Origin: Nepenthes gracilis
Lineage: Eukaryota > Streptophyta > Magnoliopsida > Caryophyllales > Nepenthaceae
Assembly (NCBI GenBank): GCA_033239525.1
Contig: BSYO01000023.1
Location: 12,602,158 to 12,666,157 of the forward strand
Direction of reading: 5' to 3'
DNA: 64,000 nucleotides
Below are positions 1 through 64,000 of the stretch, in pieces; within the stretch, counting starts at the first letter, position 1; each line of letters opens with the position of its first letter. Under the pieces are notes generated by a model. It was given only the letters and a program-made list of their open reading frames with translations. It had not been told where the DNA came from and searched no databases. Made by a program: the position numbers and the translations under genes.

Positions 1-417
1 TTATTAAAAATATATAAATATAGATATGATATTATCATATGAAAATTTTAAGATGTGAAAAAAAAATTTAAAATATAAAAATTAAATAATTATGGCCAAT
101 CTATATGTCATGATCCATTAGTGGATTGATAAGTTCTCAGTTGAGGGAGATGTCCAAGTTGGGAAAACCGTGTGCTTGGATAATTTAATGTTTTACGTGC
201 ATTTTTTTCCCACTAACGGATAAGGCATAAATAATTATTTTAATTTTTTTTATATAATATTCATAAAATGCATAGATTAAATATGGATAAAGTGATCACT
301 ATCCTGATTCTTATGTCATGCTCTGGTTCGAGTTTGCAGCCAAACTTTATTAAAATCAAAGAGGAAAATTAACCGTAAAAGTCAAATAAAAATATCTGAT
401 GAATACAGTAATATATA
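1..417. other. AT-rich intergenic DNA
   Basis: I see no open frame, RNA gene or clear element border here. The stretch is AT-rich and runs into the LTR that appears to begin near 418. Confidence 0.5.
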
Positions 418-1199
418 TGTCAGTTCAGAACCTAATGCATAGAAAGAAGAAAAGCCCAATCAACAAAAATCTATTAAAAAACCCTCTGAACCCAAGAAAT
501 AAAAGGTATAGTGGTCAACTCAAGAGGTGCAACCCAAATCACCTAACATTGAAAGAGTATTAATGGATAATCAATAGATAATTTTAGATGGTTAAACACC
601 GATCCAACGGTCAGAAATCGTATAGTTTTACCATTAATTGAAGGCAATAGTTTCTTATACAATTAATACCCATCATAAATGCGGGACTGCAACACTTACG
701 CATTAATTCGAAGGTTTGCCAATTAAATTGTACCTTCCACTATAAATACAACCTCTCCCTCATCAAAGGAAGGGGACATTCGAACGAATATTTAGACAGA
801 CAAATATCTAAACTCGACAAATCACAAAAGTCAGCCTCTCTCACAAATGAGTGTAACACTTTTAAAACCACTTATCAAAATGAATGCATTATTTCTAAAA
901 CCACTCTCCCATCCAAACGTATCTTAAGGAGTACTGCCCAATAAATACACTCAATCACCATCTACTTCCATTCACGCATTTATTTTCTTATATCTTTATC
1001 TTCTATGTAAAAATATTACTGATTAGTATCAAATGATATATTGGGGAACGAGTCCCATATTTCTCTAACCACTTATTTGTTTGGTTGCGGTATATAGGAT
1101 CCAAATTTCGAGTAACGAAGATTAGACTCGTTACCAATCGAAAACTTTTATAAAGTGGCTCCCTAATTCGTTCAACAATTTGAATTTAGAGATGCATCA
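418..1199 (+). mobile_element. Solo LTR, Tat-like Ty3/gypsy family
   Basis: The 3' end (TTAGAGATGCATCA, ending at 1199) and the ~120 bp before it match the ends of the Tat-like LTRs at 47789-48586 and 56912-57715. Shared parts are the block around 'gtggctccctaattcg' and a TATA box in 'cactataaatacaacctc' near 740. No PBS-like leader follows, so this looks like a solo LTR. The 5' border is less sure: a TG at 418 gives 782 bp, close to the ~800 bp of the relatives, and leaves flanks ATATA and ATATT, a 4-of-5 target duplication. Confidence 0.6.
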
Positions 1200-1962
1200 A
1201 TATTAGTATTGAGTTCTGAAGTGTTATCGTATTTAATATATATTTTATCTAAATTATGAATTGATATTAATTATCTAAAAAAAAATTGAATCTAAATATA
1301 CTTTTTTTTTAAAAAAATGTCACATTAATCCTTCCATATCAAATCAGAATTTCTAAATTTAAGACATATCTTAAGTGGGAAGCTAGGTTTAGCCAGAGCA
1401 AAAGGGACGTTTATGTTCTTGAAAAAATGTTCAAGATATTGCTCGGGGGTCTCACTCATTTTATCTTAAATAGTAAAAAATTATATTAAATTATTTTTTA
1501 AAAACATTAAAATATACTATTTAATTAGTATAAATATTTGGTATATACAGTTCTATATATTGCATGATACTATAGTAGATGTCCGTATCTAAAACAATGT
1601 GAAGACAATTGAGTTTACATATTTTAGAAAGATAGTTCAATGTTAGTATTTGTAATGTGAATATCATAAATGTAGAGGTGTGATTTGATTTTATTTTCAA
1701 ATAGATATAGAGATTTGATTTTATTTGATTTAGATATTTGATTTGATTTCTTAATTTGATTTGATTTCTAAAATAGTATTGATATTATTTTATTTTTAAA
1801 TTGGATTTGATTTTGTTTCTACTTAGGAGATCTTCTATTTTTAATTTATGTTAATTTAAATTAGAAATTTTTTAATTTAATTATTTTTTCAAATTATCTT
1901 AAGAATATGATTCCTTATATAAGGATTCTAATTCTATTATTTGATTCAATGTTAATGAATTG
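1200..1962. other. AT-rich intergenic DNA
   Basis: No gene is seen. Most of the stretch is A+T tracts, including the GATTT-rich low-complexity segment listed separately. Confidence 0.5.
1678..1885 (+). repeat. Degenerate GATTT-rich simple repeat
   Basis: GATTT/GATTTGATTT words recur many times, mixed with TTTTATTT and AATTT words. It looks like a decayed pentanucleotide repeat and has no coding potential. Confidence 0.5.
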
Positions 1963-3346
1963 TGATGCTTACCTGGATCCGACTTCGAACGGATTCGGAT
2001 TTCTTCTAGATGGTTTGAACCGGCTCCGTTCACTGAGTACAAATCCTGCACACCACTAAACAAATGAGAGGTCAGCGTTAACGGCGGGATGTAATCCCAC
2101 TGATAACACTCCGACGCTCAAGTCAGTAAATCAGCCTTCAATGGAAGGAACTGAAAGTAAGAGAAAGCGATGAAGGAGGGGAATGGAGTGTCTTGTTCCA
2201 GATGTCAGAAAGACGCGAGTCCTTTCTCGTATCTGGATGGTGGGAAGGCAGAGAACGTGTGTAAGGACCCGTCCGTTGCCTTGGAGTTGGATTGTGTTTA
2301 AGTGTTTGAGAGTTTGGCTGCTGGGAACCAGAGCTTGTTTCTCAGAGCACTTAGGGTTTTCTCTGTCTCTGTCTTAGCTTGAAGAAAGAGTCTGAAAGCT
2401 TGTTTGGAAGCGTGAGTCAGAGTTCTCCAGAAAGCTTCAATGTCAGCAGGAATTAGAGCGTCTGTCAGAGTCTCAATTAGAGCGTGCCCTGGATGCTGGA
2501 TTCAGGGCCTCTTTTATGGCAAAGATGGTGATCTTCCTTCTTTGGAAGGAATCACCCTCATTGTGATCTGTCGCCGCCCTTCCTTCTTGAGGCTGATGCC
2601 TGTTGCCCAATTGTGGTGGATTGTTTCCTTATGAGACAGTCAACCACTTTCCAAGTTAGCTTCCTTCCTTACCGTTGAGGTTCTTTTCGTTGCAAGGAGT
2701 TGGAAGGATCTGGCGCCTTCCTTATTGAAGGGCGCCAATCATTGTATTCTCTTTAAGATCGTGGAATATCCTTGGAAGATCGTGGCTGGCTTTGTTATGA
2801 CTGACGGGCCTAAACGGGTCAGGCCGTTACTGTTAGAAAGCTTTTCGGGGCCCAATGTGTGAAACGTGGACGGTCAACGCCTGGGTTGACCGTCGGTGCT
2901 TGTGTTGGCCGCCCTTATGAAGGGCGTCGTCGTTGGCCTCCATTTGGGCTATGGGCCTGAGTGAGTCAGGTCCACTACTGTAAAAGGGCCTCGTTTGGGC
3001 CCAGCGTGTAGGGAGCTGACGGTCAACGTCTGTGTTGACCGTCAGCTTGTTGGCCGCCTTCATGGAGAACGAAGAGAGCGGCGGGCGGCCAACTGATGGG
3101 TTGTGGGCCTGAATAAAATAGGCTCATCATTATTGCAAAGCCTCTAAGGGCCCAACAAACTGGTCAATGTCGGGTTGACCGTTTGTGAGCAAGCCGGCCG
3201 CCTGGACGGTCAACGCCAACGTTGACCGTCCTTGGGCCTCTCAGTCCTGGGCCCATCTTCTTACTGGGCCGTTAGAAACGTTGACTGGCCTTAATGGGCT
3301 TCCGTTGACCTTTCTTTGGGCCAGCCCATTGTTGGTGTACCCATCA
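1963..3346 (-). mobile_element. Solo LTR (1384 bp) with perfect AATTG target duplication
   Basis: On the minus strand it begins TGATGGGTACACC and ends GGTAAGCATCA. The flanks are AATTG at 1958-1962 and AATTG at 3347-3351, a perfect 5-bp duplication. A second member, in the opposite orientation, is at 60820-62056. A TATA-like CATAAAAGAGG lies near 2515 on the minus strand. The U3 part (about 2860-3310) holds several palindromes of the form GGTCAAC...GTTGACC. The TGATG start and GCATCA end match the Tat-like LTRs elsewhere in the window, so I infer a Ty3/gypsy Tat-like family. There is no internal region, so this is a product of LTR-LTR recombination. Confidence 0.85.
2869..3230. promoter_or_regulatory. 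Cluster of four W-box-like palindromes in LTR U3
   Basis: Four inverted repeats built on GGTCAAC/GTTGACC lie at 2869-2894 (10-bp arms), 3015-3046 (13-bp perfect arms, 6-nt loop), 3155-3186 (imperfect, longer arms) and 3205-3230 (11-bp perfect arms, 4-nt loop). TTGACC is the core bound by plant WRKY factors, so each palindrome is a head-to-head pair of W-box-like sites. A role in transcription is an inference. Confidence 0.6.
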
Positions 3347-4422
3347 AATTGAATGAATTTAAGTGATTGTACTGTCTTTCTTCTCTCCCTCTTGATCTCC
3401 TCTTTTTTTGATCTCTACCTCTCTCTCTAATCTCCATTCTTCCTTTGTCTCTCTTCCTTCTGTTTTTCTTCCCCTCCCCTACTCTTATCCTTTTTCCTAT
3501 AACAAATTTGGGATTCGGAAAGGTTCCCCTTCCTTGTATTAAATTATGATTGTCATTTTTCTCTCTTGCTCCTTCTACTTCTCTTTCTCCTCTGATCTCT
3601 ACTTTTCTTTCCCTTGATTCTCATTCTATTTCCTCCTGTCTTAATTTCTTATTCTTTTCCTCTTCTATTTTTTCCTCCCCTGCATCAAATTTAATATCAG
3701 AGATTAATCCCATATAATCAAACACTATCAATGTCATTGCCAACTCCTATGATTCACGACTTTCAATCCTATTACCATCTCCAGCAACAATCTCATCATT
3801 GTGATTGCCCACCGCCACACCGCAACAAACAATTTAGTTCCTCTTCTAGCAAGTAAAGTCTAAGCAATTCTACCTTCTCTTTATATTGCAAAAAAAGAGT
3901 AATTTTTGTAAAGAGTACAGTTTCTATCAACAACAAAAAAATAAAAAAAATTATTGTTAAAAAAAAAGAGAGCTTTTGAAAAAACAGAGCTTTACTAGTT
4001 ATCCAAATCAAAAGAAACAAAATAGTACAAAAAAAAAGGAAAATCAAAGAGGTAGAAAAGTTCGATGTAGCCGTCGCAGCCGATGGAGTAGCTGCAGCCA
4101 AAGGCGAGACAAGACCTATAGCAGTGGCCATACTCACCGAAGATATCCTCCACATAGCCGCTGACCACTCCCCCATCACCATTTCAGTTGTCTCCAAGCC
4201 AAACCACACCCAAAATAACTATCTGCACCACCCAAAAACCTTAGTTGGCCCCCCACTCGACATCTAATCGACCACTCACTCGAAACCCAACGCCCAAGCT
4301 TCACCACCATCAACTACATTAAACCCTACCGGACACCCAAGTCGAAACCCAACCAAACCCTATACGCCCCAGTAACATTGCTTCAAAACAAAAAACTTCA
4401 AATCTCAAAGAGAGAGAGAAAG
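3347..4422. other. Intergenic DNA with pyrimidine-rich block
   Basis: From about 3375 to 3690 the plus strand is mostly C and T (TCTCT, CTTCT and TTCCT words). From 4042 to 4260 one plus-strand frame is open (reading KIKEVEKFDVAVAADGVAAA near its start). It ends in a stop, has no clear start, and I do not recognise it. It may be a gene scrap or chance. Nothing else is supported. Confidence 0.35.
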
Positions 4423-4641
4423 TCACGAATCGAGTTGTTCCGATTCCTCTCCATCTTCATCTTCTACATCTCCGTCCTCGCCTGTGCCTTCATCTTCTTT
4501 ATCTTCATATTTATCATCTTGTTTACCTTCGTTTTCATCTTCCTCTTCGTTGTCACCCTCATTGCTGTCATTGTCACAGTCACTGTCACCTTCACTATAG
4601 TCACAGTCGCTATCATTGAGTGAGTACCCTTCGTCGCTGTG
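4423..4641 (-). pseudogene. Short Asp/Glu-rich reading frame, unrecognised
   Basis: A minus-strand frame open between an upstream TAG (4642-4644) and a TGA (4423-4425) would code 72 residues very rich in Asp, Glu, Ser and Asn (starting HSDEGYSLNDSDCDYSEG). The hydrophobic plus-strand frame over the same bases is only its complement. There is no in-frame ATG near the start. A chromovirus-like LTR was inserted 11 bp upstream, at 4655. It could be the tail of an acidic-domain exon cut off by that insertion, or a decayed GAN trinucleotide repeat. I do not recognise the protein. Confidence 0.25.
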
Positions 4642-4654
4642 CTACTTGACAGAG

Positions 4655-7334
4655 TGTGATGTACCGGTTTCCAAACATAATAATTTTGGATAATTAAGTT
4701 AATATAATTAAGATTAGATTTAATATGCGTGAAAAATTAAGTTTTGGGATCGAGGGACGAGTCGGCAGGGGTTGGCCCGCTGGTTGCCTAAGGTTGCGCA
4801 ACGGCACCGGTTCCAGTGGACCAGTGCCCTAGATTGCTTTAGGCGCATGCGTTTTCCTCGGCCATTTTTGCTGATTCCAAAAGAAATAAGAGAAAGAGAG
4901 AGGGAAGAGGAAGAGAGAGAAGGTGGAGAATGAGGCTCCCGAATCCGAATCCGTCCGAGAACTAGCTAAAAGGTGATAGATTGGGACGAGTCAAGTGCAC
5001 TCATATTTTCTTATTTCGTTTTCATGCATTTTTATTCCATTTTTTTCAAATATTCTCGTTTCGATACCCAAATGAATTTATATTTTGTATAGCTCATAAC
5101 CTAAACATGATAATATATTAAAATCATATCCGAATATCAAGTTTTGAGTGGTATATCGCTCTCCGAAAACCCTAACTCCTGTGCAGTACTATTCACCCCG
5201 CCCGGGCCCTTTTTTACCCACAAATTTTTAGAATTTTTACATAATTTGATATTAAAATATCATTACTCATGTCTAGTATAAGTTAATTTATCGATTGGAT
5301 ATCCGATTTGGTAATTTTAGGTGAAAACCCATTCGTCGGAACCCAAGGGTACATTCGGACTACGTTTGATCAATTATATTGGATTTAAAGCATAAATTGG
5401 CCTTAGATGATCGATACCTAGGGCATGGGCAAGTGATTGTGTGAATCTTATGCCCAAATTTATAATTTTGACCCATTTCCGGATAGGGAACCCCAAAAAC
5501 GCGGTCTAAAAAAATTAACTGATTAAATTGAGATTTATGGATGAACTGGCTCAAAGATGCTATTACCTGCACTATGAATAAGCTAATTTATCAATTGAGT
5601 ATTCGAATTGGTAGTTTTATAGATTTTTATACTCTTCGGAACCATAACCCATGTCTCTCCTTCAATCTTATCCGAAATAATCATAATTATGCATGATTCT
5701 AGTTTTGAAAATTATGATACATGAAAGCACATAGGAATTGATCATCCGAAAGCTCCAGATACATGATAGGTTCGCTATGGTAAAAATTTTCTAATTGTTC
5801 TAATTATATGATGAATTATACACGTCTTACAAACACAATGTTTCGAATGCTCTAAAAAAATTATGTCATGAATCGTTTACGAAAGAATTAACTATCGAAG
5901 GCTTTAAAAATTTTGTCTAGCATGACCAAAAGGGGATTTCATAATCCTTCTAAATTGTAAGAAATATTATGTATGAATTATAAAAATGTGAGAATCTAAG
6001 CTCACGTGGTATGAACTACGAACACGTGAGGACCAAAGCTCACAAGAAAATATAAAAATCTGTATTGAAATATGCTTATGGAAAAAGGAAACCTAATGAT
6101 GAAGGAAATTTTGTAATTAAATGAGGGACCTATGAACTGTTATTTGGAACAATGAATTACGAATACAAATATGAATATGAATATGAATATAAATACGAAT
6201 GCGAAACGTTTTCCAACAGAGTGGAATGAAGGAATTATGTATTTAAGAGCAGAATTTTCTAAAGAAATAAGAAACTTGGACCAAGGATTAGGGATAATAA
6301 ACTTTAATATGCCATAATATCACGGTAAAAATCAATGATTACTCTGACCGTATATCTTAACCGTGTTTAGCGGGTGATATTCTTCGGCATACCTTAGTAT
6401 ATTATAGTGGAAGGTCGTTGTCTGTATGGATGCCGTTTGCAGTAATGGATTATGGCCCCATCTATAGGGTTTATACGTAGACGGCTTGCCTCTGGGTCAA
6501 GAATAGGAGGAAACGGACTTTTGATTGTGTAGGTGCACACAATCCAGACAACGATCGACTGCTCATTTAGTCAGCAAGGTCTATTGGCACCGGTCCCTCA
6601 ACGAAATAAGTTTTCAACAATAAACGGATAATTTAGGAAATGACAAGAAAATGAACCAAAGAAATATGAAACGAATCATAAAAGAATTTTCTTCTAAAAT
6701 TATGAATTAAATCTCACATGTACATTTGTCTTTCATATATGCATTATTCTATTTCGAATATGAAATTGTGCATGTCTTCAATACATATATTGTGTGCTTG
6801 CTGAGCCTTTAGCTCACTTTTGCTACTTTCCTTACTTCCAGATTAGCACAGGCTTATACCTGATCGGGTAGGATAGAGAATTAGAAGTTAGAGAAGTTTG
6901 AAATTTTGAAGGATAGTTTGAAGACTTAGTTTTGTGATTTCATACTTTTGGAGCCCTTGTATTATTTTGATGATCATATTTAATGGCAATGATAATATTG
7001 TACATATAGTTAGCTTCTATTGTACTCGTTGGATCTAATTGCTTCCGTAGGTTCATATGGTTTAGAAATGTACCTAGTGGCATCTTATTTGAACCGACAT
7101 TATACAAGAGTTATGACGTCGGTGTCACGTGTTGTAAATTGTGGTAGATTTTGGTTCCAATGTGGTTATTGTATTTGTCTGGATGTTGTAGTTTGTATCG
7201 GTTGGAGTTGATTTGAATGAAATTTTAGCTGTATTGGGGTTGTATAATTGATGTGCAGGTTTTGTATTTTGGCCAATATCTGTATTGTAGAGAAAATTTC
7301 GTTGGATTTTCAACAGAAAATACTGGACGTCACA
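4655..7334 (+). mobile_element. Solo LTR, chromovirus-like Ty3/gypsy (2.7 kb)
   Basis: The block begins TGTGATGTACC and ends GGACGTCACA, so its tips form the inverted repeat TGTGAT/GTCACA common in long chromovirus (Tekay/Del type) LTRs. Flanks are CAGAG (4650-4654) and AAGAG (7335-7339), a target duplication with one mismatch. Near 6795-6825 the plus strand has the 'gctgagcctttagctcac' palindrome-like motif I associate with this LTR class. No gag, pol or PBS follows, so it is a solo LTR. A short GAATAT hexamer repeat is at about 6160-6203. The short open frames inside carry no domain I recognise. Confidence 0.65.
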
Positions 7335-8153
7335 AAGAGAGCATGCATTGAAGCACCCAATTGCTACGAGGGGGAACCGCGTCCCCTGGTGCATGCATGT
7401 GGGCTGTAAGGCATAAGAGAGAAGGAAAAAAAAGAAAAAAATAGGGCAAAAAAAAACAAACCAAAAAAAAGAAAGATAAAAATAAGAAAAAAAACAAAGA
7501 GAACAAAAAAACAAAAAAGAGAGAAAGAGCAAAAAAAAAAAAGAAAAGAAAAACAACGAACAAAATCTAGACAGTAGAAAATTCTCATTTCTAGGCAGTC
7601 TTATACAAGTAGGTCAAATCATTTTGAGGTGTATTAGTTCCATTTTATTTTAGGTAACATATTTTTATTTTTTAATAGTATTTACTTTGATTTGTGTGTA
7701 CCATTTTATTATTAATAACCAAAAAAACACACAAAAAAAACCTTCCTTCATTTTATATCTCATAACTACCTTCATAATGAGTACAATCACACTGTAATTG
7801 ATTCTTTCTTTCTTATTTTAATAGATTAGTACTATCTATTTGCATGATTTGAACCATACAAAGTCTTACAAAAAAATTGGACTGTATTAATTGCTTATTG
7901 ATCTCAATTCCATTAGTCTTATTGGTGTTGCATATATTTACGAAGTTGACGCATTATTTTCTATCATACCTCTAACCTAATTATGGATTCTAACCAATTT
8001 GAAACTCTAAATCAACAGCTAGCTCAATTAATTTTCAATCAATAACAATTATAAAACTGCATAATTGCCATTCAAACTTTATAAATTTCTACTACTCGTC
8101 AGATAAATTTGGATCTCGCAAATTGAGTTACCACTTTATAAATAGGATCTCAT
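7335..8153. other. Intergenic DNA with purine-rich block
   Basis: About 7418-7580 is almost pure A with scattered G (AAAGAAAAA words), which produces overlapping Phe-rich shadow frames on the minus strand. The remainder is AT-rich. No gene is supported. Confidence 0.5.
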
Positions 8154-8510
8154 TCAACGGATGTTAAAAACTCTGACGCATCCCATGATAAAACTCATCG
8201 ACGAAGACAATACTATCATTACGAATGAGAATAATAGAAAACCAACATCTAGGGAAGGAGAATTAGATTGAAGGTCTTGAAAGAATTTGAAGTCGATATC
8301 ACAATTGCTCAATTGGCGGATGATTCGGAAGAGGCTACGGAAGGAGGGAGAGTTCGACAACAACAAAATTATTGAGTTGGTTGTTTTTTTGAGCTCTCAT
8401 GTCTTTGGTTCTGCTGGTGTCTGCTAGTATTGATGGTAAGTGATTACTACACAATTGAAGAGGCTAGTTCTGGCAGCGAGGTGAAGGAGGAACGACGGTG
8501 ACGTTAGCAT
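8154..8510 (-). pseudogene. PPR gene N-terminal fragment, copy 1
   Basis: From an ATG at 8510 the minus strand reads MLTSPSFLLHLAARTSLFNC, a Ser/Leu/Arg-rich N-terminus like an organelle transit peptide. It is soon stopped. Another frame then continues (8366 downward) as FRSLFRIIRQLSNCDIDFKF with LQSNSPSLDVGFL, the pattern found ahead of the first repeats in plant PPR proteins. The match to 20160-20789 is close, but this copy ends earlier. In-frame stops and frameshifts make it a pseudogene. It points the same way as PANB, beyond its 3' end, and belongs to the duplicated block. Confidence 0.6.
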
Positions 8511-9440
8511 TTTGCAGCGGAAATCAGCTAGAATAGTTCTGGATATCTTGATGGTGTTAATGGCATGCTCATCTTCGTAGTAGGAAGAGCATGACGGGTC
8601 TCTGATTTGATCTGGAATGCGAGATTATATTATATAGGAGTAACCATATCATTTTATGTAAATGTTGAAAGGACAGCTACCAAAATATGTAGTTAATCCA
8701 TATCTCATAATAGGTTAATAGCAATAAGTATAGAATTTCCAACACTAACTAAATAGCATAAAAATAACATCATCTCTTAACGTCTATGTGACAAGAAGAT
8801 ATGAATCAATAATAGATCGAAATATCAATAAATATATATCTATATTAGGCATCCAAAACTAACATTTCTAGATAACAATACAATATAATTATATGTTGTT
8901 ATATCAATGATATATTGTAATGTATCTGCCGATAGATCGATATTTGGCTGATATATCGATTGATTTTTTTTTTATCAGCTTACGATTTTTAAATTTTTTT
9001 TCAAAATTATCTGACATGTATAATACTGATACCAATATTTTCATTCATAACAGACCTAGTTATTGCTAGGGTGTGAGTTTCCTGCTGCAGCTCAAAATGA
9101 CAAGAAAAAGGGTGAAGAAAAAAACCCCATCCCTACTTGAACTTTCAGGAAATAAGAACATGAAAACCTCCTCCTTGCAAGAGCTTCGTTCATGGGGTTA
9201 CTGTAAGTAGCATTTTACCAATTGATCAAGGGAGATATTCCAATTGATCCGTGCTCAATATCTCCCTAGACGGTTATATGCAGCTGCCAGTGCTATTATT
9301 AACAAAAAAAAAAAAACGCAGCTACAACAGCTACTATTCATTTATTCCACCTCTTTTTTTCATCTAGAGAGACACCAGTTACATAAAGCTGATGAAATCC
9401 AGAAGAGACGTCGCAACGAGTTTAAAAACAGAAAGGGATT
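8511..9440. other. Spacer between PPR fragment and PANB 3' end
   Basis: No gene is seen. The same spacer occurs at 23272-24184, which shows it belongs to the duplicated block. About 8860-9050 is rich in ATATCGAT-type words that fold back on themselves. The last few hundred bases (about 9060-9440) probably include the PANB 3' untranslated region. Confidence 0.5.
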
Positions 9441-12400
9441 TTAGTCATCACCACCATTAGGCGGTACAACTTTGGCCATCTTCTCAGCTGCTTCAGCAGC
9501 TGCAGATGCTGCCTTGTCAAAACCCAACTGTCTCAACTCATTTAAGAAACCGGCAACATCAGAAGCACTGATTTCATACGGGCTGTGGGAAGGGCCCGGG
9601 AATAAACTGTTTGTCACTTCCTCCTTGTACTCTGAGAGAGCTTTGTTAATGGCCTCTCCTATTCGGCCAAACTGCTTGCAGAACTTAGGGGTAACCTGCA
9701 AGTCGCAGATCAAAATGCCACTCTTAGCCATTACTTTTTCAAAGGGCATAAAAAACAGAATTGAAATGTGGTTATAAGTTTCACCTTTGCATGATGCGGG
9801 TGCTGCATCATACCCAGTAGATCATGGTAAACAAGCACCTGCATCGACCAAATAATTGTCTTTGGTCAAATTGATAGCTCATGGTGGAAGGGATTCGAGC
9901 AAAGAACTCCTGTTTGCAAATTTCAGGGCTTTACCAAATCTTACAATTCACTTTTACATTAATAGTCAATATGAAAATGAATTGTGATTCAAGTTTGTTG
10001 ACAAGAAAAGGACAAATGTTACACAACAACTTGAAAATTGATACGAAATCAAATCCACTTTTGTATATTTGCCAAGCTACAAATAAGTGCTTCTTGAAGT
10101 ACAGCAATGTCAACCATGGGGTAGGATAATCTTATAATACAAGGGCAGATGACTGGTAAAGTTGTTAAACTTAGTATACTTGCAGTGATTTAGTGGATTA
10201 AAGTGCAGAGCAAGCATGAAAATATATATCCAAAAAGTTCGTCCAAAAGAGGCAGCTTAATGCACAAGGTTTCAAAATTGTGAGATCTTGGGAGGGATAT
10301 ATGCACGCAGTTTTATTCTAATGTTACAGAGAGGCTCATACATCATTTTTTAAAATACTAAAACATTGGTCTAAAATGAAAATTGGTCTATCCGGGTTTC
10401 GTGATGTCAGAGCCTATTGAATTGGGCTGTATTTTTAAAAATTAGTCTATAAACGAAAATCTACTGTGGATGAGGTATGACTCTAAATGACAAAGTGACG
10501 GATATAAAAATAATAAATAAATAACAAAAGAAACTGCAATTTAATGAAGGATAAGGCAGTAGGCTGGGCGGCAACAGGATAGATCTATATGACTTTGAGT
10601 GAATATTAAAATATAATAAATCAATCGACTTCCATTTTTCTTAGGATGTTGCCTTGGATCGAATATGGAGAACATTCATATTCAACCCTGCATTAGTAAG
10701 ACACATGGCTCTGTGGATATATATCAGCGCACTGGTGTTAAGAAGATAGAAATACAGCCCTAATTCCTTGTAACCATGGATGAAAATATCAATTTTATTG
10801 AAAGTATTAATCGCGGTCATATTAATAATTAATATATTGAATAACACATGTTAATATCATATATAATGAAAGAAAAAAGAAGATTCTGAGAATTGGAAGC
10901 TAACAGAAAAATATCAGCCCAAATGTTGGCCAAATATTAGATATATCGACTGATATTTTAAATATTTATTAATATATCATGATATATTATCAATACGATA
11001 ACATTTTATAATATTGTTGTCGATCAGGAAATATTGTCTTTGAGCCCCGATATCGATACATATTAACCGAGATTTTTATCTATCCTGGTAACTAATCCCT
11101 CATTACAACCCAGTGTTAAGTATGTCCTTCTATATGGACATCAAGGGCCACTAGAAGACACATAAAAATATAAAATCCCTTCACCCCGTGATTTTGCATT
11201 GTGATCTACACACTCCGCTCAAAATACTTTGAGGATCATATTTTCCCTAATAAACACTGCTGGACATTCCATGTGATCGCCAAGACAAGAAAAGGTAGAA
11301 AAAGAAAGGATAGCCCAATGGATGAATCTCCCGCAACGCATGAGGTCTAGGAAGGGTCAAACCATTTTAGATCTTAAATGTAATTTTACAGCTCGAACCC
11401 ATGGCCACCTGGTCACTTGGCGATTAGCTCTACGTTCAGCTAAGGCTCCCCTCCGAGAGAAGATAAGGATAAGATTAAACAAACCTGTCCACTACAGAAA
11501 GGTCCAGCACCGATACCGATCGTAGGGACCCTCAGTGCAGATGTTGCTGCTGCAGCTACAGGTGCAGGGACACATTCTAAAACAACAGAGAAACATCCAG
11601 CTTCTTGCAATGCAACAGCAGTCTCCACCACCTATTAAAAAAAAAACAATCAAATTCAACCTCAATAAAATTCAAACACATACACACCCACACAAAAAGA
11701 TATAATCATAGCAAATAATGGAAAGGGAAGATGGTCTGGGACCTTAATGGCACTAGCAACATTTTTTCCTTGAGGCCTAAATCCTCCAAGAACACTAATA
11801 GCTTGTGGAGTAAGACCAACATGCCCCATCACTGCAATTCCTGCCTCAACAATTGCTTTTGCCGCAGTTATCCTAGATGGTGCTCCTCCTTCCAATTTAA
11901 TTGCATCCATTCCGCCCTCTTTCAAAATCCTTACAGCTGTATCAACTGCCTGCTAATAATTGCCACTGTCACACAACTAACCATCACGTGTTTTATAACT
12001 GAATTTACTCAACGTTCGGATTAATTTTGCAATCATAAAAAAAAAAGACACTCCATCAAGCAATTAGAGAGCAATAAGGAAGACAATTTTTTTTTTACAA
12101 CGATAAGAAAATGTTTAAGCTTTTGCATCCCTTTAAGCATCCAGACTTTGACAATAATAAGTGGTCAATATCTGGTTTTAGTTACACTCAATGTTATTCC
12201 AACTATTCATTTTACATAAAGCAACGGTTCTTAGATAGAGCTATATGACATGGCAACTCGGGTATGACTCTCCAAATAAAAGGAAAAATGTGCAACTATT
12301 TGAATGCATTTATGTCAAACTATGTTACTTGACTCAAGTTTGAGTGTATATCTCGAGTTGTTTGGCATCTTGAGTTGTTTCACATTGCCATTTTACAAAA

Positions 12401-13897
12401 TTCTGGTAGAATTTTTCTGCTGATTTGAAGACTTTTATTGCCGTATCATTTTTGACTGTTGGGTGTCCGATGTGAGTACTCTAGCAGATATGAATGGGAC
12501 AATGACCTATAATGTTGGATATGGGTATCTATCATACATTTATACCAAAGTCCATGGATTTAAAAGGGGATAGTAATTCTAATCAGTTGGCTCTTATTAT
12601 GATTATTGGGATCCAAGCCTCTGCACTTAAACTCCACACACAGATTCCCCAATAGTTCTAGCCGTAAATGATAGATACTTGGTGCTCTGCATGTTGACCT
12701 ATATAGTACTGTATATAATGCGTTATGTACCCTGCCCGGGGAGCACGTTTGCAACAAGCTCTTTACTTTCATCATAAACCATTTTTTATTTTTACCTTAT
12801 TCCTATTACAAAATAACGGGTAAACCCCCTTACAACCATCAGCCCAAGAAACAAGGTAAGAACTCCTGTCTAATATAGAAAGAAATGATCTTTTTTTAAG
12901 AAACGAAAGAATTATAAATTTAAAAATGGTTGTAAATGGAGGGTTGTATATAAGTTACTCGGGTATTATTTCTCTACACTAAATTGTTGGGTTATGAGAG
13001 GGAAATGTGGGCCAACACCTCCAAATTCTTTGCTTTACCAAACATCAGAACTTGTGGTTCTCCTTACAAACCTCCAACTGCTACCGTCAACCACCAACCA
13101 CCACCACCTTCCCCAGGACTTGTCTTACAGAAAGATATCAGAATAGTAACGAAGGAACGAGAATTTCGTTCCAATTACAACAATGGCAGATGCTTGCTTC
13201 ATTCCAACCAAATTGAAGAAAATAAGAATGGTGAGAACGGGATTCCCATTAGTTCTCATCAAAAAAATGCAATCCAAATCGATTAGAAATAGCATCCAAT
13301 CAAAAGGAGACATAAGAATAACATGAATATTCCAAGAATTACCAAACAACACAGAAAAAAAAAACATAGAATCAACTAATTACGCGTAATAAAAGTTAAT
13401 CATCCTACTATTTTTTACTTAATGCAGTATACGCTACTTCACGCTGAATTACGAGTTCAATAAGTTTTTCTAAATGCCAGTACCTGTTGAGCGCTAGACT
13501 CGTAAGTCCCAAATGGGAGGTCTCCAACGATAAGCGGCCGCGTTGCGCCGCGCGCGACAGCACGGCAATGCACAAGCATCTCATCCAGAGTGATGGGCAA
13601 AGTGGTGTCATGGCCGTGTACCACCATGGCCGCAGAATCACCAACTAGACAGACATCAATTCCGGCGGTGTCAAGGTGGACGGCGGAAGGGTAATCATAG
13701 GCGGTGACGACGGTGATGGGTTCGCCATTACGGTACTTCTTTCTCAAGTGGGTTAAGGTTACTCTTTGATCAGGGGTTTGGGGTTTGGGTCCGCCGTAGA
13801 CGGTGTTTTCCGGGACGTTACTCATTCTCTTGATAAGGCCGAGAACGGAGCAACAGCGGAATACGGAGGGCTTTCGCATGATGTTAAAGATCGCCAT
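9441..13897 (-). CDS. PANB: Ketopantoate hydroxymethyltransferase (PANB), intact
   Basis: Makes ketopantoate from alpha-ketoisovalerate and methylene-tetrahydrofolate, the first committed step of pantothenate and CoA synthesis; plant enzymes act in mitochondria. Exons (minus strand): 13897-13484, 11949-11743, 11631-11485, 9838-9785 and 9695-9441, i.e. 138, 69, 49, 18 and 84 codons plus stop (358 aa), close to other plant forms. All four introns are GT-AG and phase 0. Family motifs in order: TAYDYPSA (D68), LVGDS (D87), GHDTTLP, GDLPF (D126), IKLEGG (K156, E158), [20 protein letters not shown] (E226, in the position of the E. coli catalytic Glu), IGIGAG, YHDLLG and TPKFCKQ. Residues 1-25 are basic, Ser/Cys-containing and lack acids, as in mitochondrial presequences. 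The start at 13897 was chosen because [12 protein letters not shown] follows at the usual distance. The frame is open upstream to an ATG at 14044, which would add 49 residues. Confidence 0.95.
11285..11455 (-). mobile_element. tRNA-derived SINE (Au-like) in PANB intron 3
   Basis: On the minus strand a box-A-like part (about 11445-11405) is followed by GTGACCAGGTGGCCATGG and a box B GGGTTCGAGC (11400-11391). Next comes 'gtttgacccttcctagacc', then 'gcgggagattcatccattgg' with GGGCTATCC and a T-rich tail. This order matches Au-type plant SINEs as I know them. It also lies in the same intron of the second PANB copy (28345-28505), so it predates the duplication. Confidence 0.65.
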
Positions 13898-14050
13898 CAC
13901 AGATTTGAGAGGGACGATAATCGTTAAATTTGGTGAAGGTGGGAGGAATTCTTGAATTTGTTTGAAGAACAACGGTGAATTTGGGCGGCGCCACCAGCCA
14001 CCGGTTGATGGTTGAAATAATAAATAAAATGCAATTTTTTGCAATTTTTA
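13898..14050 (-). promoter_or_regulatory. PANB leader and likely core promoter
   Basis: Directly upstream of the PANB start. It holds a C/T- and A-rich leader (minus strand 'ttcttcaaacaaattcaag' near 13955) and a TATA-like 'ttttatttattatttc' near 14015-14032. The segment recurs next to each exon 1 fragment at 37835, 43709, 54557 and 58529. The transcription start cannot be seen. Confidence 0.4.
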
Positions 14051-15265
14051 TCTCTTTTCTTCTAAAAAAAAAAAAAAAAAAACTACGATGAACAAAGGGA
14101 TTCGAAATAGCTTCATATTTTATATAAATTTAAAAAATTAATTTTCATAATTTCAATTATATATTTTAAAATAATTCATTACAATATAACTATATTATAG
14201 AAAATTTTAAAATTAATTAAAATTAATTATTATAAAATAATTAAATTATAATTATTTATTATATTAAAATAAAAAATAATTTTTTTATCTCTTTAAAAAA
14301 TAAACCATCATCAATACAAGAAATAAAACATATAGAGATGCTCTTGAAATGCCTTTAATGGATTGACAAAAATTTTGGGATCCTATCTCACTTTAAAAAA
14401 ATAGAATTCTATTTAATTAAGAAGAATATTATATTGAAATTTAATATTAAAAATTTTAAAATAAAAAATATTATATATTGTTACATTTTAAATTTTTTAT
14501 AATATTAATATCTACTTAATATTAAATTTAATATTTTAAATTTTTTTAATAAAATAATTATTTAAAATATTTTATTTATTATTTAAATTTTAACAGTTAA
14601 TTTTTTTAAATTCAACAATTCAGATTAAAAAAAAGATTTTATTTCTCTGAATTAACAATCTTTAGATCTTAAATTGTCAATTATATTCATATTTTTTTAA
14701 AAATATATATAAATAATAAAAATAGTAATCTTATTTTTTATTTTTTTTATAATATTAGTATTTTAATATTTTATTATTTATTAAAAATTTTAGATATTAT
14801 TTTATATTTTTTAAAGAAATTAAATAAGAATCACTAAATTATATTAAATTAAAAAATTATATATACATAGGAGGGGCTTCAACACAACTTTAGGGAGTCC
14901 CTCAATTTATATATAGCTGGGCTAATAAACATAAATAGCACCGTCGTTTATATATTTTTTATTTCATATTCTAATTTTATTGATTATATACTCAATCTTA
15001 ATACTTTTTTAATTCTAAATATTTTAAGTTAGACCAAAGAGAAATTATTTTTTTTTTTTGAAAAATTAAGAATATAGCATTTGAATAATTTCGAGTTTGA
15101 GGAGGGAAAATCTCTTTAGCAACATCTTCAATATTGAATCAAAAGATTTAATAAATTATCTTTTATTACTTTTTTAAATATATAGTATTTACATTTTCAA
15201 TAAATACAAATATTATATAAAATTTTATAAAAAATATTATATGGAATTTTTTTATAATTTAAAAT
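14051..15265. repeat. PANB upstream AT-rich block, copy 1 of six
   Basis: AT-rich DNA with two well-kept islands: about 14333-14396 ('gccttta/ctatggattgacaaaaatt') and about 14865-14960 ('taggaggggcttc', 'tagggagtccctcaattta', 'gggctaat'). The same block follows PANB exon 1 or its fragments near 38.0-39.0, 43.8-45.0, 55.9-56.9 and 58.6-60.8 kb. A partial copy without the exon lies at 47.03-47.79 kb. Here the site used by the Tat-like element in other copies (after CAAAT, 15207-15211) is empty. No gene is seen in it. Confidence 0.75.
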
Positions 15266-16266
15266 TGATATGTTAATGGATCTGAGATTATCGAATAAAT
15301 TCGAAAACTGTTTGATCTCATTCGATAAGTTGAATTAAAGTGGGTCTAGTATTTATTACTTTAAATTTGAATAATATACACTACAACTAACAAACGATAT
15401 GTCAGATATTGGTAAGGCTCGTTCCTTAATATATCATTTGATATTCAATTTAAAAATATTTCTTAGACAAATAGAAAGATGAAATGATGAGAAAGTAATG
15501 TATAGATACAAGTATAATAGGATTGAGTGTTGGCTAGAGAACTAATTTCCGATGTGTGTGCTCAACAGGTATGCGGCTTAGAGAAAGTGTATTTGTGGGG
15601 GAGTGGCTTGGAAAGAGAGGTGCACTCGATGAGAGTGGCTTTGAAAGATGTGCACTTGATAGTGAGTGGCTTTGAGAGAGATGTGTACTCGACGGGGGTG
15701 GCTTAGAGAGAGAGAGGTGCACTCGAGAAGAGTGGCTTAGAAAGAGGGAGATGCACTCGACTAAGAGTGGCTTTGAGATAGCGAGTTGCAATTCGGTCAT
15801 CTAGTTCTTTAGAAATGGGATTAATTACTCAATTGGAGATTAGATTGCCGGATGCTCTAAAAGGATACCAGAAGAACGACCAAAAAAGGACTGCAAAAAG
15901 GATCTGAAGGAGGATCACCCTTCCTTTGAATGAAGAGACACATATATAGAGTGAGGGCGTGGATCTGTCGGTCATATGCTCTAGGTTCTGTAATTGTGAG
16001 TAGTCGATTTCATGTGCCTGCCATCGGTGCTTTAAGCTGTCGATATTCTCATGGCGGCAGGCTGGTCGTTGTCATCCGTGAATTGTACCCCTACAAGCGT
16101 GAGGGACCACCTGGTGGTAATGGTCATTTGGACATATTTGCTGAATTGAAATTGATTGTGTTGCGTCTATGGACGTGCCAATTAGATTGACTGATATGTT
16201 GTTCGGGTTCTGAGCCTATCTCTTCTACTTGTGGGTATTCTTCCTGGGTTAGGCAGACTGAATCCA
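15266..16266 (-). mobile_element. LTR-like remnant, relative of 18266-19647
   Basis: Its left part (TGATATGTTAATGGATCTGA) aligns with the minus-orientation end of the LTR at 18266 (TGATGCGCCATTAGATCCGA). The following ~250 bp also align, including 'gattgagtgtt' near 15520 and 18510. It interrupts the PANB upstream block. I could not find a convincing right end or target duplication; the CA near 16266 is a guess. It contains the minisatellite at 15570-15790. Confidence 0.45.
15570..15790 (+). repeat. Minisatellite, about seven units of 30-35 bp
   Basis: Units share a core of the form 'gagtggctt.gaaagag' followed by 'gtgcactcga'. Starts are visible at about 15573, 15601, 15633, 15666, 15698, 15730 and 15765. 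Units vary in length and by substitutions. The long minus-strand Ser/Leu/His-rich frame over this stretch is only a reading of the repeat. Confidence 0.75.
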
Positions 16267-18265
16267 TAAAAACCTATTCTTTAGTCTATGATTTAAGTTT
16301 TTTAATTTTTCTTTCAATTTTATTTAAATTTACATACATATCACTGTATTTGTCCTTTTATTAAAGTATTATTATATGCACATTTATTTTTAATGAATAT
16401 TTAGGTATTTTGAAGATTTATGTTTATATTTGAAATATTATAAAAAATTATAAAATATTTAAATATTTAATTTTACATACTATATTTCGTACAAATATTT
16501 GATGAGAACTCTACTTTATGAAATGGACAAATAATCTACTTTTAACAATTTGAAAAAATTTTGAATATATGATATAGATTTATTTTTTTGACAAAATAAG
16601 AATCATTATATTGTAAATAAAATATATTTGGATATATTCTAATATATTATATGTGTATGAAGAACGCATCTATCATCCATGGATAAAAAAAAAAGTGACG
16701 TGTAATCATATTTATAAGATATTGTAGACGGCTCTTGTATGAGTATTTAATAGTAGTGTATGAGTTTAAAATTATCAAAAATATTGTTTAATTCATTCTT
16801 TAAAGCCGTAATTTGATTAATCAATATGAGTCATTGATCTTTAATTCTTAAATTTTTATATCTTTTTGATATGGTCTTTCAGGTATCGTGTTTACAAATA
16901 TATTTTTACATTTTTTTTGTTATCTTTGTATACTATTATACACTTTACATCTTTCGTGTTATTTATATATATTGAGCATTTCACAAATAAATACAGTATT
17001 ATTTTTAAGGCTGAATTGGGTTACTTTGACCATTCCTAGGACCGAAATGATTATATTTGATTATCTTACTTATAGCATTAATTTATAGTGTCCGATTCAA
17101 TTTTGGTTATCGGACCATAATTTTTATACATAAATTTTATTTCTAACATGGCTCTTTAGTTGATTTTCTTCCTATTCAAGTAGCCAAATTTTCCTTAATT
17201 TAAGTTAGAAATTAACTTGACATAACAAGGTTTAAAATCACCATGGCACCACCTGGTTAGGGATTAGGGGAGCTTAGGGTTTCTAGAGAAAACCCTAAAT
17301 TACACGTATACATTACACAATTTGAATTATTTAGCAACCACAAATATTTCTAAATAATAAATTACCTAATTTGAAATATGGTCTACTAATAAGAAAAAAT
17401 TAGCAAAATACCATTGGGTTATCTCTGTCAAGGCACTGAGTCCAAGCCTATTAATATATTAATTCTGACTTAAATATAATTTTATCTGCTCTTAAAAAAT
17501 ATCAGTTGCATATTATTATTTCAATCAGTAATGATGCATCCAATTAATCCAAATACGGACTATCAAAAATGTCTTGGTGTTCTAAAATTTTCAAATGGAA
17601 ACTCAAACTATCGCATATGATTTTGTTCTAAAAATGGGCATTGAAAGGGAAACAAGGATGTCACGATGCCCTTACCTATAAATTATCTGTTATATTTTTA
17701 TTTAATCGGTATAAGATATGTGATCTGCCAACATACCCTTTATTGAACACGGAGATATTGAATATTTATACAGCCATTTTAAATATTAGACTTTTTTTTC
17801 TTTTTAATAGTTAAAAGTTATCTTTATAATATAATGAATAAAAATAAAATGTATGCATTAAAATATTATCTTATTTTCTACAATAAACCACTTTTAAATG
17901 CTCTCAACTGTTGAAATAATAAAATAACTTAAAATTTAATATAATCTTGAAATAATAAAATAACTTGAAAATTAATATAATCGTGTATGTTCACTTTAGA
18001 AGCTCCGATGCCCAAAAATAGGACGATTGATATCCGTCCTATTTTATCCTAAAAAAAGCATTAAAGAAAATAAAAATATTTATTTATAATCCATATGTCA
18101 CCTGCTTAGTCATTAGAAATTAAATGCCGTACAATGGCATAGATCAAGTGACCGTAACATTATAATTCCATAGATTTTGTTACACTAGATTATTCTCATG
18201 TTATTTTTTATATTTAAAATAATATCTACTTTGTTTATAATTAAAATATTATCCTAAATATATTT
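16267..18265. other. AT-rich intergenic DNA
   Basis: About 2 kb with no frame showing a known domain, no RNA gene and no element end I can define. The short Phe/Tyr/Leu-rich frame at 16888-17088 looks like AT-rich chance. Confidence 0.5.
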
Positions 18266-19647
18266 TGATGCGCCATTAGATCCGAATTATTATATGAATT
18301 GAGAAGTTGTTCAATTTTTTGTGTCGAGTCGAATTTGACCTTATCCAATCATTATCTGTTCAAACCTGGACCCTATATAATACGTTTAAAAACAAGAAGT
18401 TAGAAGATTAATAGAACTCGTTTTTTGATATATCTTTCAATATTCAGATTAGAAATTTTTCTTAGCAGTACAAAAAGATAGGAATATGAAAGTTGAATAC
18501 ATGAATGCATATCATTGAGATTGAGTGTTTAGTTGTACCGGGCTAAAAGGCAGCTTGGAAGTATGCCCAACCAAGAGGTAGCTCATGAAGTGCACTCGGG
18601 TTAGGGCTACTTGGAGTACTTCCACTTAAGACTGATTGCAATAAGGAAGAGTATAGCAGATCCACGAGAGGAGTGATTGACCAGAGGTGGGAGCGACCTC
18701 TTGGCGACAACGATAAAGGCAAAGACTTTGTAGAGTCTCCCTTCTGTCTCCGGGTGAAGTGGCCCTTTATGCCCCGCTTTTCAAGTCGGTTCTACCAGTC
18801 ATGCAGTGAAAGATTCAGTATTCGGTGAGGGCCTCACAGACGCGTCGGTTGGGGTAAGAGTAAGAGAAGGGGACATTTCGAGAATGTGAGAGTCGATGTG
18901 TCTTTTGGATCTTCACCTTGGTTCACTCCCCGTGGGGCTTCTCTCTTCTCCCTTCTGGTTTCGAAGCTTTGTTGGCCGTCGTTTAGGTAGTCAATGGCGT
19001 TGGTCGTTGAGGCTAGAGAAAAACTTAGTTCCGACGAGTGTGCTTAATAGGGAGCGGCTTAAGAGAGAAAGGAAAAAAATCCCACTAGGAGTCAGTGACC
19101 TCAAAAGGGATGGGGAACTCTTGGCCTTCCTTTGTAATCAAGGGACAAATGGTTACTCCATTAATGTCTCATCTTTGTTGTGTTCTTAGGGTTTGTTATC
19201 TATGTACTTAGGCTCTCAAGTGTGTGTCTCTTCCTTTCTTCTATGAGAAGGGAGTAGATATATAGAGGGTAAATGTTGTTTGGGCGCCAATGCTCGTGGG
19301 TGCCTGACAAGGCAATCTCGGATATCGATGGATATCCCTTCCTTCTCTTAGGGAATTTTCTAGCCGTCATTATGGCGGTTGCCATTCTGAAACAATCATG
19401 CATACGTGGGCGAATATTCTTTGAATATATACTAGGTAGTTCCAACCAATTATAGTAAGTTGCTTTAGCGTATGGGAAGAGAATTGTGGGTTGTTTTGAT
19501 TGGATCAACTGGGCTGATTGGGGCACCGTTTGGATCTTGAGCTTGCCCCTTCTGCCTACAGGCCCACTTCCTAGGTTAGGACTTTCTAACAATCTCTTCA
19601 CTATGGATGTTGACATCCGAATAGATCCATGAGTGAGAGACTCATCA
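18266..19647 (-). mobile_element. Solo LTR (1382 bp), Tat-like family
   Basis: On the plus strand the block starts TGATGCGCCATTAGATCCGA, the reverse complement of the end of the LTR at 54835-55872. It ends GAGACTCATCA, so on the minus strand it starts TGATG and ends GCGCATCA. Flanks are TATTT (18261-18265) and TATTC (19648-19652), one mismatch. Its length is close to that of the solo LTR at 1963-3346. No internal coding sequence is present. Confidence 0.65.
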
Positions 19648-20159
19648 TATTCCTTATTTATTTTTCTATAACTTATAAATTCATGTTAATAATAACTAAG
19701 ATTTAATTGTTAAAATTTAATCTTTATATAAAAATTAATATATATATATATATATATATATAGCATTTTTTGCTGTTTTTTAATATTATGAATATTTGAT
19801 ATTTTCATATTTTTGAAAAAACAATAAATACCTTTATACCTCATTATTTATATACTAAATATCAATTGTTAAATCTTTATAAATTTGACAGTAATTTTTG
19901 GCAAAGGAAGTTGATTCACACAATAGCCCCCCTCAACTAAATGTGAATGACCATGTCAGGCTCAACTAAACCCTTTTTACTGATGATATTATTCGTACTT
20001 CTGTTAATACTACTAGTTATGCAGATGATAGATAACAATACCAGTATTTATAACACTGGACACTATGCCCTTTTTCTTATCTCACTCGAGCAAATTCATC
20101 TTCTCATCTTCATTTTTTATGCCCCCAATTTTTTAATTGAGCATCGCAAGATGTTGGTT
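19648..20159. other. AT-rich spacer with (TA)12
   Basis: The spacer holds a pure TA dinucleotide run at 19739-19762. Sequence from about 19900 may be further decayed PPR gene DNA, but I cannot align it. Confidence 0.4.
19739..19762. repeat. (TA)12 microsatellite
   Basis: Twelve uninterrupted TA units, likely length-variable. Confidence 0.9.
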
Positions 20160-20789
20160 TATGCATGGCAAAGATCCCAAGCTCTATTGAATCAGAGAAG
20201 ACACTCTTTCAACACCCAGCAAAAACGATATCCCCATAATCCCAGTTGGCAGAAACTCAGCAGTTGGTTCAAGAATTTCGTCGAACACTTGCACGCACCA
20301 TCCATTCAATCGCATCTCACCAGCACATCCAAAATCATATTGCTTACGTGGTTCTTCCTCAGATATGGGTCGAGTTCTTCATGGTTAATCATCGATTCAT
20401 CAACCATTTTGTCGGCGTTGAACTCCTTGTAAGTATTGCAGAAATTTAAAAGCTTGTTTTGCGAGTTGGGTTCAAGCCCAGAGAGCTCGAAATTGGCTTG
20501 GAATGAAGATAACAGAAAATCAACATCTAGGGAAGGAGAATTAGATTGAAGGTCATGAAAGAATTTGAAGCCGATATCACAATTGCTCAATTGGCGGATA
20601 ATTTGGAAGAGGCAACGGAAGGAGAGAGAGTTCGACGACAACAAAATTATTGAGTTGGTTGTTTTTTTGAGCTCTCATTGTCTTTGGTTCTGCTTCTCTC
20701 TGCAAGTATTGTTGGTAAGTGGTTGCAAGACAATTGAAGAGGCTAGTCCTGGCAGCGAGATGAAGGACGAACGACAGTGATGTTAGCAT
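20160..20789 (-). pseudogene. PPR gene N-terminal fragment, copy 2
   Basis: The ATG at 20789 opens MLTSLSFVLHLAARTSLFNC, a presequence-like N-terminus. After a frameshift near 20640 the next frame gives FRCLFQIIRQLSNCDIGFKF, then LEPNSQNKLLNFCN, and later VQVFDEILEPTAEFLPTGI. The last string is typical of a PPR helix pair in plant P-class PPR proteins. Such proteins bind organelle RNA. Only the N-terminal part remains, with a frameshift and later stops, so it is a pseudogene. It is the longer of the two fragments and sits beyond the second PANB copy in the same order as copy 1. Confidence 0.65.
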
Positions 20790-20804
20790 TTTGCAGCGGA
20801 AATT

Positions 20805-23266
20805 TATAATATTTTAAATTTTCATTTGATTTATTTTAAATACAATTATTATTTTAGATAATTTGAATGTAATAGAAATTATATATATATTGTGAAATTT
20901 TGAATAATATTCGGATCAGTTGACTTGGTGGGAAAAGAAAGAAAGGAGAGAAGAGGAGAAAAGAAGAAGAAAGAAGGGGAAGATGGCGTGGCCGTTGCAA
21001 TGACGAGTAAAAAGAAGGAATCGACGTTAGAAACTCTCTAATTTCCCTCTATTAATTAAGGAATGCTATAGTATGGAGGAAGGGGAGGCGGGAGCTGAAC
21101 CGAGCAAGGCCTAGCCACCACCATCGCCATCATCACCGGAAGAAATGGATGAAATTGAGGCAAGAAAATCTTTCCTTTTTTTTTGTTGATGTCAATTCGT
21201 TGCTTGCATATATCGATTTTGAAGAAATCGACCAAAATCTTGATGATAGGCAAATAAAGCCAAAAATAAAGTGAGGAGGAGGAGGAGGAGAGAGAGAGAG
21301 AGGCAGAGGAGCCGAGGGAGCTGGATCGAAGGAGAAGAGGGAAAAATGAAGGAATCAGCGGTGCTTGCATGGACCGCCACATTTACTAGTGTCGTCGGAG
21401 ACATCAACGGAAGCCATTTCAAAGCTACTATTGCCGTAGTCGGCGTCGTCATGTTGAGCCAAGTCGCCGTCGTACGAAGGGTGTGCACAGCTGAGAAAGA
21501 GAAGTGCACGGTAGGAGAGAGGAGAAGAGAGAGTGGAGGGCGCGCACAAAGAGGAGAGAGAAGGGCATAGTTCGGAAATTTTAGAGTATCCTTTTAACAA
21601 ACTATTTTGTATAATGTCGAGTCAAATATCTTTTAACATTATCCTTCGTCTATTTTTCCATTCGATATATTTTGATTCTATTTCGGAGTTTGTATACTCA
21701 TGTGTGCACTTTTAACTAACCAGTTAGTTTTTTTTATGCATATACTTTTGCTGGCTATTCAAAGTTTTATTCTATTTATATTAATATTTTTGGGTTTTGC
21801 CATTTTCTAAAAATTGGATAATTTTTTAACATTGTATATGTTTATATTATGTATACAAAAATGTGTATAAAATTTATATAGACCGTGCATTTTTACATAC
21901 ATATATCGGGGTTGTGGTTACTATCTTTGAATTTGTTATTGATAGTCTGGTTAGCTCATGATGGAGAGATTTATTATTAAAAATTTCTTTCTGTTGGCAA
22001 AAAAGATTTGGATGTAATGACCCTCTCCTTTAAATATTTAATTTGAATTTATAATATATTCGAACGTCCTAATTTATTTAACAATTAAAAAATTGCACCA
22101 AAATCGTGAGTAGCAAAACATAGTGAGCAATTTTACCTATAGGAGATAGAGTACATAGGTGGCCTAATATACTAATTTACTTGTATTTGATTTAGCCTAA
22201 AGTAATATTTTTCTTTAAGTGAGTTTTAAATAATTAAAACTCAGATTTGATGTATGTTTTGTATTTCTCTATAAATTGGATATTTGGACTTTGATTTTGG
22301 AATTAGATTTGATATTCATCGATTTTGACTATAGATGGGTTTTAGTATGTCTTGTGCAATTATTTTAAATATATTTTTTGATTTGGACCTTGGAATTATT
22401 TGCTTGTGGTGCTGTTTTGGCATCTGTGTATATGATGGGATCATTTGGCATTACCCCGAATCACGAGCTGATCGAGTATTGCATTTAGGCTTGGATTGAA
22501 TTTTAGACTGGACATCTATTTATTAAATCGGTTTGAATAACTTCTGTTATATATATATCACGATGGGACTGTTTTTTTATTAGATATTTATTTGAATTTA
22601 ATATTTGATTTGAATACAAGATCACAATTGGATTTGAATATTAGATTTTTTTAGATTTGGATATTAGATTTTGTTTTGAATTTGATAATTGGATTTTTTT
22701 ATATTGACGACTTGAATTTATATCTATTTTTTAATTTGGCATTTATATTTGTCTTGAATTTGGATTCTCTATTTGATTTATTGGACCCGTTTATTTGTAT
22801 ATGATACTTGTTAAATTCTAGGCTTATATTTTATATTTCAACCTTTCAGAGTAAAAGTCTTAGATATATTGTGAAAATTTGGACGTGATCTGTCAGCTGT
22901 TTGCCAGATTTGGTGAGTTTTAAATCCGTCATTATTGAAACTGGTGTTTGATATGATTGGATTTTGGGTTTAGCTGAGTATAGACCTATAGTTATATTTC
23001 AGGAATAGTTAAAATATTATGTTATATTCTGATCATGTTTATAATTGAATTGTTACCTCTCTTATAAAAATTATATAACGGGTCATATTTATATTATTCA
23101 GACGGTTATCTGATGAGGTTTTATACGGGTTTTGATTTGTTGAGTTTTGTATATTTTATTTATTATACCTAAATTTTAAAACTTAATATTATTTATTAAA
23201 TTTATTTAATATTTTAAATTTTAAAATTAATAATTAATTAGACATATTAAATTATGCATTGGAACA
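20805..23266 (-). mobile_element. 2.46-kb insertion, probably solo chromovirus-like LTR
   Basis: Alignment with copy 1 (8511 onward) shows that the sequence between AAATT at 20800-20804 and AAATT at 23267-23271 is extra, so the borders and the perfect 5-bp duplication are exact. It ends GGAACA; the left tip reads TATAAT where TG is expected. Internal stretches match 51.1-53.2 kb (for example 'ccgtgcatttttacatac' near 21885). On the minus strand a 'gctcac...ttttgctac' motif near 22110 resembles the chromovirus-like LTR at 4655. No gag or pol frames are present. About 20935-20985 and 21270-21350 are purine-rich. Confidence 0.65.
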
Positions 23267-25408
23267 AAATTAGTTAGAATAGCCTTGGCTGTTTTGATGG
23301 TATTGATGGCATGCTCATCTTCCCAGTAGGAAGAGCATGACGGGTGTCTGATTTGACCTGGAATGAGAGATTATATTATAAAAGAGTGACCATATCATTT
23401 TATGTAAATGTTGAAGGAACAACTACCAAAATATATAGTTAATACATATCTCATAGTAGGTTAATAACAATAAGTATAGAATCTCCAACACTAACTAAAT
23501 AGCATAAAGATAACACCATCTCTCAACGTCTATGTGATAAGAAGATATGAATCAATAATAAATTGAAATATCGATAGATATATATCTGTATTAAGCATTC
23601 AAAATTAATATTTTTCGATAACGATACAATCATATATTGTTATATCGATAATATATTGCGATATATTTGCTAATATGATCGATATTTAATTGATATATCG
23701 ACTGATATTTTTTTATTAATTTACGATTTTTAAATTTTTTTAAAAAATTATTTGACATATACAATACTGATACCAATATTTTCATCCATAACAAACCTAG
23801 TTATTGCTAGGGTGTGAGTTTGCTGCTGCAGCTCAAAATGACATAAAAAAGGGTTTAAAAAAAAAGACCGTCCCTACTTGAACTTTCAGGAAATAAGAAC
23901 TTGAAAACCTCCTCCTTGCAAGAGCTTCATTCATGGGGTTACTGTAAGCAGCATTTTACCAGTTTGATTAAGGGAGATAGTCCAATTGATCCGTGCTCAA
24001 TATCTCCCTAAACGGTTCTATGCAGCTGCCAGTGCTATTATTAAAAAAAAAACAAAACAAAAAATTACAGCTGCAACAGCTATTATTCATTTATTCTACT
24101 TCTTCATCAAGAAAGACACCAGTTATATAAAGCTGATGCAATCCAGCAGAGACGTTGCAACGAGTTTAAAAACAGAAAGGGATTTTAGTCATCACCACCA
24201 TTAGGCGGTATGACTTTGGCCAATCTTCTCAGCTGCTTCGGCAGCTGCAGATGCTGCCTTGTTAAAACCCAGCTGTGTCAACTCATTTATGAAATCGGCA
24301 ACATCAGAAGCAGTGATTTCATACGGGCTGTGGGAAGGGCCCGGGAATGAACTATTTGTCACTTCCTCCTTGTACTCTGAGAGAGCTTTGTTAATGGCCT
24401 CTCCTACTTGGACATACTGCTTGCAGAACTTAGGGGTAACCTGCAAATTGCGGATCAAAATGTCCCTCTTAGCCATTACTTCTTCGAAGGGCGTAAAAAC
24501 AGAATTGAAAAGTGGTTATAGAATTGACCTTTGCAAGATGCGGGTGTTGCATCATGCCTAGTAGATCGTGGTAAACGAGCGCCTGCATCGATCAAATAAT
24601 TGTCTTTCATCAAATTGATAGCTCATGGTGGAAGGGATTCAAGCAAAGAACTCCTGTCTTCAAATTTCAGGGCACTACCAAATCTTACAATTCACTTTTG
24701 AATTAGTAGTCAATATGAAAACGAAATGTGATTCAAGTTTCTTGACAAGAAAAGGACAAATGTCATACAACAGCTTGAAAATTGATAGGAAATCAAATCC
24801 ACCTTTGTATATTTGCCAAGCTACAAATAAATACTTCTTGAAGTACAGTGATGCCAACCATGGGGTAAGATAATCTTATAATATGAGCCCAGATGACTGG
24901 TAAAGTTGTTTTACTTAGTAAACTTGTAGTTAATCAGTGGATTAACGTGCAGAGCAGGCATGAAAATATATATCCAAAAAGTTGGTCCAAAAGAGGCAGC
25001 TTAATGCACGAGGTTTCAAAATTGTGAGATCTCGGGAGGGATAGATGCAAGTAGTTTTATTCTAACGATACAGAGAGACTCTCACATTATTTTTTTAAAA
25101 TGCTAAAATATTGGTCTCAAATGAAAAATGCTCTATCCGGGTCTCTTGACGTGGGAGCTTATTGAATTGGGCTCTGTTTTAAAAAATTAGTCTATAAATG
25201 AAAATTTACGATGGATGAGGTATGATTCTAAATGACAAAGAGACAGATATAGAAAATAAGATAACAAAAGAAGGGTTGAGGTGGTTTGTGGAAAAAAAAG
25301 TATATGTAGGCCAAATCATGCACTAGTGAGAAACTGCTATTTAATGAAGGATAAGGCAGTAGGCAAAGCGGCGATAGGATAGATCCAGATGACTTTGAGT
25401 GAATATTG

Positions 25409-26734
25409 TGTTAGGTTTGGTCACTCTTTTGTGAGTGACTCAATAAACGGAAGCGTCATTGGAGGATCACACAGGTTTTGTGTAATATTTGGAGTGTTAC
25501 AAATTGGTTGCAGTAAAGACCGGAAAAGACCATTTGCTGGTTGGGCAAATCTCGGAGTGACCATTTACCAGATGAGCAAATCTCGGAGTGATCATTTGCC
25601 AGGTGGGCAGATCTCAAAGCGACCATTTGTCGGGCAAATCTCGGAGGATGACCATTTGCCGAAGAAGGCAAATCTCGGAGTGGCAAATTTCGAAGTGGAA
25701 TTTGCCAAAGAGGAAATCCAGAGTGGATTTCCGGAGTGCAAATGTTGAAATGACATTTGTTGGAGAAAAAATTCAGAGTGGATTTTCGGAGTAACAAATT
25801 CCGGAGTGGATTTCCGGAGAGAAAATTCGGAGTGAATTTTCAAAGTGCAAATACCAAAGTGGCATTTGATGGAGAGGAAATCTGGTGTGGATTTCTGGAG
25901 TGTTAAATACCGGAGTGGTTTTTTGCGATGGAAATACATAGAGGATTTTCGGAATGCTTTTGCAGGATGATGCCAAGTGCCAAAGTTGGTAAGAAAAGAG
26001 AGCAAAAAGTGAATGTGAGTTGACTTTAGAGTGGGGTAAATTTTTTTGCATGGTAGTTGATCGCGGGAATATGCGCCGTTTGAACAGTGGTTTAGAAGTA
26101 TGATATAAGGGGATTGAAAACGGGGTGAGGTCACAGGAAAAGATAGGATTAGTGTGATAAATCATCTATAAGAATCGGGCCAGGTTAGTAGATGGATTTG
26201 GCGCCGGAGTCTTTATAAGGAGCATACGAAACGCTTCAAGGTGATAGACACACAAGGGAAGCAGCACGAGGCAGCTGCGGTGGAGCTGTGTTGCTAAAAT
26301 GGAGAAGGCAGAACGGGGAGGAGGCTAAGTGCAGATGAAAGTCTCCTCCTCCGTTGTTCACTGTCCATGCTACATCATGTAAAATTAGAGTGAGTGGAGT
26401 GCACCACCAGTGAGAAGAAGGAAAAAAGAAAAACAGAGAGTTAAGAGTGAATGAGAGTTTCCTTACTCTGAAGTGGGGTTGTTTTTTTATTCTGTCTCGA
26501 GCGTGTAGCAGATACTCTGTTTCGGAATTTTTGTAACCGATTTTACATAATGAAAGTCTTTATTTCGGAATTTGTCATGTGGTTTTTTCCTTCGTTTTGT
26601 GAAGGGTTTTCATGTTGAAAATCTTGTACATCTCTTTTGTTCATTGTACCCACTAAATTGATAATTATTGACTGACGGGAGGTTCGAATTTTCGCTACGC
26701 CAGATCGGGTGAATCCGGGTGTCAAAACCCAACA
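25409..26734 (+). mobile_element. Copia-type LTR in pseudogene intron 3
   Basis: Begins TGTTAGGTTT and ends AAACCCAACA, imperfect inverted tips. Near 26580-26610 it has the 'gtggttttttcc...ggttttcatgtt' arrangement seen in many Ty1/copia LTRs. The next bases (26737-26752, TTTGTTAGAGACTTTA) resemble a decayed TTGGTATCAGAG primer site, so this may be a 5' LTR with a stub of internal DNA. A run of 'cggagtggatttccgga' words near 25540-25920 forms a degenerate internal repeat. The whole insertion (25409-27685) is flanked by ATATTG at 25403-25408 and 27686-27691. Confidence 0.6.
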
Positions 26735-27685
26735 TATTTGTTAGAGACTTTAATCATGGTCATATTCCGTATGTATTATTTTATTGATGTCGGGTTGTGG
26801 GTTGTCGGATTTAATAAAATTAAAAAAAATTTCGGTCCGCCCTCCACGCGCTCGGCCCGAAAAATACCTCTGCCCGCTCGCTTCATGCTCGATGTCCATC
26901 GAGCATGTAATCCCAGAATTGATCGATGCTCGCTCACTATCTATTAGCCGATAATCGAGAACATAGGCCGCTCGATATGCCCACCATTTTATAATATTGG
27001 CGGCCCAACGGGGGAATTTAAACGCGATTTTTGGCTCCTCTATAAATATTGGCTTATGTTATTCAAACCCTAATTGACGCCATAAACATTTTGATTATTT
27101 GAGCCCCCAATTTGAGAAGAAAGCCTTCTTGCTTTAATTGATTTAGCTTCTCTTGGAAAACTCAAAAACATATCTTTGTACTCCATGTTCTAAAAAATTT
27201 TCTCACCATTTTTTATTATCCTTTTTCTATTCAAACTTCATCCTTCTACCATCAAAATACTTTGAGATCCGTTCGTGATTGGCGATTCAAGTGGCACGAG
27301 AGGAAGAGTGACTTGAAGACCGGAAGGTGTCGGGCGTTGCCTTGGGCAAACCAAGGAGTTCCTTGGTAGGGATCACGTGTCGGGAGTAAGTCGGCCGCAT
27401 TAAAAGTCGTTACCATTGGGCTGTAAGTTGATTTTCATAGTGCATTGCTTCCCGGCCGTTGAAGCCGGAGTGTTTTTTCGATACCGTGGGTATCGAGTTT
27501 TATTCGTCGCAAAAATCGCGTCATTATTATTATTGTTTATTGTTATTAATGTTGTGCATGCTTATTAGTTCCGTTTACATCTAGAGTTAAATATCCCTTA
27601 CGTGTATCGGATATTTAATTTAATTAATTTATTTTATTGCTTCCGCTATACTATAAAACGCGTGTTTGCGTTTTAGGCTTTTTCA
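26735..27685. mobile_element. Remainder of the intron 3 insertion, unclassified
   Basis: Copy 1 lacks this sequence, so it belongs to the insertion. A second LTR-like start TGTCGGGTTGTGG is near 26788 and a TATA box 'ctctataaatattgg' near 27040. The right tip is TTTTTCA at 27685. It has no domain I recognise. It could be a nested LTR or the far part of one composite element. Confidence 0.4.
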
Positions 27686-28344
27686 ATATTGAAATATAAT
27701 AAATCGATGGACTTCCATTTTTCATAGGATGTTGCCATGGATCAAATATGGAGAAATTAATATCCGACCCTGCATTAGTAAGACATAAGGCTTTGTCGAT
27801 ATATATCAGCGCACTGGTGTCAAGAAGATAGCAATACAGCCCTAATTCCTCATAACCATGGATGAAAATATCAATTTTATTGTTAGTATTAATCATGGTC
27901 ATATCAGTATGGATACATTGAACAATACAAATTGGTATCGAATATAATGAAAAAAAAAAGATTTCGATAATTGTAAGCGGGCTGTCCAAAATTAGTTGAT
28001 ATTATATATTTGTGATTTTGATATTTTGAATATCTATTAATATATCATGATATATTATCGATATGACAATATTTTGTAATATTGTTATTGATCAGGAAAT
28101 ATAATTTTTGGGCCCCGATATCGATACCTATTAACCGAGATTTTTATCTATGTTTAAAATTGTCATCTTTCTTGTTAAGTATGTCCTTTTATATGGACAT
28201 CAAGGGCCACTAGAAGACACATAAAAATATAAAATCCCTTCACCCCGTGATTTTCCACTGTAATTCATACTCTCCACTCAAAATACTTTGAGGATCATAT
28301 TTTCCCTAATAAACACTACTGGACATTCCATGGGATCGTCAAGA

Positions 28345-28505
28345 CAAGAAAAGGAAGAAAAAGAAAGGATGGCCTGATGGACGAATATTCGCAACGTGCA
28401 AGGCCCAGGAAGGGTCAAACCACTTAGATCTCAAATGTTATTTTTACAACTCGAACCCATGACCACCTGATCACTTGACGATTAGCTCTACATTGAGCTA
28501 AGGCT
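28345..28505 (-). mobile_element. Au-like SINE, second copy
   Basis: Orthologous to the SINE at 11285-11455: same intron, same orientation, with box B complement 'ctcgaaccc' at 28450-28458. It carries independent substitutions. Confidence 0.6.
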
Positions 28506-31132
28506 CCCCTTCAAGAGAAGAAAAGGATAAGATTGAATAAACCTGTCCACTACAGAAAGGTCCAGCCCCGACACCGATAGTAGGGATCCTCAGTGCAGAT
28601 GTTGCTGCTGCAGCTACAGGTGCAGGGACACATTCTAAAACAACGGAGAAACATCCAGCTTCTTGCAATGCAATTGCAGTCTCCACCACCTATTAAAACA
28701 AAAAACAATCAAATTTAACCTCAATAAAATTCAAACACACACACACACATAAAGATATAATCATAGCAAATAACTGAAGAGGAAGATGGTCGGGGACCTT
28801 AATGACACTAGCAACATTTTTTCCTTGAGGCCTAAATCCTCCAAGAACACTAATTGCTTGTGGAGTAAGACCAACATGCCCCATTACTGCAATTCCTGCT
28901 TCAACAATTGCTTTTGCCGCAGTTATTCTAGATGGCGCTCCTCCTTCCAATTTAATTGCATCCATTCCGCCTTCTTTCAAAATCCTTACAGCAGTATCAA
29001 CTGCCTGCTAATAATTGCCACTGTCACACAACTACCAAATTTACTCAACTTTCAGGATAATTTTGCAGTCATAAAAAAAAAAACCCACCCCATCAAGTGA
29101 ATTAGAGTAATAAGGAAGACAATTTTTTTTCTACATTGATAAGAAAATGTTTAAGCTTTTGCATCCCTTTAAGCATCCAGACTTTAACAATAATACGTAG
29201 TTCAGTAATTAAAGGATCAATATCTAGTTTTAGTTACACTCAATGTTATTCCAACTATTCATTTTACATAAAGCAATGGCTCTTAGATAGGTGATAGAGA
29301 GGTATATGACATGGCTACTCGGGTATGACTCTTCAAATAAGAGGAAAAATGTGCAACTATTTGAATGCATTTTGTCAAACTACGTCACTCAACGCAAGTT
29401 TGAGTGTATATCTTGAGTTGTTTGGCATCTTGAGTTGTTCTACATTGCCATTTTACAAAATTCTGGTAGAATTTTTCCGTTGATTTCAAGACTTTTATTG
29501 CCATATCATTTTTTAGTGTCATGTATCCCTGATGTGAGTACTCTAGCGGATATGAATGGGACAATGACCTATATGTTGTACAAGGGTATCTATCATACAT
29601 TTATACCGAAGTCCATGGAGATATCCCAAAAGGGAGTAGTAATCCAAATCAGTTGGCTCTTATTATGATTATCATGCCTAGGTTTTGGGATCCAAGCCTC
29701 TGCACTTAAACTCCACACACAGATATCCCAATAGTTTTAGCTGTAAACAATAGATACTAGGTGCTTTGCATATCGACTTGTACAGTACTGTAGATAACGC
29801 GTTATGTACCTTACATCGGGAATACATTTGCAACAAAATTTTTATTTTCATCAAAAAATTGACTGCTATATTCTATTTTTACCTTGTTCCTATTGCAAAA
29901 TAACGGGTAAACCCCCTTACAACCATCAGCCCAAGAAATAAGGTAAGAACTCCGGTCTAAGATAAAAATAAATGATTTTTTTTTAAATAAATGAAAGAGT
30001 TAAAAATTTAAAAATGGTTGTAAAAGGAGGGTTGTATATAACTTATTCGAGTATTATTTCTCTACGTTTAATTGTTGGGATATGAGAGGAAATGCGGGCC
30101 AACACCTCCAAATTCTTTGCTTTACCAAACATCCGAACTTGTGGTTCTCCTCACAAACCTCCAACTGCTACCGCCAACCACCAACCACCACCACCTTCCC
30201 CGGGACTTGTCTTACAGAAAGATATCAGAATAGGAATGAAGGAATGAGAATTTCGTTCCAATTGCAACTATGGCAGATACTTGCTTCATTCCAACCAAAT
30301 TGAAGAAAAGAAGAATGGTGAGAAAGGGATTCCCATTAGTTCTCATCAAAAAAATGCAATCCAAAGTGATTAGAAATAGCATCCAATCAAAATGAGACAT
30401 AAGAATAACATGAATATTCCAAGAATTACCAAACAACACACAGAAAAAAAAAATACATAGAATCAACTAATTGTTGGGAATTTGGCCCAGATATATGCAA
30501 CCAACATAGAGAAACAAACCCAAACCCCTCCCGGCAGCTGTCAACAACCAAAATTGTGAATAAAAGGAGCACAACAAAGTATAACGATTTTTAACATGGA
30601 AAATCTTTTTCAATTAAAGAAAAAAATCACAGGACAAGTTCTAAAAAACTCTACTATATAAAATCGGTTATACAAACCCTCGAAATAGAGTACCAACAAC
30701 CGATCGACTTGAGATAGAGTAAAAGTCTTCTCACTTTCTCTCTTTCCTCTTCTAGGTGGCGCTCTCTGCTCTCTGATTTTACAAGTGTTTTTTACCGTCT
30801 CTTAGTTGTCATCAATCTTAAAGCACTTCGCGTGCTTTATAATAACATATTGTCTAAAAAGCATTTCCAATGCTCTAAAAAATGCAATTCTGGTGCTTTT
30901 ACAACCCTAAAAAAATACATTTTTCGTACTTTTACAATATGGGCCATTGGGACAGGTAACCGGCAGTCCATTAATATAAGTAGTCCGGTCACCCCTCTGA
31001 CTCTACAGCCCGATTGACTCTCTAACTTAGCAGTCTGGTAAGCTTTTTGACTCAACAGTCCGGTAGTCCATGCAATTTGATGTCCGGCTGCCCTTCAACC
31101 TCTCTGCCCGATCTCCTTTCTGGCTCGAATAG

Positions 31133-33921
31133 TGTGACGACCTTAACTCGATCCATAACTATTATCCAAATCTGATCACATAGAAAAAATTTTAAATCTC
31201 AAATCAACATGTAACACATCCACAACTAATAAAAAACATAACTATAATAATCTAAACATCTTTATACCAAAAATAAATCTAAAAAAATACATAGCCCGAA
31301 AAATTCAAACAAAATGAAACAAAATATCAAAATGTATCTCTAGAGCATAAAATCAACACTCTTTCCCGCTCGGCCTCAATCTCTCTTACCACAATTCTTT
31401 ATCCAATTCTAAAGTTATTATCGTCTAGTCCTATTACTCTGAAAGAAAGAAAATTAGTAAAAGTGAGCCAAATACCCAATAAGTGATAACAAATCTAACA
31501 AAAAAAAAAGAAAATGATAATAAACATCTCAAATATATAATATATGATGTATGCTAAGTTTCATGAACAATAATATAATATCCAACAGATAAATATATCA
31601 AGAATATATATTTTATCGTATTCACGACTCAAATGTATAAGGAAGGCAAGTCACTCCGGACTCTAATACGACAAAGATTATAAGATTTTATTAATAAGAG
31701 GCGAAGATTCCCAGAATTCGACCTTCACAAGAAATAAATGGATCTCTTGGTCCAAATATTAGTATAAACGACTTGAATATCAAATAATAATGAACAGTAT
31801 GGATTCCACTGAATCTAAATATTGTAAAATCTAACACATAAATTATATCGAATACAACTCATGGATTCCACTGAATCACAACTCAAGAGGTATTAATAAC
31901 AATGAGATATGAAAAATCTCTTGAACTTTATTCTACCACCGTGAACTAAAGACCACGTATTTATACTCTCAGGGGTTAGATAAGTGACACAAAGTTATCT
32001 ATGGTATCCTTACTACCGCTACAATCTTTCCAGAGGCTGTACTCATAGTTTGCTCATATTATCCATAATAACCCTCGTCCATGGTATCTCTGATATCATA
32101 TCCTATGATAGTCACATGGTTATAAGTATTCATCCACAATAACAATTTACTTCATCACCACTATGATACAAAAATTAATATTGGCTAAATATAAACCACA
32201 TTAAGGTGTCGTAACCTCCCATTCGACTAAATATCTTAGCGTTTTCATACAATCTCCTTAACTTCGATCGTAGGAAACCAATAACTCAAATACTCACGCA
32301 ATCGAGTATGACGTAAAGAAAGCTTTGCAATTACAAAAACAGAAATGTCGCTCGGTGCTGATAAGAACCATACACACGCAATTAAAGATAACAAAAATAA
32401 TGTCATTATCGAAAAGAGAAAAAATACCAATGATAATTTAGATACTCAATCGAATACACTAATATTTTATTAAATCATATATATATATTCACTCATAGAT
32501 TACTACACACCCCACATATAGCAGCACCCCCGACTATCCTCTCTCTTTCACATACCTGCATCACCCTTGCACCTCATACACACACATGGCTACATACACA
32601 CACGGCTACACACACACATGGCTATATACACAAACGCATTCACTCATAGATTACTACACACCCCACATATAGCAGCATCCTCGACTATCCTCTCTCTTTC
32701 ACATACCTACATCACCCTTGCACCTCATACACACACATGGCTACATACACACACGGCTACACACACACATGGCTATATACACAAACACCACTTCCATGCA
32801 CACACCTCGCTTAGTAGCATACATCTTACACTGCTAGTCACGCCGCAATACACACTATGTTGCACTCACTGCACATAGCACACATATATAGCACTGTTTA
32901 CTTTCACTTTCAGGAGACAAATGCAAAAATGTGTTCTTCACAATTCATCAACTTCTCACCAATTAAAACTATCCAACGTGTAAATCAGGAAATTATATAA
33001 CTTCATTGTGTTAAGATTTAAGCTTTAATTTTAACGTGAAACCCGAAATCATGTTTCCAATGAGCCGAAGGCTCTATTTTGCCCCAAGCTTTCATTAACC
33101 AAAATTTTTCAAAATTAAAGTATGAAAACAAAAATTTAACTCTCATTATTTAACAAGTAATTTGTAAATTTTATAAAGTAATTTTTTTTTTAGCCCAGAA
33201 TCATATTGATTCTTTGAAAAATTCACGGCAGAGTTGAATGCCATGTTTTTCTAATTTCTTTGTCAAACGGCCCAATTTAATCGAAATCTTCCAAAATTTA
33301 TCCATATATAACAAATTCGTTCATAATCTTGATACACATAGAAAATTGGCATTAATATGGAGAATGAAGGTTACAAATTATTTGCAAAGGAGTTACAAAT
33401 CAACTTGCCTGATTTGCCACGGTAATGTAGCAACAGCGAGAATATCAACGGTGGCGGCTTCGAACAGTCTTGGCAATACTCTCTCCGACACTAGTTAACG
33501 ATAGCGGAAATAGTAGAAGACTTCGGCTAGCCCTTTCTTGCTCTTGCTTTCATTAATTTCACCTATAACCACACCCGAAAAAGAAGTAGAAGAAGAGGAA
33601 GAAAAGGAAAAAGAAGGCAATGATCTTAAAGAAAATGAGGACAAGTGAAAGGAAGAAGAACGAGGCTAACGACCGAGAGGAAGAAGAAATATTATTTTTC
33701 AACTAATTGGCTGAAGAAGAGGAAGCCGTTGTTGAGTTGAATGAGCCAACGTTCTCTCCCGCTCTCATCCGTTTCCCTTCTTTCTCTCTTTCATTCTTTT
33801 TTTTTTATTTTTATTTTCCTCTTTTTCTTGTTTTGTTATTATATTATTATTATATTTTTTTTACTTATTTATTTATTTATTATTATTATTATTTAATTTT
33901 AAAAATATTTGAAATGTTATA
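31133..33921 (-). mobile_element. Nested chromovirus-like solo LTR
   Basis: The left tip TGTGACGACC is the reverse complement of a GGTCGTCACA chromovirus LTR end. The right tip GTTATA fits a GTCACA decayed by two transitions. At 31447-31478 is 'aaaagtgagccaaatac', the reverse-strand form of the 'agctcacttttgctac' motif in the LTR at 4655. Its inner end has ATT/ATTT runs (33835-33900). It lies inside the copia LTR, so it is younger than that. The flanks AATAG and GATCC do not form a target duplication, so the right border may be a few bases off. Confidence 0.5.
32491..32792 (+). repeat. Two-unit 151-bp tandem duplication
   Basis: 'actcatagattactacacac' begins at 32491 and again at 32642. The two units are nearly identical and carry runs of 'acacacatggcta'. 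The His/Thr-rich plus-strand frame across it is a product of the CA-rich repeat, not a gene. Confidence 0.85.
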
Positions 33922-34525
33922 GATCCACCTGGTCGATCTGATCACCCCTCGGCCCAATAGTCCGATTGCCCTTCAACCACTCTGCCACGTGCTGATCCTC
34001 GTATGAATCCGACGCGATCTTTTAATAATCTTTTATTTTTTTGAGACCCCACAAAAAAAGTAACCAAAAAACCAAATACTAATCATGCGTAATAGAGGTA
34101 AATCATTGTACTTTTTTTTACTTGATTAGGCAACTTCACGCTCAATTAATAGTTCAATAAGTTTGTGTAAATGCCATTACCCGTTGAGTGCCAGACTCGT
34201 AAGTCCCAAATGGGAGGTCTCCGACGAGAAGCGGCCGCTTTGCGCCGCGCGCGACAGCACGGCAATGCACAAGCATCTCATCCAGAGTGATGGGCAAAGT
34301 GGTGTCATGGCCGTGTACCACCATGGCCGCAGAATCACCAACTAGACAGACATCAATTCCGGCGGCGTCAAGGTGGACGGCGGAAGGGTAATCGTAGGCG
34401 GTGACGAGGAAAATGTACTTCTTTCTCAAGTGGGTTAAGGTTACTCTTTGATCAGGGGTTTGGGTCCGCCGTAGACGGTGTTTTCCGGGACGTTACTCAT
34501 TCTCTTGATGAGGCCGAGAAGGGAG

Positions 34526-35323
34526 TGTTGGGACCCAAATGGGCGCTCGGACAGAATGCTCCCCAAAGCGCAGTGACCGAGCGGACAAAGTACTCGGACA
34601 CGGAGAGACAGCACTCGGACGGACGGTCAACAAGGAAGAAGAAACGCACCGATTTTAACGTAGAAACCCTTCTGAAACCGAAGGGAAAAACCACTCATCC
34701 AAATCCACTATGTGAAATAGGTTACAACCAACCTCCAAGAGGGAGTATCCGCTACACACCCAAGAAGATAAAAGAAGAAAACACTCCTGAGCTAACCGAG
34801 AAAAGCACACTTGTTTTCTCTTCACTCTATTTTTCTCTTTCTCCCTACTCTCACCGGTGGTGCACTCCTCTTTGTCTTTCACAAAGTCCTTTTACCTTTA
34901 CATGCACTCACACTTGCTTTCACAAGCTCTCAAGCTCTCAAGCTTCTCACACTCACACTCTCACTTTCAATCTCACGCACCAACCTATATATAATACTGG
35001 GGAGGGCCATTTCGTCCACCCACCCCTTATTATAGGGTATTAGGCCTGCCATGGCCGCCCGCACGCCTCCTGCGTGTCGAATGGCAGCCGCCACCTTGGA
35101 AGTTATTTATTTATTTAGTTATTGAGAGAGAAAGTCGACGCCTAGGCTATTCCTCGTCCATGTCCACCTCTTTGATTTTAAAATTCATCCAAGCGCCCTC
35201 GAGGACACACGTCCTTCCATGTCAATCGGACATGAACCTCCGGACATTTGTGTCCACTGGTCCCCTGGACATTTGTGTCCACGGTCCCCCGGACATAAAC
35301 ACCACAAGAGAGTGACCCCAACA
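34526..35323 (-). repeat. 3' LTR of the copia-type element
   Basis: Starts TGTTGGGACCCAAATGGGCG and ends CACTC-type tip 'agtgaccccaaca' on the plus strand. It contains a TATA-like 'cctatatataat' near 34984 and 'gggaaaaaccactc' near 34681. Confidence 0.85.
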
Positions 35324-35336
35324 AACTTCCCCTCAC
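35324..35336 (-). other. Polypurine tract
   Basis: Minus strand GTGAGGGGAAGTT directly abuts the 3' LTR and is the expected plus-strand DNA primer site. Confidence 0.7.
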
Positions 35337-36189
35337 GATCTTGTGAAGAGCCTTTGCCTTTGTTTCATCTCTTGCCTCTGGCGGCTTCCCCGAACGGACT
35401 TGACGGCCACTTTCAAAGGGTCCGCGTCCTTTCCCCGCGAACATAGGGACATAGAGGGAGTTGTCCCTCCACTCACGACCGAGTGGACTCCCCTCTATCC
35501 GTGATCGTCATCGCTTTGCCTTCGGCACCTTCCCCTTAACCGAATAGCGTTGTCCTTGAATGACGCCCGCCTGCTGAACTTGGAGTAAGCCCACTCCCCT
35601 TCAGCTCCTTTCCTGCAGACTTGTCATCCTCCCTTGCTTTCCTGGTTCTGGTACCGAGGACGTGACTTACACAGCCCTTTGTCTTCAGACTTTGGGTCAC
35701 GTTCTTGGCACCTTCCCCTTTGGCCTTGGCCACCGCAGCTCCGCCGTTGACCCTGCTGGCTCCACCCTTGGTCCTGCTGGCTCCGCACTCAGCCCTGCTC
35801 AGCTCCACCCTTGGTCCTGCACAGCTCCGTCCTTGGCACTGCTGGCCCTCCCGGCCACTCGGACGTCCAAAGCTCCCACCCGGCCGGCCTCTCCTGCCAC
35901 CTTGACCAGTGCCCCTGTTGGTCATCCTGGCATCTCCCTGGGCAATGCAAGTCCTCATCAGATATCGCCCGATGTCCCTGCTTCCCTTTGCCACCGAGGC
36001 GCCTTTGGTGAGCTTCCATTGCCGCCGCCAAACGCTGTCGAGAAGCCTTCCTCATAACTTCCCGGTTGAAATCACATTCAACCTCAAGTCGGGGGCATGT
36101 CGCACGCCCTCCAGAAGCGTGTTCCGTTGCTTGTTCTCAAGCAAACATCCCTAATGCCAACAACCCTACGCAGCCACCGTACCCATCTT

Positions 36190-36974
36190 CAACACCCCGC
36201 GGCCAACGGGCATGTATCTCCTAAAGAGGGATCGCATGGTGTGTCCATCACCACTCGTCTTTTTCCCCGCGTCTTGAGGTCTAGGCCACGAGACGGATTC
36301 ACGATCCTCACGGTCCACGCCCTCCCGGTTCGTGACAGTCCTTCTTTATGTGGCCTTTCAAGAAGCAACTCCTTTTGTCTCACATTTGCTCCTCTCCATC
36401 CTCCCCGTTGAGTCTCCCCGTCCCATTCGCTGGTGGTTACCAGAATGGTTTCCCGAGAGCCTCACCGCTTTCCCTCCGCCTAGACTCATTCATAAGCAAG
36501 GAAGCTATAACCTCCTTCAACGTATCCTTCCCAAACAAACAGCGTTGTGACAATATGATCATACGAGGACCGGCAAGGATGAGCAATACCAACGCCTTGT
36601 CCTCGTCCTTGATCTTCTCATCAAGGGTCGACTTGCGTTACCGGCCGATGGCGCCAAGTGCTTCTCGAAGCTCTCCCCATCCGACAACAGCCATAAAGCG
36701 CTTCTTCACACGGCTGGTTGTCAAGGACTTGGACTTGTAACGGCTCTCAAGCTTGTCCCGGACCTCGGCCGGATGGGCGGTCCGAGGACCTCTGCGGCGT
36801 GTTGTCCGCCAAGCTTTAATGGTCAAGTTTGGCAAGATCCTCTTTTCTTGCCACTTTGAGTTTCTCGGTTTCTCCTCCTTTTCCTCGAGCCATTACGTTC
36901 CTTGGGCCAAAGGATGAAATTATTTTACCCATTGGCTCTACATTGAACGTCCCATTCTTCATCGACGACGCCAT
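36190..36974 (-). pseudogene. Copia gag relic
   Basis: An ATG at 36974, 25 bp after the primer site, opens MASSMKNGTFNVEPMGKII. Across several frame changes the minus strand then shows DKLESRYKSKSLTTSRVKKR (near 36740), KDEDKALVLLILAGPRMIIL (near 36600) and KEVIASLLMNESRRR (near 36490). This is the order of the UBN2/retrotran-gag domain. Near 36345 comes CFLKGHIKKDC, a zinc knuckle that has lost one Cys. Frameshifts and stops make it non-coding now. The Gly/Arg/Ala-rich frames further along (35536-36055) have no domain I recognise. Confidence 0.7.
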
Positions 36975-36998
36975 CCCACCGACGGTTCACGAACCAGT

Positions 36999-37011
36999 CT
37001 CTGATACCAAT
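36999..37011 (-). other. Primer binding site
   Basis: Reads ATTGGTATCAGAG on the minus strand just inside the 5' LTR, matching the 3' end of initiator methionine tRNA as used by Ty1/copia elements. Confidence 0.85.
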
Positions 37012-37784
37012 TGTTGGGACCCAAATGGGCGCTCGGACAGAATGCTCAGGTGACCGGGCGGACAAAGTACTCGGAGACGGAGAGATTCACTGGACGGCGT
37101 CAACAAGGAAGAAGAAACACACCGGTGAAACCCTTCAGGAAAGAGGGAAAAACCACGGGAGTAGAGGCAACAACAAATCCACTATGTGAAATAGGTTACA
37201 ACCAACCTCCAAGAGGGAGTATCCGCTACACACCCAAGAAGATAAAAGAAGAAAACAGGCGAGAAAAGCACACTTGGTGATTTTTCTCTTTCTCCCGACC
37301 GGTGGTGACTCCTCTTTGTCTTTCACAAAGTCCTTTTGCCTTTACATGCACTCACACTTGCTTTCACAAGCTCTCAAGCTCTCAAGCTTCTCACACTCAC
37401 ACTCTCACTTCTCAATCTCACGCACCAGCCTATATATAATCGGGGAGGGCCAGTGGGTTACGGGTAGGTTACTACACCCCTTAGGCCTGCCATGGCCGTC
37501 CCGCACGCCTCTGCGTGTCGGAATGGCGAGCCTGCCACCTTGGAAGTTGAAGCCGCCCGGATGTCCAATCGGAGTGGGTTTGCATCCACTCCACGCTTGT
37601 GCAGCGAGCCTACGTGAGAGAGAAAGTCGACGAGGCTCCAGCGTCCTGTTGTCCACCTCTCGGACATGATACCTTTGAGTACGTCCAATTCATTCGCCTC
37701 GAGGACACACGTCCTCGTCCATGTCAACCTCTCGGACATGAACCTCCGGACATTTGTGTCCTTTGGTCCCCGACAAGAGAGTGA
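37012..37784 (-). repeat. 5' LTR of the copia-type element
   Basis: Shares its TGTTGGGACCC inner tip with the 3' LTR, but differs in many short indels. The outer tip stops at 'gagagtga', eight bases short of the 'ccccaaca' seen in the partner. Confidence 0.85.
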
Positions 37785-37834
37785 GGGAAGCAGCGGAATG
37801 CGGAGGGCTTTCGCATGATGTTAAAGATCGCCAT

Positions 37835-39059
37835 CACAGATTTGAGAGGGACGATGATCGTTAAATTTGGTGAAGGTGGGAGGAATTCTTGAATATGTTT
37901 GAAGAACAACGGTATGTTTGGGCGGCGCTCCCAACTACTGGTTGATCATTGAAACAATAAATAAAATGCAATTTTTATCGCTTTTTTTCTCAACCAAAAA
38001 AAAAAAACGATGAACAAAGGCATTCGAAATAGCTTCATATTTTATATGAATTAAAATATTTATTTTCGTAATTTCAATTATATATTTTAAAATAAATCAT
38101 TACAATATAACTATTATAGAAAATTTACAAATAACTAAAATTAATTATTTTTAAATAATAAAATTATAATTATTTATTATATTAAAGTAAAAAATATTTT
38201 TGTATTTTTTTAAAAAATAAACCCTACTCAATACAGAAATAATGCATATAGAGAAGCTCTTGAAATGCCTTCTATGGATTGACAAAAATATAGGGACCCT
38301 GTCTCACTTAAAAAAATATATATATAGAATTCTATTTATTAAGAAGATTATTATATTAAAATTTAATAGTAAAGATTTAAAAATAAAAAAAATCTTACAT
38401 ATTGTTAATTTTTATAATATTAATATCTACTTAATATTAAATTTAATATTTTGAAGATTTTGATAAAATAATAATTTAAATATAGTATTTATTATTTAAA
38501 TTTTAACAGATTTTTTTTTTTTTAAATTCAGCAGCTCAAATTTTAAAAAAAATTACTTCTTTGTATTAACAATCTTTAGATCTTAAATTGTCAATTATAT
38601 TCATATTTTTAAAAAATTAAAAAAATAAAAATAGTAGTCTTATTTTTTAAAATTTTTGTAATAATAGTATTTTATTATTTTATTATTTATTTAAAAATTA
38701 GATATTATTTTATATTTTTAAATAAATTAAATAAGAATCATTAAATTATATTAAATTAAAAAAAAAAATTATGTATACATAGGAGGGGCTTGTACACGAC
38801 TTTAGGGAGTCCCTCAATTTACATAGAGTTGGGCTAATGACCATAAATAGCAACCCTCGTTTATATATTTTTAATATGATATTTTAATTTTTTTTGATTA
38901 TATACTCAATCTTAATACTTTAAATTAATTTTTTTGATTAAAATATTTTAATATTTTAAGTTTAACCCAAGAGAAATTAATTTTTTTTAAAAAAAAATTA
39001 TGAATATAACATTTCAATAATTTTGAGTTTGGGGAGGAAAAAAAATTATGAATATAACC
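37835..39059. repeat. PANB leader and upstream block, copy 2
   Basis: Continues from the pseudogene start through leader and AT-rich upstream DNA, with the conserved islands at about 38247-38305 and 38773-38865. It runs into a deletion near 39040-39060 that removed the end of the block and the start of the adjoining LTR. Confidence 0.75.
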
Positions 39060-42000
39060 TTAGAAGATGTGACTTGAATAGTTGGACATTAAATAATCCT
39101 AATGCCTTAATAGGTTATCTTAGACGACGTTTGTGTTGATTTAGAAATTTGAGGTCAGGCGGTCCTCCCATTAAATTAAGCCAACCGTTATACATGCAAG
39201 TAACGTCCATAACCAAAGAAGAGATACTATATCAACGCATTGATTTAGAAGCTGTCCATTCAAATGACACCTCTCATTATAAATAAAACCTCTACCCCAA
39301 AGAATAGAGGGAACAGAGGACGACAAAAAAAGAGAAAGCAACAACAATGCCTGAAAAACTGCTACAGAAGTCAAACACTCTACCAAACGAGTATAAGACA
39401 ACTAAAGACACTCTACTAGTCGAGTGTACAACTACTAAAAGTCACTCCACCATACGAGTACAAAATAAAGAAGTATTGCACTCCATACAAACATTCTTCC
39501 TCATTATCTCTACATTCTCGCACTTATTTTCTTGTATTTTTTTATCCGAGTAAAAATATTTCTGACTTGAATGTCGAAAGATATATTGGGGAGTAAATCG
39601 TGTATACCTCTTACCTCTTATTTGTTTTATTATGATGCGTAAAATCTAAATTCTGAGTTATGAAGATAAGATTCGATTCTATTCGAACGCCCATGTATGA
39701 CAAAGTAGCTCTCTAATTCGTACAATAATACGGTTCCTAGAGATGCATTATTAGCGCCATTTGTGAAAAAATAATAGTCAAGCTACCTAACTGAGAATAA
39801 AGGATGTAGCAAACACCAAGACTCAGACAAGCGTACCACCTAAAGACATTATTTTACGTGGCAATTTCTGACAGAGGGTAATCATATAAATGCTTATCTG
39901 GCCACAAACGTCAATGTGGAGACACCGGCGGCCCAAGTTAACATAATGTCCAATGTCCTTTAGACAATTTGTAATAGATTGGAAGGACACCCATTGAGGC
40001 TCCATCCTCCAACTTCTAAACTTCTACATCTAATAGGAAGAATTGAAGGAAAAAGTAATCAACTAAAGTGGTTATTCTGCGGCCTAAAGAACTCGAGACC
40101 CAAGAGGTGATGAGCGACATGGCCTAGACTTGGCTAGAAGACTAACTACGTCTTGAAGCACGGAATGAAAGCTCAGAGCATTGGAATCTACACTATTCTC
40201 GAGATGTTGAGAAGCCTTCAGCTTGGGAAGAAGTCTCATGTAGCATCCTGCCAATAAGAGCTCATAGCCAGCAGATCCCGCATGTCTCCTTGAACCACTC
40301 GAAGTTGAGGACCTTTTTTAATATTAAGAGGACTGCATCCTCCTCCTAGGTGGAGGAGGAAATCATAAAGATTGAGCAGCGACTGTTCCAAGGAAATATG
40401 GATAAACACTTGGTCGACCTAGATAGGTTACCATTCAAGAGGAAAATCCAGATGCAGTAATTCTCTCTAAGGTTCAAAATGCTAACCTGAAGCCCTACAA
40501 TAAAAATTTTGATCCTATAGATTATTTGGATCACTTTCATACCCTATTGAGATTGTAGGGCCTAGACGATTCAGCCTTATGCCTCTACTTTCCACTAACT
40601 CTCAAAAGAGATGCACAAATTTAATATTATCAGTTACAACCAAATTTGATCCAAACATTTCAGAAACTGGCTGATAACTTTCTATTGTAGTTTGCATTCA
40701 ATCGAAAGGAAGAAAAACAGCCCTGGCACCTTATCTGTATCTGATAAAGGCCAAACGAGAGTCTAAAACTCTTCCTGACTTGGTTTAACGATGAGGCCCA
40801 AAGAATATTGAAGCTAATTGACAATGTGAAGCTGAAATCCTTCTGGCGACCCGTACAGTTGAATGAATTCTTCAAATACATGGTTCAACAAGAGCCCATA
40901 ACCTTTCTTGAGGCAAAAACCATCACTTGGGTATACATTGCCACCAAAGAGACCAATGAGACAAAGAGGCCAGAGCACACAGATTATCATTTAGGATCAA
41001 CAAGCGGGAAAAGGAAGAACGAAGATAACTTCATCACTTAAGATCTTATGAAGCAATTGAGGATAGAACCGAGTGTCTGAAGAGAGTACAAGCCCTTGAA
41101 CCAAACTCCTTTAAATACACTCAGATGAACATTCTAACGTAGATTTGTAACGAGAAGTTTCTGAAGTAACCTAAGTAGTTCAAGAATCCAAAACTAGGGG
41201 ATTAGTCCAAGTACTATTTTTACCATCAATCCTTGGGTCATATTATCGAGGACTGTTAGATTCTGTAGAAAAAGATCAAGACCCTTATCCAGAAGGGGTA
41301 TATCAACAAATTCTTAATAGACTCGGGGCAAGCTTCCAGGAGTGCGAATAGCGATGAGTTGGTGCAACAAGAGTAGCCGCGTAATCGAGTTGCAACCGGA
41401 GTGGTAAACATGGTGTCTACAAGATCATACTGAAATAAAACTCCATACCACTCAAAAAAGACTTCCAGTAGTAAAAAGTAGAGGATAAGAGTAAGGAATG
41501 AAATCATTAATTAATAACGATGATATGACTCATATAATAACCTTTCATTCTGACCTTATTGTATCTGCACTTATTTCAAATGATGCCTTTGACTACCCAT
41601 TAAAATGAATCTTCGTTGATAATGAAAATTCAAAAAATTTGTTGTGCATTGATATTTACTTTAAGCTCAGATTGAAAAAAGACTAGATAAAACCGATCGA
41701 GACCCTTAAATGGGTTAGACAATAAACTTATGCCAGTTTTGGAAACCATTCAATTGGAACTCACACTAGGAACGTACCCAAAGATTGCTCATATTCCTAA
41801 TCATTGACCTCCCTTTGGTCTATAATGCATTATGAAACTACTCTAATTAGTTGCATTCAAAGTAGTTATATCGATCCCACACTTGAAGATGTAATTTATG
41901 ACAGCATGTGGAGTTGAAGAAGTCCTAGGTGACCAAGTCATCGACCAAATGTGCTATTTATCTCAAGTCAATCAGGTGATTTCAAATCAGCTGGTTGAGG

Positions 42001-43640
42001 AATTCGACCTTTGAGGCAAAACAACTCTACAGTAAGGTCAATCCAGTGAGTCAACCGATAAAATCCTGCTAGATCACAACGAGCCTAAGAAATGCGTACA
42101 GATCGAAGCTCTCACCAAGTCAACCACAGGAACCGATGACTTTTCGTTGATAAAATTCAGGTATGTTTACATAGACACCCGTGGACATACCAAAAATTTC
42201 GACCGAGGTGGAGTTTCACAAGCTAGGCCTTGATCCTGTGTATCAACCGGTGAGGTAGAAATGGATGAGCCACTTTATCGAGAAACTGATTGTCATGAGT
42301 GAGGAAATCAGAAAGACTCTCAACGCAAGATTCATAAGGAAAGTTTAATACCTGAATTGGTTGTCAAATGCGGTGCTCATCAAGAAAAGTAATAGAACAT
42401 AGTTGATGTATGTCAATTTTAGCGATGTGAACAAAGTATATCCAAAAGACGGATTTCCATTACAAAGAATCGATTTGTTGATATACTCGACATCTGAGCA
42501 CAAGTTGTTAAGTTTCATGAATACTTATTTAGGTTATATCTAGATTCGGATAAGTGAAGAGCTCACCTCCTTCATGACCGACTAGAAATATACTATTACA
42601 AAGTCATATCCTTCTGAAATTTTTAGATTTATCGTGTCTTAACAGGAGATTGAAGTGAACCCCAAGAAGATAAAAGTTATCATGGATATAAATTCGCCTT
42701 GCACCACGAGAGAAATCTAGAGGTTAATCGGGAGACTCGCAATACTCTCCCAATTCTTGGCAAAATTTGTGGAGAAATATATTTCCTTCTTCAAAATCCT
42801 AAAAGGAATTAAGGTAAACGGATTTCAATAGATAAAAAGACTGCCAAGCAGCCTTTCAAGAATCGAAGAAATATCTAGCCAACCCTCCTCTCTTATCTTC
42901 TCCAAAAGAATGTGAGGAATTACACCTCTATCTGGCGATATCCAACACAGTACTAAGCTCAATCTTGATCAGGCAAGAGTTGAGATACAGCGAATGGTTT
43001 ACTACAATAACAAAATTCTAACAGATACCGAGACTCGATACTCACAAACTGAAAGGATCACTTTAACACCAATCCATTCTGCCAGAAAGATATGATCATA
43101 CTTTCAAACTCATAAGATTATTGTTCTAACTAGCCAACCACTAGAAGAAATCTTGTAGAAACCCAAAGCGTCCAAATGATTGAACAAATGGACAAACCAA
43201 TTAGGCAAGTTTGACATAAAATTCTGATAGTAACCAACTATAAAAAGTTAAACCGTCGCGGATTTTATAATTGAAACGATAACACTAATTTCATATGACA
43301 TTAAGAAGCACAAAGACACCCGTCACTAAGAAGAGACTCCAACCAAGATTTTACACATGGATGGTCAATCTTGGAATGAAGTAGGCATGGTCTTAAGAAT
43401 TTCGAATGAGTCAAAGATGTAATACTCGATGACATTTAGATTTTTAGCCACCAATAATGTCACTGAGCAAGAGGCATTATTAGCCTAACTCAGAATAACG
43501 AAGGAATGCTTAACCAGAAATCTAATCATCCATAGTAACTCAAAACAGATTGTCAATCAGGTCTTCAAAAATTTTAAAGCATCTAACTCATTACTTCCAA
43601 AGTATATTGTTAGAGTAAAGGGTCTGACTGAGTTATTCAA
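39060..43640 (+). mobile_element. Tat-like Ty3/gypsy remnant 1
   Basis: A 5'-truncated LTR (39060 to about 39750, TATA box in 'ctcattataaataaaacc' near 39276) is followed by the 'gcgccatttgtg' leader of this group. Next is gag from about 39807 ('gtagcaaacaccaag', start codon lost). Then come gag core (40490-41170), protease-like (about 41590-41800), partial reverse transcriptase (42150-42870, core deleted) and RNase H (43020-43240). Integrase and the 3' LTR are missing: the element stops at a fusion to PANB exon 1 near 43640. Stops are frequent. Confidence 0.75.
40490..41170 (+). pseudogene. Tat-like gag remnant in element 1
   Basis: Across frames I read FPLTL/STNSQKR-type and LQPN-type strings typical of retrotransposon gag, then an open stretch 40808-41041 containing VKLKSFWRPVQLNEFFKYMV and RPEHTDYHLGSTSGKRKNED. 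The same order appears in elements 2 and 3. Stops and shifts show decay. Confidence 0.6.
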
Positions 43641-43708
43641 TTTGAGAGGCCAAGAAGGGAGGAACAGTGAAATGCAGAGGGCTTTTGCATGATGTTAAAG
43701 ATCCCCAT
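43641..43708 (-). pseudogene. PANB exon 1 fragment fused to element 1
   Basis: From an ATG at 43708 the minus strand reads MGIFNIMQKPSAFHC, clearly the PANB N-terminus. It then leaves PANB and enters Tat-like sequence somewhere between about 43665 and 43635. 'gaggccaagaagggagg' there also resembles PANB 'gaggccgagaagggag', so the exact breakpoint is blurred. Confidence 0.85.
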
Positions 43709-44999
43709 CAGAGATTTGAGAGGGACGATGCTTGTAAAATTTGGTGAGGGTGCAAGGAATTCTTGAATTTATCTGAAGAACAACGATGTGTTTGGGCAGC
43801 GCCCCCAGTTCTTGGTTGATGGTTGAAAAAATAAAAAAATAAAAAAAGTAATTTTTTGGGATTTGTATCAATTTTTTTCTCAAAAAAAAAAAAACCCTAC
43901 GATGAACAAAGGGATTCGAAATAGCTTCAAATTTTACATAAATTAAAATATTAATTTTCACAATTTTAATTATATTTACAAATAATTAAAATTAATTTTT
44001 TTAATGATTGAATTATAATTATTTATTATATTAAGATAAAAAATAATTTAAGAAATAAAACCCCCCTCAACACACCAAATAAAGCATATAGAGAAGCTCT
44101 TGAAATGCCTTCTATAGATTGACAAAAATTTGAGGATCCTATCTCACTTTTAAAAAAATTGAATTCTATTTATTTAAGAAGATTATTATATTAAAATTTA
44201 ATAGTAAAGATTTAAAAATAAAAAAAAATGTTATATATTTTTATATTTTTAATTTTTTATAATATTAATATCTACTTAATATCAATTTTAATATTTCAAA
44301 ATTTTAATAAAATAATTATTTGAATATATTATTTATTATTAAAATTTTAAAAGTTAAATTTTTTATTTAACAACTCAGATTAAAAAAAAATAAAGTTTTA
44401 CTTATCTAAATTAACGGTCTATAGATCTTAAATTGTCAATTATATTTATATTTTTTAAAAATTAAAAAAATGAAAATAGTAGTCTTATTTTTGAAATTTT
44501 TTATAATATTAGTATTTTAATATTTTATTATTTATTGAAAAATTAGATATTACTTTATATTGTTTAAATAAATTAAATAAGAATCACTAAATTATATTAA
44601 ATTAAAAAAATTATGTATACATAGGAGGGGCTTCTACACAACTTTAGGGAGTCCCTCAATTTATATAGAGTTGGGCTAATAACCACAAATAGCACCCTAG
44701 TTTATGTATTTTTAATCTGATCTTTTAATTTTATTGATTATATACTCAATCTTAGTACTCTTTTAATTCTAAATATTTTAAGTTTAACCAAAGAAAAATT
44801 AAAATTTTTTTAAAAAAATTAAGAATATAGCATTTGAATAATTTCGAGTTTGGGGAGGAAAAATCTCCATAGCAACATCTTCACTATTGAATAAAAAATT
44901 AAATAAATAATCTTTAAATTAACAAAAATGATAGGAGTGATTATCTTTTAAATTTTTTAAAAAAAATATATAGTATTTAAATGCTCGGTAGATACAAAT
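43709..44999. repeat. PANB leader and upstream block, copy 3
   Basis: Leader at 43709-43830 and AT-rich DNA with conserved islands near 44090-44150 and 44611-44706. It ends CAAAT at 44995-44999, directly against the LTR of element 2. Confidence 0.8.
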
Positions 45000-45802
45000 T
45001 GATGGGTACAACCATAATCAGGCATGCCCAATACATCAAAGGGTAAGAGGCCCAAATGACGACGGACTAACAGAATACACTACCAAACCAATCAGGAGAA
45101 CAATACAACACTTGAATCAGGGGATGCATCCTGAAAGTTGGGCATTAAACAATCATAATAGCTTAATGAGCTATCTCAGACGATGGCTATGCCGACCTAA
45201 AAACTAGATGTCGGGCGGTCTTCCTATTAAATTGAAGCAGCCATTATACATGTAAGTAATATCTTTTATAACTGAAGATGTACCATATCCATGTATTGAT
45301 TTAGAGGCCTGCCAACTAAATGGCACTTATTATTATAAATAAAACATCTCCCCCAAAGAATAGATGGAATTAAGGACAACGAAAAAAGGGAAAGCAACAA
45401 TAACACTTGAAAAACGGCTGCAAAAAACAGACACTCTACGACATGAGTGTAAAACAACTAAAGATACTCCATCGGTCGAGTGCGCAACTACTAAAAGTCA
45501 CTCCACCTAACGAGTACAAAATAAAGAAGCGCTGCATTCTAAACAAATACTCTTTCCCATCCTCTCTACATTATTGCATTCATTTCCTTGCATATTCTCA
45601 TCTAAATAAAAAGATTTATGATTTGAATATCGAAGGATTATCGGATGGTGAGTCTCATATACCTCTTACCTATTATTTATCTTGTTATGATGTGTATAAT
45701 CCAAATTCTGAATTACGAAGATTAGATCTGAGTTTATTTGGATGCCCATGCATGACAAAATGACTCCATAATTCGTATAATAATTCAAATCCTAGAAATG
45801 CA
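45000..45802 (+). repeat. LTR of Tat-like element 2
   Basis: 803 bp, TG to CA. It begins at the same base after CAAAT as the LTRs at 47789 and 56912. Confidence 0.8.
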
Positions 45803-47020
45803 TTTTTAGCGCTATCTGTGGGAAGGATAAAAGTCAAGCCACCTAACTGAGAATAAAGGATATGGCAAACACTAAGATCCAAACAAGCGTACCACCCAAG
45901 GAAATAATTTCACGTGGCGATTACTCGATGGAGGGCAGTCATGGAGATGCTCGTCTAGCCACAAACGTATATGTGGAGATGCTGATAGCACTAGTGGATA
46001 TAATGTCCAAGGTCCTTTAGACAACTCACAATAGATTGTAAAGATACCCATTGGGGCTTCATCCTCCAACTCTCAGACTTTTGCATTTAAGAGGAGGAAT
46101 CAAAGAAAAAATAGTAAACTAAAGAGGTGACTCCGTGGCTTGAAGACCTCAAGGCTCAAGAGGTCACAAGCGATAGGGCCTAGACCTAGTTAGAAGGCTA
46201 ACTATGTCTTGGAGTATGGGATGAAAGCTCAGAGTGGTAGAATTTGCGCTATTCTTGAGATGTTGAGAAGCCTTCAGCCCGAGAAGAAATCTCATGCAGC
46301 ACCCTGCCGAGAAGAGCTCATGCTCGATAGATCCAGCATGTCTCCCCGAACCATATGCCTCTACTTCCCATTGACTCTCAAAAGAGATGCTCAAACTTAA
46401 TATTACCGGTTACAACCAAATTTGATTTGAACATTTCAGGCTCTAGATAATAACTTTCTATCATAATTTACATCTAGTCGAAAGAAAGAAAAGCAATATT
46501 GGCACCTTGTTCACATCCAACAAGGGCCAAACGAGAATCTAAAATCCTTCCTAGCTCAGTTTAATAATGAGGCCCAGAGAATATCAAAGCTAACCGGTGA
46601 GGTGAAGTTGAATTCTTTCATGGTGATTACCATGAAATTGGATCGAAGTAGTTGTGCAATCGGATTGTAAATGCTCAAACGGGATCGCCATAAAAACTAG
46701 GGGTAAGCCTATGAGATTGCAAATAACGACAAGTTGGAGGTAACAAGAGTAGTCGTGCAATCGGATTGTCGCTGGAGTGGTAAACATGATGTCAACCGAA
46801 CCACACAGCAATAAAACTTCAAACTACCTGAAAAAGACTTTTAATACAAGAAGTAGATGATAGGAGTACGAAATGATATCATTAGCTTTAGTAACAATGA
46901 TATGACTTATATAATAACTTTTCATTTTAGCCCTCTTATTGTATCCGCGCTCATTTTAGATGGTACTTTTGACTACCAATTAAAATGAGTTTTTATTGAT
47001 AATAGACGTTTAAATATATT
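45000..47020 (+). mobile_element. Tat-like Ty3/gypsy remnant 2
   Basis: Complete 5' LTR 45000-45802 (TGATGGGTACAACC to AAATGCA; TATA box 'attattataaataaaaca' near 45335), then 'agcgctatctgtggg' and gag start ATGGCAAACACTAAG at 45860. Gag pieces run to about 46640. An internal deletion joins these to a short protease-region piece that ends near 47020 in AT-rich DNA. Unlike the other copies, its 3' side is not joined to a PANB exon fragment. Confidence 0.75.
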
Positions 47021-47029
47021 CTGAAAATT

Positions 47030-47788
47030 ATAATATTAAATTCTTAAAATTTTTTAAATTTCTGACCCACTACTTGATATTAAATATTATTTAATATATT
47101 TAAATAAAATATTTATTTAAATATATTATTTATTATTTAAAATTTAACAATCAAATTATTTTAATTCAACAACTCTGATTAAAAAAAATAAGATTTTACT
47201 TCTTTATATTAACAATCTTTAGATCTCAAATTGTCAATTATCTTCATATTTTTAAAAAATTAAAAATAATAAAAGTAGTAGTCTTATTTTTGAATTTTTT
47301 TATAATATTAGTATTTTAATATTTTATCATTTATTTAAAAATTTAGATATTATTTCGTATTTTTTAAATAAATTAAATAAGATTCATTAAATTATATTAA
47401 ATTTAAAAATTATGTATACATAGGAGGGGCTTCTACACAACTTTAGGGAGTCCCTCAATTTATATAGAGTTGGACTAATGACCATAAATAGCACCCTCGT
47501 TTCTGTATTTTTAATATGATATTTTAATTTTATTGATTATATACTCAATCTTAATACTTTTTTAATTCTAAATATTTTAAGTTTAACCAAAGAAAAATTA
47601 ATTTTTTAAAAAAATTAAGAATATAGCATTTGAATAATTTCGAGTTTGGGGAGGAAAAAACCTCCTTAGCAACATCTTCATTATTAAATAAAAAATTTAA
47701 TAAACAATCTTTAAATTAAAAAAAATGATCAGAGTGATTATCTTTTAAATTTTTTTTTAAATATATTGAATGTTCAATAAATACAAAT
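47030..47788. repeat. PANB upstream block, partial copy 4
   Basis: Starts within the AT-rich part, lacks exon 1 and leader, and keeps the 'ggaggggcttctacacaac' island at 47413-47505. It ends CAAAT against element 3 at 47789. Confidence 0.75.
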
Positions 47789-48586
47789 TGATGGTTACGA
47801 CCAACATTAGGCCAGCCCAATACACAGAAGGGTAAAAGGTCCAAATAATAACAACCCAACAGAATGCGCCACCGAGCCCATCAAACAAGCGATGCAACAC
47901 TTGAACCAGGGGATGCGATCTGAATAGTCAAATATTAAATAATCACAATAGCTTACTTAATGAATTATCCCAGGCAACGGCTCTGCCGATCTAGAAAATG
48001 GATGCCAGGCGGTTCTCACATTAAATTGCAACGACTGTTATATATGCAATAACATCCCTCAATATTAAAGATGCACCATACCCGCAAATTGATTTAGGGG
48101 TATGTCAATCAAACGATATATCTAATTATAAATAAAACCTCTCCCCTCAAGAATAGGGGGAACAAATGATGAGGAAAAAAAGAGAAAGCAACAACAACAC
48201 CTGAAAAACGGCTACAAAAATTAGACATTCCACCAGACGAGTATAAAACAATTAAAGATATTCCACCAGTTGAGTGCACAATAACTAAAAGTCACTCCAC
48301 TAGACGAGTACAAAATAAAGGAGCACTACACTCTGTACAAGTACTCTTCTCTATCCTCTCTAGATTCTCGCACTCATTTTCTTACATTTTCTCATTCGAG
48401 TAAAAAGATTTCTGACATGTAATGAGTAGTGAGTCTTATATATTTTTTACCTCTTATTTGTCATGTTGTGATGCATAGGATCTAAATTATGAGTTATGAA
48501 CAGCGAACACAATTCTATTTGAATGCCTATGTGTGACAAAGCGGCTCCCTAATTCATATAATAATTCGGGTCTCAAAGATATATCA
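47789..48586 (+). repeat. LTR of Tat-like element 3
   Basis: Begins TGATGGTTACGACC; ends near 'gatatatca' before 'ttgtcaccgcctgtgag'. A TATA-like 'ctaattataaataaaacc' lies near 48122. Confidence 0.75.
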
Positions 48587-51069
48587 TTGTCACCGCCTGT
48601 GAGAAAAACAATAATCAGGCCACCTAACCGAGAATAAGGATATGGAAAACACCAAGATCCAGGCAAGCATACCATCTAAGGTTGTCATTTCACGTGGCGA
48701 TTATCTGACGAAGGGCAGTCATGGAAATGCTTGTCCAGTCTCAAATGTAAATGCAGTGATGCTGGTAGCTCAGGTACACATAATGTCCAAGGTCCTTCGG
48801 ACAATTTGTAACAGATTGGAGGGACACCCAACTCCCAAGCTTCTGCATCTAAGAGGAGAAATCGGAGGGAAAAGCAGTCAACCAAATAGGTAACTCCGCA
48901 GCATGCAAACCTAGAGGCTCGAGAGGTTACAAGCGACAAGGCCTAGACTCCGCTAGAAGGCTGACTACGTGTTGGAGCACAGGATAAAAGCTTAGAACGA
49001 TGGAATCCACACTATTTCCGAGATGTTAAGAAGCCTTTAGCCTGAGAAGAAGTCTCATACAATACCTTGCCGAGAAGAGCTCATGGCCAATAGATACAGC
49101 ATGTCTTCCCAAATAACTCAGAGTTGAGAATCTTCCTCAATGTTAAGAGGGTTGCATCTACCTCCCAGATGGAGAAGAGAATCAGAAAGATTGAGTAGTG
49201 GCTTTTCCAAGGAAGCATGGACATACACTCGGTGTACTAGACAAGTCACCATTTATGAGGGAAATCTAGATGTAACAACTCCCTCTAAAATTCAAAATGC
49301 TGACCCTGGAGCCCTACGACGGAAGTTCTAATCCCATCGATTATCTGGATCACTTCCGTACCCTACTGAGATTCTAGAGCCTAGACGATTCAACCATATA
49401 CCTCTACTTCCCATTGCCTCTCAAAGGAGATACTCACATTTGGTTTTACCGGCTACAACCAAATTCGATCCAAACATTTCAAGAGCTGACTGATAACTTT
49501 TTATCATAGTTTTTATCCAGTCAAAAGGAAGAACAACAGCCTTGACGCCTTGTCTGCATCCAATAAGGGCCAAATGAGAGTCTAGAGTTCTTCCTGACCC
49601 GGGTTAACAATGAGGCCTGAAAGATATCGAAGCTAACTGGCAAGGTGAAGTTGAATTCTTTCATGGCGATCACACAGTCGGTGAATTTGTCAAACACTTG
49701 GCTCAATGAGAGTCCAGGACTTTTCTTGAGGTGGAGACTATCAGTTAGGCATATATCATCAACAAAGATGCTAACGAGGCCAGAGCACACAAGTCTTCAT
49801 TTAGGATCAATGAGTGGGAAAATGAGGAATGGAGACAATTCCACCACTTGAGATACCATGAAGCAATTGAGGATGGAACCGAGTATCTGAAAGAAATATA
49901 AGCCCTTAAACCTAACTCCTTTGAATGACACTCAGACAAATGTTCGAATGCAGATCTGGAACGAGAGGTTTCTGAAGTAGCCTAAGCTGTTCAAGAACTT
50001 GAAAGAAGGGGACCAGTGCAAGTATTATTTCTACTATGGATTTTAGGGTCATAATATCAAGGATTACCGGACTCTAAAAAAAAGATCATGACCCTTATCC
50101 AGAAAGGGTATATCAACAAATTCTTGAGAGAATTGGGGCAAGCCTATGGGAGTACAAATAATGACGAGTTGGGGTAATAAGAGTAGCAACACATTCGAAT
50201 TGCGGTCAGAGTGATAAATATAATATCAACCAAAATACACAGAAATAAAGCTCCAGGGCACCCAAAAAAGACTTCTAGTAGCAAGAAGTAGAAGATAGGA
50301 GTAATGAACGATAACTTTAGTTTTAGTAACGATGATATTACTCATATAATACTTTCCATTCCCACCCTTTTGTATCTGTACTCATTTCATGCGGTACTCT
50401 TGACTACCAATTGAAATAAATCTTTATTGATAATAAAAATTTGAGAAATTTAATGTACATTAATACCTACTTTAAGCTCAAATTGAAAAAAGACTAGATG
50501 AGACCGACTGAGAGACCCTTATACGGATTAGACAATAAATTCATGCATGTTCAGGAAACCATTTAATTGGATGTCACACTAGGAATGTATCGAAAAATAG
50601 CGTTCTAAATGCTCATGTTCCTAGTCATCAATCTTCTTCCGGTCTACAACGTTGTTCTGGGACGACCCTAGTTAGTTGCATTTAAAATAGGGATATCGAT
50701 CCCACGCTTGAAGATAAAATTTATGACAGTACGTAGAGTCAGAGAAATCCTAGGTGACCAAGTCACTAATTGAACGTGTTATTTATTTAAAATCAATCAA
50801 GCGATTCTAAATCAGCCGATTGAGAAATTTAATCTTTAAGATGAAGTAACTCCATAGTAAGGTCAGTTCGTTGAGCTAACCAACCGAATTCCAATAGATC
50901 CAAACAAGCCCTAGAAATATGTATAGATCAAAAGCTATTTACCGAGTCAACTGCGTGAATAGTCAATGACTGTTTTTGATAAAACTCAAATGTGTTTGCA
51001 TGGACACCCGTGAATATGATGAAAATTTTGTCCAATGTGATGATTTATAGGTTGGGTCTTAATCCCGGA

Positions 51070-53255
51070 GAGAGGGAAGGGCTGATGTGGGGCTTCCATC
51101 ACTGCCGTCGCTAGAGGAGCCGACATCGGGAATAGAAGTTGGTGAAGCGCTCTCCATGACATTACCTTCCATTTTATGCATCGATGTGAGTAGAGGAAGG
51201 AATCGCGAACCGAAATAGAACAACCGCCACCGTCGCCGCCTTCACTAGAGGAAATAGACAAGTAAATCCTTCCCTTCTCCTTGTGGATGCCGATTTTGGG
51301 GTTGCATATGTCAATTTTGAAAAAAATTGGTCCAATCGTGGAAAAATGAATTGAGGTGCGGTAAAGAGAGAGAAAACGCTGTCGTTGGCTTGCATGCGTC
51401 GTCATTGCCATCGCCGGGCTGCTGTTGCCGTTGCCCATGTTGGAGCTGTCCTCTACAAAAGAGAAACATGAAGGGCGACAGAGGAGCAACGCGGCAGGGA
51501 AAGAGAAGGGCACGCGTGAAGCAGAGAGAGAATCGTGCAATTCGGGTACCTTGGAGTATCCTTTTAGTAAATATACTTGGAATAAAGTCGAAACAAGTGT
51601 CTATAATCTGTTTTCTTGGTTTGATTTAATATCTGATATATTTTAAATACTATTTAAAATTTTTACTAATATGCATGTATTTTTATACACCCAATCAGTT
51701 TATTCTGGACATGTATGTATGGCTCATTGGCTGATTTGGGAATTTTTGGTACGGGCTTTATGATTTTAAAGGATTTAATATTTTTCTAACAGCCTAAATA
51801 ATTTATCAGACATTATATATATTTATATTAGTATGTGTATATAAAAATGTGTATGCAATTTATATAAGCCGTGCATTTCAACATACAAGTGCCAGATTGT
51901 GGTCACTATATTTTGATTTATTATTAGATATTCTAGTCAACTCTCGATGAAAAAATATTTATTATTGAAAATCCCTTCCTACTGGTAGGAAAAGTTTGGA
52001 GTAGTGATACTTTCCATTTTGATGATTTGATTCATCCTCATAATATATTCAAACGTCTTAATATATCTGATAAACTTGATGATTACACCCAAAATCGTGG
52101 GTGATAAAATATAGTGAGCAACCTTATCCATGGGAGACAGAGTATATAGGTGGCTAAGCATACTGGCTTAATTCACATTTGATATGGTCTATGGTTACCA
52201 AGAATATGTGTAACCCTTTCTCAAATTAGTCTTTAAATAATCAAAACTCAAATTTAATATATGATTTGTATTTCTACATAGATTTATATTAAATTTTGGT
52301 TTGAACTTGGATTTTAGATTTGGATTTAAGATTTTTCAATTTTGCCCACAGATGGGTCTTGATATGTCTCATACAAATAATTTTAATTATGTGCTTTGAT
52401 CCAAATCTTTGAGCTATTTATTGTGATACTATTTTAATTTCTACACACGCTATTGGATCATCCAACTATCGAATTCTATCTCAAATCACAAGATGATTGG
52501 GTCTTGAATTTGGACTCAGATTTGGACTCGGACTCAGATTTGGATTTGGATTGGATATCGGTTTACTGAAATCGGTGCGAATCACTTCTGGTTGTACATA
52601 TACACATCCCGATGAGGATTATTTTCTGATTTGGACATTTATTTTGGATTTAAATATTTAATTTGAGTACGAAACTATTATTGAATTTTATATATTGAAT
52701 TTTTATTATATTTATTATATCGACGATTTAGACTTAGTTAGTTATTTGATTGGATATTTATCTATTCGACCCTCCCTCTAATTTATTGGACTTGTTTTAT
52801 TTAAATATGATATTTATTTGGTTTTATACTCTTATTTTATATTTTGTCCCTTTAGAGTAGAAGATTCAAATGTATCATAGGAGTAATGATGTGATCTGTC
52901 AACTATTCATCCGATTTAGTGAATTTTAATTTAGTTATCATTTAAATTGGCATTTGATATGATTGAATTTTGAATCTGGCTGGATATAGACCCATAGTTA
53001 TATTTCGAGAATAATTGAGACATTATATTATATCTAATTATGATTTTGGTTGAATTATTACCTCCTTAAGATGATTATGGAGTAGGTCGTGTTTAGATTG
53101 TCCAAACGGTTGTCCGATAAGGTCCAATGGAGGTTTTGATTTATCGGATTCTGTATATTTGGTTTATCACACCCAAATTTTTTGGGACTTGGCAGTATTT
53201 ATTAAAATTATTTAGAATTTTAAATTTTAAAAATTATAATTAATTATTTCATTGA
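51070..53255 (-). mobile_element. LTR-like block nested in element 3
   Basis: It interrupts Tat-like pol sequence and aligns along much of its length with the insertion at 20805-23266 (for example around 51180-51330 and 51840-52160). Near 53180 the minus strand has 'aatttgggtgtgataaacc', typical near the start of long chromovirus LTRs. Borders are approximate, because pol sequence of element 1 is also missing on one side. No domains are seen. Confidence 0.5.
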
Positions 53256-53580
53256 CCTATTTGATCCGAATTCGTGACATATACTGTTATAAAGTCATAC
53301 ATTTTGGTTTAAAAAATATGAAAGTAACATGCCAGAGGCTGGTAAACAAAATATTTGAGGCACAAATCAAAAGAAATATAGATGTATATGTTAATGGCAT
53401 GGTCATCAAAAGTATAGTAGCCGACTATCATATTTATAACCTAGGTAAAACTTTTGAGGCAGTTCGAGTAAACCAGATGAAGTTAAATATAACAAAGTGT
53501 GTGTTCGAAATAACTTTTAGAAAGATCTTTGAGTTTGTCGTGTCTCAATGGGGGATTGAAGCGAACTCGAGAAAATAAAA
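53255..53580 (+). pseudogene. Reverse transcriptase fragment, Ty3/gypsy Tat-like
   Basis: The open frame contains YCYKVIHFGLKNMKVTCQRL, then VYVNGMVIKS where Ty3/gypsy elements have the YVDD catalytic motif, and KLNITKCVFEITFRKIFEF with VVSQWGIEAN. The order and spacing fit the RT palm and thumb of Tat-type elements. The catalytic Asp pair is lost (Asn-Gly), so this copy could not polymerise DNA. Confidence 0.85.
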
Positions 53581-53882
53581 GTTTTTGTGGACATAAATTC
53601 ATCTTGCATCGTGAGAAAAGTCCAAAGGCTAATCGGGAGACTCACAACACTCTCCCAATTCTTGATAAAATCATAGAAAAATATTTTTCCTTTTTCAAGA
53701 CCCGGAGAGGAATTAAGGCAAACATATTCCAATGGACAGAGGACTACCAAGCATCCTTTCAAGAATTAAATAAATATCTCACCGACACAACGCTAAGATC
53801 GGTCCAAAGTGGGCAATAGTTTGAGGTACAATAACTGGTTTACTACGTAAGCAAAATTCTAACATACACCAAGACTCGATAC

Positions 53883-54068
53883 TTGCAAGTTGAAAGGATA
53901 GCTCTAGCACTAATCTACTCCGCCAGAAAGTTGCGATCATACTTCCAAACCTATAAGATTATCGTCCTAACTAACCAACCACTTAAGAGAATCCTACAGA
54001 AATCCAAAGTGTCAAAACAATTAATCAAATGGAAAATCGAATTGAGCGACTTTGACATAAAATTCTAA
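53883..54068 (+). pseudogene. RNase H fragment, Ty3/gypsy Tat-like
   Basis: The frame reads ERIALALIYSARKLRSYFQT, then IIVLTNQPLKRILQKSKVSK and KWKIELSDFDIKF, the connection/RNase H region that follows RT in Ty3/gypsy elements. Element 1 has the same region at 43040-43240 with more stops, and element 4 at 57930-58040. Confidence 0.8.
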
Positions 54069-54480
54069 CTGCAGCTGACCACAAACGGTCAAGCTCTCTA
54101 AGATTTCATAGTCAAAACGATGACATCGATTTCAGATGACATTAAGAAGCACGAAGACACACGTCACTAAGAAGAGGCTTCGATCGGGGTATCACATGTG
54201 GACAAATCATCATCCTAATCTTAGAATGGAGTAGGCATGGTCTTGATAATTTCGAATGGGTCAAATATAAAATATTCAATGACACTCGAATTTTTGGCCA
54301 CCAACAATATCGTTGATTACAAGATCTTATTGGTCAGATTCAGAATAATAAAGGAATGCTCAGCCAGTGGCCAAGTTGTCCATAACGACTTGAAACTGAT
54401 TGACAACAAGGTCACCAAATTTTGAAACATCTAGCCCATTACTCACAAAATATCTTGCTAGAGTGAAAGCTCTGACCAGA

Positions 54481-54556
54481 TCATTCGATTTGAGAGGTTG
54501 AGAAGGGAGGAACAATGGAATGCAGAGGGCTTTCGCATAATGTTAAAGATCGCTAT
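54481..54556 (-). pseudogene. PANB exon 1 fragment fused to element 3
   Basis: The sequence matches the first ~45 bp of PANB coding DNA, but the start codon has become ATA (54556-54554). Tat-like sequence joins at the same point as at 43641. Confidence 0.85.
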
Positions 54557-54829
54557 CATAGAATTTAGTGGGATGATAATCGTCAAATTTGGTAAAGGTG
54601 GGAGGAATTCTTGAATTTGTTTGAAGAACAATGGTGCGTTTCTGCGACGCCATCAGATCGTGATTGGTGGTTGAAATAATAAATAAAATATAACTTTCTG
54701 CAATTTGTATCGTTTTTTTTCTAAAAGAAACTCTACTGTGAAAAAAATGGATTCAAATAGCTTCACATTTTATATAAATTCAAATACTTATTTTCATAAT
54801 TTTAATTATATATTTTAAAATAAATCATT
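54557..54829. repeat. PANB leader and upstream block, copy 5, left arm
   Basis: Leader followed by AT-rich upstream DNA, broken at 54830 by the solo LTR. Confidence 0.8.
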
Positions 54830-54834
54830 ATTAA

Positions 54835-55872
54835 TGAGAACAGCCGAAAAGCGGTCAGCCTATGGACTAAGCCCACGGATGGAGGAAGGGCACAAAGGAT
54901 AGTGACCTACAGCATGGCCTCACAAAAGGTCGGGATCAAGCAGCGGAGCGGTCAATCCAGGCAGGTCGACCAGAGACCGTTCGGTAGGAAACTGGCGATA
55001 CGAGTTGCCCCATGAGAACCCCTCCAGCTCACTAGTCGGTCGGCAACACAGTGCAGTGCAGCGCAGCGCAAACACGCTAGAAAAACTTACCATAGTCATC
55101 CAAAATATCTCAGGGGATATCTCCTAAATATTGCTCAAGATCACGTATCTCCCCAGGATAACAATTACAACTCGAAGAATATCCTATCCAAGCTCGCGTG
55201 CCACCCCGAATGGCAATTATGATTTAACAAATCATTCCATAAAGGCGGTGATCATGCGGCGATCCCTAGGATCACCTCAGTGAACGAAAGAATTCTAGCC
55301 GGCAACAGTGATTGCCTTGACAAGCGCCCATTATCACCGAGACAGCTCAACATATCGACATGGGCAACTATCGCTAACCGTAGAACCCAAAGAAAGCTAA
55401 ACTTCCCCCATCAACTATAAATACCCCTTCGCCCCATAGGCTAACGGGATGCCATCACGAACTAGAAAAAGCAAGCGCGATTGAGAAAAAAGCAACCCTA
55501 TGTGCTCAAGCACACCTCTAACTCTATGCTGCTCCCTGTTGAATGCACCTTTATCTCTAAGTTGTTCCATGTCGAACGCATCCTGTAAAGCCTAGTCTCC
55601 GAACCACACTCAATTTCCGCACCCATGCAACATCCATATATATCTCTCACATCCTTACATCTTTCTATCAATTTGAGAAAGATTTTTGACTTAAGCGTCA
55701 GATGTTATATTATGAAGTAAGTCCTATCAATCCTCTGATACTTTGTTTGTTGGTTGTGGTATGAGAACCCAGGTTTGCAGTAACGGAGACTAGATCCACT
55801 TTAATTTGATCCACCGTGAAAGATCAAGTGACTTCCTAATCCGTACAATAATTCGAATCTAAGGACGCATCA
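54835..55872 (+). mobile_element. Solo LTR (1038 bp) in PANB upstream block
   Basis: Begins TGAGAACAGCC and ends GACGCATCA, with a TATA box 'aactataaatacccc' at about 55411. Alignment with the other upstream blocks shows it is an insertion. Flanks are ATTAA (54830-54834) and ATTAT (55873-55877), one mismatch. The last ~150 bp match Tat-like LTR ends. Confidence 0.8.
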
Positions 55873-55877
55873 ATTAT

Positions 55878-56911
55878 AATCTAACTATATTATAGAAAAA
55901 TTACAAATAACTAAGACTAATAATTTTTAAAGAATTAAAGTATAATTATTTATTATATTAAGATAAAAAAATATTTTTTTGTCTTTTCAAAAAATAAAAT
56001 CCTTCTCAATACAGATTTAAAGCATATAGAGAAGCCCTTGAAATGCCATCTATGGATTGACAAAAATTTGGGGATCCTATCTCACTTTTTTAAAAAATAG
56101 AATTCTATTTATTTAAGAAAATTTAATAGAAAAGATTTAAAATAAGAAAATATTATATAATGATATATTTTAAATTTTTTTATAATATTAATATGTACTT
56201 AATTTTAAATTTAATATTTTAAAAATTTTAATAAAGTAATTATTTAAATATATTATTTATTATTAAAATTTTAATAACTAAATTTTTTTCAATTCTACAA
56301 CTCAGATTAAAAAAATAATATTTCACTTCTTTCTATTAACAATCTTTAGATCTTAAATTGTCAATTATATTCATATTTTTAAAAAATTGAAAAATAATAG
56401 TAGTCTTATTTTTGAAATTTTTTATAATATTAGTATTTTAATATTTTATCATTTGTTAAAAAATTTAGTTGTTATTATATATTTTTAAAATAAATTAAAT
56501 AAGATTCATCAAATTATATTAAATTAAAAAATTATGTATACATAGGAGGGGCTTCTACACAACTTTAAGGAGTCACTCAATTTATAGAGAGTTGGGCTAA
56601 TGACCATAAATAGCACCCTCGTTTATGTATTTTTAATATGATATTTTAATTTTATTGATTATATACTCAATATTTTTTAATTCTAAATAATTTAAGTTTA
56701 ACCAAAGAAAAACTAGATTTTTTTAAAAAAAAAAATTAAGAATATAGCATTTTAATAATTTCGAAGTTGGGGAGAAAAAATCACGTTAGAAATATCTTTA
56801 TTATTTAATAAAAAATTTAATAAATAATCTTTAAATTTAAAAAATTGATAGTAGAGATTATCCTTTAAATTTGTATTAAAAAAATATATTGAATGTTCAA
56901 CGGATACAAAT
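55878..56911. repeat. PANB upstream block, copy 5, right arm
   Basis: Continues the block interrupted at 54830, with islands near 56026-56090 and 56535-56630. It ends CAAAT (56907-56911) against element 4. Confidence 0.8.
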
Positions 56912-58460
56912 TGATGGTTACGGCCATCATTGGGCCTGCCCGTCACACAGAAGGGTAAGAGATTCAAATGATAACGACCCAATAGAAAATATTATTGAGC
57001 CCATCAGGCGAATAATACAATGTTTGAATTAGGATATATGATCTGAACTGTCGGATATTAAATAATCATAACGGCTTACTTAATGTATTATCTTAGGCGA
57101 CGGCAATGCCGATCTAAAAACTGGATACTAGGCGATTCTCATATTAAATTAAGGCAATTGTTATATATCCAAATAACATCCCTCACCACTGAAAATACAC
57201 CATATACACGTATTGATTTAGGAGCTCACCAATAAATTGACACCTTTTATTATGAATAAAACCTCTCATCCAAAGAATAGAAGAAACAAAAGATGACAAA
57301 AAAAGAGAAAGCGACAACAATGCTTGAAAAACGGCTACAAAAATTAGACACTCCATTAAACGAGTATAAAACAATTAAAGACACTTCACCAGTTAGGCGT
57401 GCAACTACTAAAAGTCACTTCACCAGACAAGTATAAAATAAAATGCACTCCATACAAATACTTTTTTTCATCCTCTCTACATTCTTACACTTATTTCCTT
57501 ACATTTTCTTAATCGAGTGAAAAGATTTCTGATTTAAACGTCGGTGGATATATCAGGCAGTAAGTTTTTTATACCTTTTATCTCTTATTTGTTTTATTAT
57601 GATACATAGGATCTAAATTGAGTTACAAAAATTGAACCCGATTCAATTCAAATGCTCGTGCATGATAAGGTGGCTCCTTAATTTATACAATAATTTGAAT
57701 CTCAAAGATGCATCATTATCATCTTCTGTGGAAGGACAATAGTCCAACCACCTAACCGAGAATAAATGATATGGCAAACACCAAGATTCAGACAAGCGTA
57801 CCACATAAGGATGTCATTTCACTTAGCGATTACCCGAAAAAGGTTAGACACGAAAATACTCATCCGGCCACAAATGCAAATGTGGATATGCTGGCGGGTC
57901 AAGTAAACACAATGTCCAAGGCCATAAGATTATCGTTCTAACTAACCAACCACTAAAGTGAATCATATAGAAACCCAAAATGTCTAAACGATTGATCAAA
58001 TGGACGATCAAATTGGGCAAGTTTGATATAGAATTCCAATCATGACCCACCATAAAAGGTTAAACTCTCGCAGATTTCACAGTCGAAACGGCGATACCGA
58101 TTTCGGACGACAATAAGAAGCATGAAGACACCTATCACCAAGAAGAAGCTCCGATCTGGATCTTACATGTGGACGGGTCATTATCCCAATCTTGGAATGG
58201 AGTAAGCATGGTCTTGAGAACTATAAATGGGTCAAATAAAAAATTATCAACGACACTCAAATTTTCAACCACCAATAAGTCGCTGAGTCTGAGGTCTTAT
58301 TGGCTAGACTCAGAATAACCAAAAATACTAAACCAGAAACCCAGCCGCCTACAACAACTCAAAACAGATTGTGAATTAGGTTACCAAAAATTTTGAAGCA
58401 TATAGCCCATTACTCGCAAATTATCTCGCTAGAATGAAAGCTCTGACTGGGCCATTCGAT
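56912..58460 (+). mobile_element. Tat-like Ty3/gypsy remnant 4, mostly deleted
   Basis: LTR 56912-57715 (TGATGGTTACGG to GATGCATCA), leader, and gag start ATGGCAAACACCAAG near 57771. Near 57923 the sequence jumps from gag ('atgtccaaggcc') straight to RNase H ('ataagattatcgttctaac'), a deletion of most of gag-pol. It ends at the PANB junction near 58460. Confidence 0.75.
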
Positions 58461-58528
58461 TTGAGAGGCCAAAAAGGGAGGAATAGCGGGAATGCCAAGG
58501 GCTTTCGCATGATGTTAAAGGTCGCTGT
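58461..58528 (-). pseudogene. PANB exon 1 fragment fused to element 4
   Basis: Matches the first ~45 bp of PANB coding sequence with one extra base. The start codon is now ACA (58528-58526). Same Tat-PANB junction as the other two copies. Confidence 0.85.
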
Positions 58529-60819
58529 CACAGATTTGAGAGGGACAATAATCGTAAAACTTGGTGAAGGTGGGAGGAATTCTTGAATTTGTTTGAAGAA
58601 CAGCCGTGTGTTTGGGCGGCGCCACCAGCTCTTGGTTGATGGTTGAAATAATAAATAAAATGCAAGTTTTTTACAATTTTTATCGTCCTTTTTCTTAAAA
58701 AAAAAAAAAAAAAAGGACCTACTATGAACAAAGGGATTCGAAATAGATTTCTATTTTATATAAATTAAAATATTTATTTTGGTAATTTTAATTATATATT
58801 TTAAAATAAATCATTACAATATAACTATATTATAGAAAATTTATAAATAATTAAAATTATTTATTTTTAAATAATTAAGTTATAATTATTTATTATATTA
58901 AGATAAAAAATAATTTTTTTAACTTTTTAAGAACTAAAATCCTCCTCAATGCAGGAAATAAAGCATATAAAGAAGCTCTTGAAATGCCTTCTATGGATTG
59001 ACAAAAAAATTGGGCATCCTATCTCACTTGAAAAAACAAAAATAGAATTCTATTTATTGAAGAAGATTATTATATTAAAATTTAACAGCAAAGTTTTAAA
59101 AATAAAAGATATTACATATTGTTATATTTTTAATTTTTTATAATATTAATATCTACTTAATATTAAATTTAATATTTTAAAAATTTTAATAAAAGTATTA
59201 TTTAAATATATTATTTATTATTTAAATTTTTTAACAGTTAAAGTTTTTTAATCCAACAACTAAAATAAAAAAATAAGATTTTATTTCTCTGTATTAACAA
59301 TATTTAGATCTTAAATTGGCTATTATATTTATTTGTTTAAAAAAATATAATAAAATTAGTAGTCTTATTTTTTAAATTTATTATAATATTATTTTAATAT
59401 TTTATTATTTATTTAAAAATTTGATATTATTTTATATTTTTAAATAAATCAAATAAGAATCATTAAATTTGTTGCGTCCTGAGAATCTGGCCGTACGTCA
59501 GTCAAGGCACGAGCGGCCTTTTAGGCGTGCGGACGTATAGAAACGGGCAACACAAAGTAAACTGAACTCGAACAGAGAAAGAGAAGTATGGGGACAGTGG
59601 GAGAACATGTTGGTTTACGTGGAAAACCCCTTAATCTGATGGGGGTGAAAAATCACGGCAGCGGACAGGCGGTCCGAGAAATTTCACTATTGTGGTGAAA
59701 AGATACAATGAATATCAGGTCGTTTCGCTTGGCTTTAGGGTATTACAAACAGGAAAATGCATTTCTCTCATCACTCTTTTCTCTTTGCCTTAGTTTTTCT
59801 CTTGAAGATTCTTGCTTAAGCGTAAACAGATAGATTCAGAATTAGGACCCTCCCTTAGTAGCTAAAATGGGGTATTTATAAGGAGTGTGATGCCGTAAGG
59901 AGGCGACATGTGGCACCGGCGTGTCGTACGCCTCGCCAACATCGCCACTCATCAGAAGGGCGGGACAGTGGGGACACAGCATCGTAGATACGGTGACTTG
60001 GGCGCATGGCCTGCGCGCGTCGGCCAAGGTCGTGCCGTTGGTTGCTCGTGGGCAAGATATGCCGCATAAGTTATATCCGGTGGCACCTTGCCATTTTGGC
60101 TTTTCAGGCGGTCCTCGTCCTACAATGGATCAAAGCATCCTCTCGGATGGCCAGTGTCTTTGTCGCTTAACTTGATTTTTCAGGCGCTCGGAAATGGGTT
60201 GGTCACTTGGGCCTGATTTGTCTCGTGGGCCTTTTGGGCTAGCTTTCTCCTACGATCATTTGGGCCTGTGATTGCAATTTTGGGCCTTGGATTTCATGAC
60301 CCATCAAAATTATATTAAATTTAAAAAAAAAATATTATGTATGCACCGGAGGGGCTTCTACACACCTTTAGGAATTCCCTCAATTTATATAAAGTTGGGC
60401 TAATAACCATAAATAGCAGCTGGTTTGTATATTTTTAATATGATATTTTAATTTTATTTATTATATACTCATTCTTAATACTTTTTAATTCAAAATATTT
60501 TAATTTAACCAAAGAGAATTTTTTTTTTTTGAAAAATTAAGAATAAAGCATTTGAATAATTTCGATTTTGGGGAGGAAAAATCTCCGCAGAAACATCTTC
60601 ATTATTGAATAAAAAAATGTAATAAATAATATTTAAATTAAGAAAAAAATGATCTCAATGATTATCTTTTAAATTTTTTTACATAAATATTAGTATTTAA
60701 ATGTTCAATTGATACAAATATTGTATAAAATTTTATTAAAAAAATATTGTATGTAATTTTTTATAATTTAAAATATTCTCGATTGAATTTTAATTTTACA
60801 ATGAACATAAAAATATACT
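58529..60819. repeat. PANB leader and upstream block, copy 6
   Basis: Leader and AT-rich block with islands near 58968-59030 and 60336-60420, split by the solo LTR at 59470-60306. The Tat insertion site (CAAAT, 60715-60719) is empty and the sequence continues as in copy 1 ('ttataatttaaaat' near 60760). It ends at the next solo LTR. Confidence 0.8.
59470..60306 (-). mobile_element. Solo copia-type LTR (837 bp), perfect AAATT duplication
   Basis: On the minus strand it begins TGATGGGTCATGAAATCC and ends CAGGACGCAACA. The flanks AAATT (59465-59469) and AAATT (60307-60311) are identical. The plus-strand 'cgtggaaaacccc...gaaaaatcacgg' near 59620-59660 is the reverse-strand form of a copia LTR hairpin. 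A TATA box 'ccttataaatacccc' lies on the minus strand near 59875. Confidence 0.85.
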
Positions 60820-62056
60820 TGGTGGGTACACCAATAATGGGTTGGCCCAAAGAAAGGTCAACGGGAGCCCAAGAAGGCCAGTCAGTATTTTTTGACGGCC
60901 CAGTGAGAAGACGGCCCCAGGAAAAGGAAAGTCCAAGACGGTCAACGTTGGCGTTGACCATCTTGGCGGCCATCTTGCTCGCAGACAGTCAACGCAATAT
61001 TGACCGCCCTTGCTCAGCTTGATTGGGCCTTTAGAGGCTTTGCTACAGTGATGGGCCTATTCCATTCTAGCCCACAGCCTATCAGTTGATCACTAGCTAC
61101 TCTCCCTTGGTTCTCCACCAAGGCGGCCAACACGCTGACGGTCAACTTAGACGTTGACCGTCTGGGCCCTATACATTGGGCCCAAATGACGCCTCTCTAC
61201 AGTAATTGGCCTGCTCCGATTCGGCCCACCAGTCATCAGACAGCCAACCACAGCTTTCCAAGCGTCTTCCATGATCTCAATTTACACCAGAAAAGATATA
61301 GGCAAGATTGACGCCATTCAAAGAAGGAAAGCACCAGATCTTCTCTATTTCTTGCCAACCAAGGTACTCCAACGGTAATATGCTGAGGAGAAAAGAAGCC
61401 CATTTGGAAAGTGGTTGATAGCCACACAAGGAAACAATCACGATCACATGGCAACCGGCATTCGCTCCAGAAGGCAAGCCTGCCAGCAAATCAGGAAGAC
61501 AATCGCTCCTTCTAAAGAATGAGGATTGGCCTCTCAATTACAAAAGAAGCCATTGAATCCTTATTCGAGGCATGCTTTCATTGATGCTCTCAGTAAGGCT
61601 TTTCTTCCAGACTTACTAACGCATGCTCTCATTGATACTTTCAGCAACGAACACTTTTTGAGACACTGAATTACATATACTTTCTGGGACGATTGAGAGC
61701 TCACAGAAGCAAGCCTTCTCTGCCACCTTCGTTCTTCCAGAAAACCCTAAGGCAACAAGCGTGCCCTCATGGCCGTTTACTGCCTTCATACCTTCCAGAT
61801 TCAAGAAGACATCGCGTCTCTCTTACATCTGGATCAAACACTCAAACTCTCTCTGTATATATTTTCAGTTTCTTCCTTTGAAGATTGTATTACTGATTTG
61901 AGCGTCGGAGTGTTTTCGGTGAAACAACTTCCCGCCAATAACGCTGACCTCTTGTTCGTTTTAGTGGTGTGCAGGATTCGTTCTCAATGAACGAAGCCGG
62001 TTCAAACAATCCAGAAGAATCCAAATCTGTTCGAAGTCGGATCCAGGTACGCATCA
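60820..62056 (+). mobile_element. Solo LTR (1237 bp) with perfect ATACT duplication
   Basis: Begins TGGTGGGTACACC and ends GGTACGCATCA. The flanks are ATACT (60815-60819) and ATACT (62057-62061). It is homologous to the solo LTR at 1963-3346, in the opposite direction. Its U3 holds W-box-like palindromes. Confidence 0.85.
60933..61162. promoter_or_regulatory. W-box-like palindromes in LTR U3
   Basis: Palindromes at 60933-60966 (15-bp arms, one mismatch, core GGTCAACG/CGTTGACC), 60983-61006 (weaker) and 61137-61162 (10-bp perfect arms). They correspond to the set in the inverted relative at 2869-3230. Confidence 0.6.
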
Positions 62057-62340
62057 ATACTAAATACATCTCTCTAAGGAGATATGTTCCACCAAATCCA
62101 ATGATTTCTTGCAACTTTACTTTTAATGAAGATCATATAGAAGTTAAATTATGCAATGTTGCATAGATTAAAGTTATAAAAATCTATAAAATATATTTTT
62201 ATTTTGATAAATGAGATATAAAAAATAAAATCTAGACTTATATATATATAATTCCCACCAAAAAATTTGTAATTTTTTCTAGTATTTTTTTGAGTTTTAT
62301 AGTGAAAACCTTCAAAACAATATTTAAATAAAATATAATA

Positions 62341-63040
62341 TGATGCGTCTTGGATCCAAATTTTGAACAAATTTGGGTCGAGTTGTCCGTCGAATTTCAA
62401 TTCTATCCACTGAGTCCCGGATCCTACACACCACAATTTCAAATAAGAGGTCAAGTGACGACGAGATTTGGTCCCACCGAAAATATTTCAATACTCAAGT
62501 CAATAATCGGCCTTTTAAAAATAGAAGGTGGATGCAAATGATGTAGAAATGAGTGATGTGAGTGTATATTATGGATGTTGGTGGAAAGTACACTCGTAAA
62601 GAGAGTGTGGCTTTAGATATTCATGGAGAGTAGTCTCTTTAAATACTGAGTTGGGGCAAAAGAACTAGTAGTAGAGAGATAGATAAAGCGTTGGGATGCT
62701 CAAAAGTTTTAGAAAGCTTCTGAGAGTTTGAGTATACTTGAGAACGTTTAGTCGGCGATTGAGAGTATGTCCTGAGGAGTGAGTCTCTAGGGCTTTTTAT
62801 AACCATGGCTCTAAGCTGCCTTCCTTATGCAGCGAGGTTGGATGCTCGTCTTCTGTGGAAAATCGTTACCTTTCCTGCGTAGGTGTGAGTGCCATATCTG
62901 ATTGTAACAGTTAATGATGTAGATCTCCTTCCTTTTGCGCATAGTAACCGTTAGGGTTTCCTATAGATTGTGGATGGATCCTGGTGCCTTCCTCTTGGGA
63001 TGGCTTGAGGACTGATGCATGGGCCACTTTAGGCAATGGC
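62341..63040 (-). mobile_element. LTR 3' part, divergent relative of 1963-3346
   Basis: The plus strand starts TGATGCGTCTTGGATCC and then follows the order of the LTR at 1963: 'actgagtcccggatcctacacaccac', 'ataagaggtcaa' and 'actcaagtcaataatcggcc'. A minus-strand TATA-like GGTTATAAAAAGCC lies near 62805. No matching start (CATCA on the plus strand) was found downstream, so the 5' border is unknown and may lie beyond the reading frame described next. Confidence 0.55.
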
Positions 63041-63050
63041 TGCGTTCATC

Positions 63051-63856
63051 CTAGGTCATGCCCCGGCCTACTTGCCACTTCCTTGATCTAGGCCTTGGAA
63101 ACTCAGATTTGTACGGATGTGATCTAGGACCTGCTAGAGGGAGACCTGGAACGGCCTCCTCCTGAGACCACTCCACAGTGGCTTCACCTGTAGGCTCTAG
63201 TGGCATGGTGTCTAGAAGACTTGGAGCAGTGGCCTCTAATGCAGGCTCTGCAAAGATGTCTACCGCCGCAACAAGTGCTTCAATTGCTGACTCTCTCAAC
63301 CCATCAGAAGGCTCCGCAGTTGGGTCCTCTAGCTCAGTGGCTTCAAGCGACCGCTCCATTGGCGCTGCAGACGCTGCCAATTTGCCCGGAAGCAATAACT
63401 CAACGACGGTGGCTCCTATGACAACTCGCACAATGGCCCCAAAGTCATCTATAGAAGCCTCAACTCCGGAATGCTCTCCAATCCCAACAAGTTTCCTGAC
63501 CATCCGATAGTCTGGCTCTATGGAGGATGAAGAATTAGGCACAACTGGAGCAGTCCTCTTCTTCCTTGGATTGCTGGGAGCCTGAGCAACCACGAGAGTG
63601 CTAGTCTCGTAGTAAGAGAGCCGGCTTTTCTCTTGCGCTACGATACCGTCGGTGGAGGTCTGGCCTTCTGAATGGGAGAAGGAGGACCCCAGTAAGCTCT
63701 CTTGGCCTCCTATCTCGAGACCGGGTGATCCCTCCTGAACCCGGAGAGATGCTCCTTCACCAGCTGTAGTATTAGCTCAATTGCCTCCACCTCTTCCTTC
63801 ATTGGCTTCTTGGTAAGGCCACCAAGAACCTGGATCCGAGGGGCGTCCTTCTCCAT
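63051..63856 (-). CDS. Unrecognised reading frame, probably element-borne, one frameshift
   Basis: From an ATG at 63856 the minus strand reads MEKDAPRIQVLGGLTKKPMK and on to EHLSGFRRDHPVSR, then stops. A second frame, open from about 63785, runs through ETSTLVVAQAPSNPRKKR (with a possible Met start at 63593) and continues to a stop at 63051. It is rich in Ala, Glu, Pro and Ser, with short hydrophobic runs such as AIVRVVIGATVVELLLPG. If one frameshift is assumed, the pair spans about 265 codons. I recognise no domain. Base composition is GC-richer than the surroundings. It lies just upstream, on the same strand, of an LTR end, so it may belong to a retroelement or be captured host sequence. 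Confidence 0.35.
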
Positions 63857-63860
63857 TGTT

Positions 63861-63913
63861 GAGAAGGACCGTCCTTCTCTTCATCTAAACCGTCGGATGT
63901 AAAATCCGACGGT
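63861..63913. promoter_or_regulatory. Two strong hairpins upstream of the 63856 start
   Basis: 'gagaaggac' c 'gtccttctc' (63861-63879, 9-bp perfect arms) is followed by 'accgtcggat' gtaaa 'atccgacggt' (63889-63913, 10-bp perfect arms). Related CCGTCGnATTTTA words recur inverted at about 63941-63960 and 63981-64000. They could be a leader structure or the tip of an element; the function is unknown. Confidence 0.55.
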
Positions 63914-64000
63914 CCACACGTTTTGAATGGATAATATAACGTGGACCGTTCGATTTTAAATTTAATCATCAAAAATATGTAACCGTCGAATTTTACGTCC

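Follow-up and report, generated by a model that had tools for sequence, protein, structure and literature searches.

Tandem PANB promoter fragments and truncated Tat-like retrotransposons form a chimeric array in Nepenthes gracilis

The window analyzed here, a 64,000-nucleotide stretch of Nepenthes gracilis DNA, holds two copies of PANB, the ketopantoate hydroxymethyltransferase gene of vitamin B5 synthesis. Both are on the minus strand. Copy 1 (8223 to 13897, about 8.2 to 13.9 kb; start codon at complement 13895 to 13897) is apparently intact, with an unbroken reading frame. The protein obtained by joining its tblastn exons is 100% identical over 358 amino acids to Nepgr_023565 of N. gracilis, the best of 616 proteins at an E value of 1e-100 or better (8000 candidates scored). 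Its 5' end served as the reference for what we call a P block, which runs from the first ∼23 codons of exon 1 through the leader into upstream DNA. The upstream part, put at ∼1.2 kb in the first-pass annotation, measures about 1.3 kb. In copy 1, the P block (13828 to 15211, minus strand) extends to ATACAAAT, behind which the Tat site is unoccupied.

Copy 2, whose gene body was identified by self-BLASTN and tblastn at 20501 to 34525 (minus strand), is a pseudogene: its exon 1 is frameshifted and has lost a net 15 bp. Across 738 alignable stop-free bases, frameshifted parts excluded, the two copies differ by a dN of 0.029 and a dS of 0.086; the last exon alone gives a dN of 0.069 and a dS of 0.056, that is, no constraint. 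Copy 2 also has, between its exon-1 and exon-2 regions, a 149-bp stretch in two direct copies, 98% identical and two bases apart (32487 to 32786). Exon 1 is interrupted by a 3.26-kb LTR element (34526 to 37784, minus strand) with LTRs at 34526 to ∼35315 and 37012 to 37784, an initiator-Met-type primer-binding site (PBS; minus strand, 37009), and flanks GGGAG and GGGAA. In these LTRs, long identical runs alternate with indel-rich clumps, for which a poor Nanopore consensus and mosaic evolution are possible explanations. Base 37785, at which the first-pass annotation started its array, is the first base past this element, and the P block that begins there (37785 to 39042, minus strand) is the native 5' end of copy 2, displaced by the insertion. 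Because the element cuts copy 2's own start off its gene, the 37.8-kb block is a source or flank of the array and not, as had been proposed, an extra copy in it.

Self-comparison of the window, suggested in the first-pass annotation and run as self-BLASTN, bore out the recurrence of the PANB exon 1 start, leader, and upstream DNA at 43.6, 54.5, and 58.5 kb, with a partial block at 47 kb. The copy 1 block (query, 13836 to 15163) matched the 5' end of copy 2 at 37791 to 39042 (84.5% identity) and a block at 43647 to 44915 (82.5%). It also matched the 54.5-kb block in two pieces (54500 to 54830 at 81.9% and 55873 to 56832 at 83.6%), the 58.5-kb block likewise (58466 to 59469 at 86.6% and 60307 to 60774 at 78.6%), and the 47.1-kb half block in its distal half only (47070 to 47712 at 87.2%). 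All matches have one orientation, with E values of 0.0 for those over 600 bases and ≤1e-90 for the two shorter pieces. The blocks, all on the minus strand, are P_A (43639 to 44999), P_D (47070 to 47788, distal half only), P_B (54487 to 56911), and the last, P_C (58458 to 60774), which, like copy 1, runs past the unoccupied Tat site. P_B and P_C were each split by a later solo-LTR-like insertion, of 1.04 kb in P_B (54832 to 55872, flanking repeat ATTAT) and at 59470 to 60306 in P_C. The P_B insertion has an end weakly similar to the Tat LTR ends of the array; the one in P_C starts with TG, ends with CATCA, is flanked by the repeat AAATT, and has no relatives within the window at an E value of 1e-3. 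An inverted pair of similar sequences (1963 to 3347 and 60819 to 62056; three pieces, 66 to 78% identical) flanks the PANB cluster on both sides, its right member starting directly right of the last P block.

Between the P blocks lie four truncated Tat-like elements on the plus strand, in keeping with the alternation described in the first-pass annotation. Their general plan is an ∼0.8-kb LTR starting with TG, a PBS-like site (three of four copies), gag, and RNase H. T1 (39060 to 43638) has an LTR without its first part, a PBS-like site at 39752, RNase H, and a weak second RNase H. T2 (45000 to 47069) has an LTR (45000 to ∼45804), a PBS-like site at 45807, and gag, and is internally deleted and 3' truncated. 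T3 (47789 to 54486) has an LTR from 47789, a PBS-like site at 48588, gag, and RNase H, and is split by ∼2.2 kb of other DNA (∼51066 to 53239). A part of this and adjoining DNA (51798 to 53246) is 68% similar to 21818 to 23240, a sequence that interrupts copy 2. In T4 (56912 to 58457), the LTR (56912 to ∼57715) is followed by an ∼3.2-kb deletion, relative to T1, that joins the gag region to the second-RNase-H region.

Domain assignments come from Pfam scans of three plus frames (37.8 to 43.8 and 44.9 to 58.5 kb), three minus frames (37.8 to 43.8 kb), and one plus frame beyond 58.4 kb. On the plus strand, Retrotrans_gag was matched in T2 and T3 and RT_RNaseH in T1 and T3. RVT_3 followed RT_RNaseH in T1 only, at an E value of 0.00089 and 19.6 bits, under the curated Pfam cutoff of 21.6. 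T4 had no domain match, which, as for the unmatched frames of the other copies, is a miss and not proof of absence. We take sequences near 42.4 and 53.2 kb to be reverse transcriptase fragments by motif only, Pfam giving no match to the domain. No integrase was matched in the plus frames scanned from 37.8 to 58.5 kb, self-BLASTN found no LTR beyond the second RNase H region, and Rfam gave no match in the whole window at gathering scores. A motif that we take to be an Arg-type PBS, thus a non-Met tRNA site adjoining the 5' LTR, occurs at one alignment position in three of the four units, with 3, 4, and 5 mismatches of 18 at 45807, 48588, and 39752, and was not found in T4; two more sites with 5 mismatches lie on the minus strand, so a match at that level carries little weight by itself. 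Because a protein search with the RNase H region of T1, its stops written as X, gave no relatives at an E value of 1e-10 among 134 candidates, the continuation of the element past the joint with exon 1, and hence any microhomology at that joint, cannot be read.

Together, the pieces are arranged head to tail as P(copy 2)-T1-P_A-T2-P_D (half)-T3-P_B-T4-P_C, and both kinds of joint recur. The P/LTR joint, ATACAAAT followed directly by TGATGG, is base-identical at 44999, 47788, and 56911, in all three testable units; copy 2's own was lost in a deletion of about 200 bp. The unoccupied Tat site survives twice, in copy 1 (15211) and in P_C (60719), where the sequence is unbroken. The opposite joint, at which P_A, for example, is fused to T1, connects the second-RNase-H region to exon 1; it aligns at about 43639, 54487, and 58458, again in three of three testable units, and corresponds to about copy 1 position 13830, with the exact base uncertain by a few positions. 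The LTR insertion in copy 2 exon 1 lies ∼20 bp from this joint and is a separate event. Breakpoints on each side are thus shared by all testable units, head to tail, as in a tandem duplication. Since the joints recur in this way, each was most simply formed once. Sequence outside the 5' LTR is not carried by ordinary retrotransposition, which therefore cannot have moved P. Thus, the locus carries a genuine, locus-specific, chimeric tandem array, and the earlier description of a PANB promoter and first codons multiplied together with a retrotransposon stands.

The sequence divergence of the units was compared for P and T separately. P blocks, copies 1 and 2 included, differ pairwise at 0.088 to 0.150 of aligned sites when trimmed (0.098 to 0.158 with untrimmed ends), and T pieces differ at 0.221 to 0.268 (trimmed). 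Transversions alone are of one order of size, at 0.045 to 0.082 in P and 0.052 to 0.062 in T. T is richer in transitions and has more C/G sites than the AT-rich P; private C-to-T type changes in the T LTRs amount to 0.12 per C/G site, and raised C-to-T type change is typical of methylated repeats. Transversions are not one clock, because between copies 1 and 2 they number 0.067 per site in P and 0.036 in the gene body, at total distances of 0.108 and 0.104 to 0.107. On whether a whole unit has a single age, the similar transversion distances of P and T stand against a twofold difference between P and the gene body at one age. The AT-rich P thus changes faster, and by a gene-body clock T may be older than P. 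The transversion comparison being a rough clock, the case for one insertion rests on the joints.

Trees of the units are near star-like, with terminal branches far longer than internal ones. The six-block P tree groups P_D with P_B (88%) and P_A with these two (90%); the T tree groups T3 with T4 (98%). These best-supported groupings are compatible. In a unit quartet, D/T3 was placed with B/T4 at 65% for P alone, 100% for T alone, and 99% for both concatenated, an agreement between P and T that is one of three possible outcomes and alone only modest evidence. The P data come from half a block in D, and two of the four T copies are heavily deleted. When units are read with T on the left and P on the right, the commonest site pattern in P (6 of 8) conflicts with that in T (38 of 81); with P on the left the two agree, the P pattern being 3 of only 5 sites and the T pattern 38 of 81. 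Placements of copy 2 inside and outside the occupied group of the P tree are equally good (AU, 0.74 and 0.75), and copy 2 is not placed with the array; neither it nor P_C stands out as the closer one to the array. Because terminal branches far exceed internal ones, the ordering of duplications from block divergence proposed in the first-pass annotation yielded no order; the AU test left five of seven tried trees unrejected.

Purifying selection on the array leaders, expected if their promoters mattered, was looked for and not seen: the first 180 alignment columns, in which the leaders differ from copy 1 by 0.15 to 0.19, are no less divergent than the rest of the block (0.12 to 0.15). Copies 1 and 2 differ by 0.083 in these columns. 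The start codon is kept in P_A and lost in P_B and P_C (two of three). Of the leader CpG cells, 8 of 21 were lost in the array and none of the 14 belonging to copies 1 and 2 (Fisher P = 0.012), a test on 7 sites with few, nonindependent cells and the consensus taken as the ancestor. The copy 1 leader shows no methylation-type decay, with 0 of its 7 CpGs lost. C-to-T type changes in the leaders are also more frequent in the array (27 of 252 versus 8 of 158 in copies 1 and 2; P = 0.048); single array leaders range from 0.060 per C/G site in P_C, which is unremarkable, to 0.155 in P_B, compared with 0.048 and 0.054 in copies 1 and 2. Because the leaders are not conserved and two of three start codons are gone, the array is probably decaying recombination debris and no new working system.

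We favor a history of one Tat-like insertion and one illegitimate joint to an unoccupied PANB block, followed by unequal exchange, and give it a probability of about 75%. A Tat-like Ty3/gypsy retrotransposon would have entered ∼1.3 kb upstream of a PANB gene in an ancestor of N. gracilis, with its 5' LTR towards the gene. Then, an illegitimate joint inside the second-RNase-H region would have connected the element with exon 1 of a PANB block without the insertion, giving P-T-P; that block may have been allelic, or one more tandem PANB copy that has lost its body. Unequal exchange within these repeats could have extended this to P(copy 2)-T1-P-T2-P-T3-P-T4-P, roughly at the time of the PANB duplication, and later deletions and LTR insertions would have broken the units up. 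The make-up of the array, its recurrent joints and unoccupied sites, and its decay are direct observations; the recombination route and its timing we infer. The first-pass annotation had likewise proposed repeated unequal recombination beside the second PANB copy: the tandem unit, the recurrent joints, and the compatible P and T groupings agree with this, and an exchange specifically between P blocks and an order of events did not emerge.

Other origins fit less well. Capture of the PANB 5' end by a Tat element, with the chimera then spread by retrotransposition, gains some plausibility from the position of the PANB piece, antisense behind the second RNase H region, since Retand elements are described as having, between pol and the 3' LTR, long regions that contain antisense open reading frames (PMC11963269). 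Yet P lies outside the 5' LTR at the insertion joint, the unoccupied site survives twice, neither integrase (plus frames, 37.8 to 58.5 kb) nor an LTR after the second RNase H was matched, and the copies within the 64-kb window are all head to tail at one locus. We rejected this very unlikely route on the P/LTR and T/exon-1 joints. That T copies differ by 22 to 27% of sites, more than P, would suit independent Tat insertions into several preexisting PANB 5' fragments, but an identical insertion base and the same 3' joint, each in three of three testable units, contradict them, and this exceedingly improbable alternative was rejected as well. A third candidate is a misassembly, in which homoeologous or allelic copies of a decaploid were mis-strung: according to a paper on a closely related species (PMC12244726), the published N. 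gracilis assembly combines Nanopore reads with Hi-C scaffolding, and N. mirabilis is decaploid with five subgenomes, as N. gracilis was reported to be. Moreover, the two LTRs of the element in copy 2 exon 1 show clustered differences with many indels, as a poor consensus would. However, units are 9 to 15% apart in P and 22 to 27% in T and carry private deletions and insertions, so a mis-join would have to produce one novel joint three times, and we consider an artefact unlikely.

A working array is a further alternative. By orientation, the P promoters would read leftward into antisense Tat and the Tat LTRs rightward into antisense PANB, an arrangement suited to convergent transcription at each joint. 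Read-through from the LTRs into antisense exon 1 and leader could then feed small RNAs that tune PANB, and exact 21-mers of the copy 1 block do recur in the array (246 of 1364) versus none of 5287 from the gene body. Any moderately young duplicate shares such 21-mers, however, and copy 2's own block has 142 in common with that of copy 1; further, the array leaders are not conserved and the copy 1 leader keeps its CpGs. A regulatory array is thus highly improbable. Equally improbable is its fullest form, in which the joints would be points of convergent transcription and the array, made by tandem duplication alone, would itself generate double-stranded RNA directed at the leader and promoter of PANB, as a retrotransposon-made trans-regulator of vitamin B5 synthesis. 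Small RNAs from the array that match copy 1, as the first-pass annotation suggested, are possible judging from the shared sequence. Returning to the insertion, illegitimate joint, and unequal exchange favored above, its product is most likely nonfunctional and, we infer, silenced.

A search of titles and abstract openings found no published description of this locus. The array points to no new mechanism; it shows how one retrotransposon insertion in a promoter can end up in a tandem repeat at its locus, where the joints and unoccupied sites can still be read. Annotation calls for care here: with the promoter copies, PANB "first exons" would be overcounted, and reads in expression or small-RNA studies would multi-map. 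The T elements resemble the Tat clade, in particular the Ogre/Retand branch, in an Arg-type PBS-like site and, in T1, in a weak second RNase H match behind the RNase H, with the integrase side cut off; the extra RNase H is stated to be unique to the Tat lineage and, when placed between RH and INT, to be characteristic of Ogre and Retand (PMC6317226). Unlike the elements described there, three of the four copies here stop within the second-RNase-H region and T2 stops before it, and integrase and a 3' LTR were not found. As head-to-tail gypsy-type copies at one locus, they also resemble plant tandem LTR-retrotransposon structures, which share internal LTRs and are flanked as a whole by target-site duplications (PMC11899658); its authors weigh recombination among the causes and favor a single insertion. 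Unlike in those structures, the units here combine a truncated element with the promoter of a gene, and the repeats are not bounded by the LTR. A PANB block lies between each internal region and the next LTR, and no element end was found past the last P block, so the array lacks the layout of shared LTRs within flanking target-site duplications. In tandem segmental duplications with transposon-borne breakpoints, known in maize, an illegitimate joint is followed by unequal exchange that multiplies gene pieces. The array at PANB is like these in both respects and differs from them in that the repeated piece is only a promoter and the first ∼23 codons, with an LTR element locked in.
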